From NCBI RefSeq assembly GCF_013410215.1, contig NZ_JACCFQ010000001.1:2604001-2668000 (forward strand): a stretch of 64,000 bases of DNA, given 5' to 3'. Positions 1-64,000 of the stretch are shown piece by piece (the stretch's first letter is position 1; each line of letters begins with the position of its first letter). This DNA is from Nesterenkonia sandarakina (lineage in GTDB: Bacteria; Actinomycetota; Actinomycetes; Actinomycetales; Micrococcaceae). The notes below the pieces were generated by a model. It was not told the origin of the DNA. It ran no database searches and worked only from the letters and a program-made list of their open reading frames with translations. The translations under genes and the position numbers were made by a program.

Positions 1-1790
1 GGATGTCCCGCGGTGCGCAGCAGCGCTCCGCGGGCCACCAGCAGCAGCATCTGGGCGGATTCCGTGCCCGGGACCCGACGGAGGTCCTCCAGGAGCACCT
101 CCACCTCGCTGGAGAACGAGTGTGGCTGTTCGGCGTCGCCGATCCCCTCGAGCAGACGCCACAGCTGCAGGCTCGCGCGCAGCCCTCGGGCCTCCGCCAG
201 CAGCTCCTCGGGCGCCGTGATTGCCGTGTCCTGGATCGGTTCCGCCGCAGCCAGCTGCGCCTCCAGGCTCGCCAGGGCTTCGACGGTGCGCTCGGCAACC
301 TTGAACAGGTGCCAGTAGGACCCGCGCAGCCCCGCCATGCGGGAGGCCTGCAGCACGGTGTCCGCATAGGAGAGCAGCGCCTTGGGCGAGGCGGCGGCGA
401 GATCGAGTCCCCCTGCCAGGAAGCCCAGGGTGCCTTCGAGGTCACCTCGCATGAGGCTCTCGCGGGCCAGCACCCCGCGGCGCAGCACTGGATGGATGTC
501 ATCGTGGGTGTGCATCCAGCTGCTGGTCGATTCGATGTCGATCCAGGTGCCGGCTCGCAGCGCAGCGAAGGCCAGCGCCTCCAGCGTGGCGCCTGAGCGT
601 TCGACCTCGAAGGCCAGCCGCAAGAGCTCCAAGGTCTCGGCGGTCTCACCGGACCGGCTGGCCAGACTCGCGGCATCGCTCAGCCCTGTCACGATCGCCG
701 GGCGATCCGCCACCGAAGGATCCAGCAGCGCCGCATGGGCCTGATGGCGCACCGAGGCGAGGCCCACCTCCATCCGGGCCAGACGCATGTGCAGGTCGAC
801 CTTCTGCTCCCGGGGGAGATCCGCGACCAGGCACCGGGCGAAGATCCGATGCTGCAGGGAGAACCGCCCGGACTTCATCGACTCCTGGACCAGGCTGAAT
901 TCCCGCAGCGCCTCAACATCGAGGGTGTCGGTCCCGAGCAGCTCGCGCAGCTCGTGCACGGCGAGTGGGTACCGGGCCAGGGCCAGCAGGCCGAGCGCAC
1001 GCCGTACGTCCTCGGGGGCCTCCTCGGCGACCTGCCGGATGAGCAGCCGCTGGGTCTTCGCAGGGCCCTGACCCTTCTCCAGATCCCGCAGCGCCGCGTC
1101 GAGGGCGGCGGCACTGACTGCCTCCTCCTGGGTCGTGAGCTTCTCGATCACGTAGTTCACGAATGCCGGCAGACCGCCGGTGCCTTCGTGAACCCGGCCG
1201 GCGACGTTGCTGCTGATCGGCAGTCCGGTCTCGCGCTGGAGCAGGGCGCGCAGCTCGGCCCGGCTGAAGGGCTCCAGCACGATGCGCTGCGCCTCTCCGG
1301 CCGTCTGGGTGTAACGAGTCAGACGCAGCAGCTCTGGGCGTGTGCTCAGGCGTCCGGTGACCAGGGAGAGCATCGGCACGTCTTCCACCTCGCGGATCGT
1401 CTGATAGATCACGTCCGCGGAGAGGGAGTCCATCCACTGCAGGTCCTCGATGACCAGCACCACGGGTTCGGTGATGCCATCGGCCTGTTCTTGGATCAGC
1501 GCGGCGAGCCCGGCCTTCTCGGTGGGGGCTCGCAGGCGCTGCTTCTTGCGCAGCAGATGGGTGGCGGCGTATCCGGGGCTCTCCTGATCTGCGGCGTCGA
1601 GGTAGACGTTGGCTCGCGACCAGCCGGTGAGCCGGGAGACGGCTTCATTGAGCAGGGCGGTCTTCCCGACGCCCGGGTGCCCCTCGATCAGTATGAATCG
1701 CGGCTCCCCGGACGCACGGACGGCAGAGGCGGCCGCGGTGATCGCGGCCAGCTCGGACTCCCGGCCCAGAAACGTGGTCAATCTCGACAT
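1..1790 (-). CDS. AAA/STAND-type ATPase regulator, probably LuxR family (3' end off the window)
   Basis: About 596 residues are visible and the frame is still open at the left edge. The ATG at 1790 has a GGGAG ribosome site six bases upstream. The protein begins with a GRESEL segment typical of LuxR-family ATPases. A Walker A motif (GHPGVGKT, about residues 37-44) and a Walker B motif (VVLVIEDLQW, about 110-119) follow. The rest is leucine- and alanine-rich helical sequence such as the repeat arm of MalT/LAL regulators. The C-terminal DNA-binding domain, if present, lies outside the window, so the LuxR assignment rests on the N-terminal pattern. It is transcribed in the same direction as the SUF operon, 126 bases beyond sufT. 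An inverted repeat sits just upstream of its start. Target genes cannot be inferred. Confidence 0.75.
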   Translation of the reverse strand, partial: MSRLTTFLGRESELAAITAAASAVRASGEPRFILIEGHPGVGKTALLNEAVSRLTGWSRANVYLDAADQESPGYAATHLLRKKQRLRAPTEKAGLAALIQEQADGITEPVVLVIEDLQWMDSLSADVIYQTIREVEDVPMLSLVTGRLSTRPELLRLTRYTQTAGEAQRIVLEPFSRAELRALLQRETGLPISSNVAGRVHEGTGGLPAFVNYVIEKLTTQEEAVSAAALDAALRDLEKGQGPAKTQRLLIRQVAEEAPEDVRRALGLLALARYPLAVHELRELLGTDTLDVEALREFSLVQESMKSGRFSLQHRIFARCLVADLPREQKVDLHMRLARMEVGLASVRHQAHAALLDPSVADRPAIVTGLSDAASLASRSGETAETLELLRLAFEVERSGATLEALAFAALRAGTWIDIESTSSWMHTHDDIHPVLRRGVLARESLMRGDLEGTLGFLAGGLDLAAASPKALLSYADTVLQASRMAGLRGSYWHLFKVAERTVEALASLEAQLAAAEPIQDTAITAPEELLAEARGLRASLQLWRLLEGIGDAEQPHSFSSEVEVLLEDLRRVPGTESAQMLLLVARGALLRTAGH

Positions 1791-1804
1791 CAAAGCTCCC
1801 GTCA

Positions 1805-1851
1805 CAGGTGGCACCCTGTCCGCTTCAGGGTACAGACATGGATGCCACCTG
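1805..1851. promoter_or_regulatory. Nested inverted repeats upstream of the LuxR-type regulator
   Basis: CAGGTGGCA (1805-1813) pairs with TGCCACCTG (1843-1851). Inside it ACCCTG (1813-1818) pairs with CAGGGT (1826-1831). The structure lies 14 bases upstream of the regulator's ATG and could be an operator for autoregulation or a leader hairpin. Function is inferred from position only. Confidence 0.4.
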
Positions 1852-1916
1852 CTTCGGCACAGCTTATGTCACGGTTCTTCCCAGGAAAACGCCTGACGGG
1901 AAGATTTAGTTCAAAT

Positions 1917-2249
1917 CTAAATATTGAATCCCAGGGCGCGCATCTGCTCCCGACCGTCGTCGGTGATCTTCTCCGGGCCCCACGGCGGCATCCAGACCCA
2001 GTTGAGCCGCCACTCATCGACCAGGCTGCCCACATGCTGTCCGACCTGCTCCTCGAGCACATCGGTGAGCGGGCAGGCGGCGGTGGTCAGCGTCATATCG
2101 ATCAGCAGGGCACCGTCCTCGGCGTAGTTCAGGCCATAGAGCAGGCCCAGATCCACGACGTTGATCCCGAGCTCCGGGTCGATCACGTCCTTGAGGGCTT
2201 CCTCGACGTCTTCCAGCGGCGTCTGAGCCGCAGCGGGCGCGTCACTCAT
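1917..2249 (-). CDS. sufT: SufT-like Fe-S assembly factor (MIP18/DUF59 family)
   Basis: The product is 110 residues, the usual size for single-domain DUF59 proteins, which help mature Fe-S proteins. The conserved DPELG segment is at residues 24-28, and the family cysteine lies in TLTTAACP (Cys59). An ATG at 2303 is also open in this frame. I chose the ATG at 2249 because a strong GGAAAGGAG ribosome site precedes it and the extra 18 residues are not family-like. It is the last gene of the SUF operon, 141 bases after sufU. A short AT-rich inverted repeat (AGATTT/AAATCT, 1902-1918) overlaps its stop codon. Confidence 0.9.
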   Translation of the reverse strand: MSDAPAAAQTPLEDVEEALKDVIDPELGINVVDLGLLYGLNYAEDGALLIDMTLTTAACPLTDVLEEQVGQHVGSLVDEWRLNWVWMPPWGPEKITDDGREQMRALGFNI

Positions 2250-2390
2250 GGTGCGCTCCTTTCCTTCGAAGTTCTCTGCATCTGTGCGGGGCTTGCGTGT
2301 CATCTCAGGCGGTGTTGCCGCAGCCTTGCGGCTGGCTGTGGTGTCAGGGCGTGGCAGCTTCTGCCGGTTTCAACCGTGTCGGCTTCGGGT

Positions 2391-2848
2391 CTATGCCCGG
2401 CCGCGCGCCTGAACCAGGGCGTCGCGCAGCGCCATCCATCCCAGCAGAGCACATTTGATCCGTGCCGGATAGCGTGCCACACCGGTGAAGGCCGAGGCAT
2501 CCTCGAGGGCCTCCTGCCGCACGGCATCGAGTTCCTTCCCGCGGGCCGCCATCAGGTCCCGGAAGTACCCGCCGAGTTCCTCGGCGCGGGTCACCGGGTG
2601 CCCGGTGACCAGCTCGTGCATCACCGAGAGCGAGGCCTGGGAGATGAAGCATCCTTCTCCGGTCCACCCGAGCTGGAGGATCGTCTCTCCTGCTGGATCC
2701 AGGTTCACCCGCAGAGTGACCTGATCCCCGCAGGTGGGGTTGATCTGGAAGGACTCCCCGCCATAGTCGAGGAGTTCACCGGCGCCCTGGCGCGCGCGGG
2801 CATGATCCAGGATGACCTGCTGGTAGAGCTGTTCCATCGCGTCGGCCA

Positions 2849-2849
<1 letters not shown>
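2391..2849 (-). CDS. sufU: SufU, sulfur-transfer/scaffold protein for Fe-S assembly
   Basis: This 152-residue protein matches Gram-positive SufU. In that family SufU accepts persulfide sulfur from SufS and binds zinc through three conserved cysteines. They are visible as NPTCGD (Cys40), GEGCFISQAS (Cys67) and RIKCALLG (Cys133), with the SufU-type insertion between the second and third. Its ATG shares one base with the sufS stop (TGATG), so the two are translationally coupled, as expected for enzyme and acceptor. A housekeeping IscU scaffold is unlikely given the SUF context and spacing of the cysteines. Confidence 0.95.
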
Positions 2850-4956
<2,107 letters not shown>

Positions 4957-5058
4957 TCTTTGCGTGTCCTTTGCTTGGTTCTGTGAGGTGTTGATGATGG
5001 AGCGAACGAGCCGCGGCGGCCCTGGGGGTCAGCTGAGACCGGGCAGCGGAGGCTGTCT

Positions 5059-6348
5059 CTAGAAGCCGGCGATCTTCAGTTCGTTCTCCAGATCCTGCTG
5101 GACGCTGTCCTCGATCGACTCCACGCCGATGGCCTGGACGATCTCGTTGAGGAACCCGCGCACCACGAGCTGGCGGGCCTCCTTCTCAGGGATGCCGCGA
5201 GCCATCAGGTAGAACAGGTGGTTCTCGTCGAAGCGTCCGGTGGAGGAGGCGTGTCCTGCACCCTCGATGAGTCCGGTCTCGATCTCCAGGTTCGGGATCG
5301 AGTCGGCGCGGGCGCCGTCGGTGAGGATCAGGTTCTGGTTCTTCTCATAGGAGTCGGTGCCCTCGGCCGCCTTGCGGATGAGCACGTCACCGACCCAGAC
5401 GGTGCGCGCGTCCTGGCCCTGCAGCGCGCCCTTGTAGAGCACATTGGAGCTGTTCCGCGGGGAGTTGTGGTCCACGAAGCTGCGGTGCTCCAGGTGCTGG
5501 CCGGCATCGGCGAAGTAGAGACCATACATGGCCGCTTCCCCACCCTCGGCTGCGTAGCGGACGTTGGAGTTCAGCCGCACGACCTCGCCGCCCAGGGTGA
5601 CCGAGATGTGCTTGTACTTCGCGTCACGACCCACCTCGGCGTCCTGCTGGCCCACGTGGATGGCGTCCTCGTCCCAGCGCTGCAGGGAGACCACTGTGAC
5701 GTCGGAGCCGTCGCGCGCGATCACCTCCACGTTGAGGTTGGCATCGGCGGAGCCGCGGTGCTCCATGACGAAGACCACCTTGGAGTGCGTGCCGGCTTCG
5801 AGCACGAGGTGCCCGTTGGCGCGCTGGCCGGCGGCCTCACCGGTGATGTCCAGGAACACCGGCTCGGTCAGCTCGGTGTCGGCGGCGACCTTGATGTGAT
5901 CGGCCTTCTCGGTCTGGCTGTACCCGACGACGGCGGCGCGATCGGCTGCCGAGAACACGGTGCCGCGCGGGGACTGGGCCTGGGCGAGCTCGCCCTGGGT
6001 GACGCCCTCGGCCAGGTTGCGGACCTTCAGGCGCACCGGGGTCTGGGTGGCCGCGTCGGAGAGCACCCGGCCCAGCTTCTTCAGCGGGGAGAAGCGCCAC
6101 TCCTCCTCGCGCCCGGTGGGCACGGCGAAGTCGGCGACGTCCAGGCTGGTGGTGCGGTCGGCGCGGGAGCCGCCGGACTTGGCCTTGACGGTGGACTCGC
6201 CGAGGCCGCCATGGGTGTGTTCGGTCTCCTCATGGGCGGTGGCGAGGTTCTCGCCCTCCTCGCTCATGCCGGGGATCGTGATGCGGGCTTCCCCGACCTC
6301 GACTCCTGCGACCTGTTCCGCCTGATCGGCGGACGCGGAATTCGTCAT
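5059..6348 (-). CDS. sufD: SufD, scaffold subunit of SufBCD
   Basis: This 429-residue soluble beta-helix protein pairs with SufB and SufC. The C-terminal half carries the SufBD core, including the HRSFVDHNSPRNSSN stretch and [21 protein letters not shown] near the end. The N-terminal ~110 residues are acidic and poorly conserved. The ATG at 6348 (MTNSASAD) follows GGGAAGAG and was preferred over an upstream in-frame start at 6399. A 138-base gap containing a strong hairpin separates it from sufB. Confidence 0.95.
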   Translation of the reverse strand: MTNSASADQAEQVAGVEVGEARITIPGMSEEGENLATAHEETEHTHGGLGESTVKAKSGGSRADRTTSLDVADFAVPTGREEEWRFSPLKKLGRVLSDAATQTPVRLKVRNLAEGVTQGELAQAQSPRGTVFSAADRAAVVGYSQTEKADHIKVAADTELTEPVFLDITGEAAGQRANGHLVLEAGTHSKVVFVMEHRGSADANLNVEVIARDGSDVTVVSLQRWDEDAIHVGQQDAEVGRDAKYKHISVTLGGEVVRLNSNVRYAAEGGEAAMYGLYFADAGQHLEHRSFVDHNSPRNSSNVLYKGALQGQDARTVWVGDVLIRKAAEGTDSYEKNQNLILTDGARADSIPNLEIETGLIEGAGHASSTGRFDENHLFYLMARGIPEKEARQLVVRGFLNEIVQAIGVESIEDSVQQDLENELKIAGF

Positions 6349-6425
6349 GTGTTTCTCTTCCCTTGTTTCTTCATGCGCGGGTCTGCGTGCGCGGTTCAAC
6401 GGAGGCGCTGCGGTGGACGGCAGAC

Positions 6426-6464
6426 CCCAGCCGCCCGGCTCCTGTGCGGGACCGGGCGGCTGGG
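6426..6464 (-). other. Intercistronic hairpin between sufB and sufD
   Basis: CCCAGCCGCCCGG (6426-6438) is perfectly complementary to CCGGGCGGCTGGG (6452-6464): 13 base pairs and a 13-base loop. No T-run follows on the minus strand, so a classical terminator is not indicated. mRNA stabilisation of the sufRB segment or partial attenuation is more likely. Confidence 0.55.
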
Positions 6465-6486
6465 AGGATGCCTGGAGAACGCTGGG

Positions 6487-7944
6487 TCAGCCGACCGAGC
6501 CTTCCATCTGCAGCTCGATCAGGCGGTTGAGCTCCAGGGCGTACTCCATGGGCAGCTCGCGGGCGATCGGCTCGATGAAGCCGCGCACGATCATCGCCAT
6601 GGCCTCGTCCTCGGCCAGGCCGCGGGCCATCAGGTAGAAGAGCTGGTCCTCAGAGACCTTCGAGACCGTGGCCTCGTGGCCCAGGGTGACGTCGTCTTCG
6701 CGGATGTCGATGTACGGGTAGGTGTCGGACCGGGAGATCGTGTCCACCAGCAGGGCGTCACAGACCACCGAGTTCGCGGAGTTCGAGGCGCCCTCGTTGA
6801 TCTGGACCAGACCGCGGTAGGCCGCGCGTCCACCGTTGCGGGCCACGGACTTCGAGACGATCGTGGAGGAGGTGTTCGGCGCCATGTGGACCATCTTGGA
6901 ACCGGTGTCCTGGTGCTGGCCCTCGCCGGCGAAGGCCACCGAGAGCGTCTCGCCCTTGGCGTGCTCACCGGTGAGGTAGACGGCGGGGTACTTCATGGTC
7001 ACCTTGGACCCGATGTTGCCGTCGATCCACTCCATGGTGCCGCCGGCGTCGACCACGGCGCGCTTGGTCACCAGGTTGTACACGTTGGTGGACCAGTTCT
7101 GGATGGTGGTGTAGCGAACGCGGGCGTTCTTCTTCACCACGATCTCCACCACGGCGGAGTGCAGCGAGTCGGAGTCATAGATCGGAGCGGTGCAGCCTTC
7201 GATGTAGTGGACGTAGGAGTCCTCGTCCGCGATGATCAGGGTCCGCTCGAACTGACCCATGTTCTCGGTGTTGATCCGGAAGTAGGCCTGCAGCGGGATC
7301 TCCACGTGCACGCCCTTGGGGACGTAGACGAAGGAGCCGCCGGACCACACCGCGGTGTTCAGCGCCGCGAACTTGTTGTCGCCCACCGGGATGACCGAGC
7401 CGAAGTACTCCTCGAAGAACTCAGGGTGCTCCTTCAGGGCGGTGTCGGTGTCCATGAAGATCACGCCCTGCTCCTCCAGGTCCTCGCGGATCTGGTGGTA
7501 GACGACCTCGGACTCGTACTGGGCTGCGACGCCGGAGACCAGACGCTCACGCTCGGCCTCGGGGATTCCGAGCTTCTCGTAGGTGTTGCGGATGTCCTCG
7601 GGGAGATCCTCCCAGGTCTTCGCCTGCTTCTCGGTGGAGCGCACGAAGTACTTGATGTTGTCGAAGTCGATCCCGGAGAGGTCAGCACCCCACATGGGCA
7701 TGGGCTTGCGCTGGAAGTACTTCAGGCCCTTCTTGCGCAGCTTGAGCATCCACTCGGCTTCGCTCTTCTTCGAGGAGATGTCCTCCACGACCGCTTCGTC
7801 GATGCCACGCTTGGCGTTGGCTCCGGCGGTGTCGGAGTCCGCCCAGCCGTATTCGTAGGAACCGATGCCGTGGAGCTCGGGGTTGCGCTCCAAGATGTCG
7901 GAGATGACCCCCTGGTCGTTCTCGCGCTGGATCTGCTCGGTCAT
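6487..7944 (-). CDS. sufB: SufB, core Fe-S scaffold protein
   Basis: The product is 485 residues, close to the usual 470-495, and is the subunit on which the nascent cluster is built. Typical SufB blocks are visible: [40 protein letters not shown], and the C-terminal [19 protein letters not shown]. No intein interrupts it, unlike some mycobacterial SufB genes. The ATG overlaps the sufR stop by four bases (ATGA) and has its own AGAGAGG site. Confidence 0.97.
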
Positions 7945-8861
7945 GACAACCTCTCTTGTTGACGGGGGGAAATGACGATTCGCTTTCGTCCGCCGCTGAC
8001 CTTGCGCGACTGATGTGTCGCACCGTCTGCGGCGCTGATCTGTAGTTCTGCCTCTGCGCTGGCAGCGGCACGCGCCCGCTGCTCTGCGGCGAGCTTCTCG
8101 CGGCCCACAGGGACGTGGGTGGTGCAGACATGGGCACCGGCCGCCTGTGTGGAAAGCCGCCTGACATCGACGTCGAGCAGGCGGGAGATCATATCGGTCT
8201 CCTCCTCACAGAACACCGGATGGGCCGCGGCTATTTCCCGGATCGGGCAGTGACCCTGACACAGCTGAGTGGACTGCATGGCCAGAAGTGGGTTGTCTCG
8301 GCCCACCAGGCGGGTGAACCCGGCGAACCCGGCCTCGTTGAAGAGCTCCGAGAGACGCTCGGTGCGCGCATCGAGGTCCTCGATCGCGGAGAGCTCCGGC
8401 TCCCAGCGCCGCTCGAAGTCGGAGAAGTACTCCCGGGCCAGCCCGGCCGCTGCGGAGATCTCTGCCTCGGGAGCGGCGGGTCCCTCTTCCAGCAGCCCCA
8501 GTGCGGTCTTGACCAGGCCGAGGTAGTCATCCCCCATGGTGCGCTGGCCGCGCTGGGAGACCACATAGCGTCGCGAGGGCCGGCCGGCCCCGCGGCGCCG
8601 CGTCGTGACATTCTTGACCTCGAGGATGCCTTGTTCGGTCATCGCGTCCAGGTGGCGGCGCACTGCGGCTGCGGTGAGCTGGAGCTGGTCCCCCAGTGCG
8701 GCGGCACTGATCGGGCCCTCCTCGACCACCAGCTGCAGGACCCGCTGCCGGGTGGTGCTTTCCGCCTCGCGGATCACCTCGGCCGGGGCGCCGGGCTCGG
8801 CTGCGTCCACCTCAGGTGAGGCAGGCGCTGCGGCGGCAGGCTCGGACGCGGGCGAATACAT
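7941..8861 (-). CDS. sufR: SufR, Fe-S-sensing repressor of the SUF operon
   Basis: A 306-residue regulator with an N-terminal winged helix-turn-helix (helices about 50-75, basic wing [11 protein letters not shown] at 88-98). The C-terminal sensor domain has cysteines at 201, 205, 218 and 246 (CQGHCPI...FCEEE...HVCTTHV). This matches actinobacterial SufR, which binds a [4Fe-4S] cluster and represses suf genes when cluster supply is adequate. The gene is first in the operon and overlaps sufB. No ribosome site lies ahead of the ATG, so the transcript may be leaderless. A perfect dyad lies immediately upstream, consistent with autorepression. Confidence 0.93.
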
Positions 8862-8868
8862 GACTCTA

Positions 8869-8885
8869 TTCTGACCTATTCAGAA
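8869..8885. promoter_or_regulatory. Candidate SufR operator at the sufR promoter
   Basis: TTCTGA and TCAGAA flank a 5-base spacer (CCTAT), a perfect 17-bp dyad beginning eight bases upstream of the sufR ATG. The same stretch contains a direct repeat CTATTC (8866-8871 and 8876-8881) with one-helical-turn spacing. On the minus strand the sequence CAGAAT (8873-8868), partly inside the dyad, could be the -10 of a leaderless sufR transcript. That SufR binds here is inferred from position. Confidence 0.6.
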
Positions 8886-8992
8886 CAAAGCCGCCAGCAA
8901 GGTCGACCTAAGTAGTGCTCAGTGCCCGCAGGCCTGGTCCCGGCGTCGCATCACCAGCACGTGGAACAGGACCCGGAGCGTCCCCCGCGATC

Positions 8993-9009
8993 TTCTACGG
9001 GGTGTAGAA
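8993..9009. promoter_or_regulatory. Second TTCT-N9-AGAA dyad at the ABC transporter/ctaA promoter
   Basis: TTCTAC and GTAGAA flank a 5-base spacer (GGGGT), a perfect 17-bp dyad with the same outer half-sites and spacing as the dyad at sufR, 124 bases away. It lies just upstream of a TANNNT-type -10 (TAGACT). Confidence 0.6.
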
Positions 9010-9012
9010 ATG

Positions 9013-9018
9013 TAGACT
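9013..9018 (+). promoter_or_regulatory. -10 element of a probably leaderless promoter
   Basis: TAGACT fits the actinobacterial TANNNT -10 consensus and ends six bases before the GTG at 9025. There is no ribosome site between, which is the usual layout for leaderless mRNAs. Confidence 0.5.
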
Positions 9019-9024
9019 GGTGCG

Positions 9025-9999
9025 GTGCCCCAGTTTTCGCCCTGTCTGACTCTGCGCCACGTGCGCTATGCCGTCGGCTCAGCTCGCAGCCCGCAGGGAC
9101 TCAAGGAGATCCTGCGCGGCGTGGACCTCACGGCTCGTTCCGGGGAGGTCACGGTCCTGCTCGGGCCCAACGGCGCCGGCAAGACGACTACGCTGAGCTG
9201 CGCCCAGGGACTGCTGCATCCCTCTCAGGGCACCGTCGCGCTGCTGGGCGAGGACCCCTTCCGAGCTGACGCGAAGCTCCGCGCTCGGGTCGGGGTGATG
9301 CTCCAGGACGGTGGCATGCCGCAATCGGTCCAGCCCCGCGCGCTGCTTCATCATGTGGCCGCCCTGCACCAGAACCCCTGGCCGGTGGAGGACCTGGTGG
9401 AGCGGCTGGGCATGGGTGATTTCCTGCGCACCTCCATCCGCCGCCTCTCCGGCGGACAGAGGCAGCGGGTCGCGCTGGCCGCCAGTCTGCTCGGCCGCCC
9501 CGAGGTGGTCTTCCTGGACGAGCCCACCGCCGGACTGGACCCGCAGTCCCGGCAGACCGTCTTCGCGCTGATCGGGGAGCTCCGGGAAATGGGAATGGGC
9601 ATCGTCTTGACCACCCACCTGCTCGAGGAGGCCCAGAAGCTCGCGGATTCGGTCTTCATCCTCAAGGACGGCGAAGTGGTGCGCCACGGATCCGTCGCCG
9701 AGCTCACCGGCGCCGGGTCGGCGGGCACCGGTTCCACCGACGGCGCGGCGCGCCGGATGGTCTTCACGGCGGCCAGAACCCTGACCCGCGCCGAGATCGC
9801 GAGCGCGCCGGTGAGCATCGAGCTCGACGGCGGCACCGATAACGCCCCAGGTGCCACCTGGACGACCTCGCGCCTGACCGGCCCGGCACAGCTTCGCGAA
9901 CTCGCGGCCTGGTGGGAGCTGATCGACATGATGCCCGTGGAGGTCCGTATGGAGGCTCGCACACTGGAAGACGTCTTTTGGGAGGTCTCTGCCGCATGA
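9025..9999 (+). CDS. ABC transporter ATP-binding protein
   Basis: The ATPase of an ABC-2 type exporter, 324 residues from a GTG start. Walker A is GPNGAGKT (47-54), the signature LSGGQ is at 141-145 and Walker B VVFLDEP at 161-167. A C-terminal extension after about residue 235 is not part of the core fold; it ends with the LEDVFWEV motif found in drug/Nod-factor-type exporters. The permease gene follows with a four-base overlap, then heme A synthase. The trio beside sufR is a recurrent actinobacterial arrangement. The substrate is unknown; a link to heme or cytochrome assembly is suggested only by its neighbour. Confidence 0.9.
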   Translation: MPQFSPCLTLRHVRYAVGSARSPQGLKEILRGVDLTARSGEVTVLLGPNGAGKTTTLSCAQGLLHPSQGTVALLGEDPFRADAKLRARVGVMLQDGGMPQSVQPRALLHHVAALHQNPWPVEDLVERLGMGDFLRTSIRRLSGGQRQRVALAASLLGRPEVVFLDEPTAGLDPQSRQTVFALIGELREMGMGIVLTTHLLEEAQKLADSVFILKDGEVVRHGSVAELTGAGSAGTGSTDGAARRMVFTAARTLTRAEIASAPVSIELDGGTDNAPGATWTTSRLTGPAQLRELAAWWELIDMMPVEVRMEARTLEDVFWEVSAA

Positions 10000-10757
10000 G
10001 CTCTCTGCACGCTCCGCTGGCGCCGGCGCCGCGCCCGGCCATCCGCCGGGTGCTTGCGCACGGGCTCTACGAGACCCGCAATGTGCTGCGGAACGGCGAG
10101 CAGCTGCTGGTCTCGCTGATCCTGCCGCTGCTGGTGCTCTTCGGCGCCCACCGCCTGGAGCTGATCACCTCCGCCGGGACTCCCAGCATCGATGTGATCA
10201 CCCCCGGCGTGCTGGCCCTGGCCGTGATGGCCTCGGCGTTCACCGGCCAGGGCATCGCCACCGGCTTCGAACGGCAGTACGGGGTGCTGGCGTATCTGGC
10301 CACCACACCCCTGGGAGCCACGGGCCTGATCCTGGGCAAAGCCATCGCCGTGCTCGCGGTGGTCGCCGTGCAGGTGCTGGTGATCGGCGCCGCCGGGCTG
10401 ATCCTGGGGTGGAGCCCAGACCCGGTGGGACTGGTGTGGCTGGGCGTCGTCGTCGTCCTGGGCGCCACCGCGTTCACCGCGCTGGGGCTGCTGCTGGCCG
10501 GCACGGTGCGCGCCGAGGCGACCCTGGCCCTGACCAATGTCATCTGGGTGCTGCTCGGCGCCGCCGGCGGCTCGGTGTTCCCGCTCAACCACGACGGCGC
10601 CGGGGCGCTGCTGCTGCTGCTTCCCTCCGCAGCGCTGGGTGAGGGCCTGCGCTCCGCGTCCTTCGATGGCTCGTTCCCTGTCCTGGAAGCTCTGATTCTC
10701 GCCGGGTGGGCCGCACTGGCCGTCCTGGCCGCACGAAGGTGGTTCAACTGGCGATGA
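9996..10757 (+). CDS. ABC-2 type permease
   Basis: This 253-residue membrane protein has about six hydrophobic helices, the first near residues 30-50 (LLVSLILPLLVLFG). It forms the channel of the exporter whose ATPase lies just upstream. The ATG at 9996 overlaps the ATPase stop (ATGA), and its own stop overlaps the start of ctaA in the same way, so the three genes form one coupled operon. An in-frame start at 9912 would lie inside the ATPase gene and was rejected. Confidence 0.88.
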   Translation: MSSLHAPLAPAPRPAIRRVLAHGLYETRNVLRNGEQLLVSLILPLLVLFGAHRLELITSAGTPSIDVITPGVLALAVMASAFTGQGIATGFERQYGVLAYLATTPLGATGLILGKAIAVLAVVAVQVLVIGAAGLILGWSPDPVGLVWLGVVVVLGATAFTALGLLLAGTVRAEATLALTNVIWVLLGAAGGSVFPLNHDGAGALLLLLPSAALGEGLRSASFDGSFPVLEALILAGWAALAVLAARRWFNWR

Positions 10758-11902
10758 AGTTCCCGATGAATATGATCGAAGCCTTTCGCAACAACCTGCC
10801 CACGCGCATCACCCGCGCCACCCAGGTGGTGGCCTGGGCGACGCTGGTCAGCAACATCGCCATCATCCTCACCGGAGGCGCGGTCCGGCTGACCGCCTCC
10901 GGGCTCGGCTGTCCGGAGTGGCCGCGCTGCACCCCGGAGTCCTGGGTCGCAACCCAGGAGATGGGACTGCACGGCGCCATCGAGTTCGGAAACCGGCTGT
11001 TGACCTACGTGCTGGTGCTGATCTGCGCGCTGATGTTCTTCGCGCTGCTGCGGCTGCGGCGCAGTCACCGTGCGCTGTTCCGGATGAGCCTGGTGATCCT
11101 GGCCGGGATCCCGCTGCAGGCCGTCATCGGGGGCATCACGGTGTGGACGAACCTGAACCCCTGGATCGTGGGGCTGCACTTCCTGCTCTCCGCGGCGCTG
11201 GTCATGGTCTCCACCATGCTGCTGAATCGGATCCGCCTGGAGCGGCGGGTGGCCCGCGAAGCCGGTCAGGACGCCGGCCAGCAGGCGGGCATGGACGCCA
11301 CTCAGAGCGCCACCGCGGCCTCCGACGCGGGGTCCGGCCCGGAGTTCCAGACCAGCTCCGCCGCTGGGACTGCGGCAGACCGCGACGGCGTGGCCGGGAT
11401 CCGGATGAGCCACGGCCCCTCCGACGCAGTGACCTCAGCGATGGCCCCGGTGATCCTGATCTCGACCTGGGTCTCGGTCTTCCTGGGCACTGTGGTCACC
11501 GGAACCGGCCCGCACGCCGGGGACCCCGGGTCGCCGCGGCATCTCTTCGACCCGGACCTGGTGACCCGGATGCATGTGGTCCCGGTCTACGTGCTGTGCT
11601 TCGCAGCGATCGCGCTTCTGGTGCGCCAGCATCAAATCGGCGCCGCGGCGAACCAGCGGCGCAGCGCCTGGGGACTCTTCGTCATCATCATCGCCCAGGG
11701 CGTCATCGGATACGTCCAGCACTTCACCGGGCTGCCGGTCCTGCTCGTCGGGCTGCACATGCTGGGATCGGCGCTGCTGGTGGTCACCGCCACCGCGGTC
11801 TTCGACAGCTACCGCGCCCGGTATCGCACCCGGGGCCTCTCCCAGGCTCCGGCCGAGCCGGCCGGCCAGCCGGGACTTGCTCAGCCCAGCCGCGCCAGCT
11901 GA
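10754..11902 (+). CDS. ctaA: Heme A synthase (CtaA/COX15)
   Basis: It oxidises heme O to heme A for cytochrome aa3 oxidase in the membrane. The N-terminal block RLTASGLGCPEWPRC contains the conserved GLGCPEWP motif with paired cysteines, and later blocks such as TGTGPHAGD (second half) are typical. The protein is 382 residues, longer than the usual ~310. The excess is a hydrophilic, low-complexity stretch (about residues 170-230) between the two four-helix halves. The 3' end overlaps the convergent peroxiredoxin gene by 22 bases. Confidence 0.93.
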   Translation: MKFPMNMIEAFRNNLPTRITRATQVVAWATLVSNIAIILTGGAVRLTASGLGCPEWPRCTPESWVATQEMGLHGAIEFGNRLLTYVLVLICALMFFALLRLRRSHRALFRMSLVILAGIPLQAVIGGITVWTNLNPWIVGLHFLLSAALVMVSTMLLNRIRLERRVAREAGQDAGQQAGMDATQSATAASDAGSGPEFQTSSAAGTAADRDGVAGIRMSHGPSDAVTSAMAPVILISTWVSVFLGTVVTGTGPHAGDPGSPRHLFDPDLVTRMHVVPVYVLCFAAIALLVRQHQIGAAANQRRSAWGLFVIIIAQGVIGYVQHFTGLPVLLVGLHMLGSALLVVTATAVFDSYRARYRTRGLSQAPAEPAGQPGLAQPSRAS

Positions 11903-12426
11903 ACCAGGGTCGCGTCGAGATCCCGCGTCTGAGTTGCGGGAACCGAGTCGACTTTCGCCAGGCGCAGCTCTGAGTCCAACAGGAAGCTGATGCGCTGGGC
12001 TGCCCCGGTGACCGGATCGAAGGCGCCGTAGCGCTGGGCGATCTCGCCGTGCGGCCAGAAGTCACTGACCAGATCGAAGCCCAGCTCACCGGCCCGGGAG
12101 GCAGGGTCGGAATCAGGCGCAGGGTCGGAATCAGGTGCCGGGTCGGCCCGGTCCTCGGAGCGCAGCATCTCGGCGTAGGCGCGCAGACTGTGGATCGGGT
12201 CGCAGCTGATGGCCAGTACGCGCGCCGAGGTCTCACGGATGCTGCCTCGGCGCGCCGTGAGGGCCTGCAGCTCGGAATCACAGACCCGGCTGAAGGCGAA
12301 GGGGTAGAACAGCAGCAGCACCGGTGTGCCACGGAGCTGATCGAGCTCGAGCACCTCCCCGTGCTGGGTGCGCCCCGAGAATCCCGGCGCCGGCTCGCCG
12401 ATCCTCGGGAGCCGCGAGGCGGTCAC
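11881..12426 (-). CDS. AhpE-like peroxiredoxin
   Basis: A thiol peroxidase of the AhpE/BCP group, 181 residues from a GTG that overlaps the upstream stop (GTGA). The peroxidatic cysteine is Cys49 in YPFAFSRVCDSEL; the usual threonine three residues before the cysteine is a serine here. A second cysteine is in ISCDP (Cys75). Residues 96-107 are a duplicated six-residue acidic unit (DPAPDS) encoded by an 18-bp tandem repeat, within a loop absent from the compact family core. The gene pair DUF3052-AhpE beside aceE matches the mycobacterial order (Rv2238c-Rv2239c-aceE). Confidence 0.85.
   Translation of the reverse strand: MTASRLPRIGEPAPGFSGRTQHGEVLELDQLRGTPVLLLFYPFAFSRVCDSELQALTARRGSIRETSARVLAISCDPIHSLRAYAEMLRSEDRADPAPDSDPAPDSDPASRAGELGFDLVSDFWPHGEIAQRYGAFDPVTGAAQRISFLLDSELRLAKVDSVPATQTRDLDATLVQLARLG
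12101..12136. repeat. 18-bp tandem duplication inside the peroxiredoxin gene
   Basis: Two copies of an 18-bp unit (12101-12118 and 12119-12136) differ only at the last base; a diverged partial copy follows. The repeat is in frame and encodes two acidic Asp-Pro units, so copy-number change would lengthen the loop without breaking the gene. Confidence 0.85.
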
Positions 12427-12899
12427 TGCTTCTTGCGGCCCATCAGCCGGGTGGCGGCCCAGTGGGTGCTCACTCCGGCGGAGGAGGTGACATGGAGTCC
12501 GGCGTTCGGCGCCGCGTCCTGGATCTCCACCGGCGCGACGTAACCCTCGCGACCCGACCGTGGGGTCAGCAGCCACAGCACGCCGCCCTCGTCCAGGGTG
12601 GCCAGGGCGTCCACCAGCGCGTCCGTGAGGTCATCGTCGCCGTCTCGGAACCAGACCAGCACGGCGTCGACGACCTCTTGGACGTCCTCGTCGAGCAGCT
12701 CCTCGTCGAGGAGGTCCTCCAGACGGTCACGGAAGTCGTCGTCGACGTCCTCATCCACACCGATCTCCTGGACCAGCGAGTCGGGCTTGAGCCCGAGCTC
12801 CTGGAGCAGGTCGCCGAGCGAGACGACGTTGGTTCCGGCGTCGTTCTTGTGGTCCGTCGCGATGCCCGACGGATCCTCGGCTGCAGAAGCCTGACTCAC
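12423..12899 (-). CDS. DUF3052 family protein
   Basis: A 158-residue protein of unknown function that is widespread in actinobacteria and usually sits beside aceE. Residues about 20-100 are rich in Asp/Glu and Leu (EELLDEDVQEVVDAVLVW). The C-terminal part (GVLWLLTPRSGREGYVAPVEIQDAAPNAGL) is the conserved core. The GTG at 12899 has GGAAGGGAAC upstream and is preferred to the in-frame start at 12950. It is divergent from aceE across a 247-base intergenic region. Confidence 0.85.
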   Translation of the reverse strand: MSQASAAEDPSGIATDHKNDAGTNVVSLGDLLQELGLKPDSLVQEIGVDEDVDDDFRDRLEDLLDEELLDEDVQEVVDAVLVWFRDGDDDLTDALVDALATLDEGGVLWLLTPRSGREGYVAPVEIQDAAPNAGLHVTSSAGVSTHWAATRLMGRKKQ

Positions 12900-13146
12900 C
12901 TGAGGTTCCCTTCCTCTTTCATTAGCGTCTGGAGCGCGGCTCCTCCGCAAGGGAAGGGGCCGCCACCAGCAACGTTACGCGGACCCCTGTCGGTTCGGGA
13001 AGTGCGACACCACCTGAGCGGGTAGAGTTGAGCTGAAATTCGGCCGCCAAACAACCGGCGGCAGATGACCTTGTGGGTCCCGCCCGTGGCACATCCCTGT
13101 CTGCGGAGCGCATGACCCGCCACCCTTACCCCTTGAGAGGTGACCC
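12900..13146. other. Divergent promoter region between DUF3052 gene and aceE
   Basis: This 247-base gap must hold promoters for both directions. A TAGAGT hexamer at 13021-13026 fits a -10 for aceE, but no convincing -35 accompanies it. The aceE ribosome site GAGAGGTG is at 13135-13142. I see no RNA gene or long dyad here. Confidence 0.4.
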
Positions 13147-15885
<2,739 letters not shown>

Positions 15886-15924
15886 TCCCCACCACCCCGG
15901 CTGAGCCGGGGCGGAGATGAGCAC

Positions 15925-15960
15925 CAGAAGGGCCCGGAGCAGCAGCTCCGGGCCCTTCTG
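15925..15960 (+). terminator. Terminator-like hairpin after aceE
   Basis: A perfect 16-bp stem with a 4-base loop begins CAGAAGGGCCCGGAGC and ends CTTCTG, 40 bases after the aceE stop. No T-run follows, which is common for high-GC actinobacterial terminators. Confidence 0.8.
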
Positions 15961-16077
15961 CGTCGCTGGGGTCATGACGCCGGGCCCTGCTGCGTTGCTG
16001 GGCCGCACCGTGGCGCGGACCGCCTCGCGGAGTGCCGCAGGCCCCTGATCAGCCCTCCACCACCCTCGGATCGGTGT

Positions 16078-16094
16078 TTGTAGGGATCGCACAA
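16078..16094. promoter_or_regulatory. Imperfect FasR-type dyad upstream of its own gene
   Basis: TTGTAGG-GAT-CGCACAA has the same left half-site and 3-base spacing as the perfect dyad ahead of fabD. Only four of seven right-arm positions match. It lies 38 bases before the regulator's ATG. Confidence 0.45.
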
Positions 16095-16131
16095 CTGGCG
16101 GGTCACCGGCACACGCCCTAGGCTCCAGAGC

Positions 16132-17307
16132 ATGACTGCATCTGCTCCGACGACACCAGGGCCCGTACCGGTCTCCTGGGAGGCCCTGGAGGTGCTCCGC
16201 TCCGACGCGGGCAACCTCACCCACGAGGTCAACTGCCATCTGGAAGAGACCCTCACCTGGTACCGCCAGCTGAGCACCGATGAGCGCGCCTCGCTGCGCC
16301 TGATCGCCCAGCGCGGCATCGGGGGGCTGATCACGTGGCTGGAGAACCCGTCCTCACGCTCGCTGCCCCTGGTCAACGAACTGCTCGGCAGCGCCCCGAC
16401 CGACCTGATGCGCACCATCTCGCTGCAGCGCGCGCTGCAGCTGATCCGCAGCATCGTCGAAGCCGTGGAGCAGCGACTGCCCGGCCTGGTCCCGGCCCAG
16501 GATCAGCAGCTGATGCTCGAGGCGGTGCTGCGCTACTCCCGTGAGGTCGCCTTCGCGATCGCGGACGTCTACGCGCGCGCCGCAGAGTCCCGCGGGGCAT
16601 GGGATTCCCGCCTGGAGGCGCTCCTGGTGGACGCGGTGCTGCGCGGGGAGCCTGCGGAGCAGATCGCCTCCCGGGCCGCGGCCGTGGGGTGGCGCAGCCA
16701 CGAGGGGGTCGTCGTCGTCGTCGGGGAGGCCCCGGAACAGGCCGACGCCGTGTTCATCTCGCAGCTGCGCCGGCAGTGTGTGCGCTTCTCCGCCGATGCT
16801 GTCGTCGGGGTCCACGGTGACCGGCTGATCCTGCTCCTGGGCCGGGTCACCGAGCTCGAGGCGGGCCTGGAGCGGATCATCCCGCGCTTCGGCGCCGGCC
16901 AGGTGGTCTTCGCCAGCTTCGCTGGGTCGATCAGCCAGGCACACGCCAGCGCACAGTCGGCCTTCATCGGGTTCGGCGCCGCGGGCGCCTGGACCTCCGC
17001 CCCGCGCCCGGTCGCCGCGGAGGACCTGCTTCCGGAACGGGCGCTGTGCGGGGACGAGACCGCGAAGACCGCGCTGCGCGAGAGCATCTTCGAGGTGCTC
17101 CGCGCGGCCGGGAACGGGCTGCTCGAGACCGTCACGGCTTACCTGGAGGCCGGCCACTCGCTTGAGGCCACGGCGCGCGAGCTCTTCGTCCACACCAACA
17201 CTGTGCGCTACCGGCTTCGCCGGGTCACGGATGTCACCGGGTGGGACCCGGTGAACCCGCGAGACGCCTACGTGCTGCAGACCGCCCTCGCCGTAGGACG
17301 CCTCTGA
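16132..17307 (+). CDS. fasR: PucR-type transcriptional regulator of fatty-acid synthesis (FasR-like)
   Basis: A 391-residue regulator with a C-terminal PucR-type helix-turn-helix (about residues 341-373: HSLEATARELFVHTNTVRYR). The central region is a GGDEF-like/CdaR-type sensory fold. Its place between aceE and fabD is that of Streptomyces FasR and mycobacterial Rv2242. Streptomyces FasR activates the fabD-H-acpP-fabF operon. This is a different family from the TetR-type FasR of mycobacteria. Related dyads lie before this gene and before fabD. The gene name is given by position and family. Confidence 0.85.
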   Translation: MTASAPTTPGPVPVSWEALEVLRSDAGNLTHEVNCHLEETLTWYRQLSTDERASLRLIAQRGIGGLITWLENPSSRSLPLVNELLGSAPTDLMRTISLQRALQLIRSIVEAVEQRLPGLVPAQDQQLMLEAVLRYSREVAFAIADVYARAAESRGAWDSRLEALLVDAVLRGEPAEQIASRAAAVGWRSHEGVVVVVGEAPEQADAVFISQLRRQCVRFSADAVVGVHGDRLILLLGRVTELEAGLERIIPRFGAGQVVFASFAGSISQAHASAQSAFIGFGAAGAWTSAPRPVAAEDLLPERALCGDETAKTALRESIFEVLRAAGNGLLETVTAYLEAGHSLEATARELFVHTNTVRYRLRRVTDVTGWDPVNPRDAYVLQTALAVGRL

Positions 17308-17314
17308 CCACGCG

Positions 17315-17331
17315 TTGTAGGGTACCTACAA
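17315..17331. promoter_or_regulatory. Perfect 17-bp dyad upstream of fabD, candidate FasR operator
   Basis: TTGTAGG and CCTACAA flank GTA, 68 bases upstream of the fabD start. The position suits an activator site near a promoter or a repressor site overlapping it. The imperfect relative ahead of the regulator gene supports a shared operator. Confidence 0.6.
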
Positions 17332-17398
17332 ACGCCACGTGCGAGCTTGGTGAGCCCATGACCGCCGAAAATCAGCCCCCATATGGGAAGTTGGAGTT

Positions 17399-18322
17399 GT
17401 GCTTGCCATAGTTTGCCCCGGACAGGGGTCCCAGACCCAAGGCTTCCTCTCGGAATGGATCCGTGACGACGCCTCCCGCGCCGCACTTGACACCTACTCC
17501 CAGCACTCCGGCACCGACCTGGTCACCCACGGAACCGTCTCTGACTCCGAGACGATCCGAGACACCGCCGTCGCTCAGCCGCTGATCGTGGCGGCCTCCC
17601 TGCTCAGCGCCTCCGCGCTGGACCTCTCGGCGCTGAACCCGGAGCGGGTGCTCTTTGCGGGACACTCCGTGGGAGAGGTTCCCGCCGCGGTCCTGGCCGG
17701 GGTGCTCACCCATCAGCAGGCGCTGGAGTTCATCAAGGTACGGGCTACCTCCATGGCGGCCGCAGCAGCCGCGGTGCCCACCTCCATGGCGGCCGTGGTC
17801 GGCGGGGCAGAGGACGAGGTCCGGCAGGCGATCGCCGACGCCGGGCTGACCCCCGCCAACGCCAACGGCCCGGGGCAGATCGTCGCGGCCGGGGAGCTGG
17901 ACAAGCTCGCCGCGCTCGAGGCCAACCCACCGACTCGCGCCCGGGTGATCCCGCTCACGGTGGCCGGCGCGTTCCACACCGACTTCATGGCTCCCGCGCA
18001 GCAGTCCCTCGCCGCCGCCGCAGCCGAGTTCACGGTCACCGATCCCCGCCACCGGCTGATCTCCAACCGCGACGGCGGCTATGTCACCTCTGGAGAAGAG
18101 GTCCTGCAGCGCCTGGTGGATCAGGTGACCCGACCGGTGCGCTGGGACCTGTGCATGGAGACCATGGCAGACGCCGAGGTCACCGGCGTCCTGGAGCTGC
18201 TGCCCGGCGGCACGCTCACTGGCCTGGCCAAACGCGGGCTCAAGGGCGTGAAGTCCCTGGCCGTGAAGACTCCCGCAGACATCGACGCCGCTGCGGAATT
18301 CATCGCCGAGCATGCGGGTTGA
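17399..18322 (+). CDS. fabD: Malonyl-CoA:ACP transacylase
   Basis: Loads malonyl groups onto ACP for type II fatty-acid synthesis. The 307-residue protein has the nucleophile motif GHSVGE (serine near residue 90), PGQGSQ at the N-terminus and the catalytic histidine in AFHTDFMAPA (about residue 193). Translation starts at GTG 17399. It is the first gene of fabD-fabH-acpP-fabF. Confidence 0.96.
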   Translation: MLAIVCPGQGSQTQGFLSEWIRDDASRAALDTYSQHSGTDLVTHGTVSDSETIRDTAVAQPLIVAASLLSASALDLSALNPERVLFAGHSVGEVPAAVLAGVLTHQQALEFIKVRATSMAAAAAAVPTSMAAVVGGAEDEVRQAIADAGLTPANANGPGQIVAAGELDKLAALEANPPTRARVIPLTVAGAFHTDFMAPAQQSLAAAAAEFTVTDPRHRLISNRDGGYVTSGEEVLQRLVDQVTRPVRWDLCMETMADAEVTGVLELLPGGTLTGLAKRGLKGVKSLAVKTPADIDAAAEFIAEHAG

Positions 18323-18328
18323 GCCGAA

Positions 18329-18349
18329 GGGCCCGTGCTCCACGGGCCC
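18329..18349 (+). other. Intercistronic hairpin fabD-fabH
   Basis: GGGCCCGTG (18329-18337) and CACGGGCCC (18341-18349) form a perfect 9-bp stem with a CTC loop, seven bases after the fabD stop. No T-run follows. Confidence 0.55.
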
Positions 18350-18415
18350 ACAGACCCCCTGCTCCGGCGACCCCGCCGGGCAGCTGCCCGCCCATGACCT
18401 ATGAAGGACGTTGAC

Positions 18416-19468
18416 GTGACTCCAGCTCTGAAGCAGCCCACCGCCATAGCGGGCACCCGTGTCATGGGCCTGGGTGCCTATCGTCCCGACGTCGTGATCG
18501 ACAACGAGCAGATCTGCCAGTGGATCGACTCCTCCGACGAATGGATCCAGAAGCGCACGGGCATCAAGACCCGGCACCGCGCCCCGCGCGAGGTCTCCGT
18601 GGTGGACATGGCCGAAGGTGCCGCCCGGGAGGCGCTGGAGCACGCCGGGATCTCCGGGGATCAGCTCGGCGGAGTCATCGTCGCCACCGTCACGCATCCC
18701 TTCGCAACCCCCTCAGCGGCCGCCGACCTCGCGCACCGCCTCGGCGCCACCCCGGCGGCGGCGTTCGACGTCTCCGCGGCCTGCGCCGGGTACTGCTACG
18801 GAATCGGACAGGCCGACGCCATGGTGCGCGCCGGGCTCTCCCGCTACGTCCTGGTCGTGGGCGTGGAGAAGCTCTCGGACTTCATCGACAACCATGAGCG
18901 CACCATCTCCTTCCTCCTCGGCGACGGCGCCGGGGCGGCGATCATCGGTCCCTCCGAGGAACCCGGAATCTCCCCCTCGATCCTCGGCTCCAACGGCGAG
19001 AAGTGGGAAGCCGTGGCGATGGACAGCACGCTGCTGAACTTCCGCGACGCCCTGTCTCGGGCGCGGGAGACCCAGGACGCGACCGAGCTGCTCGACGCCG
19101 AGAACCGGTACTGGCCCACGCTGCGCCAGGACGGGCCCACCGTCTTCCGCTGGGCCGTCTGGGAGATGGCGAAGGTGGCTCAGCAGGCGCTGGACGCCGC
19201 CGGGATCACCGCCGATGACCTGGTGGCGTTCGTCCCGCACCAGGCGAACATGCGCATCATCGACGAGATGGTCAAACAATTGAAGCTTCCTGAGCACGTG
19301 AAGGTCGGCCGAGACATCGTGGACGCGGGCAACACCTCCGCGGCCTCGATCCCGCTGGCCATGCACCGTCTGCTCAAGGAGAACCCAGAACTCTCCGGCG
19401 GTCTTGCTCTGCAGATCGGCTTCGGAGCCGGACTGGTCTACGGCACGCAGGTCATCCGGCTGCCCTAG
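18416..19468 (+). CDS. fabH: 3-oxoacyl-ACP synthase III
   Basis: Condenses acyl-CoA primers with malonyl-ACP to start fatty-acid chains. The 350-residue protein keeps the catalytic triad: Cys123 in DVSAACAGYC, His275 in VPHQANMR, Asn306 in DAGNTSAAS. I chose the GTG at 18416 because GAAGGA lies seven bases upstream. The ATG at 18401 (five residues longer) would have that site inside the coding region. In actinobacteria FabH usually prefers branched primers; nothing here tests that. Confidence 0.95.
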   Translation: MTPALKQPTAIAGTRVMGLGAYRPDVVIDNEQICQWIDSSDEWIQKRTGIKTRHRAPREVSVVDMAEGAAREALEHAGISGDQLGGVIVATVTHPFATPSAAADLAHRLGATPAAAFDVSAACAGYCYGIGQADAMVRAGLSRYVLVVGVEKLSDFIDNHERTISFLLGDGAGAAIIGPSEEPGISPSILGSNGEKWEAVAMDSTLLNFRDALSRARETQDATELLDAENRYWPTLRQDGPTVFRWAVWEMAKVAQQALDAAGITADDLVAFVPHQANMRIIDEMVKQLKLPEHVKVGRDIVDAGNTSAASIPLAMHRLLKENPELSGGLALQIGFGAGLVYGTQVIRLP

Positions 19469-19552
19469 ACCCCGGGTCCGGGCCTGCCTGGCAGACCCGG
19501 AGCAGATCCATCGTCAACCCGAAGAACCACCTACAGAAAAGGAGCCGCTGAT

Positions 19553-19798
19553 ATGGCTGACAAGAACGAGATCCTCGCAGGCCTGGCAGAGATCGTGAAC
19601 GAAGAGACCGGCCTGGAGACTGAAGAGGTCCAGTCGGAGAAGTCCTTCACCGAGGACCTGGACATCGACTCGATCTCGATGATGACCATCGTGGTCAACG
19701 CCGAAGAGAAGTTCGACGTCAAGATCCCCGACGAAGAGGTCAAGAACCTGGCCACCGTCGGTGACGCCGTGGACTTCATCGCCAACGCCAAGGGCTGA
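19553..19798 (+). CDS. acpP: Acyl carrier protein
   Basis: An 81-residue acidic carrier protein. The phosphopantetheine site is Ser40 in DIDSISMM. A strong AAAGGAG ribosome site precedes the ATG, consistent with the high expression ACP needs. GC-rich hairpins sit on both sides of the gene. Confidence 0.97.
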   Translation: MADKNEILAGLAEIVNEETGLETEEVQSEKSFTEDLDIDSISMMTIVVNAEEKFDVKIPDEEVKNLATVGDAVDFIANAKG

Positions 19799-19816
19799 TC
19801 CAGCTCTGATCCGAGC

Positions 19817-19848
19817 GGGAGGGCTGCGGCGCAGCGCCGAGCCCTCCC
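19817..19848 (+). terminator. Strong hairpin between acpP and fabF (partial terminator or attenuator)
   Basis: GGGAGGGCT pairs with AGCCCTCCC, and inside it CGGCG pairs with CGCCG around a CAG loop. This gives 14 base pairs with one bulged G. It starts 18 bases after the acpP stop. As fabF follows in the same operon, it probably trims or protects acpP mRNA so ACP exceeds FabF. Confidence 0.6.
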
Positions 19849-19892
19849 CTCCACTCCCCCACCTGCTCTCCCACATTCATTGAGGTAGATCC

Positions 19893-21152
19893 ATGACACG
19901 TCGTCTTGTCATCACCGGTCTCGGCGCCACCACCCCCATCGGCGGCGACGTGCAGACGCTCTGGACCAACGCACTTGCCGGCACGCCCGGGGCCAAGACC
20001 CTGGAGCACGACTGGGTCGAGAAGTACCAGCTGCCGGTGACCTTTGCCGCGGAGGTCTCCATCGAACCGGCCGAGGTGCTCTCCAAGCCCGAGACCCGTC
20101 GGATGGACCGCTCCACGCAGCTGGGCATGGTCGCTGCCCGGCAGGCCTGGGAAGACGCCGGCCTCGGTCGCCCCGGCGATGAAGGCTATGACCTGGACCC
20201 CGAGCGGGTCGCCGTCTCCTTCGCCACCGGCATCGGCGGGGTCTGGACGCTGCTCGACAGCTGGGACACTCTGCGCGAGCGCGGACCGCGCCGGGTGATG
20301 CCGATGACGGTCCCGATGCTGATGCCCAACGGCGCCGCCGGGGCGATCAGCCTCGACCTGGGCGCTCAGGGCGGCGCGCGCACCGCGGTCTCGGCCTGCG
20401 CCTCCGGCGTCGAGGCGTTGGACGTGGCCCTGGAGATGCTGCGCAAGGGCGACGCCGACGTCGTCCTGGCCGGTGGCACAGAGGCCGCCATTCATCCGCT
20501 GCCCATGGCGGCGTTCAGCTCGCTGCAGGCACTCTCCAAGCGCAATGACGACCCCGCAGCGGCGTCCCGACCCTATGACCGGGACCGTGATGGCTTCGTC
20601 ATGGGCGAGGGGGCAGGTGCTCTGGTGGTCGAGACCGAGGAGCACGCGAAGGCTCGCGGCGCGACGATCTATGCCGAGCTGGCCGGATCCGCGATCACCT
20701 CGGACGCACATCACATCACCGCTCCGGACCCGGAAGCGCTGGGGGCTTCGCGTGCCCTGCGCCGGGCGCTGGACTCTGCCGGCGCCGAGCTGGGCGAGGT
20801 CACCCATGTCAATGCTCACGCCACCTCCACCCCGGTCGGTGACAAGCCGGAGTACGCAGCCCTGAAGGCGGTCTTCGGGGACCACCTGGAGAACATCTGC
20901 GTCTCCGCGACGAAGTCCCAGACCGGGCACCTGCTGGGAGCGGCCGGTGCCGTGGAATCAGTGCTGACCGTCAAGGCGCTGCACGAGCGGCGGGCGCCGG
21001 TCACCATCAACCTGGAGCACCAAGACCCGGAGATGCCGCTCGACGTGGTCGCCGGTGAACCGCGCGAGCTCGGAGACCGCCAGCAGGTCGCACTGTGCAA
21101 CTCCTTCGGTTTCGGCGGGCACAACGCCGTGGCCGCGTTTCGCAGCTACTGA
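19893..21152 (+). CDS. fabF: 3-oxoacyl-ACP synthase II
   Basis: The elongation condensing enzyme, 419 residues. The Cys-His-His triad is visible: Cys169 in VSACASGVEAL, His309 in NAHATSTPVGD, His346 in KSQTGHLLGAAGA. It is the last gene of the fab operon and ends before a terminator shared with the convergent DUF3145 gene. Confidence 0.97.
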   Translation: MTRRLVITGLGATTPIGGDVQTLWTNALAGTPGAKTLEHDWVEKYQLPVTFAAEVSIEPAEVLSKPETRRMDRSTQLGMVAARQAWEDAGLGRPGDEGYDLDPERVAVSFATGIGGVWTLLDSWDTLRERGPRRVMPMTVPMLMPNGAAGAISLDLGAQGGARTAVSACASGVEALDVALEMLRKGDADVVLAGGTEAAIHPLPMAAFSSLQALSKRNDDPAAASRPYDRDRDGFVMGEGAGALVVETEEHAKARGATIYAELAGSAITSDAHHITAPDPEALGASRALRRALDSAGAELGEVTHVNAHATSTPVGDKPEYAALKAVFGDHLENICVSATKSQTGHLLGAAGAVESVLTVKALHERRAPVTINLEHQDPEMPLDVVAGEPRELGDRQQVALCNSFGFGGHNAVAAFRSY

Positions 21153-21224
21153 GCCGCTCCACCTCGGCGGAACCGCTCCCCTGCGACGAACCCCGATCCT
21201 CGGCGGCCGCCGCAGCGCAGGAAA

Positions 21225-21267
21225 AGACCCCCGGCCGGAATCCTCAGGGATTCTGACCGGGGGTCTT
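21225..21267. terminator. Terminator between fabF and the convergent DUF3145 gene
   Basis: AAGACCCCCGG (from 21225) pairs with CCGGGGGTCTT (to 21267); the loop contains a smaller GGAATCC/GGATTC pairing. It is flanked by A-rich and CTTCTC sequence, so it can work in both directions. Confidence 0.75.
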
Positions 21268-21409
21268 CTCTGCTTCACGGGGAAGCTGCCGCGGCTGGGA
21301 AGCGATGGCCCCCGAGGGGGGCGCTGGGCGGCAAGTCTGTGTCGGTGCTGGCCGGACGCGGCAGGGCCGGCGGGCTGCGGTGGAGGACGCAAGCCGCGCA
21401 GGCCTCCGC

Positions 21410-21916
21410 TCAGCTGACCACCTGGTGCAGCCAGTGGACCGGTGCTCCCTCTGCCGCGTGGCGGAAGGACTCGAGCTCCTCGTCCCAGGCCTCACCCAGG
21501 GCCAGGGAGAGCTCCTGATAGACCACGGAGGGGTCGCCGGCGCCCATCTCGTAGGCGTAGCGGATCCGATCCTCGGACACCACGATATTGCCGTGCACAT
21601 CGGTGGTGGCGTGGAAGATGCCCAGCTCAGGCGTGTGCGACCAGCGTCCGCCGTCGCAGCCGGGCGAGGGGTCCTCGGTGACTTCGAAACGCAGATGGTT
21701 CACCGCGCGCAGCGCAGAGGCCAGCGTGGCACCGAGTCCAGCGGGGCCCTCCCAGGAGAGCTCCGCGCGGAAGTCACCGGGCGCGGCAGGCTGAGGGTGC
21801 CATGTGAAATCCACTCGGGAGTCGACCGCCGAGGACACCGCCCATTCGACATGAGGGCAGAGCGCGGCGGGCGCCGAATGGATGTGAAGCACACCTCGGG
21901 CCGTATTTTGAGACAT
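21410..21916 (-). CDS. DUF3145 family protein
   Basis: A 168-residue actinobacterial protein of unknown function, often beside fabF. Tryptophan-rich conserved segments include FTWHPQP, GGRWSHTPELGIFH and the C-terminal GEAWDEELESFRHAAEG. The ATG at 21916 has GGAGG six bases upstream; the ATG at 21922 directly abuts that site and is less likely. It is 147 bases downstream of xerC. No catalytic motif is recognisable. Confidence 0.85.
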   Translation of the reverse strand: MSQNTARGVLHIHSAPAALCPHVEWAVSSAVDSRVDFTWHPQPAAPGDFRAELSWEGPAGLGATLASALRAVNHLRFEVTEDPSPGCDGGRWSHTPELGIFHATTDVHGNIVVSEDRIRYAYEMGAGDPSVVYQELSLALGEAWDEELESFRHAAEGAPVHWLHQVVS

Positions 21917-22063
21917 ATCCATCCTCCACTGTGCTGTTGGTACGTCTTCCCCTACGACCAGACAGCAGCCAGTTGGCTGATGGTTCTACTCTCCTGCACA
22001 GGTTAACATCCTCTGCGGCGAGCAACACTACTGATCTTAACAGATCCAGGTCAGATCGCTTTC

Positions 22064-23023
22064 TCAGGCGCGAGGATGGGCCTGCCCATAGGCGTCGCGC
22101 AGCGTGTCGATGGTGACGTGCGTGTAGAGCTGAGTGGTGCTCAGGGAGGCGTGGCCCAGCAGCTCCTGGACCGTGCGCAGATCGGCGCCGCCTTCGAGCA
22201 GATGGGTAGCCGCCGTGTGCCGCAGCGCATGCGGGCCACGGGCGGCTGTGGTGCCCAGCCTGGCCAGCTGAGCGTCGACGACGCGCCGGACCGTGCGCAC
22301 GTCCACCCGTCCGCCGCGGCGACCCAGGAAACACGCCTGCGCCGAGGCCGGGGTCGCAAGCTCGGGGCGTCCGTGGTCGAGCCAGGCTCGCAGCGCGGCC
22401 TCGGCGGGCACGCCGTAGGGAACGATCCGCTCCTTATTGCCCTTCCCGAGCAGTCGCACCATTCGCCGCCCGGTCTCGAAGGAAGACAGATCCAGTCCGC
22501 TGAGTTCAGAGACGCGCATTCCGGTGGCGTAGAGCAGCTCTACCATCGCGGCGTCGCGCAGGCTCAGCGCGTGCGCGGGGTGATCCGGGGCCTCCGCGTA
22601 AGTGGTCTCCTGCGCCGCTTCGGCCAGGTGACCGGTGAGATGCTCCACGTGCTGGTGCTGCAGCACATCGGGCAGGTGGTTGCTGCGCCGCGCGGTCCGG
22701 AGTCGGACGGACGGGTCCTCGGGCAGGTGCCCGCGGCGGTGTGCCCAGGCGGTGAAGGCCCGCACCGAGGCGGTCTTCCGGTTCAAGGTGTTTCTGCTCA
22801 GCCCGGTCTCGTGCAGCTCCCCCAGCCAGCTGCGGATCCCGGCGAGGCTGAGCTGTTCCAGCGGGCCTCGGCGCTGGGCGAGCTGCAGGAGGTCGCTGCG
22901 GTAGGCGCGGATCGTCTGCGCGGAGAGCCCGCGTTCGTGACGGAGATGGTCGATGAACGCTGTGATCAGCTGGGGTTCTGCCGCGGCGGCGGGCTCTGCT
23001 GGTTGATCCTGCACGGGGGCCAT
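22064..23023 (-). CDS. xerC: Tyrosine recombinase XerC
   Basis: Resolves chromosome dimers at dif together with XerD. The 319-residue protein has an N-terminal SAM-like core-binding domain (about 18-100) and a C-terminal catalytic domain. The catalytic set is Arg170, Lys194, His265/Arg268 (HALRHTAAT), His291 and nucleophile Tyr300. The location after dprA, as in many actinobacteria, supports XerC over a mobile-element integrase, and no element ends are seen nearby. Confidence 0.92.
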
Positions 23024-23116
23024 GGCGAAAGTCTACGACCGCCTGACAGATCCCGTGGTTCGGCGCGCACCGGCCCTGGCGGCACTGCACGCGCCGCCGC
23101 ACTCTGCGCGCTGACC

Positions 23117-24427
23117 TCATGCCCGCCCCCACTGTCCGTTGACGTCTCTGGCGTGGCCGGAGCGCTGAAGTCGAGTCAGCTCGGCGAGGACCTTGGGCAG
23201 CGGCAGACCGGCGACCGCCGAGAGCTTGCCCGGGGCGCTCAGGCCGCGTCTGGGAAGAGCGTCGAAGAGCAGCCGCTGGGCCTCATCGAGTCCGTCCTGC
23301 GGCTGCTTCGGCCCGGCCGGAATGGGCAGCTCGGGGTGGACGGGGTTTCGGGACGGGGCGCGTGCTGGTACGGCTCCGGTGACCAGACCCAGCGCGTCGG
23401 CTGCGTCGCGGACCAATTGGGCCGGGGTCTCCCGCAGCAGCCGATGGCAGCCGGCTGAGGAGGCAGAGAAGATGCTCCCGGGCACCACGCCGACCTCTCT
23501 GCCCAGGGTGAGCGCATGGTGGGCAGTGGACTGTGCGCCGCTGCGCCACCGCGCCTCGGTGACCACTGTGACCATGCCCAGTGCGGCGATGAGTCGGTTC
23601 CGCTGCAGGAATCGATGCCGCGTGGGTGCTGATCCCGGTGCCATCTCGCTGAGCAGCAGTCCCTGCGCCGCGACTTCTCGGAGCAGGCTCTCGTTTCCGG
23701 CCGGATAGAACCGGTCCAGTCCCCCGGCCATGACCGCGAGCGTAGGCGCCTTTCCGGCGTTCTCCGCGGAGCACGACCGCACGGCTGACTCGGATCCGGG
23801 TGCGGAGCGTGAGGCTTGTTCCAGGGCTGTGCGCAGCGCGGCTCTGTGTGCTGCGGCGTCGACACCGTAGGCGCCGCCGGAGACCACGCAGAGCCCCGCG
23901 CGCACCAGATCTTCGGTGAGCTCTGCAGTGACCCGGATGCCGTAATCGGTGACCTCCCTGGACCCGACGATGGCCACGGTCCGATTCGGTCCGGGGAGCC
24001 GGTTCAGCGACACCTCCTCGGGTTCCTCGCCGCCGCGGAACCAGAGCGCCACGGGCGCCGATGGTCCGAGGTCCTTCAGCTGCTGCGGCCAGCCCGGGTC
24101 CTCCGGCGTCAACACGCCTCCGCCCAGTCTGCCCATGGCCGCAAGGTCGGCGGCGGCATGGAGCTGATCGCAGCGGGGGCGCCATCGCGCGAGCCCCTCG
24201 CGAAGATCGCGCTGGCGGGGCCCCAGTCCCGCTGACTCTGCGGCCTCGGCGAGCCTCTGACGTTCCGAGGCCGAGGCTGTGCGTCCGGAGGTGATCAGCG
24301 CATGCAGGGCCTCTGCGCCGAAGCGCTCCAGCGCGAGGCCGGCGAGAAGATCGCCGGGTTCGATCAGTCGGGACAGGTCTGCGCGGATGATCCGCTGGGG
24401 GGTTGCTTGCAGGGGCTCAGGTGTCAT
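23117..24427 (-). CDS. dprA: DNA-processing protein DprA
   Basis: Binds incoming single-stranded DNA and loads RecA during transformation; it is conserved widely beyond competent species. The 436-residue product shows the Rossmann core with VAIVGSREVTDYG, SGGAYGVDAAAH and RHRFLQRNRLIAALG. A short insertion at about residues 206-225 (SRSAPGSESAVRSCSAEN) is unusual. The ATG at 24427 follows GGGAGAA; a TTG overlapping the comM stop is an alternative. A C-terminal winged-helix domain is present. Confidence 0.93.
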   Translation of the reverse strand: MTPEPLQATPQRIIRADLSRLIEPGDLLAGLALERFGAEALHALITSGRTASASERQRLAEAAESAGLGPRQRDLREGLARWRPRCDQLHAAADLAAMGRLGGGVLTPEDPGWPQQLKDLGPSAPVALWFRGGEEPEEVSLNRLPGPNRTVAIVGSREVTDYGIRVTAELTEDLVRAGLCVVSGGAYGVDAAAHRAALRTALEQASRSAPGSESAVRSCSAENAGKAPTLAVMAGGLDRFYPAGNESLLREVAAQGLLLSEMAPGSAPTRHRFLQRNRLIAALGMVTVVTEARWRSGAQSTAHHALTLGREVGVVPGSIFSASSAGCHRLLRETPAQLVRDAADALGLVTGAVPARAPSRNPVHPELPIPAGPKQPQDGLDEAQRLLFDALPRRGLSAPGKLSAVAGLPLPKVLAELTRLQRSGHARDVNGQWGRA

Positions 24428-24441
24428 CGGTTCTCCCGGGG

Positions 24442-26073
24442 TCAATGGGTCTGGGACCTCTGGCGCAGCTGCAGGGCGGCGTCGACCTCATCGACGCCCG
24501 GCCGGTCCTGGTCCATCAGGTCCGCGATGGTCCAGGCCAGCCGCAGCACGCGGAGATATCCGCGCAATGAGATCGACGCCTTGTCCAGGGCATCGTCGAT
24601 GTCTCTTGTAGACCCCGCGGGCAGCTTCAGCTCTCCGGTGAGCAGCTGCATCGGAGCCTGGGAGTTGGTTCGCAGCCCCCATCGCCGCAGGCGCTCCGCC
24701 TGCGCCGCGCGGGCGTCCAGGACCCGGGCGCGGACTGCCGCCGAGCTCTCCCCCGGCGGACCGAGGGCCGCAGCGGCTGATCGGGGCCGATCCACCTGGA
24801 TCTGCAGATCGATGCGGTCCAGCAGAGGACCCGAGAGACGCGCCATATAGTTTCGCCGCTGAGCCACCGAGCATCGACACCGCGTCCCAGAGCCCACATT
24901 GAGACCACAGGGACACGGATTCGCCGCGAGCACCAGCTGGAAACGAGCGGGGTAGGTCACGCTGCCGGCGGATCTGTGCAGCGAGATCCTCCCGGTCTCC
25001 AGGGGCTGGCGCAAGGCGTCGAGGGCGGGCCGGGGAAACTCGGGAGCCTCGTCGAGGAAGAGCACTCCCTGATGCGCTCGAGTCACCGCCCCAGGGCGGG
25101 CGATGCGGGCCCCACCACCGACGATCGCCGCCATCGAGGCGCTGTGATGCGGAGCCTGGAACGGCGGGACTCGGCGCAGCCTGGTGACAGTGCGCGGATC
25201 TGCCGAGATCGATTCGATCGCGGTGGCTTCCATCGCCGCTTGGTCATCCAGCGGCGGCAGAATCCCCGACATCCGCTCCGCCAGCATGGTCTTGCCAGCC
25301 CCGGGAGCACCGATCAGCAACAGGTGGTGGCCTCCCGCCGCCGCCAGCTCCAGAGCGAACCGCGCCTCCTCCTGACCTCGCACCTCCGCGAGGTCGGGGC
25401 CGGGATCACCGAGGGGACCCTCACCGTCGTTTCCTGAAAGGAACGGCCCGAGATGGTCCTGAGCAGCACTGGCCTCTCGGCGCGGATGCAGGACGCCGGC
25501 GTCCGCTGAACGCTCTGCACCCCAGCGTTCGAGCCCGAGCGAGTCGCGGACCCGCGGTGTGAGCGCGGCCGACGCGAAGGATGTCACGACCTGACCCACA
25601 TGCGAGCCGGCGAGAACCGTCATCCCCGGCACCAGAGCAGCTTCCTGAGCATTCTCCACTGCGACCACCACGGTCTGTGCGCCGGCAGCCTGGGCCGCAG
25701 CCACCGAGGGAAGCACGCCGCGGACCGGGCGGAGACGACCGTCCAGACCCAGCTCCGCGAGGAACACGACCTCAGCGGTGCTGCTGACCTTTCCGTCGGC
25801 TGCCCAGGCGCTCATCAGGATCGCGAGGTCAAGCACCGAGCCGGACTTCGGCAACGACGCCGGCAGCAGATTGACGGTGAGCCGACGGGCAGGGAGATCG
25901 AGGCCGGCGTTCTTGGCCGCGGAGCGGATCCGGTCCTGGCTCTCGCGCAGTGATGCGTCGGGCAGGCCCAGCAGGATGAATGCGGGAAGTGCCCGGCCGA
26001 CGTCGGCCTCTACCTCGATGAGATGACCGTCCATGCCGAAGAGGACCACCCCACGTGCGCGACCCATGCTCAT
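24442..26073 (-). CDS. comM: ComM/YifB family Mg-chelatase-like ATPase
   Basis: A hexameric AAA+ helicase-like protein; in transforming bacteria ComM promotes branch migration. Residues 1-190 are the Lon-protease-like ChlI domain, followed by Walker A GAPGAGKTMLAERM (about 253-266) and Walker B GVLFLDEAPEFPR. The C-terminal domain contains CPCGLNVGSGTRCRCS, a cysteine cluster typical of the family. It is 543 residues. Its ATG shares a base with the yraN stop (TGATG), and dprA follows. Confidence 0.93.
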   Translation of the reverse strand: MSMGRARGVVLFGMDGHLIEVEADVGRALPAFILLGLPDASLRESQDRIRSAAKNAGLDLPARRLTVNLLPASLPKSGSVLDLAILMSAWAADGKVSSTAEVVFLAELGLDGRLRPVRGVLPSVAAAQAAGAQTVVVAVENAQEAALVPGMTVLAGSHVGQVVTSFASAALTPRVRDSLGLERWGAERSADAGVLHPRREASAAQDHLGPFLSGNDGEGPLGDPGPDLAEVRGQEEARFALELAAAGGHHLLLIGAPGAGKTMLAERMSGILPPLDDQAAMEATAIESISADPRTVTRLRRVPPFQAPHHSASMAAIVGGGARIARPGAVTRAHQGVLFLDEAPEFPRPALDALRQPLETGRISLHRSAGSVTYPARFQLVLAANPCPCGLNVGSGTRCRCSVAQRRNYMARLSGPLLDRIDLQIQVDRPRSAAAALGPPGESSAAVRARVLDARAAQAERLRRWGLRTNSQAPMQLLTGELKLPAGSTRDIDDALDKASISLRGYLRVLRLAWTIADLMDQDRPGVDEVDAALQLRQRSQTH

Positions 26074-26453
26074 CAGCTGACGCCCTTGAGGTGTTCCACG
26101 CCGCGGATCAGATGTTCCGCAGCGTGTGCCTCCGAGGTCCCGCTCAGCACCACAGCGACGACGTCGACTCGGCGCCGCTCGTGCAGCCGGTGCCCTGCGG
26201 CGCAGTATTCCAGCAGCAGCCGGTGCAGCCGGGCGAGCTTGGGGCCCGTGATCGCCTCAAAGGGGTGGCCGTAGCCGCTGCCCCGGCGGGTCTTGACCTC
26301 CACGGCCACCAGGTGGGCGCCGTCCCTGGTGATCAGGTCCAGTTCACCGCGCGCACCGCGCCATCGGCGTTCGAGGATCTCATGACCCTGCCGGGACAGA
26401 TACTCGGCCGCGATCTCTTCTCCGATGATGCCCGTGACGTCCTTGGCTCGCAT
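26073..26453 (-). CDS. YraN/UPF0102 family nuclease-like protein
   Basis: A 126-residue protein with a PD-(D/E)XK nuclease signature: Glu37/Asp39 in GELDLI and Glu52-x-Lys54 in VEVKTR. The family resembles archaeal Holliday junction resolvases, but its role is not established. The ATG at 26453 has AGAGAGGAG upstream. The longer frame to 26513 lacks a ribosome site. It is translationally coupled to comM. Confidence 0.88.
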   Translation of the reverse strand: MRAKDVTGIIGEEIAAEYLSRQGHEILERRWRGARGELDLITRDGAHLVAVEVKTRRGSGYGHPFEAITGPKLARLHRLLLEYCAAGHRLHERRRVDVVAVVLSGTSEAHAAEHLIRGVEHLKGVS

Positions 26454-26618
26454 CTGCGCTCCTCTCTCAGGAGCACCAGCATCGGGCACGCGTCGCGGAC
26501 CCGGGGGCGACACCGGGGCGCTGTGGAAGACCGGCCCGGCGCAAGACGGCGCATCCCACCTGGGGCAGACTGAGCCCGATGGCGCGCCCAGCGCCCGATC
26601 AGCCGAGAGACCGCCGGA

Positions 26619-27287
26619 TCAGACGCCGAGGTTCCAGCTCAGCCGGTGCTGAGCGGTGACGCCGAGCTCCAGCAGCGCGCTGCGGTGGCCCTGGGAGCCG
26701 TAGCCGCGGTTGGAGTCCCACCCGTACCCGGGGTGTTCTGCGGCGAGCTCCTCCATCAGCTGATCTCGCTCCAGCTTGGCCAGCACCGAGGCACAGGCCA
26801 CCGTCAGGGACTTGATATCTGCCTTGACCATGGTCTGCACCCGGGGCGAGGTCCCGTGGGTCAGCCAGTCATGGGAACCGTCCAGGATCACGGCGTCCAA
26901 GGGTCGCCCGAGCTGGAGCTCCACCGCGTTGAGGCCTGCGAATCCGGCGGCGCGCAGCGCCCCGTTGATCCCCAGCGCGTCGATCTCTCGTGGCGCCCGG
27001 TGCTGGACGCTGTAGGCAGCGGCGTGTTCGCAGATCTGCGGATGCCAGCGCTGCCGCGCCTTGGCGCTGAGCAGCTTGGAGTCGCGCACGCCGTCGAGCT
27101 GGGAGCAGACTCCGCTCCCCCTCGGCGTCTGGGCGAACACCGGGGAGGCCAGGTCGAAGACCACCACTCCGATGCTGACCGGACCGGCCAGGGCGCCCCG
27201 GCCGACCTCGTCGATGCCGGCGATGTAGCGGACGTTGCGCTGAGCGGCGATGGCCAGCTCTGGCAGCAGCGTGGCGTTCTCAGGCAT
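26619..27287 (-). CDS. rnhB: Ribonuclease HII
   Basis: Removes ribonucleotides from DNA. The 222-residue product starts its core with GIDEVGRGALAGPV, where Asp26 and Glu27 are catalytic, and continues with ILDGSHDWL and KADIKSLTVACASVLAK. The ATG at 27287 overlaps no neighbour but has no clear ribosome site. An in-frame GTG within lepB at 27365 is possible. Confidence 0.92.
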   Translation of the reverse strand: MPENATLLPELAIAAQRNVRYIAGIDEVGRGALAGPVSIGVVVFDLASPVFAQTPRGSGVCSQLDGVRDSKLLSAKARQRWHPQICEHAAAYSVQHRAPREIDALGINGALRAAGFAGLNAVELQLGRPLDAVILDGSHDWLTHGTSPRVQTMVKADIKSLTVACASVLAKLERDQLMEELAAEHPGYGWDSNRGYGSQGHRSALLELGVTAQHRLSWNLGV

Positions 27288-27315
27288 CAGCGGGTGAGAG
27301 CGGAGGAACGGGTGC

Positions 27316-28050
27316 TCATGGCGCCGGGACCGACTCGAACGGGTCCCGCTCGGTCCCGCCGTCACCGAAGTGATCCAGCGGCCAGATCACGGCGCTGGAG
27401 CGACCGATGACGTCTTCCAGCGGGACGGCTCCCATATCGGGTTCATCCACGTGGGAGCGTGAGTCGGCGGAGTTCCCGCGGTGATCCCCGAGCAGCCAGA
27501 CGCTGTCCTGCGGGACGGTCACCGCGAACTCACTCTCGCTGGGGACGTCCCCGGGGAAGATATAGGGCTCCTCGATCGGCTCGCCGTTGACCAGGATCCG
27601 TCCCTGATCGTCACAGCACTCGACCTCATCGCCGCCCACCCCGACAACCCGTTTGACCACGAAGTGCGAGGAGGTGTCGGGCATCAGACCGAAGAAGATC
27701 ATCGCGTCCTGGAAGGTGTTCGTCTCGATCTGGGTCCCGGCGCCCCACCACTGGCGGGTGTCTTCGAAGACGACGACGTCCCCGCGCTGGACCTCCATGA
27801 CCTCAGGCGCCAGCAGGTTCACGATGATCCGGTCATCGACCTGCAGGGTGGGCTCCATCGACTCCGAGGGGATGTAGAAGGCCCGGAAGAAGAAGGTCTT
27901 CACCACGAACGAGATGACCAGGGCGAACACCAGGATCGTGGCGATCTCGATTAGGAATGCCGCCAGCGGGTGTCGGGCGTCGCGGGCCTGACGACGTCGT
28001 TCTCGACGGCTCTGCGGCTGTGCTGCCGGAGGCGTGTCACTGCTGCTGAT
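27316..28050 (-). CDS. lepB: Signal peptidase I, second copy, with an apparent AUC start
   Basis: Membrane serine protease that removes signal peptides. The Ser/Lys dyad is visible: Ser64 in IPSESMEPT and Lys133 in FVVKRVVGV. No ATG, GTG or TTG occurs in frame between the upstream TGA (28132-28134) and the membrane helix. The first canonical codon is GTG 27930, inside the helix, which would delete the basic tail and half the anchor. An ATC at 28050 has GGAGG six bases upstream and yields a 244-residue protein with a proper tail (RRERRRQARDARHP), overlapping the previous lepB by 14 bases. The start is inferred. Confidence 0.85.
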   Translation of the reverse strand: MSSSDTPPAAQPQSRRERRRQARDARHPLAAFLIEIATILVFALVISFVVKTFFFRAFYIPSESMEPTLQVDDRIIVNLLAPEVMEVQRGDVVVFEDTRQWWGAGTQIETNTFQDAMIFFGLMPDTSSHFVVKRVVGVGGDEVECCDDQGRILVNGEPIEEPYIFPGDVPSESEFAVTVPQDSVWLLGDHRGNSADSRSHVDEPDMGAVPLEDVIGRSSAVIWPLDHFGDGGTERDPFESVPAP

Positions 28051-28771
28051 GATCGACCTCCGGGAGTTCTCGTCGTTCGCTCCAGGGCCAGAACACGCCA
28101 GTGACGCGGCCCAGGATGCGGTCCTCGCTGATCATACCCCCGCCAGGTGCGCCCAACAGCGCGCGGGAATCCAGCGACTCCTCACGGTTGTCCCCCATCA
28201 CCCACAGGCGACCAGGGGGCACCTCGGCCTCGAAGCTCAGCTCCGAGGCGGGCATCCCGGACGAGACCTCACGGCCCAGATAGTCCTCCTGAACTGGTTC
28301 CGCGTTGACCGTGAGCGCTCCGGAGTCGGTGCAGCAGGCGACGGTGTCACCGCCGGTGCCGAGCACCCGCTTGACGTAGGTCGCCGGCGGCGTGGCGAGG
28401 CCGAACCAGTGCCCGACCCGTGCGGCGAGCTCCTCCAGGTTCGATCCACCGCCCTCGTAGGGGGTGAACGAGCCCTCACCGTCGAAGACGATCACATCCC
28501 CGCGCTGCACGCCCTCGTCCCCGGGGTAGTGCTTTTCGACGAGGATCCGTTCTGCATCTGCCAGGGTGGGCTCCATGGAGACCTGCGAGACGGTGTAGAC
28601 GTCGACCACGAACACGCGCAGCCCGGTCGCCACCAGCACCGCGAGCACCACCGTCGCGGCGAGCACCGTCCAGGACGGGAATCTTCCGAGTCGGGCGGAC
28701 CGCCTGAAACGCCGAGAACCCCGAGCCGCCGAGTCGGACTCGGAGTGCTCAGGGTTCTCTGCGCTGTTCAT
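28037..28771 (-). CDS. lepB: Signal peptidase I, first copy
   Basis: A 244-residue signal peptidase with one N-terminal membrane helix (about 34-57). The catalytic serine is Ser65 in VSQVSMEPTL and the lysine is Lys134 in YVKRVLGTGGD. It is paralogous to the gene just downstream, though sequence outside the motifs differs clearly. Paired lepB genes between rplS and rnhB are common in actinobacteria. It is 44 bases after rplS and probably co-transcribed. Confidence 0.93.
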   Translation of the reverse strand: MNSAENPEHSESDSAARGSRRFRRSARLGRFPSWTVLAATVVLAVLVATGLRVFVVDVYTVSQVSMEPTLADAERILVEKHYPGDEGVQRGDVIVFDGEGSFTPYEGGGSNLEELAARVGHWFGLATPPATYVKRVLGTGGDTVACCTDSGALTVNAEPVQEDYLGREVSSGMPASELSFEAEVPPGRLWVMGDNREESLDSRALLGAPGGGMISEDRILGRVTGVFWPWSERRELPEVDHQQQ

Positions 28772-28815
28772 ACGACGTTCAGGCTCTCAGCGGTGCGCCG
28801 ACGCTGATCCGTGGA

Positions 28816-29211
28816 TCAGGCTTCGGTGACCTCTTCGACCTTCTCGCCCTGCTGGCGAGCAATGGTGGACTCACGCTTCTCCTTGATGCGTGCAGCCTTA
28901 CCATGGCGATCGCGCATGTAGTAGAGCTTGGCGCGGCGAACGTCACCGCGGGCCAGGACCTCGATCTTCTCGGTCACTGGGGAGTGCACCGGGAAGGTAC
29001 GCTCCACGCCGACGCCGAAGGAGACCTTGCGGACGGTGAAGGTCTCGCCGACGCCGTGGCCCTGGCGACCCAGGACGTAGCCCTTGAAGACCTGAACACG
29101 GGTGTTCTTGCCTTCGATGATGTTCACGTGCACGCTGACCGTGTCGCCGGGGCCGAACTCCGGGATGTCGGTGCGCAGGCTGGCTGCGTCGATGAAATCG
29201 AGCTTATGCAT
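28816..29211 (-). CDS. rplS: 50S ribosomal protein L19
   Basis: A 131-residue ribosomal protein with the family blocks [34 protein letters not shown] and [21 protein letters not shown]. The ATG at 29211 follows GGAGAG. A 204-base leader separates it from trmD. Confidence 0.97.
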
Positions 29212-29268
29212 ATGTCTCTCCTTGAACGAGCGCCACAGGTCATTCGTTCGGGTTGCGACCTCTCGGCC

Positions 29269-29303
29269 GGCGCTCAAGGCGCCGCGCACGCCGGAGTCCG
29301 GCG
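29269..29303 (-). promoter_or_regulatory. Two adjacent hairpins in the rplS leader
   Basis: GGCGC/GCGCC (29269-29283, loop TCAAG) and CGCCGG/CCGGCG (29289-29303, loop AGT) lie 58-92 bases upstream of the rplS ATG, in a 204-base gap without other coding sequence. They could form a ribosomal-protein leader or be chance in GC-rich DNA. Confidence 0.35.
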
Positions 29304-29415
29304 CAGGTCAAATCACGAAGATCCGGATCGGGAGGAATTCCCGCTCCGGCGGCCCGTCTGTTGACGCTCATCCCCCATGGCAGATGAAGCCGCCCAGCAG
29401 GCACGGTGGTCAATT

Positions 29416-30168
29416 CTATGTCAGATTCTTCTCCTGTGCGACCACGTGCTTGGCCCACAGATCCGGTCGTAGCTTGCGGGTGCGGACATCCTGTTGCTGC
29501 GCTCGCCAGGCCGCGATCTTCGCGTGATCCCCGGAGAGCAGGATCTCGGGCACATCGAGGCCGCGCCAGCGCGCGGGTTTGGTGTAGACCGGGTACTCCA
29601 GCAGCCCGTGCGCATGGGACTCCTCCGCCAGCGACTCCGGGTTGCCCAATACCCCGGGGATCAGCCGGGTGATGGCTTCGACCATCACGACGACGGCGGA
29701 CTCGCCGCCGTTGAGCACATAGTCCCCGATGGACATCGGGCGCACGTCGAAGTGCTGCGGGGCCCAGTCCAGCAGTCGCTGATCGATGCCCTCGAAACGC
29801 CCAGGAGCGAAGACCAGGTGCTCGGTGCGGGCCAGCTGCTGCGCGGTGTGCTGGGTGAGCACCTCCCCGGCCGGGGTGGGGATGATCAGGGTCGGCAGGC
29901 CTTCGGCGTCTGGAGACTGCGCGTGGGCCGGGGGCTGGGCCTGGGTGAGCACATGCTCCAGCGCCAGCGCCCACGGCTCGGGCTTCATCACCATCCCGGC
30001 GCCTCCGCCGGTGGGGGTGTCATCCACGCTGCGGTGCTTGTCGAAGCTGAAGTCGCGCAGCTGGTGCCGGTGCACGGCGAGCCGCCCCTCGCGCTGGGCC
30101 TTCCCGATCAGGGAGAGGTCCAGGACGTCGAAGAACTCGGGAAAGATGGAGATCAGGTCGATCCGCAT
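29416..30168 (-). CDS. trmD: tRNA (guanine-N1-)-methyltransferase
   Basis: Methylates G37 of tRNAs next to the anticodon. The 250-residue SPOUT enzyme shows [13 protein letters not shown] at the N-terminus, [26 protein letters not shown] and the SAM-knot motif [12 protein letters not shown]. The ATG at 30168 gives the family N-terminus; the frame extends further upstream inside rimM without family similarity. Confidence 0.97.
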
Positions 30169-30182
30169 GGCGTGCCTGCCGC

Positions 30183-30767
30183 TCAGAACAGGCCGGCCGG
30201 CGGGGTCAGCACGATGCGCCGATTCTCCACGTCGACCTCGGGGACGAGCTCTTCGACGAAGGGGACCATGACTTCCTCGCCGCTGCCGGAGGTGACCACG
30301 AGCAGGTCCTGGGCGGCTCCGGTGAGCAGCTCCTTGAGCGTGCCCAGGGGCTGGCCTGCGGCGTCCACGCAGGAGAAGCCTGCGAGCTCGTGGCTGTACC
30401 AGCCGTCCTCGTCGGTGTCCTCCAGTGCGGGGACCGCGACGTAGAGGGTGGAGCCGCGCAGGGCTTCGGCGCTGTCGCGGTCGCTGATCTCCGCGAAGCT
30501 CAACAGCGCGATGTTCTTGTTCCATCGCTGCCGGGTGATCGTCAGCGTGGTGGTGCTGCGATCCAGGGTCTGGGCTCCGGGGGTGCGGATCAGTTCCGCC
30601 CCGGGGGCCAGACGCTGCTCCGGCTCATCGGTGTAGAGCTGGGCGGTGACCTCGCCGCGGATCCCGTGGGGTTTGCCGATACGAGCGACCCGCAGGCGCT
30701 CTGCCGAATCTGGCAGTGCCTGCGGGTCGGTCTCGTGTGCTTCCTGGCCTGGTGTGCCAGCAGTCAT
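30183..30767 (-). CDS. rimM: Ribosome maturation factor RimM
   Basis: A 194-residue 16S processing factor that binds S19 in pre-30S particles. It shows [14 protein letters not shown] at the N-terminal barrel and a C-terminal PRC-type barrel ([21 protein letters not shown]). The ATG at 30767 has GAGGA nearby. It is 14 bases ahead of trmD in the same operon. Confidence 0.95.
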
Positions 30768-30786
30768 GGTGCAGTCCTCGGATCGC

Positions 30787-31044
30787 TCAGCGGCTGCGGT
30801 CGGTGTCGACCACGTCCACCCGGACATCGCCCCCACCAGGGAGCGCGGAGACCACAGTGCGCAGTGCCTTGGCGGTGCGCCCGGCCCGGCCGATCACTCG
30901 ACCAAGGTCATCGGGATGAACCCGCACCTGGAGCACGTCGTAGCGACGCCCGCCCTTACGGCGGACATCGACGTCGTCCGGCGCATCCACGATGCCGCGG
31001 ACCAGGTGTTCGAGCGCGTCACTCAGCACTGCATCAGCTCCCAT
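30787..31044 (-). CDS. khpA: KH-domain RNA-binding protein KhpA
   Basis: An 85-residue single KH domain with the GXXG loop in GRVIGRAGRTAKALR (about residues 48-62). KhpA works with KhpB on small and messenger RNAs and affects cell division in Gram-positive bacteria. Its place between rpsP and rimM is standard. It begins two bases after the rpsP stop. Confidence 0.93.
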   Translation of the reverse strand: MGADAVLSDALEHLVRGIVDAPDDVDVRRKGGRRYDVLQVRVHPDDLGRVIGRAGRTAKALRTVVSALPGGGDVRVDVVDTDRSR

Positions 31045-31046
31045 GA

Positions 31047-31454
31047 TTACTCGGCGTTCTCCTGCGAAGCAGACTCAGCTGCCTCTTCGGCAGGAGCCGG
31101 AGCCTTGGACTTCTTCTCCTGGATGACCGAACCCTTGCTGGGAGCGACGAACTCCTCCTTGGGGGCCCGGGTGCGCAGAGTGCCCTCGGAGCCTTCGAGG
31201 CCCTTGAACTTCTGCCAGTCACCAGTGACCTTCAGCAGTGCATTGACCTGCTCGGTGGGCTGGGCGCCCACGGAGAGCCAGTACTGAGCACGCTCGGAAT
31301 CGATCTCGATCAGCGAGGGCTCCTGCGTCGGGTCGTACTTGCCGATCTGCTCGATCGCGGCGCCATCACGCTTGGTGCGGGAGTCGGCGACGACGACACG
31401 GTAGAACGGTGCACGGATCTTGCCCATGCGCTTCAGACGAATTTTAACTGCCAC
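31047..31454 (-). CDS. rpsP: 30S ribosomal protein S16
   Basis: A 135-residue S16 with [26 protein letters not shown] at the start. The last ~45 residues are an Ala/Glu/Lys-rich tail typical of actinobacterial S16. It leads the rpsP-khpA-rimM-trmD group, behind a 200-base gap after ffh. Confidence 0.97.
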
Positions 31455-31654
31455 TTGAGTGGTCCACTCCTGTTTCTTGTTTCAGGGGCGCGGTCAGGCA
31501 ACAGATTGCGTGGGGACGTGCTGCACAATCGATGCGACCACTTCAGAACATTGTCCCTACGGCGGGTTTAGAGGGTGCCCTCCGTCGAACAAAGTACCTG
31601 CCTATTGTGCCAGAGATCCCTCGAACGCGCGATCTGGCGCCCGGTCCGCGCTGG

Positions 31655-33259
31655 TCAGCGCAGGTACTTCTCGAACCCCTTGGGTAGGTTCAGGTCCTCG
31701 GGCTTGAGATCCTTCGAGCCCGCGCCGAAGCTAGAGCCGTCCATCCGCTTGGCGGCACCCTGGGTGCGCTTGAGCTCGGCCTCGCGGGCCTCTTGGGCCG
31801 CCTTGGCCGGGTTTCCGGACTTCTTCTTGGGCTTGGGCGCAGGCTTGCGCTTCTTCGACGCCCCTCCGCCGGCGCCCATGCCGGGCATCCCACCCATTCC
31901 CGGCATCCCGCCGCCGCCGGGCATCTGAGGCATTCCCCCGCCCCCAGCCATCTTCTTCATCATCTTCTGCGCCTGGGTGAAGCGCTCCAGAAGCTGGTTG
32001 ACCTCAGAGACATGCACGCCGGAACCCTTGGCGATGCGCGCCCGGCGAGAGCCGTTGATCACCTTGGGCACATTGCGCTCATAGGGGGTCATCGAATAGA
32101 TGATCGCCTCCACCCGGCCGATCGAGGACTCGTCGAACTGCTCGAGCTGCTGGCGCATCCCCTGGGCGCCGGGCATCATGCCCAGCAGCTTCTTCATCGA
32201 GCCCATCTTCTTGAGCTGCTGCATCTGGCCCAGGAAGTCGTCGAGGGTGAAGTCCTCCTGGTCGGCGAACTTCTTCGCCATCTTCTCGGCCTCGCCGCGA
32301 TCCCAGTTGGCCTCGGCCTGCTCGACCAGGGAGAGGATGTCTCCCATGTCCAGGATCCGGCGCGCCATCCGGTCCGGGTGGAAGACCTCGAAGTCCTTGA
32401 GTCCTTCACCGGTGGAGGCGTACATGACCGGCTTGCCGGTGACCGAGGCGACGGAGAGGGCTGCACCGCCGCGGGCGTCACCGTCGAGCTTGGTCAGCAC
32501 CACGCCGGTGAAGTCGACGCCCTCGTTGAAGGCCTGGGCGGTGGTGACCGCGTCCTGGCCGATCATCGCGTCGATCACGAAGAGCGTCTCGTGGGCGCCG
32601 ACCGCAGCCTTGATGTCTGCGGCCTGACGCATCAGTTCGGCGTCGACGCCCAGCCGGCCCGCGGTGTCGATGATGATCACGTCGTGCAGCTTGTTGCGCG
32701 CCTCGGCGAGCCCGTCGGTGGCCACCTGGACCGGGTCTCCGGTGGCGGCCTCGAACTCCGATGAGACCCCTGGGTGCGGGGCGTAGACCGGGACACCGGC
32801 GCGCTTGCCGCCGACCTGCAGCTGCGTGACCGCATTCGGTCGCTGCAGGTCACAGGCGATCAGCATCGGGGTGTGGCCCTGATTCTTCAGGTGATGCGCC
32901 AGCTTCCCGGCCAGCGTGGTCTTGCCCGCGCCCTGCAGGCCGGCGAGCATGATCACGGTCGGCGGGTTTTTCGCGAAGGCCAGCTCGCGGGTCTGCCCGC
33001 CGAGGATCCCGACAAGCTCCTCATTGACGATCTTCACGACCTGCTGACCCGGGTTCAGCGCCTGGGCGACCTCGGAGCCGAGGGCGCGCGCCTTGACCTT
33101 GGCGATGAACTCGCGGACCACCGGCACCGCGACGTCGGCGTCGAGCAGCGCCCGGCGGATCTCCCGAGCGGTGCCGTCGATGTCGGCCTCGGAGAGCCTG
33201 CCCTTGCCGCGGAGGTTCTTGAAGGTCGCGCTCAGGCGATCGGAGAGGGAGTTGAACAC
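31655..33259 (-). CDS. ffh: Signal recognition particle protein Ffh
   Basis: The SRP54 GTPase, 534 residues. G1 is GLQGAGKTT (about 104-112), followed by DTAGR and TKLDGDARGG. The methionine-rich M domain ends in a Gly/Met/Pro tail (PGGGGMPGMGGMPGMG) and a lysine-rich stretch, as in other actinobacteria. Its receptor ftsY is 12 kb away in this window. Confidence 0.97.
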   Translation of the reverse strand: MFNSLSDRLSATFKNLRGKGRLSEADIDGTAREIRRALLDADVAVPVVREFIAKVKARALGSEVAQALNPGQQVVKIVNEELVGILGGQTRELAFAKNPPTVIMLAGLQGAGKTTLAGKLAHHLKNQGHTPMLIACDLQRPNAVTQLQVGGKRAGVPVYAPHPGVSSEFEAATGDPVQVATDGLAEARNKLHDVIIIDTAGRLGVDAELMRQAADIKAAVGAHETLFVIDAMIGQDAVTTAQAFNEGVDFTGVVLTKLDGDARGGAALSVASVTGKPVMYASTGEGLKDFEVFHPDRMARRILDMGDILSLVEQAEANWDRGEAEKMAKKFADQEDFTLDDFLGQMQQLKKMGSMKKLLGMMPGAQGMRQQLEQFDESSIGRVEAIIYSMTPYERNVPKVINGSRRARIAKGSGVHVSEVNQLLERFTQAQKMMKKMAGGGGMPQMPGGGGMPGMGGMPGMGAGGGASKKRKPAPKPKKKSGNPAKAAQEAREAELKRTQGAAKRMDGSSFGAGSKDLKPEDLNLPKGFEKYLR

Positions 33260-33356
33260 GTCTGGGATGTCCCTTGGGTCGTGGGTGGTGGCTGCGCGGC
33301 CCGGAGCAGCGTGCGTCCACCGCGCAGTGGATGTACCGAGGCTCTAGAGTATCAAT

Positions 33357-36305
33357 GTGCGATGGACAGACCTTCCCCCCAGTGACACCGCCTCCCAGAC
33401 CGCAGAACGTCCGGAGCGGGTCCCGGCCACCGACGCGGCGATCCTCGAGGCCGCCAGGAAAGCCCACGTCCAGGCCCTGGGCGCGGTGGAAGAGGCACAT
33501 CGCGCGGCGGCGCGCTCCTGGTCCGCGCCGACACAGGACTCGATCGCCGGCAGCCTGCACACCCGGCACGCCGGCGCGCACTGCGAGCGCGCCGAGGCCC
33601 TGGCCGAGTCCGCACAGGCCCTGACGGGGTCCCCTCGGGCCCTGAAGGGGTCCCCCGCGCTCCCTGGCGCCCCGGCGAGCGCCGCGCCGGATCACACCAG
33701 CCCGACACCGGACCACGCCGGCCATGCCCCCGCCGATATGCCGACCCGGCAGTGGGCCCAGGCGCTGGATGCCGCCACGAAGCTGCCAGACCCGGAGGCG
33801 GGCATCTCCAGGCCCGCGCTGACCCTGCGCGTTGGTCTGGTCGCTGGAGCTCGGCTGCACGCCGGATTCTTCGGCCTGGCGGAGCTGCGAGAGATCACCG
33901 CCGAGGACTGGGAGACCGAGCTGGAGCAGATCGACCTGCTGCTGATCGGTTCCGAGACGGAGGAATCGGCGGAGTTCCTGCTCGAGACCCTGATCCCCGC
34001 GGCCCGGGCTCGCGGCCTGAGCGTCGTCCTGATGGTCACCTCCGGCCCCGCAGTCGGCCCCAGCCTGAGCATCGCAGAGCGCTGCTCGTACATCTTCGCC
34101 ACAGACCACGAAGCCGCGGAGGTGCTGCGAAGCCGCTGCTCCGACGCGATCCCGGTGGAGGTGATCCCGCATCCGGTGAGTCCGTTGCTGCACTCCCCGG
34201 TGGGGACTCGTCCCGCGCGCAGCTCGCTGATCGCACTGCTGGGCACCGAACAGCGGCGGCCCGCCGCACATCTGGAGGAGCCTGAGTTCATCCCGCCGCT
34301 CTTCGACGGGGCCCTGGGCTCCGGACGGCCGACGGCGCTGCTTCCACCGCACCTCACCCCGAGCTTCACCCGCGGTCCGGCTCCGGACCCACGACCGAAC
34401 CACTGGGCGATCCCCCGGGACTATGCCCCCTGGACGCTCACCCGTGCGGAGGCTGCCACGCTCGAGTCCCCGGAGACCGCGGCCAGACTGCAGCGCGCCC
34501 TCGACGTCGGGCTGGCGGTGAACGCAGTGATGGACTCGCAGGCGGTCTTCGATCCCCAGATCCTGCAGCTCCAGGCCAGCGGGACCATGGTGCTCTCCAC
34601 CTATAACCAGGGCGTGAACTCCTATTATCCGCAGGTCCATATCGCGAACTCGGCGGAGGACGTCGCCAAGACCCTGGAGACGATGACCTTGGAGGAGCTG
34701 CGCCGGGTCCAGGCGGACGGGATCCGGAAGATCTTCACGGACCATCACGGTGCCGAGGTGCTGAGCCGGATCGTCCAGGCTGCCGGAATGGAGGCCGAGG
34801 TGTGCCAGGAACGCATCCTGGTGGTCGCCGATGAGCTCACCGAGCAGCTGCGCGCGGACGTCGCCTCCCAGACTCACCCAGCCAGCACGGTCACCACCTG
34901 GAGCCAGCTGAGCGCCCAGGGCAGCGAGGGCACCGAGCTTCTCCACGCAGGCGTAGACATCCTGGTTCCGCTCAGCGCGGCCCGGCGCTACAGCCCGGAG
35001 TACCTCGCCGATCATGTCGCCGCCTTCCGGTACCAGTCGGCGGCGGTGACCACGAAGCTCGACGGCGACGCCGCCTCCACGGACGACGCCGCCCATCAGC
35101 GCCGCCGGGGTGTCACCGATCTGGGACTCTCCGCCTGGTGGCGGCCAGAACTTTCCACCGCCCTGTCCCCGGAGCGACTGCTGGAATCCCTGGAGTCGTC
35201 CCCAAGCTCAGCAGCTTTGCCGCTGCCGGTCTACGCCATCGATCATCTGGGGCACCGCCGTGCCGGTGCCCGGCGTGAGATCATCCGCGAGCGGGGAACC
35301 GAGCTGGCGCAGGCTCGAGAGGAGTTCCGCGCCACCGCCGAGACGCTGGGACTCGAGCTCGCCGTCATCGTCCCGATCTATAACAACGGGGACCATCTCA
35401 GGCATAAGGCGTTCGCCTCGCTGCGCCGATCCGGGATGTTCGAGAAGATGCATGTCCTGTTGATCAACGACGGCTCCACCGACGCCTCCACCGTGGACAC
35501 CATCGAGGAGCTCGCCGCGACGTGGCCAAACGTCTCGGCGTTCCATCATGGACTGGGCGGGTCAGGCTCAGCCTCCCGTCCGCGCAACACCGGGCTGGCG
35601 CTGAGCTTCACTGAGTTCCTCACCTACCTGGATCCCGATGATGAGGAGCTCGAGGACGGCTACTGGGAGCTGCTGGAGCGGCTGCGCGGGGCTGAAGAGG
35701 CTGATTACGCCCTGGGGACCATGGCGGTGTGGACCCGCAAGTATGGGGTCCACGACTACCATCAGTGGTTCCAGCCCGGCGTCGAGCACCGCGACGGTCT
35801 GCACTGGCCCACCCAGGACGCCCTGCAGATACTGAACTTCCGGCCAGCCTCCATCGAGGCGCTGGTGGCGCGCACGGCCTGGCTGCAGGGCCTCGGGCTG
35901 GTGCAGCCCGAGGGCGCGGTGGGACAGGACAGCTACTTCTTCCAGCAGATGTTCTTCCACACCCGGGCGTATGTCCCGGTCTACCGCCCGGTCTACACCT
36001 ACTACGGGGCGGTGAAGACCTCGATCGTCAACGTGATCTCACCGAACTACTTCCGCAAGTACCTGATCCTGGAGCAGGATCGTGCGGCCTGGCTGCGCGA
36101 GGTCGGGCTGTTCGAGGTCTACCTCGAGCAGCGCTTCGAGTCGTTCTTCGTCTCCTGGTATCTGCAGAAGTACCGTCGTGTGCTGCCTCACGACCGCGAC
36201 GAGGCGGCCGGTGTGCTCCGGGAGCTCATCGCCGCCTACGGAGAGGTCCGCTGGAGAGATCCTCGTGGACTGGACTTCTTCCACAGCGCCGAGGGGCGAC
36301 CATGA
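33357..36305 (+). CDS. Giant fused glycosyltransferase: CgeB-like domain plus GT2 domain
   Basis: A 982-residue cytosolic protein starting at GTG 33357. Residues about 150-440 resemble CgeB-type (GT-B) transferases: YIFATDHEAAEVLRSR near 245, VIPHPVSPLLHSP near 266, ILQLQASGTMVLSTYNQG near 400. A middle segment (about 480-600) contains DILVPLSAARRYSPEYLADHV. A GT2 fold begins near 668 (AVIVPIYNNGDHLRHKAF), with NDGSTD and the metal-binding YLDPDDE near 757. It is paralogous to the gene at 36772 and probably transfers two sugars in one cell-wall polymer repeat. Donor and acceptor are unknown. No membrane helices or signal peptide are visible. Confidence 0.85.
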   Translation: MRWTDLPPSDTASQTAERPERVPATDAAILEAARKAHVQALGAVEEAHRAAARSWSAPTQDSIAGSLHTRHAGAHCERAEALAESAQALTGSPRALKGSPALPGAPASAAPDHTSPTPDHAGHAPADMPTRQWAQALDAATKLPDPEAGISRPALTLRVGLVAGARLHAGFFGLAELREITAEDWETELEQIDLLLIGSETEESAEFLLETLIPAARARGLSVVLMVTSGPAVGPSLSIAERCSYIFATDHEAAEVLRSRCSDAIPVEVIPHPVSPLLHSPVGTRPARSSLIALLGTEQRRPAAHLEEPEFIPPLFDGALGSGRPTALLPPHLTPSFTRGPAPDPRPNHWAIPRDYAPWTLTRAEAATLESPETAARLQRALDVGLAVNAVMDSQAVFDPQILQLQASGTMVLSTYNQGVNSYYPQVHIANSAEDVAKTLETMTLEELRRVQADGIRKIFTDHHGAEVLSRIVQAAGMEAEVCQERILVVADELTEQLRADVASQTHPASTVTTWSQLSAQGSEGTELLHAGVDILVPLSAARRYSPEYLADHVAAFRYQSAAVTTKLDGDAASTDDAAHQRRRGVTDLGLSAWWRPELSTALSPERLLESLESSPSSAALPLPVYAIDHLGHRRAGARREIIRERGTELAQAREEFRATAETLGLELAVIVPIYNNGDHLRHKAFASLRRSGMFEKMHVLLINDGSTDASTVDTIEELAATWPNVSAFHHGLGGSGSASRPRNTGLALSFTEFLTYLDPDDEELEDGYWELLERLRGAEEADYALGTMAVWTRKYGVHDYHQWFQPGVEHRDGLHWPTQDALQILNFRPASIEALVARTAWLQGLGLVQPEGAVGQDSYFFQQMFFHTRAYVPVYRPVYTYYGAVKTSIVNVISPNYFRKYLILEQDRAAWLREVGLFEVYLEQRFESFFVSWYLQKYRRVLPHDRDEAAGVLRELIAAYGEVRWRDPRGLDFFHSAEGRP

Positions 36306-36406
36306 TCACCCAGACGAGCAGCGCCGGTTCCTGAGTCGGAACCCAGGCACAAGCAGAGCGCCCGCGAACCGGCCGGGCACCATTGAAGTGAAGGACGTTG
36401 AAGACG

Positions 36407-36775
36407 ATGACCGAGACCGAGAAGACCACCATCGACCCAGCGGCGCAGTCCGACCTCAGCGAGGACACCCGCGAGGTCCTCGTCGAGCTGCTCACCCAGC
36501 ACCAGGCGCTGCTGACCGAGCTGCGCTGGGCCTATGGGCAGCTGGAACGCCTCCAGGAGGTAGATATCGCCGCCCTGAAGCAGCGCGTCTCAGAACTCGA
36601 ACAGCGCCGTTCCCGCGGGAAGACCGCACTGGCGGCCTCGGCCACCGCCTCGTCGAAGATGCGCAAGCGCGTGGAGTTCACTCTGCAGCACCCCGATAAG
36701 GCCGCGCGGGCGGCCGGACGGAAACTCTCCCGGCCCTTTGAACGGGCCGCCCGACGAGCAGGGCTCAGCCGGTGA
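36407..36775 (+). CDS. Small coiled-coil protein between the two fused glycosyltransferases
   Basis: A 122-residue protein with no recognised family. Residues about 20-68 form a heptad-rich coiled coil (EVLVELLTQHQALLTELRWAYGQLERL). The last ~50 are strongly basic helices ending KLSRPFERAARRAGLSR. There are no membrane helices. The ATG at 36407 was chosen over a TTG at 36398 because AAGGAC lies too close to the TTG. Its stop overlaps the next gene's GTG (GTGA), so it is co-translated with a glycosyltransferase and may serve as its adapter or oligomerisation partner. Confidence 0.75.
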   Translation: MTETEKTTIDPAAQSDLSEDTREVLVELLTQHQALLTELRWAYGQLERLQEVDIAALKQRVSELEQRRSRGKTALAASATASSKMRKRVEFTLQHPDKAARAAGRKLSRPFERAARRAGLSR

Positions 36776-39606
36776 CACCCCGGCCGGACCACATCGGTCC
36801 GCACCCGCGCCAGGTCCGCCTGGAGGCGGGCGCCGCTGCGATCACGCGGCTGCTCATGGCACCGGATCCGGCGCGCGCCCTGCGCCAGATGGGCACCCTT
36901 GAGCTCTTGGGCCCAGAACCGGGCAGCCCCTTCGCCCGAGGCGCGAGAGACGCCTCGGACCTGCTCGAGCGCCTCGAGCCGGCCATGCGGGCACTCCCCG
37001 CCACAGAGTCCGGGATCTCCCGACCCGCACTCCCGCTGCGCGTGGCCGTCGTCGACGACGAGGCGACCCGCTGGGTGCTGCACGGTGCAGCCCAGGTCCT
37101 CGGGTTCAGCGGCGCCGAGCTCAGCTCCGACCCGGCGCTGCTTGAAGGGATCGACCTTCTCGTGCTGACCCCGGTGAGCGTAGGAGCCCGCTTCAGCTTC
37201 CCGGCAGAGGGAGTCAGCGAGGCCACCGAAGATGAACAGGCGGTCCGGGTCCAGCGGCTGCTTGGCGAGGTGCTCCCGCACTGCGCGATACGTGGCACAC
37301 CGGTGGTCTTCTGGGACCGCACGACGCGCAGCACCACCGCCGCCGGCCGAGAGATCGCCGACGCCTGTGAGCAGGTCTTCGCCGTGTCCCAGGAGGCCGT
37401 CCGCCGCTACGCGGACTCGCGGGGCGAGGCGTCCACGGTCACCCGGGTGCCGATGGTGGTCAACCCGCTGCAGAACTCCCCATTGGGCTCGCGCAACACC
37501 TGCTCCGAGGTGATCGCGATGGCCGGGGCCCAGGTCCCCCAGAGCCCCCGCGATCTGCGATTGATGGCGGAATGGATCCTCGATGGCATCAGCGCCCAGG
37601 GGCTCCCCGCGGCGCTGCTGCGCCGGGACGGGAGGGACACCTTCCCGGCAGGGGTCGGAGCCGGGTTCGCCGCCCGGCACTGGCCGCTGCTCGTGGAGAA
37701 CCCAGGAGCCGAGACCCTGGCCGCCCTGGACCGGGTGACCGACATCGGCATTGTCCTCAACGAGGTGATCAGCTCCCAGACGCTCTACGATCGGCGCATC
37801 ATCGAGCTGCAGGCCGCTGGTTCCCTGGTGATCAGCGGCTACAACCAGGGCGTGAACTCCTACCTGCCGCATGTCCAGATCCCACAGTCCGCCGAGGACG
37901 TCTCGGCCGCACTGGGATCACTGAGCGTCGCGGAGCTCAGACGCGTCCAGGGCGACGGGATCCGCACAGCTTTCATCAACCACCACGTCTGCGACGTGCT
38001 GGAGACCATGTGCGCCGCCGTCGGCCTGCCAGCCGCGCAGCCCACCGAACGGGTGCTTGCCGTGATTGATCAGCCCGCGCCGGCCCGGGGAGCCGAACAC
38101 CTGGGAGGAACCGCACGCACCACGGGCAACCACGAGCTGGATCCGGTGCTGCGCGGCGAGCTGGCCTCCCAGACCCACGGAGCGGTCCCGCTGACCACCT
38201 GGGATCAGCTGCCCGCCCGCCATGGCAGCTACGACATCCTGCTCCCGGTCTCCACCCGTCGGCACTACTCGCCCACCTATGTGGCGGACATGGTGGCGGC
38301 GTTCCGCTACCAGGGCGCCGGCGTGATCTCCAAGCTCGATGGCAGCGCGGAACAGACCGGGCATGCCGCCCAGCGCCACGCATCGGCCACCCATGCGGGT
38401 CTGCCCGCGGACCTCACGGCGTGGTGGCGTCCTGCTGCCGAAGCCACAGCCAGCCCCGCTGCGCTGCGCAGACACGCCGCCGAGGAGCGGGTCTTCTTCA
38501 TCGACCACCTCGGACATCACGCCCGCGGGGACCGGGCGCGCCGAGACCGCCCGGCGCTGCTGGTCGATGAGGATCTGCAGGCGACCTCACGGCGTGCCGC
38601 CGAGACCGCGCGCCGACTCGACCTGGCCCTGACCGTGATCGTTCCGGTCTACAACAACGGCGATCACCTGCGGCATAAGGCCTTCGCGTCGCTGCGCCGT
38701 TCATCCATCTTCGAGAACATGCACGTGCTTCTGGTCAATGACGGGTCCACCGATCCGGTCACGGTGGACACCGTGGAGGAGCTCGCGCACGAGTATCCGA
38801 ACGTGACCGCCTACCACCATGGAGGTGGCGGCTCCGGCTCGGCGTCGCGACCACGGAACACCGGACTGGAGCTCACGCACACACCGTTCGTGACCTACCT
38901 GGACCCGGACAACGAGGCGATCCAGGACGGCTTCGCGCAGCTGCTCGAGGACATCTCGGAGCACCAGGATGTGGACTTCGTGCTGGGTGATATGACGCAT
39001 TGGGCCAGCCGGTTCGGCCGTCTGCGCTACAGCGAGCTGCTGCGCGAGACGCTGGCTGAGCACCAGGACCCTTCAGGCACCATCACCGTTCCGCGGGACG
39101 CTCTGGAGAAGCTGCACTTCCGTCCGATGGGGATCCAGACGGTTGTTGCTCGCACCGAGTGGCTCAAGGCCTGCGGACTGCAGCAGCCGGTGGGCGCGGT
39201 GGGGCAGGACAGCTACTTCTTCCAGCAGATGCTCTACTACGCCCGCAGGGTCCGGGTCCACGACATCGGGGTGCACACCTACTACTCGGCGGTCAGCGAC
39301 TCCACCGTTAACACCATCAATCCGGGCTACTTCGAGAAGTACCGTCCCTTGGATCTCGCGCGGTCACAGTGGCTGCGGGAGGTGGGCAAGCTGGAGGCCT
39401 ACCGGGAACTCCGACTGGAGCCCTTCTTCGTGAGCTGGATGCTGCCGAAGCTGCGCCGACTCGAGGCCGAGCCCGCGGACTGGCGCTTCGCCGCCGAGAC
39501 CCTGGCGGATCTGCTGGGCTACTACGGGGACCACCAGTGGACCACCCCGGAGGCTGTCGAGTTCTGGGAGCACCTGGCGCAGGCTCGGGGGCGCTCCCCC
39601 CGCTGA
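36772..39606 (+). CDS. Second giant fused glycosyltransferase (CgeB-like plus GT2)
   Basis: 944 residues from a GTG overlapping the coiled-coil gene. It repeats the architecture of the gene at 33357: VVFWDRTTRS and CEQVFAVSQEAVRRYADS in the CgeB-like half, IIELQAAGSLVISGYNQGVNSYLPHV, DILLPVSTRRHYSPTYVADMVAAF, then GT2 from about residue 618 (TVIVPVYNNGDHLRHKAFASLRR). NDGSTD and YLDPDNE (about 712) follow; here the second Asp of the DDE form is Asn. Both fusions share long identical stretches, so they arose by duplication and probably act on successive positions of the same glycan. Confidence 0.85.
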   Translation: MTPRPDHIGPHPRQVRLEAGAAAITRLLMAPDPARALRQMGTLELLGPEPGSPFARGARDASDLLERLEPAMRALPATESGISRPALPLRVAVVDDEATRWVLHGAAQVLGFSGAELSSDPALLEGIDLLVLTPVSVGARFSFPAEGVSEATEDEQAVRVQRLLGEVLPHCAIRGTPVVFWDRTTRSTTAAGREIADACEQVFAVSQEAVRRYADSRGEASTVTRVPMVVNPLQNSPLGSRNTCSEVIAMAGAQVPQSPRDLRLMAEWILDGISAQGLPAALLRRDGRDTFPAGVGAGFAARHWPLLVENPGAETLAALDRVTDIGIVLNEVISSQTLYDRRIIELQAAGSLVISGYNQGVNSYLPHVQIPQSAEDVSAALGSLSVAELRRVQGDGIRTAFINHHVCDVLETMCAAVGLPAAQPTERVLAVIDQPAPARGAEHLGGTARTTGNHELDPVLRGELASQTHGAVPLTTWDQLPARHGSYDILLPVSTRRHYSPTYVADMVAAFRYQGAGVISKLDGSAEQTGHAAQRHASATHAGLPADLTAWWRPAAEATASPAALRRHAAEERVFFIDHLGHHARGDRARRDRPALLVDEDLQATSRRAAETARRLDLALTVIVPVYNNGDHLRHKAFASLRRSSIFENMHVLLVNDGSTDPVTVDTVEELAHEYPNVTAYHHGGGGSGSASRPRNTGLELTHTPFVTYLDPDNEAIQDGFAQLLEDISEHQDVDFVLGDMTHWASRFGRLRYSELLRETLAEHQDPSGTITVPRDALEKLHFRPMGIQTVVARTEWLKACGLQQPVGAVGQDSYFFQQMLYYARRVRVHDIGVHTYYSAVSDSTVNTINPGYFEKYRPLDLARSQWLREVGKLEAYRELRLEPFFVSWMLPKLRRLEAEPADWRFAAETLADLLGYYGDHQWTTPEAVEFWEHLAQARGRSPR

Positions 39607-39661
39607 ACCCGCCATCCTGTGAGATGGTCCTTCCCCACAGCGGAGCACCCGGCGGGACGCG

Positions 39662-41860
39662 CTAGGGTCCCTGCAGCGCCGGCTCGATCCGCTGGGCCAG
39701 CTCCGCGGTCACCGAGCGGACGAAGTTCTGCGAGACGTGGCTGTTGTCGTTATAGGTGATCGCTCCGCCGAGCACCGCGTAGCAGGTGCCCTGCTCCTCC
39801 GAGCAGAGCAGATCCTCGGTCGGGACGAAATGATAGTTCTCAGCCTCGGCGAACACGGTCTCTGACGCTGTGAGCCAGCGCTCGCTGACCCGGGTGTCCT
39901 GGAGGTCGTCGTTGCAGGCGGCGGGGTCCTCCTCGTGCAGAGCCACGCACTCGGGCAGGGTCTCAGTCTCATTGCGCTCGAGATTGAGCCGGGGAATCTC
40001 GCCCATCACCACGACCTGCTTCTCGGCTTCGAGCCAGAACTGGATCGGGGTCAGGATGCTGCGCCCGGCGTCGCTGAGCTCCACCTCGGACTCCGGAAGG
40101 TCCACCTTGACGTCGGGGCCCTCGAAGCCTCCGGTCATCTGGCTGCCCGCGATGACCACCGTCTCGACCTCGGGGTCCTCCGCGAGCCGATCCAGGATCT
40201 CGAGGTTGGCCTCCCCACAGGGGTCCTCCGCCTGGACGTAGGTGGCGGCCCGGGGAGTGCAGCTGGAGCGGGTCAGCACCAGCAGGCGCTTGCCGGCGTC
40301 CTGGGCGATCTCATCCAGGGCGGGCAGCCACATCGTGGCGTGGGAGTCACCGAACACCGCGATGGTCCCCTCCGCCTGGGCCGCCTCCGCGCCGAGCCAG
40401 CACTCCGGAACGCCCTCGTCCTCTGCCTCGGCCTGGCAGCCCGGGTACGCCGGCTCCTGGGGCTGGGCGGCGACCTCGGCCGCGGAGGGCGTCAGGCCCT
40501 GGGTCCCTTCGAACGGGTCGCCGCACTGGTCTGGATTCGCCAAGGCCCGGTAGCCGTAGCAGGGGTGGTCCTCGGAGAGCTCAGAGGCGGTGAACTCCGC
40601 CTCCACGATCTGAACCGAGTAGTGGGCCACGCCGACCACCAGGGCCATCCCGGCCGCAGCAGCGACCAGGGTGCGCCAGGTCGGCAGCAGGACCCTCGCG
40701 CGACGCAGCGGGGCCTCGTAGAACCTGGTGCTCAGCGCGGAGAGCAGCACCACGCCGAAGATCAGCGCGACCTTGACCTCCCAGCGCTCGGTTCCCTCCA
40801 GGAGGTAGGGCGCAAAGATCAGCACCGGCCAGTGCCAGAGATAGATCGCATAGGACCAGTCACCGATCGCCGTGGCTGGTCGCAGCGAGAGCCACCAGTG
40901 CACCCCGACCCACGGGCTCTTGCCACCGCAGGCCATCAGCAGCACCGTCCCCAGAGTCGGCAGCAGGGCCGTCCAGCCCGGGAACGGGGTGGTCTCGCTG
41001 AAGCACCAGGCCGCGGCAAGGATCATCCCCAGTCCGGCCCAGCCGAGCAGGTTCCCCCACCGGCCGATGAACTGGCTGGACCCGAGGATCAGCGCCAGCA
41101 GGGCTCCGAGCGCGAACTCCCAGATCCGGGTCGGGGTGATGAAGTAGGCCTCGGCGGAGGACTCGGCGGTGTAGTAGATCGAGAACGCCAGGGATCCGGC
41201 ACCGAGCAGACCGATCACCCAGAGGAAGATCGCCCTGGTGTGGTTGCGCGGCACCGCAGCACCCTCGGCACGGGTCCGGACGCGCCGGCTCAGCACTGCG
41301 ATGCCCAGGACGACCGCGAGGAGCACCGGCCACAACAGGTAGAACTGTTCCTCCACAGAGAGCGACCAGAAGTGCTGCACCGCGGTGGCCCGCTCATCAG
41401 CCTTGGAGTAGTCGATCGCGTCCTCGGCCAGGACCCAGTTCTGCACGTAGAGCGCCGAGGCCATGATCTGCCGGCTGGTGCTCTGCCACAGCGTGCTGGG
41501 CAGGATCAGCACCGACGCGACAGCGGTCGCGGCCAGCACCAACAGGCTCAGCGGCAGCAGGCGCCGGATTCTGCGCGCCCAGAACTGACCCAGCCGGATC
41601 CGCCCGGTCCGGGACGCCTCCTTGAACAGGTGCCCCGTGATCAGGTAGCCCGAGATCACGAAGAAGACATCGACCCCGACGTACCCGCCTCGCAGCTGCT
41701 CCGGCCAGAAGTGGTAGACCACCACCAGCAGCACCGCCAAGGCTCGCATGCCCTGGATCTCCGGCTGAAAACGTTCGCTGCGTGAGCCTCGTCCGGCGGG
41801 CTGAGTCACGGTTGTCGAAGCCACGGCCGGGGCAGGTGCAGATGTCACGCGTGAGGACAT
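39662..41860 (-). CDS. Acyltransferase-3/SGNH O-acetyltransferase
   Basis: A 732-residue OafA-type membrane protein. The N-terminal ~400 residues are the acyltransferase-3 domain with about ten helices, starting with FQPEIQGMRALAVLLVVVYHFWP and VFFVISGYLITGHLF. A periplasmic SGNH domain follows: nucleophile motif FGDSHATMW near 503 and the Asp/His-bearing YNDNSHVSQNF near 703. Such proteins O-acetylate wall polymers or peptidoglycan. It is closely paralogous to the gene at 43369. The ATG at 41860 was chosen because the conserved region starts soon after. Confidence 0.9.
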   Translation of the reverse strand: MSSRVTSAPAPAVASTTVTQPAGRGSRSERFQPEIQGMRALAVLLVVVYHFWPEQLRGGYVGVDVFFVISGYLITGHLFKEASRTGRIRLGQFWARRIRRLLPLSLLVLAATAVASVLILPSTLWQSTSRQIMASALYVQNWVLAEDAIDYSKADERATAVQHFWSLSVEEQFYLLWPVLLAVVLGIAVLSRRVRTRAEGAAVPRNHTRAIFLWVIGLLGAGSLAFSIYYTAESSAEAYFITPTRIWEFALGALLALILGSSQFIGRWGNLLGWAGLGMILAAAWCFSETTPFPGWTALLPTLGTVLLMACGGKSPWVGVHWWLSLRPATAIGDWSYAIYLWHWPVLIFAPYLLEGTERWEVKVALIFGVVLLSALSTRFYEAPLRRARVLLPTWRTLVAAAAGMALVVGVAHYSVQIVEAEFTASELSEDHPCYGYRALANPDQCGDPFEGTQGLTPSAAEVAAQPQEPAYPGCQAEAEDEGVPECWLGAEAAQAEGTIAVFGDSHATMWLPALDEIAQDAGKRLLVLTRSSCTPRAATYVQAEDPCGEANLEILDRLAEDPEVETVVIAGSQMTGGFEGPDVKVDLPESEVELSDAGRSILTPIQFWLEAEKQVVVMGEIPRLNLERNETETLPECVALHEEDPAACNDDLQDTRVSERWLTASETVFAEAENYHFVPTEDLLCSEEQGTCYAVLGGAITYNDNSHVSQNFVRSVTAELAQRIEPALQGP

Positions 41861-42080
41861 GGGCGGTTCGTTTCTTCCTTCCACGCTTGACGGCAACCGA
41901 TCTAAGATATCGCCGTTTTCGGAGAAACCCCGACCCCACACCGATCTGCAGGATCCCAGGCTCGCGGAGGGTAGTGACCGCTTGAACCGGCTGGGATAGA
42001 CTCGCCTGCTGTCAGCCTCATCGTGCCCTCAGCCCCTCCCGCTCTGGGCATCATCGTGTCGCCTACGAAAGTGGACCGCC

Positions 42081-43316
42081 TTGCCCAGGAACTTCTCCAG
42101 CGTCGGTGTCATCGGACTCGGTTACATCGGACTGCCCACCGCCGCGATCCTTGCAGACCACGGCGTCACCACGATCGGCGTGGACGTCTCTGAGCGCAAC
42201 GTTGCGGCGGTGAACAAGGGCGAGGTCCCCTTCGTGGAACCCGGCCTGCGCGAGGTCCTGGAACGTGCGGTGAGCAGCGGCACGCTGACCGCGACGACGC
42301 AGACGCCCACGGCCGAGGCCTACATCGTCGCAGTGCCCACCCCGTTCACCGAGGCACACGCCGCGGACCTCTCCTATATCGAGGCTGCCGCGGATGGGAT
42401 CGCAGGGAAGCTCACCGGCGGAGAACTGATCATCTTGGAATCCACCTCCCCTCCGGGAGCCACAGAGCATCTCGCGCAGCGGATCCTCGCGGCGCGCCCA
42501 GACCTCGGCGCCGAGGACATCCTGGTCGCGCACTGTCCCGAGCGCGTGCTGCCGGGCAGGATCATGGAGGAGATGATCACCAACGATCGGATCATCGGCG
42601 GGCTGACTCCGGCCGCCGCAGAGGCCGCCCGTGACCTGTACTCAGCCTTCGCAAAAGGTGAGTTCCTGCTCACGGATGCGCGCACCGCCGAGATGGCGAA
42701 GCTCACCGAGAACAGCTTCCGCGACGTCAACATCGCCTTCGCCAATGAGCTCTCGGTCATCAGCCACCGACTGGGCATCGATGTCTGGGAGCTCATCGAG
42801 CTGGCCAACCACCATCCCCGGGTCAACATCCTCCAGCCCGGCCCGGGAGTGGGCGGCCACTGCATCGCCGTGGACCCGTGGTTCATCGTCGACGCGGCCC
42901 CCGAGGAGTCCCGGCTGATCCGCACCGCTCGCGAGACCAACGACGCGAAGCCGGAGTGGGTTCTGGGCCGGATCGAGCAGGCCCTGGAGTCTGCCGGGCC
43001 CGCCCCCACCGTGGCGCTGCTGGGGCTCGCCTTCAAAGCCGACATCGATGACCTGCGCGAGTCTCCCGCGCTGCAGATCGCTCAGACGCTGGCCGAGCGC
43101 GCCCCACAGGCGCAGCTGCTGGCCGTGGAGCCCCATATCCAGACCCTGCCCGCGGCGCTCAGCGGGTTCAGCAACGTGGCGCTGACTGACCTCGATGAGG
43201 CTCTGCAGCGCGCCGACGTGGTGGTGCTGCTGGTGGATCACCAGGTGTTCAAGGACCTGCCGGCGGCGCGACTCGGTGAGGCCGTGCTGATCGACACGCG
43301 CGGGATCTGGCGCTGA
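42081..43316 (+). CDS. wecC: UDP-N-acetyl-D-mannosamine dehydrogenase
   Basis: Oxidises UDP-ManNAc to UDP-ManNAcA in two NAD-dependent steps. The 411-residue protein begins at a TTG. It shows the Rossmann motif VGVIGLGYIGLPTAAILADHG, the middle segment ENSFRDVNIAFANELS, the catalytic cysteine in GVGGHCIAVDPWF (about residue 260) and FKADIDDLRESPAL. The WecC assignment over UDP-Glc dehydrogenase rests on ENSFRDVNIA and is supported by wecB in the same window. ManNAcA is a known component of micrococcal teichuronic acid. Confidence 0.88.
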   Translation: MPRNFSSVGVIGLGYIGLPTAAILADHGVTTIGVDVSERNVAAVNKGEVPFVEPGLREVLERAVSSGTLTATTQTPTAEAYIVAVPTPFTEAHAADLSYIEAAADGIAGKLTGGELIILESTSPPGATEHLAQRILAARPDLGAEDILVAHCPERVLPGRIMEEMITNDRIIGGLTPAAAEAARDLYSAFAKGEFLLTDARTAEMAKLTENSFRDVNIAFANELSVISHRLGIDVWELIELANHHPRVNILQPGPGVGGHCIAVDPWFIVDAAPEESRLIRTARETNDAKPEWVLGRIEQALESAGPAPTVALLGLAFKADIDDLRESPALQIAQTLAERAPQAQLLAVEPHIQTLPAALSGFSNVALTDLDEALQRADVVVLLVDHQVFKDLPAARLGEAVLIDTRGIWR

Positions 43317-43368
43317 CCCGCTGCAGGGATGAGCTCTGCAGGCTGATGCGCCCGCCCGCGCCGGTCTC

Positions 43369-45540
43369 CTAGGAGTTCGCCGCCAGGGCCGGTTCCATCC
43401 GCGAGGTCAGCTCCGGGATGGTGGAGCGCACGAAGGTCCGCGCGAGGTGGCTGTTGTCCGAGTAGGTGATGGCCCCACCGAGCACCGCATAGCAGGTGTC
43501 CTCTCGGCACACCAGGTCCTCCGTGGGCACGAAGTGGTAGTTCTCCTCCTCGGCGAAGACCTCCGCAGACCGGGTCAGCCAGCGATCCCCCACCTGGGTG
43601 TCTTCGAGCCGCTCATTGCACGCAGAGAGATCCCCTTCGTTCAGGGCCACGCACTCCGGGAGGGTCTCCTCGGACTGCTCGTCGTTGCTCATGCGCGGGG
43701 CCTCCCCAAAGACCACCACTTCCTTCTCCGCCTCAAGCAGCCGCACGATCGGCTCATACATCGCCAGCGCCGAGTCGTCGAGGTCGTAACGTTCCGCGTC
43801 GAGGCCGAGATCACTGCTGGGTCCGCCGAACTCGCCGTGCATCTGACTCGCCGCGATCACCACGGTGTCCACGTCCTCATCCTCAGTGAGCTCATCGATG
43901 GCCTCCACGTTGCTCCGGAGGCACTCACTGGAGTCGCCCCCAACCTCCCCGCCGCGGGGTGTGCAGGCGGAGCGGGTCAGCACGAGAAGCTGCTTGTTCT
44001 GCTCCTGAGCGATCTCATCGAGGGCCGGCAGCCACATCGTGGCGTGAGAGTCACCGAAGACCGCGACCGTGCCCTGGGCCTCGGACTCCTCAGCCCCCAG
44101 CCAACACTCCTGGACTCCCGGTGTGTCCTCATCGGCCTGGCAGCCCGGGAAGGCTTCTTCCTGGTACTGCTGCGTGACCACTGCCGGGGAGGGCCAGAGC
44201 CCCAGATCCCCCTCGAACGGGGAACCGCACTCCTCAGGGTTCGCCAGGGCCCTGTAGCCGTAACAGGGGTGATCCTCGCTCAGCGCCGAGTCCGCGGAGT
44301 TGGTCTGTATCGCGGAGACCGCCACGCTTCCGGAGACGATGACCAACACCATGCCAGCACCGGCGGCCGCCATGGTCCGCCAGGTGGGGAGCAGGATCTT
44401 GGCCCGGCGGATCGGGGTCTCGAAGAAGCGGGTGCTCAGCGCGGAGAGCCCGATGATGCCCAGGATCAGCAGGACCTTCACGTACCAGAACCTGGCCGAC
44501 TCGCTGATGTAGGGAGAGAAGACCACCACCGGCCAGTGCCAGAGGTAGATCGCATAGGACCAGTCGCCGATGGCAGTGGCGGGCCGCAGCGAGAGCCACC
44601 AATAGATGCCGGTCCCGGGTTCACGCCCGCCGCAGGCAAGCACCAGCACCGTCCCAAGAGTCGGCAGCAGTGCAGTCCAGCCGGGGAACGGGGTGGCGTC
44701 GGTGTAGAAGACTGCAGCCCCGAGGATCATGAGGAACCCGATCCAGCCCAGGACGTTTCCGCCTCTGCCGGTGAACTGGCGGGACCCGAGCACCAGCGCC
44801 GCGACCGCGCCGAGGGTGAACTCCCAGATCCTGGTGGGTGTGACGAAGTAGGCCTGCGCCGGTGCGGCCGCCGTGTAGTAGATGGAGAAGGCCAGCGAGC
44901 CGGCGCCCAGCAGGCCCACCACCCAGAGGAATGCGGCGCGGATCTGCCGGTGTCCCAGCCCCGGGGCCCCGGAGCGTCGCTGCCGGAGGCCCAGGAACAG
45001 CAGCGTCAGCGCGAGCAGGACTGGCCAGAGGATGTAGAACTGCTCCTCCACCGAGAGTGTCCAGAAGTGCTGGACCGCCGTGGCCCGCTCATCGGCCTTG
45101 GAGTACTCCACCGCGTCGGCGGCGAGGATCCAGTTCTGCACGTACAGGGTCGAGGCGATGATCTGACGCAGGGTCGCCTGCCAGGCGGTGCTGGGCAGGA
45201 TGAACACCGCCGAGATCGCAGTCAGCAGCAGCACCAGCAGACTCAGGGGCAGCAGGCGCCGGATCCGGCGTCCCCAGAACTGACCCAGACGCACTCCCCC
45301 GGTCTTCACGGCCTCCTTGAACAGGTGCGCCGTGATCAGGTACCCAGAGATCACGAAGAAGACATCGACACCCACGTAGCCGCCGGTGAGCCGTTCGGGC
45401 CAGAAGTGGTAGAGCAGCACCACGAGCACCGCGAGGGCCCGCAGCCCCTGGATCTCGGGCTGAAAGCGCGTCGGGGCCCCGGCTGCAGCTGGCAGCGGGC
45501 GGCCTGAGGCCGTCGCCTCTGCCGAGTAGGTTGAAGTCAT
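43369..45540 (-). CDS. Acyltransferase-3/SGNH O-acetyltransferase, paralog
   Basis: A 723-residue relative of the gene at 39662 with the same order: AT3 domain (FQPEIQGLRALAVLVVLLYHFWPERL), then SGNH with FGDSHATMW near 496 and YSDNSHLARTF near 693. The ATG at 45540 follows CAGGTGAG. The pair flank wecC on the opposite strand. Differences concentrate in the periplasmic SGNH domain, so they may modify different sites on the same polymer. Confidence 0.9.
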   Translation of the reverse strand: MTSTYSAEATASGRPLPAAAGAPTRFQPEIQGLRALAVLVVLLYHFWPERLTGGYVGVDVFFVISGYLITAHLFKEAVKTGGVRLGQFWGRRIRRLLPLSLLVLLLTAISAVFILPSTAWQATLRQIIASTLYVQNWILAADAVEYSKADERATAVQHFWTLSVEEQFYILWPVLLALTLLFLGLRQRRSGAPGLGHRQIRAAFLWVVGLLGAGSLAFSIYYTAAAPAQAYFVTPTRIWEFTLGAVAALVLGSRQFTGRGGNVLGWIGFLMILGAAVFYTDATPFPGWTALLPTLGTVLVLACGGREPGTGIYWWLSLRPATAIGDWSYAIYLWHWPVVVFSPYISESARFWYVKVLLILGIIGLSALSTRFFETPIRRAKILLPTWRTMAAAGAGMVLVIVSGSVAVSAIQTNSADSALSEDHPCYGYRALANPEECGSPFEGDLGLWPSPAVVTQQYQEEAFPGCQADEDTPGVQECWLGAEESEAQGTVAVFGDSHATMWLPALDEIAQEQNKQLLVLTRSACTPRGGEVGGDSSECLRSNVEAIDELTEDEDVDTVVIAASQMHGEFGGPSSDLGLDAERYDLDDSALAMYEPIVRLLEAEKEVVVFGEAPRMSNDEQSEETLPECVALNEGDLSACNERLEDTQVGDRWLTRSAEVFAEEENYHFVPTEDLVCREDTCYAVLGGAITYSDNSHLARTFVRSTIPELTSRMEPALAANS

Positions 45541-45737
45541 GCTCACCTGAGTCTCTCGCCTGGTCTTCTCGACGACGCAGCGCCGGATCCACATCTGTCA
45601 CCGGGTCACCTGGGAGCACTGCTGCCCACCGTCGACCTCGAAGCCGCACAATACTCCAGCGCCCTGAAGGTTCCTGGGAGGCCGACGTCGTCGTGGCTCT
45701 GACCAACGGTCCGCTGGGTCTGTGACAGACTGAGCCC

Positions 45738-46937
45738 GTGGATTTCGACGTACTCATTCTCTTCATCGCACTCTCCGTGATCTTGCTCGGGACCCTGGGA
45801 TTCTTCCTGGTCCAGGGCGGGAAGCTGCTGCCCAAGGACAAGCGGGAGCAGTACCTGACGCAGCGGGACCCCGATGATCTCCCCTCCGGCGGCGTGGATA
45901 CTCTCGAAGCTCCGGCAGAAGACCGCCCGGGCACCGAGGAGCCCACCCTTGGTGACGGCGTGGACCTCCTCGAGGAGCCCACGGTCGAAGAGCCCAGCGT
46001 GGAGACCCCGGAGCCGGTGGCGGGACGCCTCGCCCGGCTGCGTGCCCGGCTGGTGAAGTCCAACAACATCTTCGGCAGATCACTGCTGGCCCTGCTCTCC
46101 CGGGACGAGATCGACGAGGACGTCTGGGACGAGATCGAAGAGGTCCTGCTGATGGCTGACCTCGGCACAGAGCCGACCATGGAGCTGGTGGACCGGCTCC
46201 GGGAACGGGTCAAGGTCGAGGGCACCAAGGACCCCGCCGTGGTGAAGTCGATGCTCACCGAGGAACTGACTGCCCTGGTGGATCCCACCCTGGATCGCCG
46301 ACTCACGGTCAGCGCCGACGGACGCCCGGCCGTGCTCATGGTGGTCGGGGTCAACGGGGTCGGCAAGACCACCACCGTCGGCAAGCTGGCCCGGATGCTG
46401 GTCGCCGAGGACAAGGACGTCCTGCTCGGCGCTGCCGACACCTTCCGCGCCGCCGCGGCCGAGCAGCTGAGCACCTGGGGGCACCGCGTGGGAGTGCCCA
46501 CGGTGAAGTCCGACGTCGAGGGCGCAGACCCCGCCTCGGTGGCCTACGAGGCCGTGGATCGGGGTGTCGAGCTCGAGGTCGACGTCGTCATGATCGACAC
46601 TGCCGGTCGACTCCAGAACAAGTCCAACCTGATGGACGAGCTGGGCAAGGTCAAACGTGTGGTGGAGAAGAAGTCCGCGGTCGATGAGGTGCTGCTCGTG
46701 CTCGACGCCACCACCGGCCAGAACGGTCTGAACCAGGCGAAGGTGTTCTCCGAGGTCGTCAACGTCACCGGCATCGTGCTGACCAAGCTGGACGGCACCG
46801 CCCGCGGCGGCATCGTGGTCGCGATCCAGCGTCAGCTGGGCGTCCCGGTGAAGCTCATCGGCCTCGGTGAGGGACCAGATGATCTGGCGCCCTTCGACGC
46901 GGACGAGTTCGTCGCCGCGCTCCTCGAGGACCGCTGA
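45738..46937 (+). CDS. ftsY: Signal recognition particle receptor FtsY
   Basis: A 399-residue SRP receptor. An N-terminal membrane helix (ILFIALSVILLGTLGFFLVQGG, given here in part) and an acidic linker precede the NG domain. GTPase motifs are GVNGVGKTT (about 204), DTAGR and TKLDGTARGG. The start is GTG 45738. In many actinobacteria ftsY follows smc directly; here smc is 3.5 kb further on, in the opposite direction. Confidence 0.96.
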   Translation: MDFDVLILFIALSVILLGTLGFFLVQGGKLLPKDKREQYLTQRDPDDLPSGGVDTLEAPAEDRPGTEEPTLGDGVDLLEEPTVEEPSVETPEPVAGRLARLRARLVKSNNIFGRSLLALLSRDEIDEDVWDEIEEVLLMADLGTEPTMELVDRLRERVKVEGTKDPAVVKSMLTEELTALVDPTLDRRLTVSADGRPAVLMVVGVNGVGKTTTVGKLARMLVAEDKDVLLGAADTFRAAAAEQLSTWGHRVGVPTVKSDVEGADPASVAYEAVDRGVELEVDVVMIDTAGRLQNKSNLMDELGKVKRVVEKKSAVDEVLLVLDATTGQNGLNQAKVFSEVVNVTGIVLTKLDGTARGGIVVAIQRQLGVPVKLIGLGEGPDDLAPFDADEFVAALLEDR

Positions 46938-47048
46938 ACCCGGCTCGCGCGGCCTGAGGTCCAGCACCGCGCGAGACCACCTGAGGCCCTCTGACTCGGT
47001 CAGCCTCGGAGCTGCACGACGGAGCAGTCACCAGCGCCGGAGGAAGGT

Positions 47049-47086
47049 TTAACGTCCCCGAAACATCATGGCGCGCCCGGTGAAAC
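47049..47086 (+). promoter_or_regulatory. GlnR-box-like site upstream of amtB
   Basis: The order is TTAAC-N6-GAAAC-N6-GCGCG-N6-GAAAC. This follows the GlnR consensus (gTnAC-N6-GAAAC repeated at the same pitch), with both GAAAC b-sites perfect and the second a-site degenerate. It lies 75-112 bases before the ATG, suitable for activation under nitrogen limitation. Confidence 0.6.
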
Positions 47087-47115
47087 ACGAGACGGTCACC
47101 ATAGAGATCAGCTCG

Positions 47116-47136
47116 CATCGGTGAGATTCACCGATG
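47116..47136 (+). promoter_or_regulatory. Perfect palindrome in the amtB leader
   Basis: CATCGGTGA and TCACCGATG are separated by GAT, 24 bases before the ATG and just before the GGAGGGA ribosome site. It could be a repressor operator or a leader RNA hairpin. Confidence 0.6.
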
Positions 47137-47160
47137 ACCTGATGTTTCCTGGAGGGACAC

Positions 47161-48441
47161 ATGGAACTTGGATCATTAGACGTCTGGGTGCTTGTGGCAA
47201 GCGGACTCGTGCTGCTCATGACACCCGGACTGGCCTTCTTCTACGGCGGTCTGTCTCAGGCCAAGTCCGCCATCAACATGATGATGATGAGCTTCGCCGC
47301 CATGGGCCTGGTCGCCGTGGTCTGGGCCCTCTGGGGCTCCTCCATCGCGGGCGGAGATTCAGTCGGCGGACTGTTCGGCAATCCCGGCACTGACCTCGGC
47401 CTCTACAGCACCCTGAGCGAAGCACCCGAGGAGCTCATCGGCATCGGCTTCGGCGCCACCTTCGCCATCATCACCACCGCACTGATCTCCGGCGCGATCG
47501 CAGACCGCGCCAAGTTCTCCGCCTGGATGGTCTTCGTGCCCATCTGGGTCACCCTGGTGTACTGCCCGCTGGCCTTCATGGTCTGGGGCGATGGTGGACT
47601 CCTCGTCGAGGGCGGCGCCGTCGGCGACGCTGTCGGTGAGGCAGTCGACTACGCCGGCGGCCTCGTGGTGCACATGTGCGCCGGCCTCGCTGCCCTGGTC
47701 CTTGCACTGATCCTGGGCAAGCGTCGAAACTTCACCGAACGTGCTTCACACCGCCCCCACAACACTCCGTTCGTGCTGCTGGGCGCCTCACTCCTCTGGT
47801 TCGGCTGGTTCGGCTTCAACGGCGGCGCCGCCGCCGAGGCCGGCGAAGCAGGACTCATCTGGGTCAACACCCTCCTTGCCCCCGCCGCCGCTCTGGTCGT
47901 CTGGCTCATCACCCAGCGCATCCGAGGTGAGAAGCCCACCGCCCTGGGCGCCGCCTCAGGCATCGTCGCCGGCCTGGTGGCCATCACCCCGGCCTGTGCT
48001 CACGTGGATCCGGTCGGTGCGATCGTCATCGGCGCCATCTCCGGCTTCGTCTGCTACCTGGCAGTCGGCCTGAAGTACAAGCTCGGCTTCGATGACACGC
48101 TCGACGTGGTCGGACTGCACTTCGTCGCCGGCCTGTGGGGCACCGTGGCCATCGGTCTGCTGGGGCGCGCCGAGCTGATCGACGGCGAACGTGCCGGTCT
48201 GCTCTACGGCGGCGGTCTGGGTCTGATGGGCTCACAGATCGTGGCGGTCCTGGTGACTCTGGTCTTCACCGTAGTGATGACCGCGATCATCGCCTACGCC
48301 ATCCACGCCACCATCGGCTTCCGCGTCACCTCCGACGTGGAGACCGTCGGCATCGACCGTTCCGAGCACGACGAGGATGCCTACATCTTCGAGACGGTCA
48401 ACGGTGCCAGCAAGACCACGGCTGGGGCACCGCGAGAATGA
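47161..48441 (+). CDS. amtB: Ammonium transporter AmtB
   Basis: A 426-residue channel for ammonium with about eleven membrane helices. The N-terminus has the family segment LMTPGLAFFYGGLSQAKS. The two pore histidines are in VVHMCAGLAAL and LHFVAGLWGT. The cytosolic tail (VGIDRSEHDEDAY) is the part that GlnK/PII usually contacts. The ATG follows GGAGGGA. No glnK or glnD follows, unlike many actinobacteria; a terminator ends the unit. Confidence 0.96.
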   Translation: MELGSLDVWVLVASGLVLLMTPGLAFFYGGLSQAKSAINMMMMSFAAMGLVAVVWALWGSSIAGGDSVGGLFGNPGTDLGLYSTLSEAPEELIGIGFGATFAIITTALISGAIADRAKFSAWMVFVPIWVTLVYCPLAFMVWGDGGLLVEGGAVGDAVGEAVDYAGGLVVHMCAGLAALVLALILGKRRNFTERASHRPHNTPFVLLGASLLWFGWFGFNGGAAAEAGEAGLIWVNTLLAPAAALVVWLITQRIRGEKPTALGAASGIVAGLVAITPACAHVDPVGAIVIGAISGFVCYLAVGLKYKLGFDDTLDVVGLHFVAGLWGTVAIGLLGRAELIDGERAGLLYGGGLGLMGSQIVAVLVTLVFTVVMTAIIAYAIHATIGFRVTSDVETVGIDRSEHDEDAYIFETVNGASKTTAGAPRE

Positions 48442-48476
48442 CGACCGCCTAGGTCACGGTTCTCCGTCTCACCGAA

Positions 48477-48532
48477 GAAGCCGGGGTCGGGTCCATCGAG
48501 CGAGATGCTCGGTGGACCCGACCCCGGCTTCC
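48477..48532. terminator. Bidirectional terminator between amtB and the MFS gene
   Basis: A long stem pairs GAAGCCGGGGTCGGGTCCA (from 48477) with the complementary TGGACCCGACCCCGGCTTC ending at 48532, extended by CGAGC/GCTCG around a short loop. It lies between convergent genes and is symmetric, so it can serve both. Confidence 0.85.
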
Positions 48533-48557
48533 TGCGTCTCTCGTGCGACCGGGCCGG

Positions 48558-49790
48558 TCAGGTCTGCGCGGGCGCGACCGGCTCCTCCTGGGTCTCCAAG
48601 GTCTCCGGGGCCTGTGTCCAGGCCAGCGCCCCGAACATCAGGATCACCCCGGTGACGCCGAAGGCCCAGGCGTAGCCCAGCTGGTCCACCAGGAACCCGG
48701 CCAGCAGCGGCCCCACGATCGACCCGAGATCCTGGGTCATCTGAAAGGTGGAGACCACCGAGCCCCCGTTGCGTCCGGATCCCACGATGTCAGCGATCGC
48801 GGCCTGCTGGGCCGGGTTCATCAGCCCGGTCCCCGCTCCAGCGATCACGCTGAGCAGCAGCAGCACCAGCGGGCTGGGCGCCAGGCCGAGCAGCCCGGTG
48901 GCCACCGCGGAGATCATCAGCCCGAGGATGATCGGGCGGCGTCGTCCGAAGCGGTCCGAGCGCCGGGAGAAGATCAGCACCGCGGCCACGTTGCCCGCCG
49001 CGAAGGTGGCCAGCGCGACTCCCGCCAACTGACTGGAATCCAGGAACCACCCGGACCCGACGAAGGCCGAGGCCGCGAAGAGCGGCACGATGGAGTTGCG
49101 CAGCCCGAAGGTCGCCCACCCGTTGGCGAACCCGGCGGTCAGCGCCGCCCGGTATCCCCGGTGCTGCCAGGCCTCGGCCAGGGTCGCCTTCTCCCGCTCC
49201 TCCTTGCGGCCCCGGTCCTCGAGCCGCGACTGCCGGAGCATCACAAAGACGATGCCCGCCGCGACCACCAGCGCCGCTCCGTAGACCAGGAAGGGCACCC
49301 GCTGACCGAAGACCAGCAGACCCGAGCCCACCAGCGGTCCGGCGACATTGCCGATCAGAAACGCCGAGGCGTACGCCCCGGAGACCCTTCCTCGGATGGT
49401 CGGTGGGGATTTCCTGGCCAGGAAGGTCATCGCCGAGACGGTGAAGAAGGTCGATCCGATGCCGCCGAGCGCCCGGAAGAGCAGCAGCAGCTCGTAGGTG
49501 GGCGCGTAGGCGGTGGCGATCATGGACACCGCGACGATCAGCAGTCCGATCACATAGACCGGGGTCTCCCCCAACCACTGCGTGAGCTTGCCCGAGGCCG
49601 GTGCGAAGAGCAGCCGGAACAGCCCGAAGGCCGAGACCACAGCCGAGACGGCCATGGCGGAGACGCCGAAGTCCGAGGCGTACTGGGGCAGGATCGGGGC
49701 GACGATGCCGAAGCCGATCGCGATCACGAAGGCCGAGAGGATCATCACCTTCAGCTCCGGTGGGATCCCGATCTTCGCGTCGCGTGTCAT
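48558..49790 (-). CDS. MFS transporter, drug/proton antiporter type
   Basis: A 410-residue major facilitator with about twelve helices. N-terminal blocks include IGFGIVAPILPQYASDFGVS and GKLTQWLGETPVYVIGL. The motif FRALGGIGST lies in helix 4 and RGRVSGAYASAFLIGNVAGPLVG corresponds to the antiporter motif C region. The ATG has AGGAG upstream. The substrate cannot be predicted. Confidence 0.88.
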   Translation of the reverse strand: MTRDAKIGIPPELKVMILSAFVIAIGFGIVAPILPQYASDFGVSAMAVSAVVSAFGLFRLLFAPASGKLTQWLGETPVYVIGLLIVAVSMIATAYAPTYELLLLFRALGGIGSTFFTVSAMTFLARKSPPTIRGRVSGAYASAFLIGNVAGPLVGSGLLVFGQRVPFLVYGAALVVAAGIVFVMLRQSRLEDRGRKEEREKATLAEAWQHRGYRAALTAGFANGWATFGLRNSIVPLFAASAFVGSGWFLDSSQLAGVALATFAAGNVAAVLIFSRRSDRFGRRRPIILGLMISAVATGLLGLAPSPLVLLLLSVIAGAGTGLMNPAQQAAIADIVGSGRNGGSVVSTFQMTQDLGSIVGPLLAGFLVDQLGYAWAFGVTGVILMFGALAWTQAPETLETQEEPVAPAQT

Positions 49791-49949
49791 CTGGCCACTC
49801 CTGTCATTGCCCCACGGTCTGTGATGGCACCATCAATCGTCCTCGTTGCTCAACGCAACGAACCCTGGACTCATTCCCCGCCGCGGGGCATCCCCGCTCA
49901 GCGATCTCGCGTGGCACCATAGGAGCACATCTTCACGAGAGGCGAGCCG

Positions 49950-50414
49950 ATGCAGCCCACCGACACGGACCTTGAGACATTCCTCAGCGCCGTCACCCCC
50001 AAGGTCCGGCAGCGCGACGCCCGGACCATGGTGGGGCTGATGCGCCGGGTCACGGCTCAGGAGCCTCGTCTCTGGGGCAGCATCCTGGGATTCGGCGAGT
50101 ACCACTACCGCTACGCCACGGGGCGCGAGGGTGACGGCCCGGCGGCCTCGTTCGCCCCGCGCCGCTCCGCCACCACGGTCTACCTCCCGGATGGGGTCGG
50201 GGCGCACGCCGAGGCGCTGGCGAGGCTGGGCGAGCACAGCACTGGGGTGGCCTGCCTGTACATCACACGGCTGGAGCAGGTGGACCTGGGGGTCCTCGAG
50301 GAGATCATCTCAGCCAGCTATCAGCGCGTGAGCGCTGCGACCTTCGGATCTCGCGCACGCGATGGCGGCATGCTCGGCGAGGACGCGGACCGCGCAGCTA
50401 CTGCGGGGTCGTGA
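49950..50414 (+). CDS. DUF1801 family protein
   Basis: A 154-residue small cytosolic protein of unknown function. The DUF1801 pattern includes LMRRVTAQEPRLWGSILGFGEYHYRYATGREGD and the later ACLYITRLEQVDLGVLEEII. The start is ATG 49950, after GAGAGGCGA. Its 3' end overlaps smc by 17 bases on the opposite strand. Confidence 0.78.
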   Translation: MQPTDTDLETFLSAVTPKVRQRDARTMVGLMRRVTAQEPRLWGSILGFGEYHYRYATGREGDGPAASFAPRRSATTVYLPDGVGAHAEALARLGEHSTGVACLYITRLEQVDLGVLEEIISASYQRVSAATFGSRARDGGMLGEDADRAATAGS

Positions 50415-53400
50415 GCTCGGTGGGTGCGCCGATCCTCTGAGAGACCACGCGGGTAGAGCCGTCCTGGCGCATCGATACCCCGTACAGGGCGTCGGCGATC
50501 TCCATGGTGCGCTTCTGGTGGGTGATGATGATCAGCTGAGAGGACTCTCGGAGCTCCTCGAAGATCACCAGCAGCCGGGACAGGTTTGTGTCGTCGAGGG
50601 CCGCCTCCACCTCATCCATCACGTAGAACGGGCTGGGACGCGCCTTGAAGATCGCGACCAGCAGCGCGACGGCGGTCAGCGAGCGTTCCCCGCCGGAGAG
50701 CAGCGAGAGCCGACGGATCCTCTTGCCCGGCGGCCTGGCCTGCACCTCGATCCCTGTGTTGAGCATGTCCTCCGGATTGGTCAGCTCCAGACGGCCCTCG
50801 CCACCGGGGAAGAGCCGGGCGAAGACCCGTTCGAACTGCACCTTGGTGTCAAGCCAGGCCTCGGTGAACACCCGCTCCACGGTCGCGTCGACCTCGGCGA
50901 TGATCTCGAGCAGGTCCTGCCGTGACTTCTTGAGGTCACTCAGCTGCTCCTGCAGGTAGGTGTGGCGTTCCTGGAGCGCGGAGTGCTCCTCAAGTGCCAG
51001 GGGGTTCACCTTGCCCAGCGCCTTGAGCTCGCGGCGGGCCTGAGCGAGCCGCTTCTCCTGGGCGGACCGGTCATAGGGCACACCTGACTCGACCGGATCC
51101 GCTGGCAGCGCGTTTTCTCCGGTTCCGGCTGATTCGTCCGGCTTGACTGATTCCCCAGACCCGGGGGATTCATCCGCGCGGGTGGGCGAGCCGTCTTCCG
51201 GCTCGGGCACCAGCTGGTCCGGCCCGTAGTGCTCGATCAGGTATTCCGGGGTCAGGCTGAGCTCCTCGAGTCCGCGGGCCTCAGCGGCCTCCAGGCTCAG
51301 ACGCAGCTCGGTGCGGGTCAGCTCCGCCTGATGCAGCGCCGCCGTCAACGTCTCCAGCTCAGCGGCCTCGTTGCGGCGCGCCTGGCGCAGCGTGCGGGTC
51401 CGCTCCTGGGTCTGACGCCCTGCATCCTCGGCAGCCAGGCGGGTGTGCTGGGAGCGTTCCAAGACTCCGACCAAGGCTTGGAAGGCCGCCTCGGCCTCCG
51501 CCTGGACGGCCTCTGCCTGTGCTGCCCGGGAGCTGCGCGCCCGGGCCACCTTCTGGGCCTCCTCCCGGCGGGCCTGCTCCGCGGTGGCGCTGCGGCGCAG
51601 CGCGGCGGCACGTTCCAGGATCTGTTTGTGCTGTTCCTGAGCGGCGCGCAGCTCCAACCGGGAGTCCACCTCCTGGCGGCGCTGCGCCGTGGCCGCGGCC
51701 GAGAGCCGGTCGCGTTCCACGCTGGAAGGCTCCTCCTCGGTGTCCTGGCTCTGCGCGGCGTCCAGTCGCTGCTGCGCCTCCTGCAGCAGCTGCTGCGCCT
51801 GGGCGGTGGATTCCTCAGCCTCGTGGATCTCCTGCTCGGAGTGCTCGATCCGCTCGGCAGACTGCGCCAGCTCGGCGTGGAGCCGGCCCAGCTGCTCGGT
51901 GGTCGCATGCATCTCGGCGTCGTTGGCGTGCAGCGCCTGCAGGGTCTGCTCGACCGCGAGCTCCGCGGCGTTCAGATCCGACTCCTGGGAGGCGCAGGCC
52001 TGGGTGAGCAGCTCCAGTTCCGCTTCCCGCCGTTGCAGAACCTCGCTGAGCTCGGTGATCTGCGCGGTGATGGCCACATCGGAGTTCTCCAGCGCGGTGC
52101 CGCCGATCCGCTCCCCCGGACGCAGGATGATCCCAGTGGTGGTCACCGCCGTGCGCACCTCGGGACGCTGCAACACCGCGCTCGCCTGGGCAGGGTCGGT
52201 GCACAGCACGACACCGGTGAGCGCCCCGAGAACCGGGCCGCGCAGGTCAGCGGCGATGCTGACCACCTCTTCCGCCCACACCGCGCCCTCAGGCAGCTGC
52301 GTCGGGGCAGGAACCGCGGCAGAGGTGGAAGCGGCGGCTGAATCGGCAGCGGCAGCGGGCTGGGGTTCGGCGTCCATGGATTCGGAGGCCACCGGGTGGA
52401 TCAGGTGCGCGCGCCCGGCGGATTCTGCGGCCAACCAGTCCAGGGCGGCGGCGGCGGTGTCGGCGTCCTTCACGATGAGCGCGGTGTCCAAGCTGCCCAG
52501 ACAGGCGGCGATCGCCGTCTCCCAACCGGGCGTGATGCGCAGCCGCTGGGCCAGCGGGGCGTCGACCTCTGCGGCCTTGTCCTTCAGCAGCGCTGCGGCC
52601 CCGTCGCGCGGTGAGCGGGCGGCGGAGAGCCCGGAGAGCCTCGCCTTGTCCTCGCTGATGCTGGTGCGCAGCCGTTGCTGCTGGGCGAGCTGCTCGTCGT
52701 AGGCCTCACGCAGCGTCTGAAGGCGCTGATGCGCCGCCTCGTAGGCGGCGTCGAGGTCCTGCTCGCCGGTCTCCACGCCGGCGACGCGCTGTTCCAGCTC
52801 GGCGAAATCCCCTCGGGCTCGCTGCTGAGCGGCTCGCGCCGTCTCGCGCTGGTCCTCGGCACGCCGGCGGCGAGCCTGGGCGGCGTCGATCCGGCCCTGA
52901 GCGGTGTCCACCCGGCCGCGCAGCGTGGCGAGCCCGGCCCGGCGGTCCGCAACGGCGCGCAGCTGCTCGGTCAGGCGCGTCTCTTCGTCTTTGAGGGCGT
53001 CCTCGGCGGCGGCGCGAGCTGAGGAGCTGCGGTCCAGGCGTTCCTGGGCCGCAGCGACTTCTGCGGCGAGCTCCTCGGCCTGCGCGCTGACGCTCTGGGC
53101 CTGAGCTCGCAGCTCCTCCGGATCGCGACCGGTGTGCTGGACCCGGGCCGAGGCGTGCAGGCTGCGTGCGCGTTCCTCAGCAAGAGAGGCCACGGAGCGC
53201 AGCCGCTCCTGGACCTGCTCCAGCCGGTGGTGACCTGCCAAAAGCTGCTCGGCGTGAGCTCGCTGCTCGGCCGCCTGCTTCTCCAGCTCGGTGATCTCTG
53301 CGTCCTGGGCGGCCAGTGAGTCGCGCAGCGCTTCGGCCGCTTCCCGGTCGGCCTGTTCTCCCTGGCTGGATTCGTTCAGGGCGGTGGCGGCGCTGAGCAG

Positions 53401-54099
53401 GTCATCCGCGATCAGGCGAGAGAGCGAATCGCGCAGGTCGTGCTGGATGCGCTGCGCCCGGCGCGCCACCCGCGCCTGGCGTCCCAGCGGCGCGAGCTGC
53501 CGAGAGATCTCGCTGATCAGATCTTCCAGGCGAGCGAGGTTGCTCTGCATCGATTCGAGCTTGCGGACGCTGCGCTCTCTGCGGCGCCGGTGTTTGAGCA
53601 CACCGGCGGCCTCTTCGATGAAGCCTCGGCGCTGTTCCGGTGTGGCCTGCAGGATCTGGTCCAGCTGACCCTGCCCGACGATCACGTGCATCTCCCGGCC
53701 GAGCCCGGAATCTGAGAGCAGCTCCTGGATGTCCAACAGCCGGCACTTGGCGCCGTTGATGGTGTACTCGCTGCCTCCGGCGCGGAACATGGTCCGCGAG
53801 ATCGTGACCTCGGAGTATTCGATCGGCAGCGCGCCGTCGGAATTATCGATGGTCAGCGCGACCGAGGCCCTGCCCAGCGGCTGGCGCTCGGCGGTGCCGG
53901 CGAAGATGACGTCCTCCATGGTGCCCCCGCGCAGCGACTTCGCGCCCTGCTCGCCCATGACCCAGGCCAGCGCGTCGACCACATTGGACTTGCCCGAGCC
54001 GTTGGGGCCCACCACGGCGGTGACTCCGGGTTCGAACTCGAAGGTCGTGGCCGAGGCGAAGGACTTGAATCCACGGACCGTGAGGGTCTTCAGATGCAC
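50398..54099 (-). CDS. smc: Chromosome segregation protein SMC
   Basis: A 1233-residue condensin ATPase. Walker A is GPNGSGKSN (about 32-40), the hinge spans about 500-680, the signature LLSGGERSL is near 1131 and Walker B FYVMDEVEAALDD near 1158. Long coiled coils fill the rest. An Ala/Ser/Pro insertion lies in the hinge (about 571-605), and an acidic Ser/Glu/Gly segment (about 961-1008) interrupts the returning coil near the head. The GTG at 54099 gives the family start HLKTLTVRGFKSFA. It lies 10 bases after wecB. Confidence 0.96.
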   Translation of the reverse strand: MHLKTLTVRGFKSFASATTFEFEPGVTAVVGPNGSGKSNVVDALAWVMGEQGAKSLRGGTMEDVIFAGTAERQPLGRASVALTIDNSDGALPIEYSEVTISRTMFRAGGSEYTINGAKCRLLDIQELLSDSGLGREMHVIVGQGQLDQILQATPEQRRGFIEEAAGVLKHRRRRERSVRKLESMQSNLARLEDLISEISRQLAPLGRQARVARRAQRIQHDLRDSLSRLIADDLLSAATALNESSQGEQADREAAEALRDSLAAQDAEITELEKQAAEQRAHAEQLLAGHHRLEQVQERLRSVASLAEERARSLHASARVQHTGRDPEELRAQAQSVSAQAEELAAEVAAAQERLDRSSSARAAAEDALKDEETRLTEQLRAVADRRAGLATLRGRVDTAQGRIDAAQARRRRAEDQRETARAAQQRARGDFAELEQRVAGVETGEQDLDAAYEAAHQRLQTLREAYDEQLAQQQRLRTSISEDKARLSGLSAARSPRDGAAALLKDKAAEVDAPLAQRLRITPGWETAIAACLGSLDTALIVKDADTAAAALDWLAAESAGRAHLIHPVASESMDAEPQPAAAADSAAASTSAAVPAPTQLPEGAVWAEEVVSIAADLRGPVLGALTGVVLCTDPAQASAVLQRPEVRTAVTTTGIILRPGERIGGTALENSDVAITAQITELSEVLQRREAELELLTQACASQESDLNAAELAVEQTLQALHANDAEMHATTEQLGRLHAELAQSAERIEHSEQEIHEAEESTAQAQQLLQEAQQRLDAAQSQDTEEEPSSVERDRLSAAATAQRRQEVDSRLELRAAQEQHKQILERAAALRRSATAEQARREEAQKVARARSSRAAQAEAVQAEAEAAFQALVGVLERSQHTRLAAEDAGRQTQERTRTLRQARRNEAAELETLTAALHQAELTRTELRLSLEAAEARGLEELSLTPEYLIEHYGPDQLVPEPEDGSPTRADESPGSGESVKPDESAGTGENALPADPVESGVPYDRSAQEKRLAQARRELKALGKVNPLALEEHSALQERHTYLQEQLSDLKKSRQDLLEIIAEVDATVERVFTEAWLDTKVQFERVFARLFPGGEGRLELTNPEDMLNTGIEVQARPPGKRIRRLSLLSGGERSLTAVALLVAIFKARPSPFYVMDEVEAALDDTNLSRLLVIFEELRESSQLIIITHQKRTMEIADALYGVSMRQDGSTRVVSQRIGAPTELTTPQ

Positions 54100-54109
54100 G
54101 GGGGTGGAC

Positions 54110-55282
54110 TCACACTCCGCCGGTCGCGGCGGGGCTCTCCTGGGGCTGGAAGTCCTCGAGCCGATCCCCGAGACCGAACATCGACGCGATCGCCGCGACG
54201 GTGCGCTCGGCCGCGTGGCCATCACCGTAGGGGTTCACCGCATTGGCCATGGCCGCGTAGGCGTCCGCGTCGTCGAAGAGCGTCGCGACCTCTTCGACCA
54301 CCCGTTCTTCGGCGGTGCCGATCAGGCGCACGGTCCCGGCGTCGACGGCTTCTGGACGCTCGGTGTTCTCCCGCATCACCAGCACCGGCTTGCCCAGCGA
54401 CGGGGCCTCCTCCTGCACGCCGCCGGAGTCGGTGAGCACTACGGTGGCCAGGTTCATCAGCCGGGTGAACTCCCCGTAGGGCAGCGGCTCCGTGACGATC
54501 ACGTTCTCGTGACCGGCAAGTGCGGGAAGGATCGCTTCGCGGACCACCGGGTTGCGGTGCGCCGGGAGCACGATCAGCTTCTCCGGATAGCGATCTGCGA
54601 GTCGGGCCAGGGCCCGGCCCACGCCCTCCATCGCGGAGCCCTGGTTCTCCCGGCGGTGGGTGGTCACCAGCAGCACCTCGCGGCCGGAGGCGGCGGCGTC
54701 CTCGAGCTGCGGATCCGCGAAGGGCACGTGTTTGCTGGCCACCTCGAGCAGCGCATCGATCACCGTGTTGCCGGTGACCACGATGTCCTCGGCCGGCAGC
54801 GCCTCGCGCAGCAGGTTCGCCCGGGACTGCGCAGTGGGAGCCAGGTGCAGCGCCGTGATCTGACTCGTCATCTTCCGGTTCGCCTCTTCCGGGAACGGCG
54901 AGTAGAGGTTGAAGGAGCGCAGCCCGGCCTCGGCGTGGATCACCGGGATCCCGGAATAGAACGCCGCCATCGCCCCGGCGGTGGTGGTCGTGGTGTCACC
55001 CTGGACGACGACGGCGTCAGGCTTGTGCTCCGCGAAGAGCGCGTCCAGGCCGGTGACCGTGCGGGTGAGCACGCCGTTGAGCGTCTGCCGCGGCTGAATG
55101 ATGTTCAAGTCGTGGTCCGGCACGATCCCGAAGAGCTCATTGACCTGGTCCAGCATCTCGCGGTGCTGCCCGGTCACGGTGACCTCACACTCGAAGAGAT
55201 CGCTGGCCTGCAGCGCCTTGACGATCGGGGCCATCTTGATGGCTTCGGGACGAGTCCCGTAGATGGGCATGATTCGCTTCAT
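54110..55282 (-). CDS. wecB: UDP-N-acetylglucosamine 2-epimerase
   Basis: Converts UDP-GlcNAc to UDP-ManNAc, the substrate for WecC. The 390-residue protein has PIYGTRPEAIKMAPIVKAL, QGDTTTTTAG, HAEAGLRS, HRRENQGS and the C-terminal TDSGGVQEEAPSLGKPVLVMRENTERPE. The ATG at 55282 matches the usual family start; an in-frame ATG at 55303 adds seven residues. It is probably co-transcribed with smc, which is an odd pairing. Confidence 0.93.
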   Translation of the reverse strand: MKRIMPIYGTRPEAIKMAPIVKALQASDLFECEVTVTGQHREMLDQVNELFGIVPDHDLNIIQPRQTLNGVLTRTVTGLDALFAEHKPDAVVVQGDTTTTTAGAMAAFYSGIPVIHAEAGLRSFNLYSPFPEEANRKMTSQITALHLAPTAQSRANLLREALPAEDIVVTGNTVIDALLEVASKHVPFADPQLEDAAASGREVLLVTTHRRENQGSAMEGVGRALARLADRYPEKLIVLPAHRNPVVREAILPALAGHENVIVTEPLPYGEFTRLMNLATVVLTDSGGVQEEAPSLGKPVLVMRENTERPEAVDAGTVRLIGTAEERVVEEVATLFDDADAYAAMANAVNPYGDGHAAERTVAAIASMFGLGDRLEDFQPQESPAATGGV

Positions 55283-55452
55283 CGCCTCTGACAATCCCTT
55301 CATACGCCCGATATCTGCCACCAAGCCTAGCTCCCCGCTCCGACATGGGGCCGGACTGACACCCAGGTACCGTGGTCCTGAGCGATTGTGCCGGTAAACT
55401 TCAGCACCGTGTCAGCATCGGGACCGAGATCGATGCAGGAAAGGGATTGATT

Positions 55453-58290
55453 TTGCGTTCAGGTTCGACGCGTTCGCTGCGTGGTCTTCGTCAACGACTC
55501 ACGCGGACCCACAAGGCCGCGATCGGGGTCTTCATCGTTGTTGCGACGCTCAGCACGGCGGCTGCCGTTCTGCAGTGGTGGCCGGTCGTCGTCGTCGGGA
55601 TCTCAGCGATGCTGCTGCTCTCGCTGGGGGTCTCCATCTATGGGTTCAGCAGCGTTTCCCGACGGCTGCTCGCCCAGACCAGCGACATCTCCCGGCAGCT
55701 GCGCAGGGACCGCAAGGCTCAGACTCTCGTCACTCCGGCCGTCTCCGGCAAACACGACTCCACCACAGGGTATTGGGCGCAGCAGGTTCGCTCGGTCAAG
55801 GGGCAGCTTTCCTGGTTCACCACACTGGCCATCCGCAACCGGTTGATCGGAGCACGCGATGTCCTGGCGCACGCTGCCACCAACGGCCACCACGACTTCA
55901 CCCAGTTGGGTGATCTCCTGGAATCCTGGCGCATCCCGATGTACCGGGAGAGGGCCGAGAGGGAGCTCATCGGCAACACCTGGAAGCCGGGGCTGATCAA
56001 CCTCGCCCGCGTGCTGTATTCCCAGCGCGACACCGAGATGGACCTGCTGGATGCCTTGAGCATCTACGAGCTGCTGCACCATGAGCACGGTCCGAAGGTC
56101 CTCTCCGGAGTAGATCGCTCATATTACGCCGACCTGCTGACCTGGAAGAAGCGCTTCCCTGAAGCGATCGAGGTGCTGGAGTCAGCACCTGCTCAGGGTG
56201 CCGACCGTCACTACGGCCAGGGCTTCCTGAGGCTCAACGCCATCAACCCCAACGTGACCTCGGACCCGCGACGTCGATTCGAATGGCTCGAGTCCATCAA
56301 CACGCTGCTCAGCGAGAGCGGGCTCAGCCCCATCGAGGTGAAGAATCCCGACTCTCCCTCATTCTTCGAGCTCACCGCTGAGACTCCGCAGGCGGCGATT
56401 CCGCTCAACGAGCAGCCCCTGGTCAGCGTCATCATGCCGATCTACGAGCCCGATGACTCCACCGACCTCGCCATTGACTCCCTGCTGCGGCAGAGTTGGC
56501 GAAACCTGGAGATCATCGTCATCGACGATGCCTCCCCCACACATGACCGCAACGGGGTTCCCACCGGATATCGAGACCGGTTGCAGAACTGGGCCGAGAG
56601 AGATGACCGAGTCCGGCTGGTGTTCTGTGAGACGAACCGTGGCGCCTACGCCGTGCGCAACGACGGCTACGACCTCGCCCAGGGCCTCTTCGTCACGATC
56701 GCGGACAAGGACGACTGGCACCACCCGCAGAAGATCGAGCTGCAGGCGACTGAACTGCTCAGCGACAGCTCCGTCAAGGCGAACCTCGGCAACTGGGTGC
56801 GCGTGAGTGAAGATCTCGAATTCCTGCTCCGGTGGGGTCCCGACCGTGTGGTCCACCCGAGCTTCGCGTCGCTGATGTTCCGCCGAGAGGAGATCCAGCA
56901 GACCCTGGGCTATTGGGACACCGTGCGCAAATCCGGCGACGGCGAATTCAAGTTCCGCTTCCAGCTCGTCTACGGCGTGGACCTGCAGCCGACGATCAAA
57001 GCACCGCTCGCCTTCTCCCTGATGGGCAGCGGGAACCTCACAAGCTCGGATCTGGGACTGGGCTTCCGTCACGACGACCGGCATGCCTACCAGCGCGCAT
57101 ACCGGGACTGGCATCGGAAGATCGAACGCGGTGAAGCCACCCCCTATATGCCGAAGCACCCCGAGGTTCGGCCCTTCGTCGCACCCCCGAGCTTCCTGCC
57201 TGAGAAACCCTCAGAACCTGCGGACTATGACGTCATCTACCTCTCGGAGTTCGGCTTCGAAGCTGGCAACTCCAGCGTGCTGCTCCAGGAGATCACGACC
57301 TGCCTGGATGCCGGCCTGAAGGTCGGTGTGATCCCGATCGAGAATGGCCTCATCCCCTCCGCATCGAAGCGCCACTTCGTTCCCGCACTGGAACGCCTCG
57401 TCCTCGACGGACGAGTCGATCGGCTTGCTGTGGCGCAGTCCGCGCGCACGAAGCTGCTCCTGATCCGGTGGCCGGCATGCATGCAGCTGGCACTTGGAAC
57501 CCGCTCGAAGCTGGTTGCCGAGCGGGTACTCGTGGTGGCCAACCACATGCCCTATGAACTTGCCGGCGATCGCCGCAGCTACGATGTGCGAGCAGTCACC
57601 CGCAACGTCTCGGCGACGTTCGGGGCAGCCCCCGAGTGGGCAGCGGAGAGTGAACGGCTGCGCGAATACATCCAGGACCTCGTTCCTTCCGGCCAGCTCG
57701 CCCCGGGCGCCTGGAAGGGCATCACCGTCCCGCTCGAACTCGAAGCACGCAGCACCAGGCTCCCGTCTGAAGAACGAACCCCAGTGATCGGGCGTCACGG
57801 ACGGGATCATCCGGGCAAGTGGCCTTCGACGAAGTCGGACTTCCTCAAGACCTACCCGGTCGACGGCTCAGTCGAGGTCGCGATCCTTGGCGGCGCAGGC
57901 ACACCCATCAAGGCCGGCTGGCTGCCCGAGGAGCTTCCGCCGAGCTGGACGGTGCACCCCTTCAACGGCATCGAGGTATCGGATTACCTGCGCAGCCTCG
58001 ACTTCTTCGTGTACTACCACAGCGACGACCTCGTCGAAGCCTTCGGGATGGCGATTCTCGAGGCGATGAACCACGGCGTCGTCTGCGTGCTCCCGCCACA
58101 TTTCGAGCCGGTCTTCGGAGAGGGCGCCGTCTACGCGACGCCGCGAAACGTGCAGGCCACGATCAGCGGGCTCTGGGACCCCCAGCGCTACGAGGAGCAG
58201 CGCCAGAAGGGTCTAGATTTCGTGCGCGAGGAGTGCAGTCCCTCCGCGTACATCGCTCGGCTTCGGTCGTACGGGATCGATCCTGCGTAG
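55453..58290 (+). CDS. Membrane-anchored fused glycosyltransferase (GT2 plus GT4-like)
   Basis: 945 residues from a TTG at 55453, preceded by GGAAAGGG. Two adjacent helices near the N-terminus (about 20-65) anchor it. Residues about 110-300 are helical repeats. A GT2 domain begins near 321 (PLVSVIMPIYEPDDSTDLA), with DDASP and the metal motif DKDDW near 417. The C-terminal third is a GT4-like domain with DLVEAFGMAILEAMNHGVV, the E-x7-E motif, near 857. It is paralogous to the truncated gene at the right edge. A distributive or processive role in wall-polymer synthesis is inferred. Confidence 0.85.
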   Translation: MRSGSTRSLRGLRQRLTRTHKAAIGVFIVVATLSTAAAVLQWWPVVVVGISAMLLLSLGVSIYGFSSVSRRLLAQTSDISRQLRRDRKAQTLVTPAVSGKHDSTTGYWAQQVRSVKGQLSWFTTLAIRNRLIGARDVLAHAATNGHHDFTQLGDLLESWRIPMYRERAERELIGNTWKPGLINLARVLYSQRDTEMDLLDALSIYELLHHEHGPKVLSGVDRSYYADLLTWKKRFPEAIEVLESAPAQGADRHYGQGFLRLNAINPNVTSDPRRRFEWLESINTLLSESGLSPIEVKNPDSPSFFELTAETPQAAIPLNEQPLVSVIMPIYEPDDSTDLAIDSLLRQSWRNLEIIVIDDASPTHDRNGVPTGYRDRLQNWAERDDRVRLVFCETNRGAYAVRNDGYDLAQGLFVTIADKDDWHHPQKIELQATELLSDSSVKANLGNWVRVSEDLEFLLRWGPDRVVHPSFASLMFRREEIQQTLGYWDTVRKSGDGEFKFRFQLVYGVDLQPTIKAPLAFSLMGSGNLTSSDLGLGFRHDDRHAYQRAYRDWHRKIERGEATPYMPKHPEVRPFVAPPSFLPEKPSEPADYDVIYLSEFGFEAGNSSVLLQEITTCLDAGLKVGVIPIENGLIPSASKRHFVPALERLVLDGRVDRLAVAQSARTKLLLIRWPACMQLALGTRSKLVAERVLVVANHMPYELAGDRRSYDVRAVTRNVSATFGAAPEWAAESERLREYIQDLVPSGQLAPGAWKGITVPLELEARSTRLPSEERTPVIGRHGRDHPGKWPSTKSDFLKTYPVDGSVEVAILGGAGTPIKAGWLPEELPPSWTVHPFNGIEVSDYLRSLDFFVYYHSDDLVEAFGMAILEAMNHGVVCVLPPHFEPVFGEGAVYATPRNVQATISGLWDPQRYEEQRQKGLDFVREECSPSAYIARLRSYGIDPA

Positions 58291-58297
58291 CTCCAGT

Positions 58298-60391
58298 GTG
58301 GAGCGTCAGCCTGACCTGCCCCAAGCTGCCCAGGCACGCCCTTCTGCCACGGACCAGCGCCTGACGCACAATCTTCCCGAACGCCGCTACCGCCCAGAAC
58401 TCCACGGGGTGCGTGGTCTCGCGATCCTGGGTGTGGTGCTGTTCCATCTCTTCGGGGCTGGGCGGGTCTCCGGTGGCATCGACATCTTCCTCGCGGTGTC
58501 GGGGTTCCTGTTCACCGGTATGCTGCTGCGCGAGTCTGCCGTCGGGGCGGGCCCCATCAATATCGTGCGGTATCTGGCTCGCATCGCGCGACGGCTCTTG
58601 CCAGCTGCTGCGATGGTCATCGCCACGACTCTGGCCGTCGGGCTCTATCTGTTCCCCAGTACGCGACATGAACAGCTCTGGACTGAGGCCCGGGCCTCGT
58701 TCCTGTACTTCGAGAACATCGAGCTGATCAACTCACAGCTGGCCTATGGTGCCGCTGGGCTTGGGACCAGCCCGTTCCAGCACTTCTGGTCACTCAGCGT
58801 CCAGGGGCAGTTCTACCTGGTCTGGCCTGTTGTCGCCGTGGTGTCCGTGCTGCTTGCCCGCAGGCTCAGGAGGCCTGCCGCGCACGTGATGACGCTCCTA
58901 GTCATACTCATCATCGCCGCATCTTTCGTCTTCACGCTCTACATGCAGACGATGGATCAGGACCAGGCCTATCTCATGACGCGCACGCGATTCTGGGAGC
59001 TGGCGTTCGGCGGGCTTCTGGCTCTCGTCGCCTCGTCGATCGCGTTGCCTTCACGACTGAGGTTCCTCGCGGGATGGATGGGGGTCGGACTGATCGTCAC
59101 CTGCGGCTTCCTCCTTGATGGCGCCTCATTGTTCCCGGGGCCCTGGGCACTGTGGCCGTTGGCCGGGCTCACATTGGTGATGCTCTCGGCCAACAGCGGC
59201 CTAGGTCTGAATGAGTCCAGAGCCAGCGCTGCGGCGTTCCTCTCCCACGGCTTCTTTGCATGGATCGGCAACGTGGCGTACGGGCTCTATCTCTGGCACT
59301 GGCCGCTGTTGATCTTCTATCTCGAGGCGCAAGACCGAGAAGCGATCGACGTGCAAGGCGCCGCGGCGGTGTTCGCTGTCTCACTGCTGCTGGCCTGGGT
59401 GACTTACCGGTGGGTCGAGCAGCCGATGAACCGGACAAAAGTCGGGGTAAAGGCACAGCTCGCGGCCACTGCAGCGGTGCTGACGGTCGTCGGAATTGCA
59501 TCATCGCTGGTCATGACCCAGCTCGCACCCGCGATCCCAGAAGGCTACGCCATGACGGGTGTAGATCGGAGCGCTTACCCAGGTGCCGCGGCGCTGGAGG
59601 GCGGACAGCGCTTGAACGATGACGGGGATGTGTTTCCGGAACCGCACGAGCTGGGCGCGAGCGAACCGATGTTTGCGACCTGGGGCTGCGAACAGACCAA
59701 CCTGGATGAACCAGGCTCGGATGAAGTGCTGGTCTGCGAGGATCCAGATCCACCCGCGGAACCGGCCGCGACTATCATGCTGACCGGAGGGTCACACTCT
59801 GCCCACTGGTACAACGCACTCGCTCTCCTGGCAGAGGAACACCACTGGGAGCTCATCGTGGCAAATAAGTCTGGGTGCAGACTTCGAGACGCTGAGGATG
59901 AAGACCGGGACAACTGTGTGAGGTGGAACGAGAACCTACCCTCCGTCGTGACGGAGTATCGACCCGACGTGGTGATATCCACTGGGACGGCCTTGTACCG
60001 CAGCGGGAGCGAGGAGCAGATCACCCCCGGTGCGGAGAATCGCTGGCACGAGATTGTGGAGACCGGTGCTGAACTTCTTCTCATCCGGGGAACAGCACGT
60101 CCAGACGAGAACGTGCCCGACTGCCTCGCCGCTGGCGGAACTTCAGAGAGCTGCGGCGTGGACCACAGCATCTATGCCGAGCAGGATCTCCTTGCCGAGA
60201 TCACTCGGACCGAATCCATCTATTCGATCGACATGACGGACTACATCTGCCCTGAGGGGGCATGCCCAGCAGTCATCGGCAACGTCGGTGTCTACCGAGA
60301 CGACAGTCATTTGAGTTCCCACTACGTGGAGACGCTGGCTCCCTACCTCGATGAGCGGATCAGAGCAGAGCTGCCCCACTTGTACCGCTGA
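58298..60391 (+). CDS. Acyltransferase-3/SGNH protein with a GGSH nucleophile motif
   Basis: A 697-residue OafA-type protein beginning at GTG 58298, seven bases after the upstream stop. The AT3 domain begins YRPELHGVRGLAILGVVLFHLF. The SGNH nucleophile motif reads TGGSHSAHW (near 497), where the two paralogs in this window have FGDSH. The C-terminal DDSHLSSHY (near 668) keeps Asp and His. It is more divergent from those paralogs than they are from each other. It lies directly after a glycosyltransferase and probably acylates its product. Confidence 0.85.
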   Translation: MERQPDLPQAAQARPSATDQRLTHNLPERRYRPELHGVRGLAILGVVLFHLFGAGRVSGGIDIFLAVSGFLFTGMLLRESAVGAGPINIVRYLARIARRLLPAAAMVIATTLAVGLYLFPSTRHEQLWTEARASFLYFENIELINSQLAYGAAGLGTSPFQHFWSLSVQGQFYLVWPVVAVVSVLLARRLRRPAAHVMTLLVILIIAASFVFTLYMQTMDQDQAYLMTRTRFWELAFGGLLALVASSIALPSRLRFLAGWMGVGLIVTCGFLLDGASLFPGPWALWPLAGLTLVMLSANSGLGLNESRASAAAFLSHGFFAWIGNVAYGLYLWHWPLLIFYLEAQDREAIDVQGAAAVFAVSLLLAWVTYRWVEQPMNRTKVGVKAQLAATAAVLTVVGIASSLVMTQLAPAIPEGYAMTGVDRSAYPGAAALEGGQRLNDDGDVFPEPHELGASEPMFATWGCEQTNLDEPGSDEVLVCEDPDPPAEPAATIMLTGGSHSAHWYNALALLAEEHHWELIVANKSGCRLRDAEDEDRDNCVRWNENLPSVVTEYRPDVVISTGTALYRSGSEEQITPGAENRWHEIVETGAELLLIRGTARPDENVPDCLAAGGTSESCGVDHSIYAEQDLLAEITRTESIYSIDMTDYICPEGACPAVIGNVGVYRDDSHLSSHYVETLAPYLDERIRAELPHLYR

Positions 60392-60410
60392 CGGCAGGAG
60401 GGGCGGTCCA

Positions 60411-61517
60411 TCAGGCCAGGATTCCTCGTCTCAGCACGCCGAGTCGGCTGAGTCCCTCGTCCTCCTGCACGAGCTCCGCGAACTCGCTGCGCCAGGATTC
60501 GAGTATCTCGACCTCACCCGAGCGGTGCATATCATCCAAGACGATTGTGGCTTGATCTGACAGCTTGTCCCGAAGCGCTGGAACAGCAGGGAAACGAGCC
60601 CTGGGCCCGGTGGATTTGGGCGGACCATCAACGATCAGGAGATCTATGCCTGAAAGATCAGACGATGCGCCCTGGGCGTACCACTCGAACGTCTGACCGT
60701 CGATCTGGACGGGCTCGAGGGGTGCCACTCGGAGGTCCACAACATCTTCCAACCCGTGTCGCCGCAGCGCGGCCTTCGTCTGCTGCGCGTAACCCTCCAG
60801 GTGATCCAGCGAGACCAGTTCGATACCGAGTTCACGGCACAGATAGGCGATCCAGATCGTCGACGTGCCGCTTCCGAGCTCCAGAATCCGCTGTGGTCGT
60901 TTAGAACGTATGAGGTGCAGCAGATGTAGCATCGCCGGAGCATCCAAGGCGTAGTTGCCGGTCGGAGGCATGGGCGCACGCTGGTCGGTCGCTTCACCGG
61001 CGAAGAGCTGGAAGAGCGCCTCAACCTGCCGCACCACATCACGGGTTTCTCGGGGGCCTTGGCTGATCAGTTTCTTCGCCGAATCCTCCATCGAAAGCCG
61101 GGATGTCTCGGTGCCAGCAAGAATCCTTCTCTCCGCCTCTTCGAGCCGCACACGCAGCGCCCGTATACGATCGACGTCCCCGGCTGACTTCGCGATGCGC
61201 GCTTCGTTCTTGGTGTTGGTCGATTTGACGTCTTTCCGCATGATCGCGAGCGTCTCTTCGATCTTGTGCTGTCGGGACGAGACCTTGGCCAGTTCCCGGT
61301 TCGACTTCTCATCCGCACGTTTAGTCGCAGTGGAAGATCGCCGGACTTCTCGCAGGACTGCATACTGCACGCGCAGAACCAGCACACTCAGGGCGCCAAG
61401 CGTCAGAAGAACGGTGAGAGCAGACACCATCAATCCTGTCTCATCTACTGCTAGCAGGACCACGGCGACTGCTGCCGCCACGACGGCCGCTGTGACGATC
61501 GCCTGTTTTCTAGACAT
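60411..61517 (-). CDS. Membrane-anchored coiled-coil SAM methyltransferase
   Basis: 368 residues with three parts. Two N-terminal helices (about 5-52) anchor it. A charged coiled coil (about 55-150) follows. A class I SAM methyltransferase domain of the Methyltransf_24 type completes it, with motif I ILELGSGTSTIW near 215, then VSLDHLEGY and LIVDGPP. The ATG at 61517 overlaps the upstream stop by eight bases (ATGTCTAG). Coupling to a glycosyltransferase suggests it methylates a sugar of the same polymer. Confidence 0.8.
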   Translation of the reverse strand: MSRKQAIVTAAVVAAAVAVVLLAVDETGLMVSALTVLLTLGALSVLVLRVQYAVLREVRRSSTATKRADEKSNRELAKVSSRQHKIEETLAIMRKDVKSTNTKNEARIAKSAGDVDRIRALRVRLEEAERRILAGTETSRLSMEDSAKKLISQGPRETRDVVRQVEALFQLFAGEATDQRAPMPPTGNYALDAPAMLHLLHLIRSKRPQRILELGSGTSTIWIAYLCRELGIELVSLDHLEGYAQQTKAALRRHGLEDVVDLRVAPLEPVQIDGQTFEWYAQGASSDLSGIDLLIVDGPPKSTGPRARFPAVPALRDKLSDQATIVLDDMHRSGEVEILESWRSEFAELVQEDEGLSRLGVLRRGILA

Positions 61518-64000
61518 TCCCAGCAACGAATTCTCCACTCTTGTCCGAGGACTCTTCAATCGATACGACGGATTGGATCAGTTGCACAAAATCTGTGTTG
61601 TGGATGAGGTTTCCGCGAACGAGCTCCGCGGCCCGCTGACGGTGCGCGTTCATGGTCGCCGGAGATCGCCAGAACGAGCGAATCCTCGCAGACACCTGCG
61701 CAGGTTTCGCGTATACCGCCGCGTCGCCCAGCATAGGCCGGAAGGGCTCCGGAAGAATCGCGATGCAGCCGCTCGCGATCGCCTCTATGACCTCTCTGAC
61801 TTCACGCGGACCGGCTCTGGTGAACGTCGGCACGTAGAAGTCAACCGCGTTCAAGAACGCTCGAACGGGTAAGTCCTTTGCAGGGAAGGCCACCCAGGAT
61901 TTTGGCAGTGCCTCCACCTCCAAGACGTCGAGCACTTCGCTGACGCCACCGCGGATCCACACATCTTCGGCACTACTCAGAGGCCAGAGCTCGTTGACCG
62001 TCTTTGGATCCTCGGGCCATGCCTGATCCAGAACTCGAGCGTGGCGGCCGATGACAGGATGTTCACTCAACCTGCGTTGCGGTCTGCTGTTCCACAGCTT
62101 ATTCGAGAGCGCATACGGAACCGTCTGATCCATGACCGAGACACCCTGGTTGCGCACAATGGCCAGCGCTGGCAGCCCCGCCCGGGTGGCCGACCAGATC
62201 GGCTCCACGTTGAAAAGCGTGCGTGCATTCTCTGTGCAGGAAACGGCGTCGTAGCCGCGAACTTCTTCTGCGGCCGGGCTCTCGTCTATGAGCAGCATCA
62301 CCCGCCGGATGACAAGATGGCACGGCTCGGCCGGTAGGAACTGGAGAACTCTCGGGTCCCTCACGACGAGAAGACCCACAGCCGCCGCCTCGTCGAAACG
62401 CAGCAGACTCCATTTCCTTGCGTTGATCCCGTCCTGGAGCTGAGCCGCGAAGGGACCCATACGTTCACCGCAGTACTTCCAGGAATCCATGTGCACCACC
62501 CCCACGCGAAGTCCTGCGGCGGCCAGCAGCTCCAGCTCGTCCAGGGCCGCGCGTTGCACGCCTTCGTCGCCTCGCCAGTCAGCAAGGTAGGCGACATCGA
62601 CCTGCGGAGGGTCGGGCTGCACCAGCTGGAAGCGACCGGGTATGGATACTTCCAATTCCTCCAAAGACGTTCCCGGGGTGACGCGGAGGCTTCCGCCGGC
62701 GGCCGAGGCCACGGCATGCCAACGAGCATAGGAGCGCCGATATCCCATCCTGCTGGGGTGGGACCATCCCGGGAGATAGTCTCCCCGGGACAACGAGTTC
62801 GGCAGCACGCGGATGAGGTAGAGAGGAGCCATCAGTCTGCCGACCGGTTGGGAGGACGCCGCTGAGATGCGCATTCTGAACTCGGAGTCTGCCGCCTTTC
62901 GAGCGGGCATGTACCCACCGACTCGAGCAGCAGCGACGCGTCGGACCATGAGGCTGACTTCGCAGGGCCTCCTGGGGTCTCTTCCTCGCCACGTCATGAC
63001 GAGGTCCTCGTCCATCTTGAGCGCAGAAGTGATCACGCCAGGGACATCGGGGTTCTCCTCGAGGTACTCCACCTGAGCCTGGAGTCGCTCGGGGTGGGAC
63101 CAGTCATCCGAGTCCTGTCCAGCGATGAACTTTCCGGAGGCGATCCGCATGGCTTCGTTCCGCGCAACGTATGTTCCCCCGTTGCTGGTCAGACGAACAA
63201 CCCGCAGGCGGTCATCTAGAGCTTCCACCTCATCGAGGACGGACTGGAACTCTTCGGGTGACGCGTCATCGACGACGATGAGCTCAAGCCTGCGCCAGGT
63301 CTGCGCCAGAATCGAGTTCACTGCGGCGAGCAAGGTATGCCGTTCTGGTTTGAAGGTGGTCATGATCACCGACACCAGGGGTGATTCCGCATCTGTTCCG
63401 CAGGGATCAGCCGCCTCCTGCCCTTCAAGACGATCGAAGGGCTGAGAGGACCCCTCGGCGACGCTCACCTGAAGCCACCCACCTCGGAGGAAGGGCCGGT
63501 TGAACTCCTCGACCCAGTTCTCGTACAGGTTCGGGTCCGCACGCAGGAACGGGTTCTGAAGATCGCACTTGATATACCCCTGCGTCGCACGCCGCAGATC
63601 AAGGTTCTCGTGAAGTCGTTGTTCCGCCTCCTCGAACTCTCTTCGTTCCATCAGCAGCTGGATCTCCAGCACGTGGAACCGCCGATAAGGCTGGGATCGC
63701 CACAGGGACCTGTTGGCATGACGCAGCGCTGCCAGTGCGAACTCGGAATCGTCCTCGTAGAGGTCTTGGAGACCGGACACACGCGCAAGCTTCGCGAGCC
63801 AGAGCGGATCTAGACCACGAAAATCTGAGTCCAGCACCCGTCGATGGACCTCCTGCCAGGTATAGCTCCCACCGCTGGCGGCATACGCGAAGATCTCCCG
63901 CATATCCGGTGATCTGGCCTGGAGCGCGGCGCTCTCCGCCACGATCCCCAGCCTCCTGGCGTCGGCGACGTATTCCTCGAGGAGGTCAGCGGGCAATGTG
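61510..64000 (-). CDS. Fused glycosyltransferase (GT2 plus GT4-like), 5' end off the window
   Basis: About 830 residues are visible and the frame is open at the right edge; a TTG at 63996 is in frame but need not be the start. Helical N-terminal sequence leads to a GT2 domain (SPLVSVIMTTFKPERHTLLAAVNS, DDASPEEF, then GQDSDDW as the metal site). The C-terminal half (VDVAYLADWRGDEGVQRAAL ... EVREVIEAIASGCIAILPEPF) is GT4-like. It matches the gene at 55453 in order and length. Whether it has the same membrane anchor cannot be seen. Confidence 0.82.
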   Translation of the reverse strand, partial: TLPADLLEEYVADARRLGIVAESAALQARSPDMREIFAYAASGGSYTWQEVHRRVLDSDFRGLDPLWLAKLARVSGLQDLYEDDSEFALAALRHANRSLWRSQPYRRFHVLEIQLLMERREFEEAEQRLHENLDLRRATQGYIKCDLQNPFLRADPNLYENWVEEFNRPFLRGGWLQVSVAEGSSQPFDRLEGQEAADPCGTDAESPLVSVIMTTFKPERHTLLAAVNSILAQTWRRLELIVVDDASPEEFQSVLDEVEALDDRLRVVRLTSNGGTYVARNEAMRIASGKFIAGQDSDDWSHPERLQAQVEYLEENPDVPGVITSALKMDEDLVMTWRGRDPRRPCEVSLMVRRVAAARVGGYMPARKAADSEFRMRISAASSQPVGRLMAPLYLIRVLPNSLSRGDYLPGWSHPSRMGYRRSYARWHAVASAAGGSLRVTPGTSLEELEVSIPGRFQLVQPDPPQVDVAYLADWRGDEGVQRAALDELELLAAAGLRVGVVHMDSWKYCGERMGPFAAQLQDGINARKWSLLRFDEAAAVGLLVVRDPRVLQFLPAEPCHLVIRRVMLLIDESPAAEEVRGYDAVSCTENARTLFNVEPIWSATRAGLPALAIVRNQGVSVMDQTVPYALSNKLWNSRPQRRLSEHPVIGRHARVLDQAWPEDPKTVNELWPLSSAEDVWIRGGVSEVLDVLEVEALPKSWVAFPAKDLPVRAFLNAVDFYVPTFTRAGPREVREVIEAIASGCIAILPEPFRPMLGDAAVYAKPAQVSARIRSFWRSPATMNAHRQRAAELVRGNLIHNTDFVQLIQSVVSIEESSDKSGEFVAGNV

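Follow-up and report, generated by a model that had tools for sequence, protein, structure and literature searches.

The teichoic acid glycosyltransferases TarS and TarP of Staphylococcus aureus and RmlT of Listeria share a GT-A fold that is followed by a C-terminal helical region. Among wall polymers, the teichuronic acids have been described as a poorly characterized class (PMC13274773). The teichuronic acid synthetase of Micrococcus luteus is described, in the accessible part of its report, as membrane associated, with two different transferases acting together on a ManNAcA polymer; its subunits are given as 54 and 52.5 kDa and the purified synthetase is presented there without a gene (PMC3005890). 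The Streptomyces utr teichuronic acid cluster encodes, according to excerpts from its description, a UDP-sugar dehydrogenase, an epimerase and a TarS-like transferase (UtrC), with UtrC and the TarM-like UtrF as separate proteins and the polymer reported on teichoic acid (PMC13274773). ABC-transporter-dependent O-antigen assembly by WbdA/WbdD employs a multi-module transferase, an ABC exporter and a basic C-terminal tail, and the portion of the source at hand divides WbdD into a catalytic part, a coiled-coil ruler, an amphipathic helix and a polymerase recruitment site (PMC11231755). Two-domain enzymes of Micrococcaceae (among them L147, L149 and L151) join a CgeB-like GT-B domain to a GT-A domain carrying a DDDD site.

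A locus of Nesterenkonia sandarakina encodes two paralogous fusion glycosyltransferases, GtA and GtB, whose fused GT-B, decayed GT-A and TarS-like GT-A are a variant arrangement of known kinds of glycan assembly. With a likelihood slightly better than even, GtA and GtB are paired one-site glycosyltransferases that take part in making a ManNAcA-containing (teichuronic-type) wall glycan for export by an ABC transporter. In common with the M. luteus synthetase, as far as its accessible description goes, two different transferases occur together, although GtA and GtB are larger, at ~100 kDa (PMC3005890). The comparison with the utr cluster is likewise one of descriptions. In contrast to TarS, TarP and RmlT, with which they share 17-18% identity, the GT-A domains of GtA and GtB follow a GT-B and a decayed GT-A in one polypeptide, and the Nesterenkonia genome has no PF04464 polymerase match to supply a polyol-phosphate acceptor. 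Set against WbdA/WbdD, as outlined in the available text (PMC11231755), the hosts of the family are mostly Gram-positive and ManNAcA precursor genes are present. Among the open-licence papers listed, judged by title and start of abstract, none deals with a GT-B/pseudo-GT-A/TarS-like GT-A architecture; 'CgeB' was not found in the matches listed on this topic, nor was a Gram-positive pathway of the kind proposed below found named there.

Gene content of the locus

The window, the whole stretch of 64,000 nucleotides that was analysed (C1:2604001-2668000), lies within a 3.02 Mb genome. The locus runs from GtA to the second AT3-SGNH gene and is flanked by ffh and ftsY, with smc and wecB coming after ftsY (Table 1). 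A sequence-only reading of this DNA had named six genes, GtA, a small ORF, GtB, two AT3-SGNH acyltransferases and wecC; all six are present where it had placed them and have coding-type composition. The GtA start is supported by the N-terminus (V/M)RW(I/T)D shared among orthologues. The 972-aa gene beside wecB may belong to this wider glycan region as well.

Table 1. Features of the locus and its surroundings, in window positions
Feature	Positions	Strand	Basis or remarks
ffh	31655-33259		Flanking gene
GtA, fused glycosyltransferase, 982 aa (P0001)	33357..36305	+	Pfam; start backed by conserved N-terminus
GtA residues 154-483, CgeB-like GT-B domain	33816..34805	+	Q401/Q404 at family R/E; SGP at EDP
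GtA residues 485-660, middle segment, putative decayed GT-A	34809..35336	+	Asp-cluster columns SAAR
GtA residues 661-982, predicted intact TarS/TarP-like GT-A and C-terminal helical region	35337..36302	+	Pfam, model, structure search
Small predicted helical partner, 125 aa	36398..36775	+	ORF; 4-base overlap with GtB start
GtB, fused glycosyltransferase, 944 aa (P0002)	36772..39606	+	Pfam
GtB residues 86-424, CgeB-like GT-B	37027..38043	+	R/E kept; EDP columns TTR
GtB residues 426-612, putative decayed GT-A	38047..38607	+	Asp-cluster columns STRR
GtB residues 613-944, predicted intact GT-A and C-terminal region	38608..39603	+	DPD, GQD
Membrane O-acyltransferase AT3 + SGNH, 759 aa	39662..41941	-	Pfam
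wecC, UDP-ManNAc dehydrogenase, 411 aa	42081..43316	+	NF008286 568.7 bits, cut-off 459
Membrane O-acyltransferase AT3 + SGNH, 741 aa	43369..45594	-	Pfam
ftsY	45738-46937		Flanking gene
wecB, UDP-GlcNAc 2-epimerase	54110..55324	-	TIGR00236 456.9 bits, cut-off 210.15
GT2 + weak GT-B match, 972 aa, adjoins wecB	55372..58290	+	Profile matches
Third AT3-SGNH acyltransferase, 697 aa	58298..60391	+	Profile matches

Domain organization and decay in GtA and GtB

GtA and GtB are 42% identical over 907 columns, the identity being 35% in the GT-B, 45% in the middle and 59% in the GT-A part; among the matches listed, the nearest relative of GtB comes from Nesterenkonia jeotgali (97% identity). The predicted layout of each protein is a GT-B domain, then a decayed GT-A, then an intact GT-A, an order read from profile matches and from the missing Asp cluster in the middle. 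The fusion of GT-B and GT2 domains proposed by the sequence-only reading is upheld, the GT2 part by Pfam and the CgeB-type part by family-level profile comparison.

The C-terminal domain exceeds the Pfam gathering cut-off for PF00535 (GT2; 23.3 bits) in both GtA (42.4 bits) and GtB (51.5 bits), and all 20 members of alignment A2 match this model at E 0.05 or better. DPD and G(Q/E)D, which we take to be the metal-binding DxD and catalytic-base D motifs, are each present in 109/109 members, these being the distinct ones among 139 full-length ORFs in the examined loci. A confident model of GtA residues 130-982 (pLDDT 91.7, pTM 0.93) was obtained from an 80-row alignment, A3, composed of 69 of the 78 named loci, the two window proteins and nine database proteins; L070, L076, L077, L096, L111, L120, L122, L129 and L146 were omitted from it as near-duplicate, partial, of doubtful frame or with a long extension. 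An earlier model from 11 sequences was poor (pLDDT 63.9, pTM 0.49). Residues 665-982 match TarS, TarP and RmlT, C-terminal helices included (Foldseek, VIA-align), and such GT-A matches filled the structure-search lists, so that the GT-B half of the model was hardly tested. Each protein is predicted to end in a GT-A domain with intact motifs, the TarS/TarP-like fold being modelled for GtA only.

Profile comparison explains the middle segment, previously noted as conserved and of unknown role, as a decayed GT-A handed down from a CgeB/GT-A enzyme of two domains. Its alignment (A6) matches the GT-A of CgeB-type enzymes with an hhalign probability of 96.6 and a score of 65.2; a 13-row subset scores 48.7, against a maximum of 20.3 when the columns of this subset were shuffled 30 times. 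The GT-A(DDDD) profile derives from nine inspected open frames (L147-L155), with L152 and L154, which have no DDDD string, left out. The matched stretch spans the DDDD site, which the CgeB-like enzymes keep, whereas the middle of GtA and GtB is shortened and without the cluster, and a TarS-like GT-A has been added. Three Asp at this cluster are found in 0/109 members and at least two acidic residues in 16/109. The idea that the segment is a new fold was rejected on the match to GT-A(DDDD). Compared with the TarS-like GT-A of the same family the middle gave no match (hhalign probability 0.2), and its best hit among solved structures (SarA, E 0.044) was taken as chance.

PF13524 (CgeB) scores 18.5 bits in GtA, below its cut-off of 25, has no Pfam match in GtB and reaches 27.6 bits, above the cut-off, in the paralogue GtC. 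At family level, the GT-B alignment A5 (window pair included) is homologous over 317 columns to the GT-B of seven CgeB/GT-A proteins (hhalign probability 100), one of which scores 82.5 bits with PF13524; against solved structures the GT-B profile gave chance matches only (E 0.78 or worse). A motif, NLNSV..S.TMFANR..ELQA.G, is widespread in relatives. The R/E pair, presumably for nucleotide-sugar binding as in GT-B enzymes in general, is kept whole in 90/109 members, and EDP in 80/109. GtA has lost both, with QQ and SGP in their places, and GtB has kept R/E and replaced EDP by TTR. Within the GtA clade (12 rows, L084 included) there are nine QQ, one QD, one RD and one RE, with EDP in 0/12; the GtB clade (10 rows) keeps R/E in 8/10 and EDP in 0/10; and all 10 rows of GtC keep R/E and EDP. 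In L023 and L024, GtB proteins of ffh loci placed next to the 10-row clade but not within it, EDP is retained and E is replaced by Q. The GtA/GtB pair is not alone in losing motifs, departures being found also in scattered members elsewhere (L029, L055, L077, L127, L132 and L144).

The ratio of GT-B to GT-A non-identity, for which pairs with GT-A identity above 97% were dropped and within-group pairs are not independent, has a median of 2.73 (range 2.09-4.41) in GtA and 2.00 (1.62-3.91) in GtB. Comparison medians are 0.95 for GtC, 1.29 for Kocuria, 0.99 for the Arthrobacter group, 1.28 for Brevibacterium, 0.97 for Bacillaceae and 1.39 for Oceanobacillus, and the highest single ratio in these six groups, 1.67, is just touched by the lower end of the GtB range. 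Because its GT-B and middle motifs are lost and its GT-B is diverging fast, GtA is concluded, from sequence, to have one working site; GtB probably has one and possibly two, since with the R/E pair kept its GT-B may still work. The earlier claim of two working transferase folds per protein finds no support, given the whole (GtA) or partial (GtB) loss of GT-B motifs and this divergence. A single functional fold is what the sequence evidence indicates for GtA, and GtB leans that way. The pair illustrates clearly how transferase domains can decay once duplicated, apparently to become scaffold.

Family members and their neighbours

The possibility of a family confined to Nesterenkonia was rejected when a DNA-based scan gave full-length relatives in other phyla. 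Protein searches had returned at least 9 and at least 10 relatives (7998 candidates scored each time), and the 78 named loci represent the best 80 of at least 182 relatives found by two peptide patterns. They belong to Actinomycetota, Bacillota and, in one case, Fusobacteriota; the group termed Bacillota/other here includes this last locus and several MAGs. GtC (L038:8102-11377, 1091 aa) is encoded 0.51 Mb from the window pair and adjoins an LCP wall-ligase gene and a GT-B type transferase (both by Pfam), plus two genes labelled transferases by eye; BLAST labels show the GtC-LCP layout at other Nesterenkonia loci as well. GtA groups with GtC (support 100) and GtB is separate in a quick tree of sequences of uneven letter make-up, in which L029, an outsider on a long branch, is placed among the Nesterenkonia sequences. 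Eleven Nesterenkonia genomes match the GT-A part only, in frames of 384-429 residues, as judged from two scored candidates per genome; in all four that were inspected (L058, L059, L060 and L068) the short form lies at the LCP locus.

WecB and WecC, the two enzymes leading from UDP-GlcNAc to UDP-ManNAcA, are both encoded in the window and score above their NCBIfam cut-offs. WecC of at least 64% identity tracks the fusion, occurring in 15/17 Nesterenkonia genomes with it and in 2/11 with the short form only (Fisher p 3.6e-4, relatedness ignored); two genomes with weak or fragment matches (G304 and G331, both without WecC) were left out of this comparison. The two fusion genomes without WecC are 82% and 65% complete. 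Neighbouring genes were tagged by best BLAST hits, at E 1e-5 or better, to 35 author-chosen reference proteins, where 'wecC' denotes a nucleotide-sugar dehydrogenase nearer WecC than a second reference dehydrogenase, and where another ABC ATPase may lie behind a distant 'Wzt' tag. In non-Nesterenkonia loci of at least 20 kb among the best 80 relatives, a dehydrogenase is tagged in 27/28 actinobacterial and 22/23 Bacillota/other loci, wecB in 10/28 and 14/23, and Wzm and Wzt together in 15/28 and 20/23 (35/51 overall). L103 has a Wzm tag and none for a dehydrogenase, wecB or Wzt. From 38 dehydrogenase matches (E 1e-29 or better) in ~57.6 Mb of 15 genomes chosen from among these, 0.015 would be expected per 22 kb at random placement, an expectation to be read with the clustering of glycan genes in mind; dehydrogenases were observed at 15/15 loci. 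Pfam, applied to 91 of 119 collected neighbour proteins (8 of 10 Bacillota-side loci; one L125 protein dropped), found 8 dehydrogenases, 5 epimerases, 3 LCP, 2 PF04464, 9 ABC_tran and 9 ABC2_membrane proteins. Co-occurrence and neighbourhoods strengthen the link to ManNAcA that had been drawn from WecB/WecC. These two genes could also serve another polymer of the region.

The locus proper has no exporter, as the sequence-only reading had stated; genome-wide this does not hold, since Wzm/Wzt-type genes lie at C1:2677781-2679741, 34 kb downstream of GtB and 9.8 kb beyond the window. Their scores for named export families are below curated cut-offs, with Wzt closest to teichoic-acid export TagH models. 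Wzm/Wzt tags occur within 10 kb of a family gene in 0/11 Nesterenkonia loci of at least 20 kb, so that the link to this exporter pair comes only from the genome region and other genera. The corollary that the enzymes, having no exporter, build the chain alone finds no support: relatives often neighbour an ABC exporter and the genome has one. A single Wzx-type PF13440 match is located far off, at C1:2164252, and a flippase route is therefore possible.

A small gene between GtA and GtB is present as described, and a counterpart is encoded at the corresponding position of several Nesterenkonia loci; the heptad periodicity of the window protein (z 1.4, shuffle p 0.08) hints weakly at the coiled coil that the gene had been said to encode. 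The ORF directly upstream of the family gene ends in [LIVMA][GAM].[LIVMAT][TQI]..[YM]W..[RK] in 31/66 loci (17/29 Bacillota/other; 14/28 Actinomycetota, several of them near-identical Brevibacterium; 0/9 Nesterenkonia) and in 0/1059 other neighbour genes. This tail motif was defined after viewing these proteins, and the counts therefore show specificity rather than provide a blind test. It is not found in the window small protein, which also falls short of the heptad periodicity at shuffle p 0.05 that is reached in 18/31 tail-motif ORFs. By eye, 11 of the 17 Bacillota/other tail-motif ORFs have a GCSQG-type methyltransferase start, and all three scanned of those 11 (L121, L138 and L135) match methyltransferase models. 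In several Bacillota and one Fusobacteriota locus a methyltransferase is joined to a long helical part, as in WbdD so far as the available text describes it, whereas the helical protein of Nesterenkonia is short and does not carry the tail motif; the likeness is one of layout only (PMC11231755).

Proposed pathway and alternatives

If GtA and GtB are paired one-site enzymes of an exported wall glycan, they would add sugars, of which one is probably beta-ManNAcA, by inverting transfer as in TarS, the acceptor being a cytoplasmic lipid-linked chain. Their dead GT-B and middle parts may act as a scaffold holding the acceptor, the partner or the small helical protein. Wzm/Wzt would then export the chain, the AT3-SGNH enzymes would acylate it outside and an LCP enzyme would attach it to peptidoglycan. 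Of two PF00953 matches in the genome, one is a WecA/TagO-type gene and the second is taken as MraY; three LCP genes are present as well.

A broader proposal is put forward tentatively, and with more doubt than confidence. There may be a Gram-positive ABC-exported wall-glycan pathway (Actinomycetota, Bacillota and one Fusobacteriota locus) in which polymerisation of a ManNAcA chain falls to a GT-B/pseudo-GT-A/TarS-like GT-A enzyme. A helical ruler with a YW-basic tail at its end would keep this enzyme at the membrane; in many Bacillota the ruler would carry a fused methyltransferase terminator, and in Actinomycetota it would be free-standing. In Nesterenkonia, duplication of the polymerase would have produced two proteins whose GT-B domains are dead and which share the two transfers between them. 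The family would supply candidate genes that recur together across phyla, namely a dehydrogenase, an epimerase, a three-part transferase, a helical partner and an exporter, and if the partner is a chain-length ruler it would be a Gram-positive counterpart to O-antigen length control. The pair and its relatives point to a little-studied route for acidic cell-wall sugars.

It is rather unlikely that GtA and GtB instead decorate another wall polymer, like TarS, TarP and RmlT, without extending a main chain. In structure the GT-A half, together with its C-terminal helices, does come closest to teichoic-acid decorating enzymes, and the accessible part of the utr report predicts that the TarS-like UtrC joins a teichuronic-type chain to ribitol phosphate (PMC13274773). 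PF04464 (TagF/TagB-type polyol-phosphate polymerase), however, has no match in this genome, while the same search matches 3/14 control genomes, Bacillus subtilis among them; this speaks indirectly against poly(ribitol phosphate) teichoic acid as the acceptor. The frequent nucleotide-sugar dehydrogenase and Wzm/Wzt neighbours in other phyla also suggest chain building rather than decoration.

Alternatively, GT-B and GT-A might both transfer, a single polypeptide alternating two sugars and polymerising the chain. The GT-B/GT-A layout is real at family level, and GT-B motifs are kept in most of the 109 members, so that GtC and the relatives in other phyla could plausibly be bifunctional. For the window pair this is improbable, even with the R/E pair kept in GtB, given the GT-B motifs lost in GtA and partly in GtB and a GT-B that diverges 2.0-2.7 times as much as GT-A by median. 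Least probable is a product free of the wall, be it a capsule, an exopolysaccharide or a glycoprotein glycan: ABC-2 export and AT3 acylation also serve capsules and exopolysaccharides, and heparinase II/III-like genes occur in Bacillota-side loci (5/91 neighbour proteins, 8 loci), but GtC adjoins an LCP ligase gene here and, by BLAST label, in other Nesterenkonia, and Wzt is closest, below cut-off, to the TagH models.

TupA-like ATP-grasp and heparinase-like neighbours

Genes encoding TupA-like ATP-grasp proteins (PF14305) adjoin the fused transferase at two loci (L056 and L085, table), which suggests that a uronic acid polymer is decorated with an amino acid or peptide. Heparinase II/III-like proteins also repeatedly adjoin family genes, accounting for 5 of the 91 neighbour proteins scanned with Pfam from eight Bacillota-side loci.

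Features at the inspected loci
Feature	Location	Strand	Evidence
TupA-like ATP-grasp gene	L056:303-1601	-	Pfam
TupA-like ATP-grasp gene	L085:6512-8161	-	Pfam
Heparinase II/III-like protein beside family member	L123:12643-15114
Stand-alone GT-A + C-terminal part	L058:9693-10868
Stand-alone GT-A + C-terminal part	L059:9152-10303
Stand-alone GT-A + C-terminal part	L060:9225-10475
Stand-alone GT-A + C-terminal part	L068:7814-8959
Tandem of family members	L055:1250-15417	+

Stand-alone and tandem forms

In some Nesterenkonia, the GT-A and C-terminal part alone (ORFs of 381-416 aa), rather than the fusion, occupies the LCP locus, which in the window's own genome has the paralogue GtC beside an LCP wall-ligase gene; this form is either ancestral-like or has lost the front half of the fusion. 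At L055, one Nesterenkonia genome (G138) has a tandem array of four family members accompanied by two ATP-grasp-like genes, and the array at L077 resembles it.

Other features of the window

The stretch formed by window 54001-64000 and L039:1-7348, whose GC content is lowered to 60-66% within its window part, has the appearance of another glycan cluster, either a second one or one that has merged. It encodes two GT2 proteins, one of 972 aa that also matches GT-B weakly and one of 828 aa, together with two AT3-SGNH acyltransferases, a methyltransferase, a second nucleotide-sugar dehydrogenase, a TupA-type gene and another ATP-grasp gene. The end of wecB is overlapped on the common strand by 116 bases of the called smc start (window 54110-54225), and the true smc start is probably further in. 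Elsewhere in the window, a candidate for a further ABC-2 transporter is the region of ORF 9912-10757, which contains an ABC2_membrane match (10071-10592, 43.2 bits) and lies immediately downstream of ORF 9025-9999.
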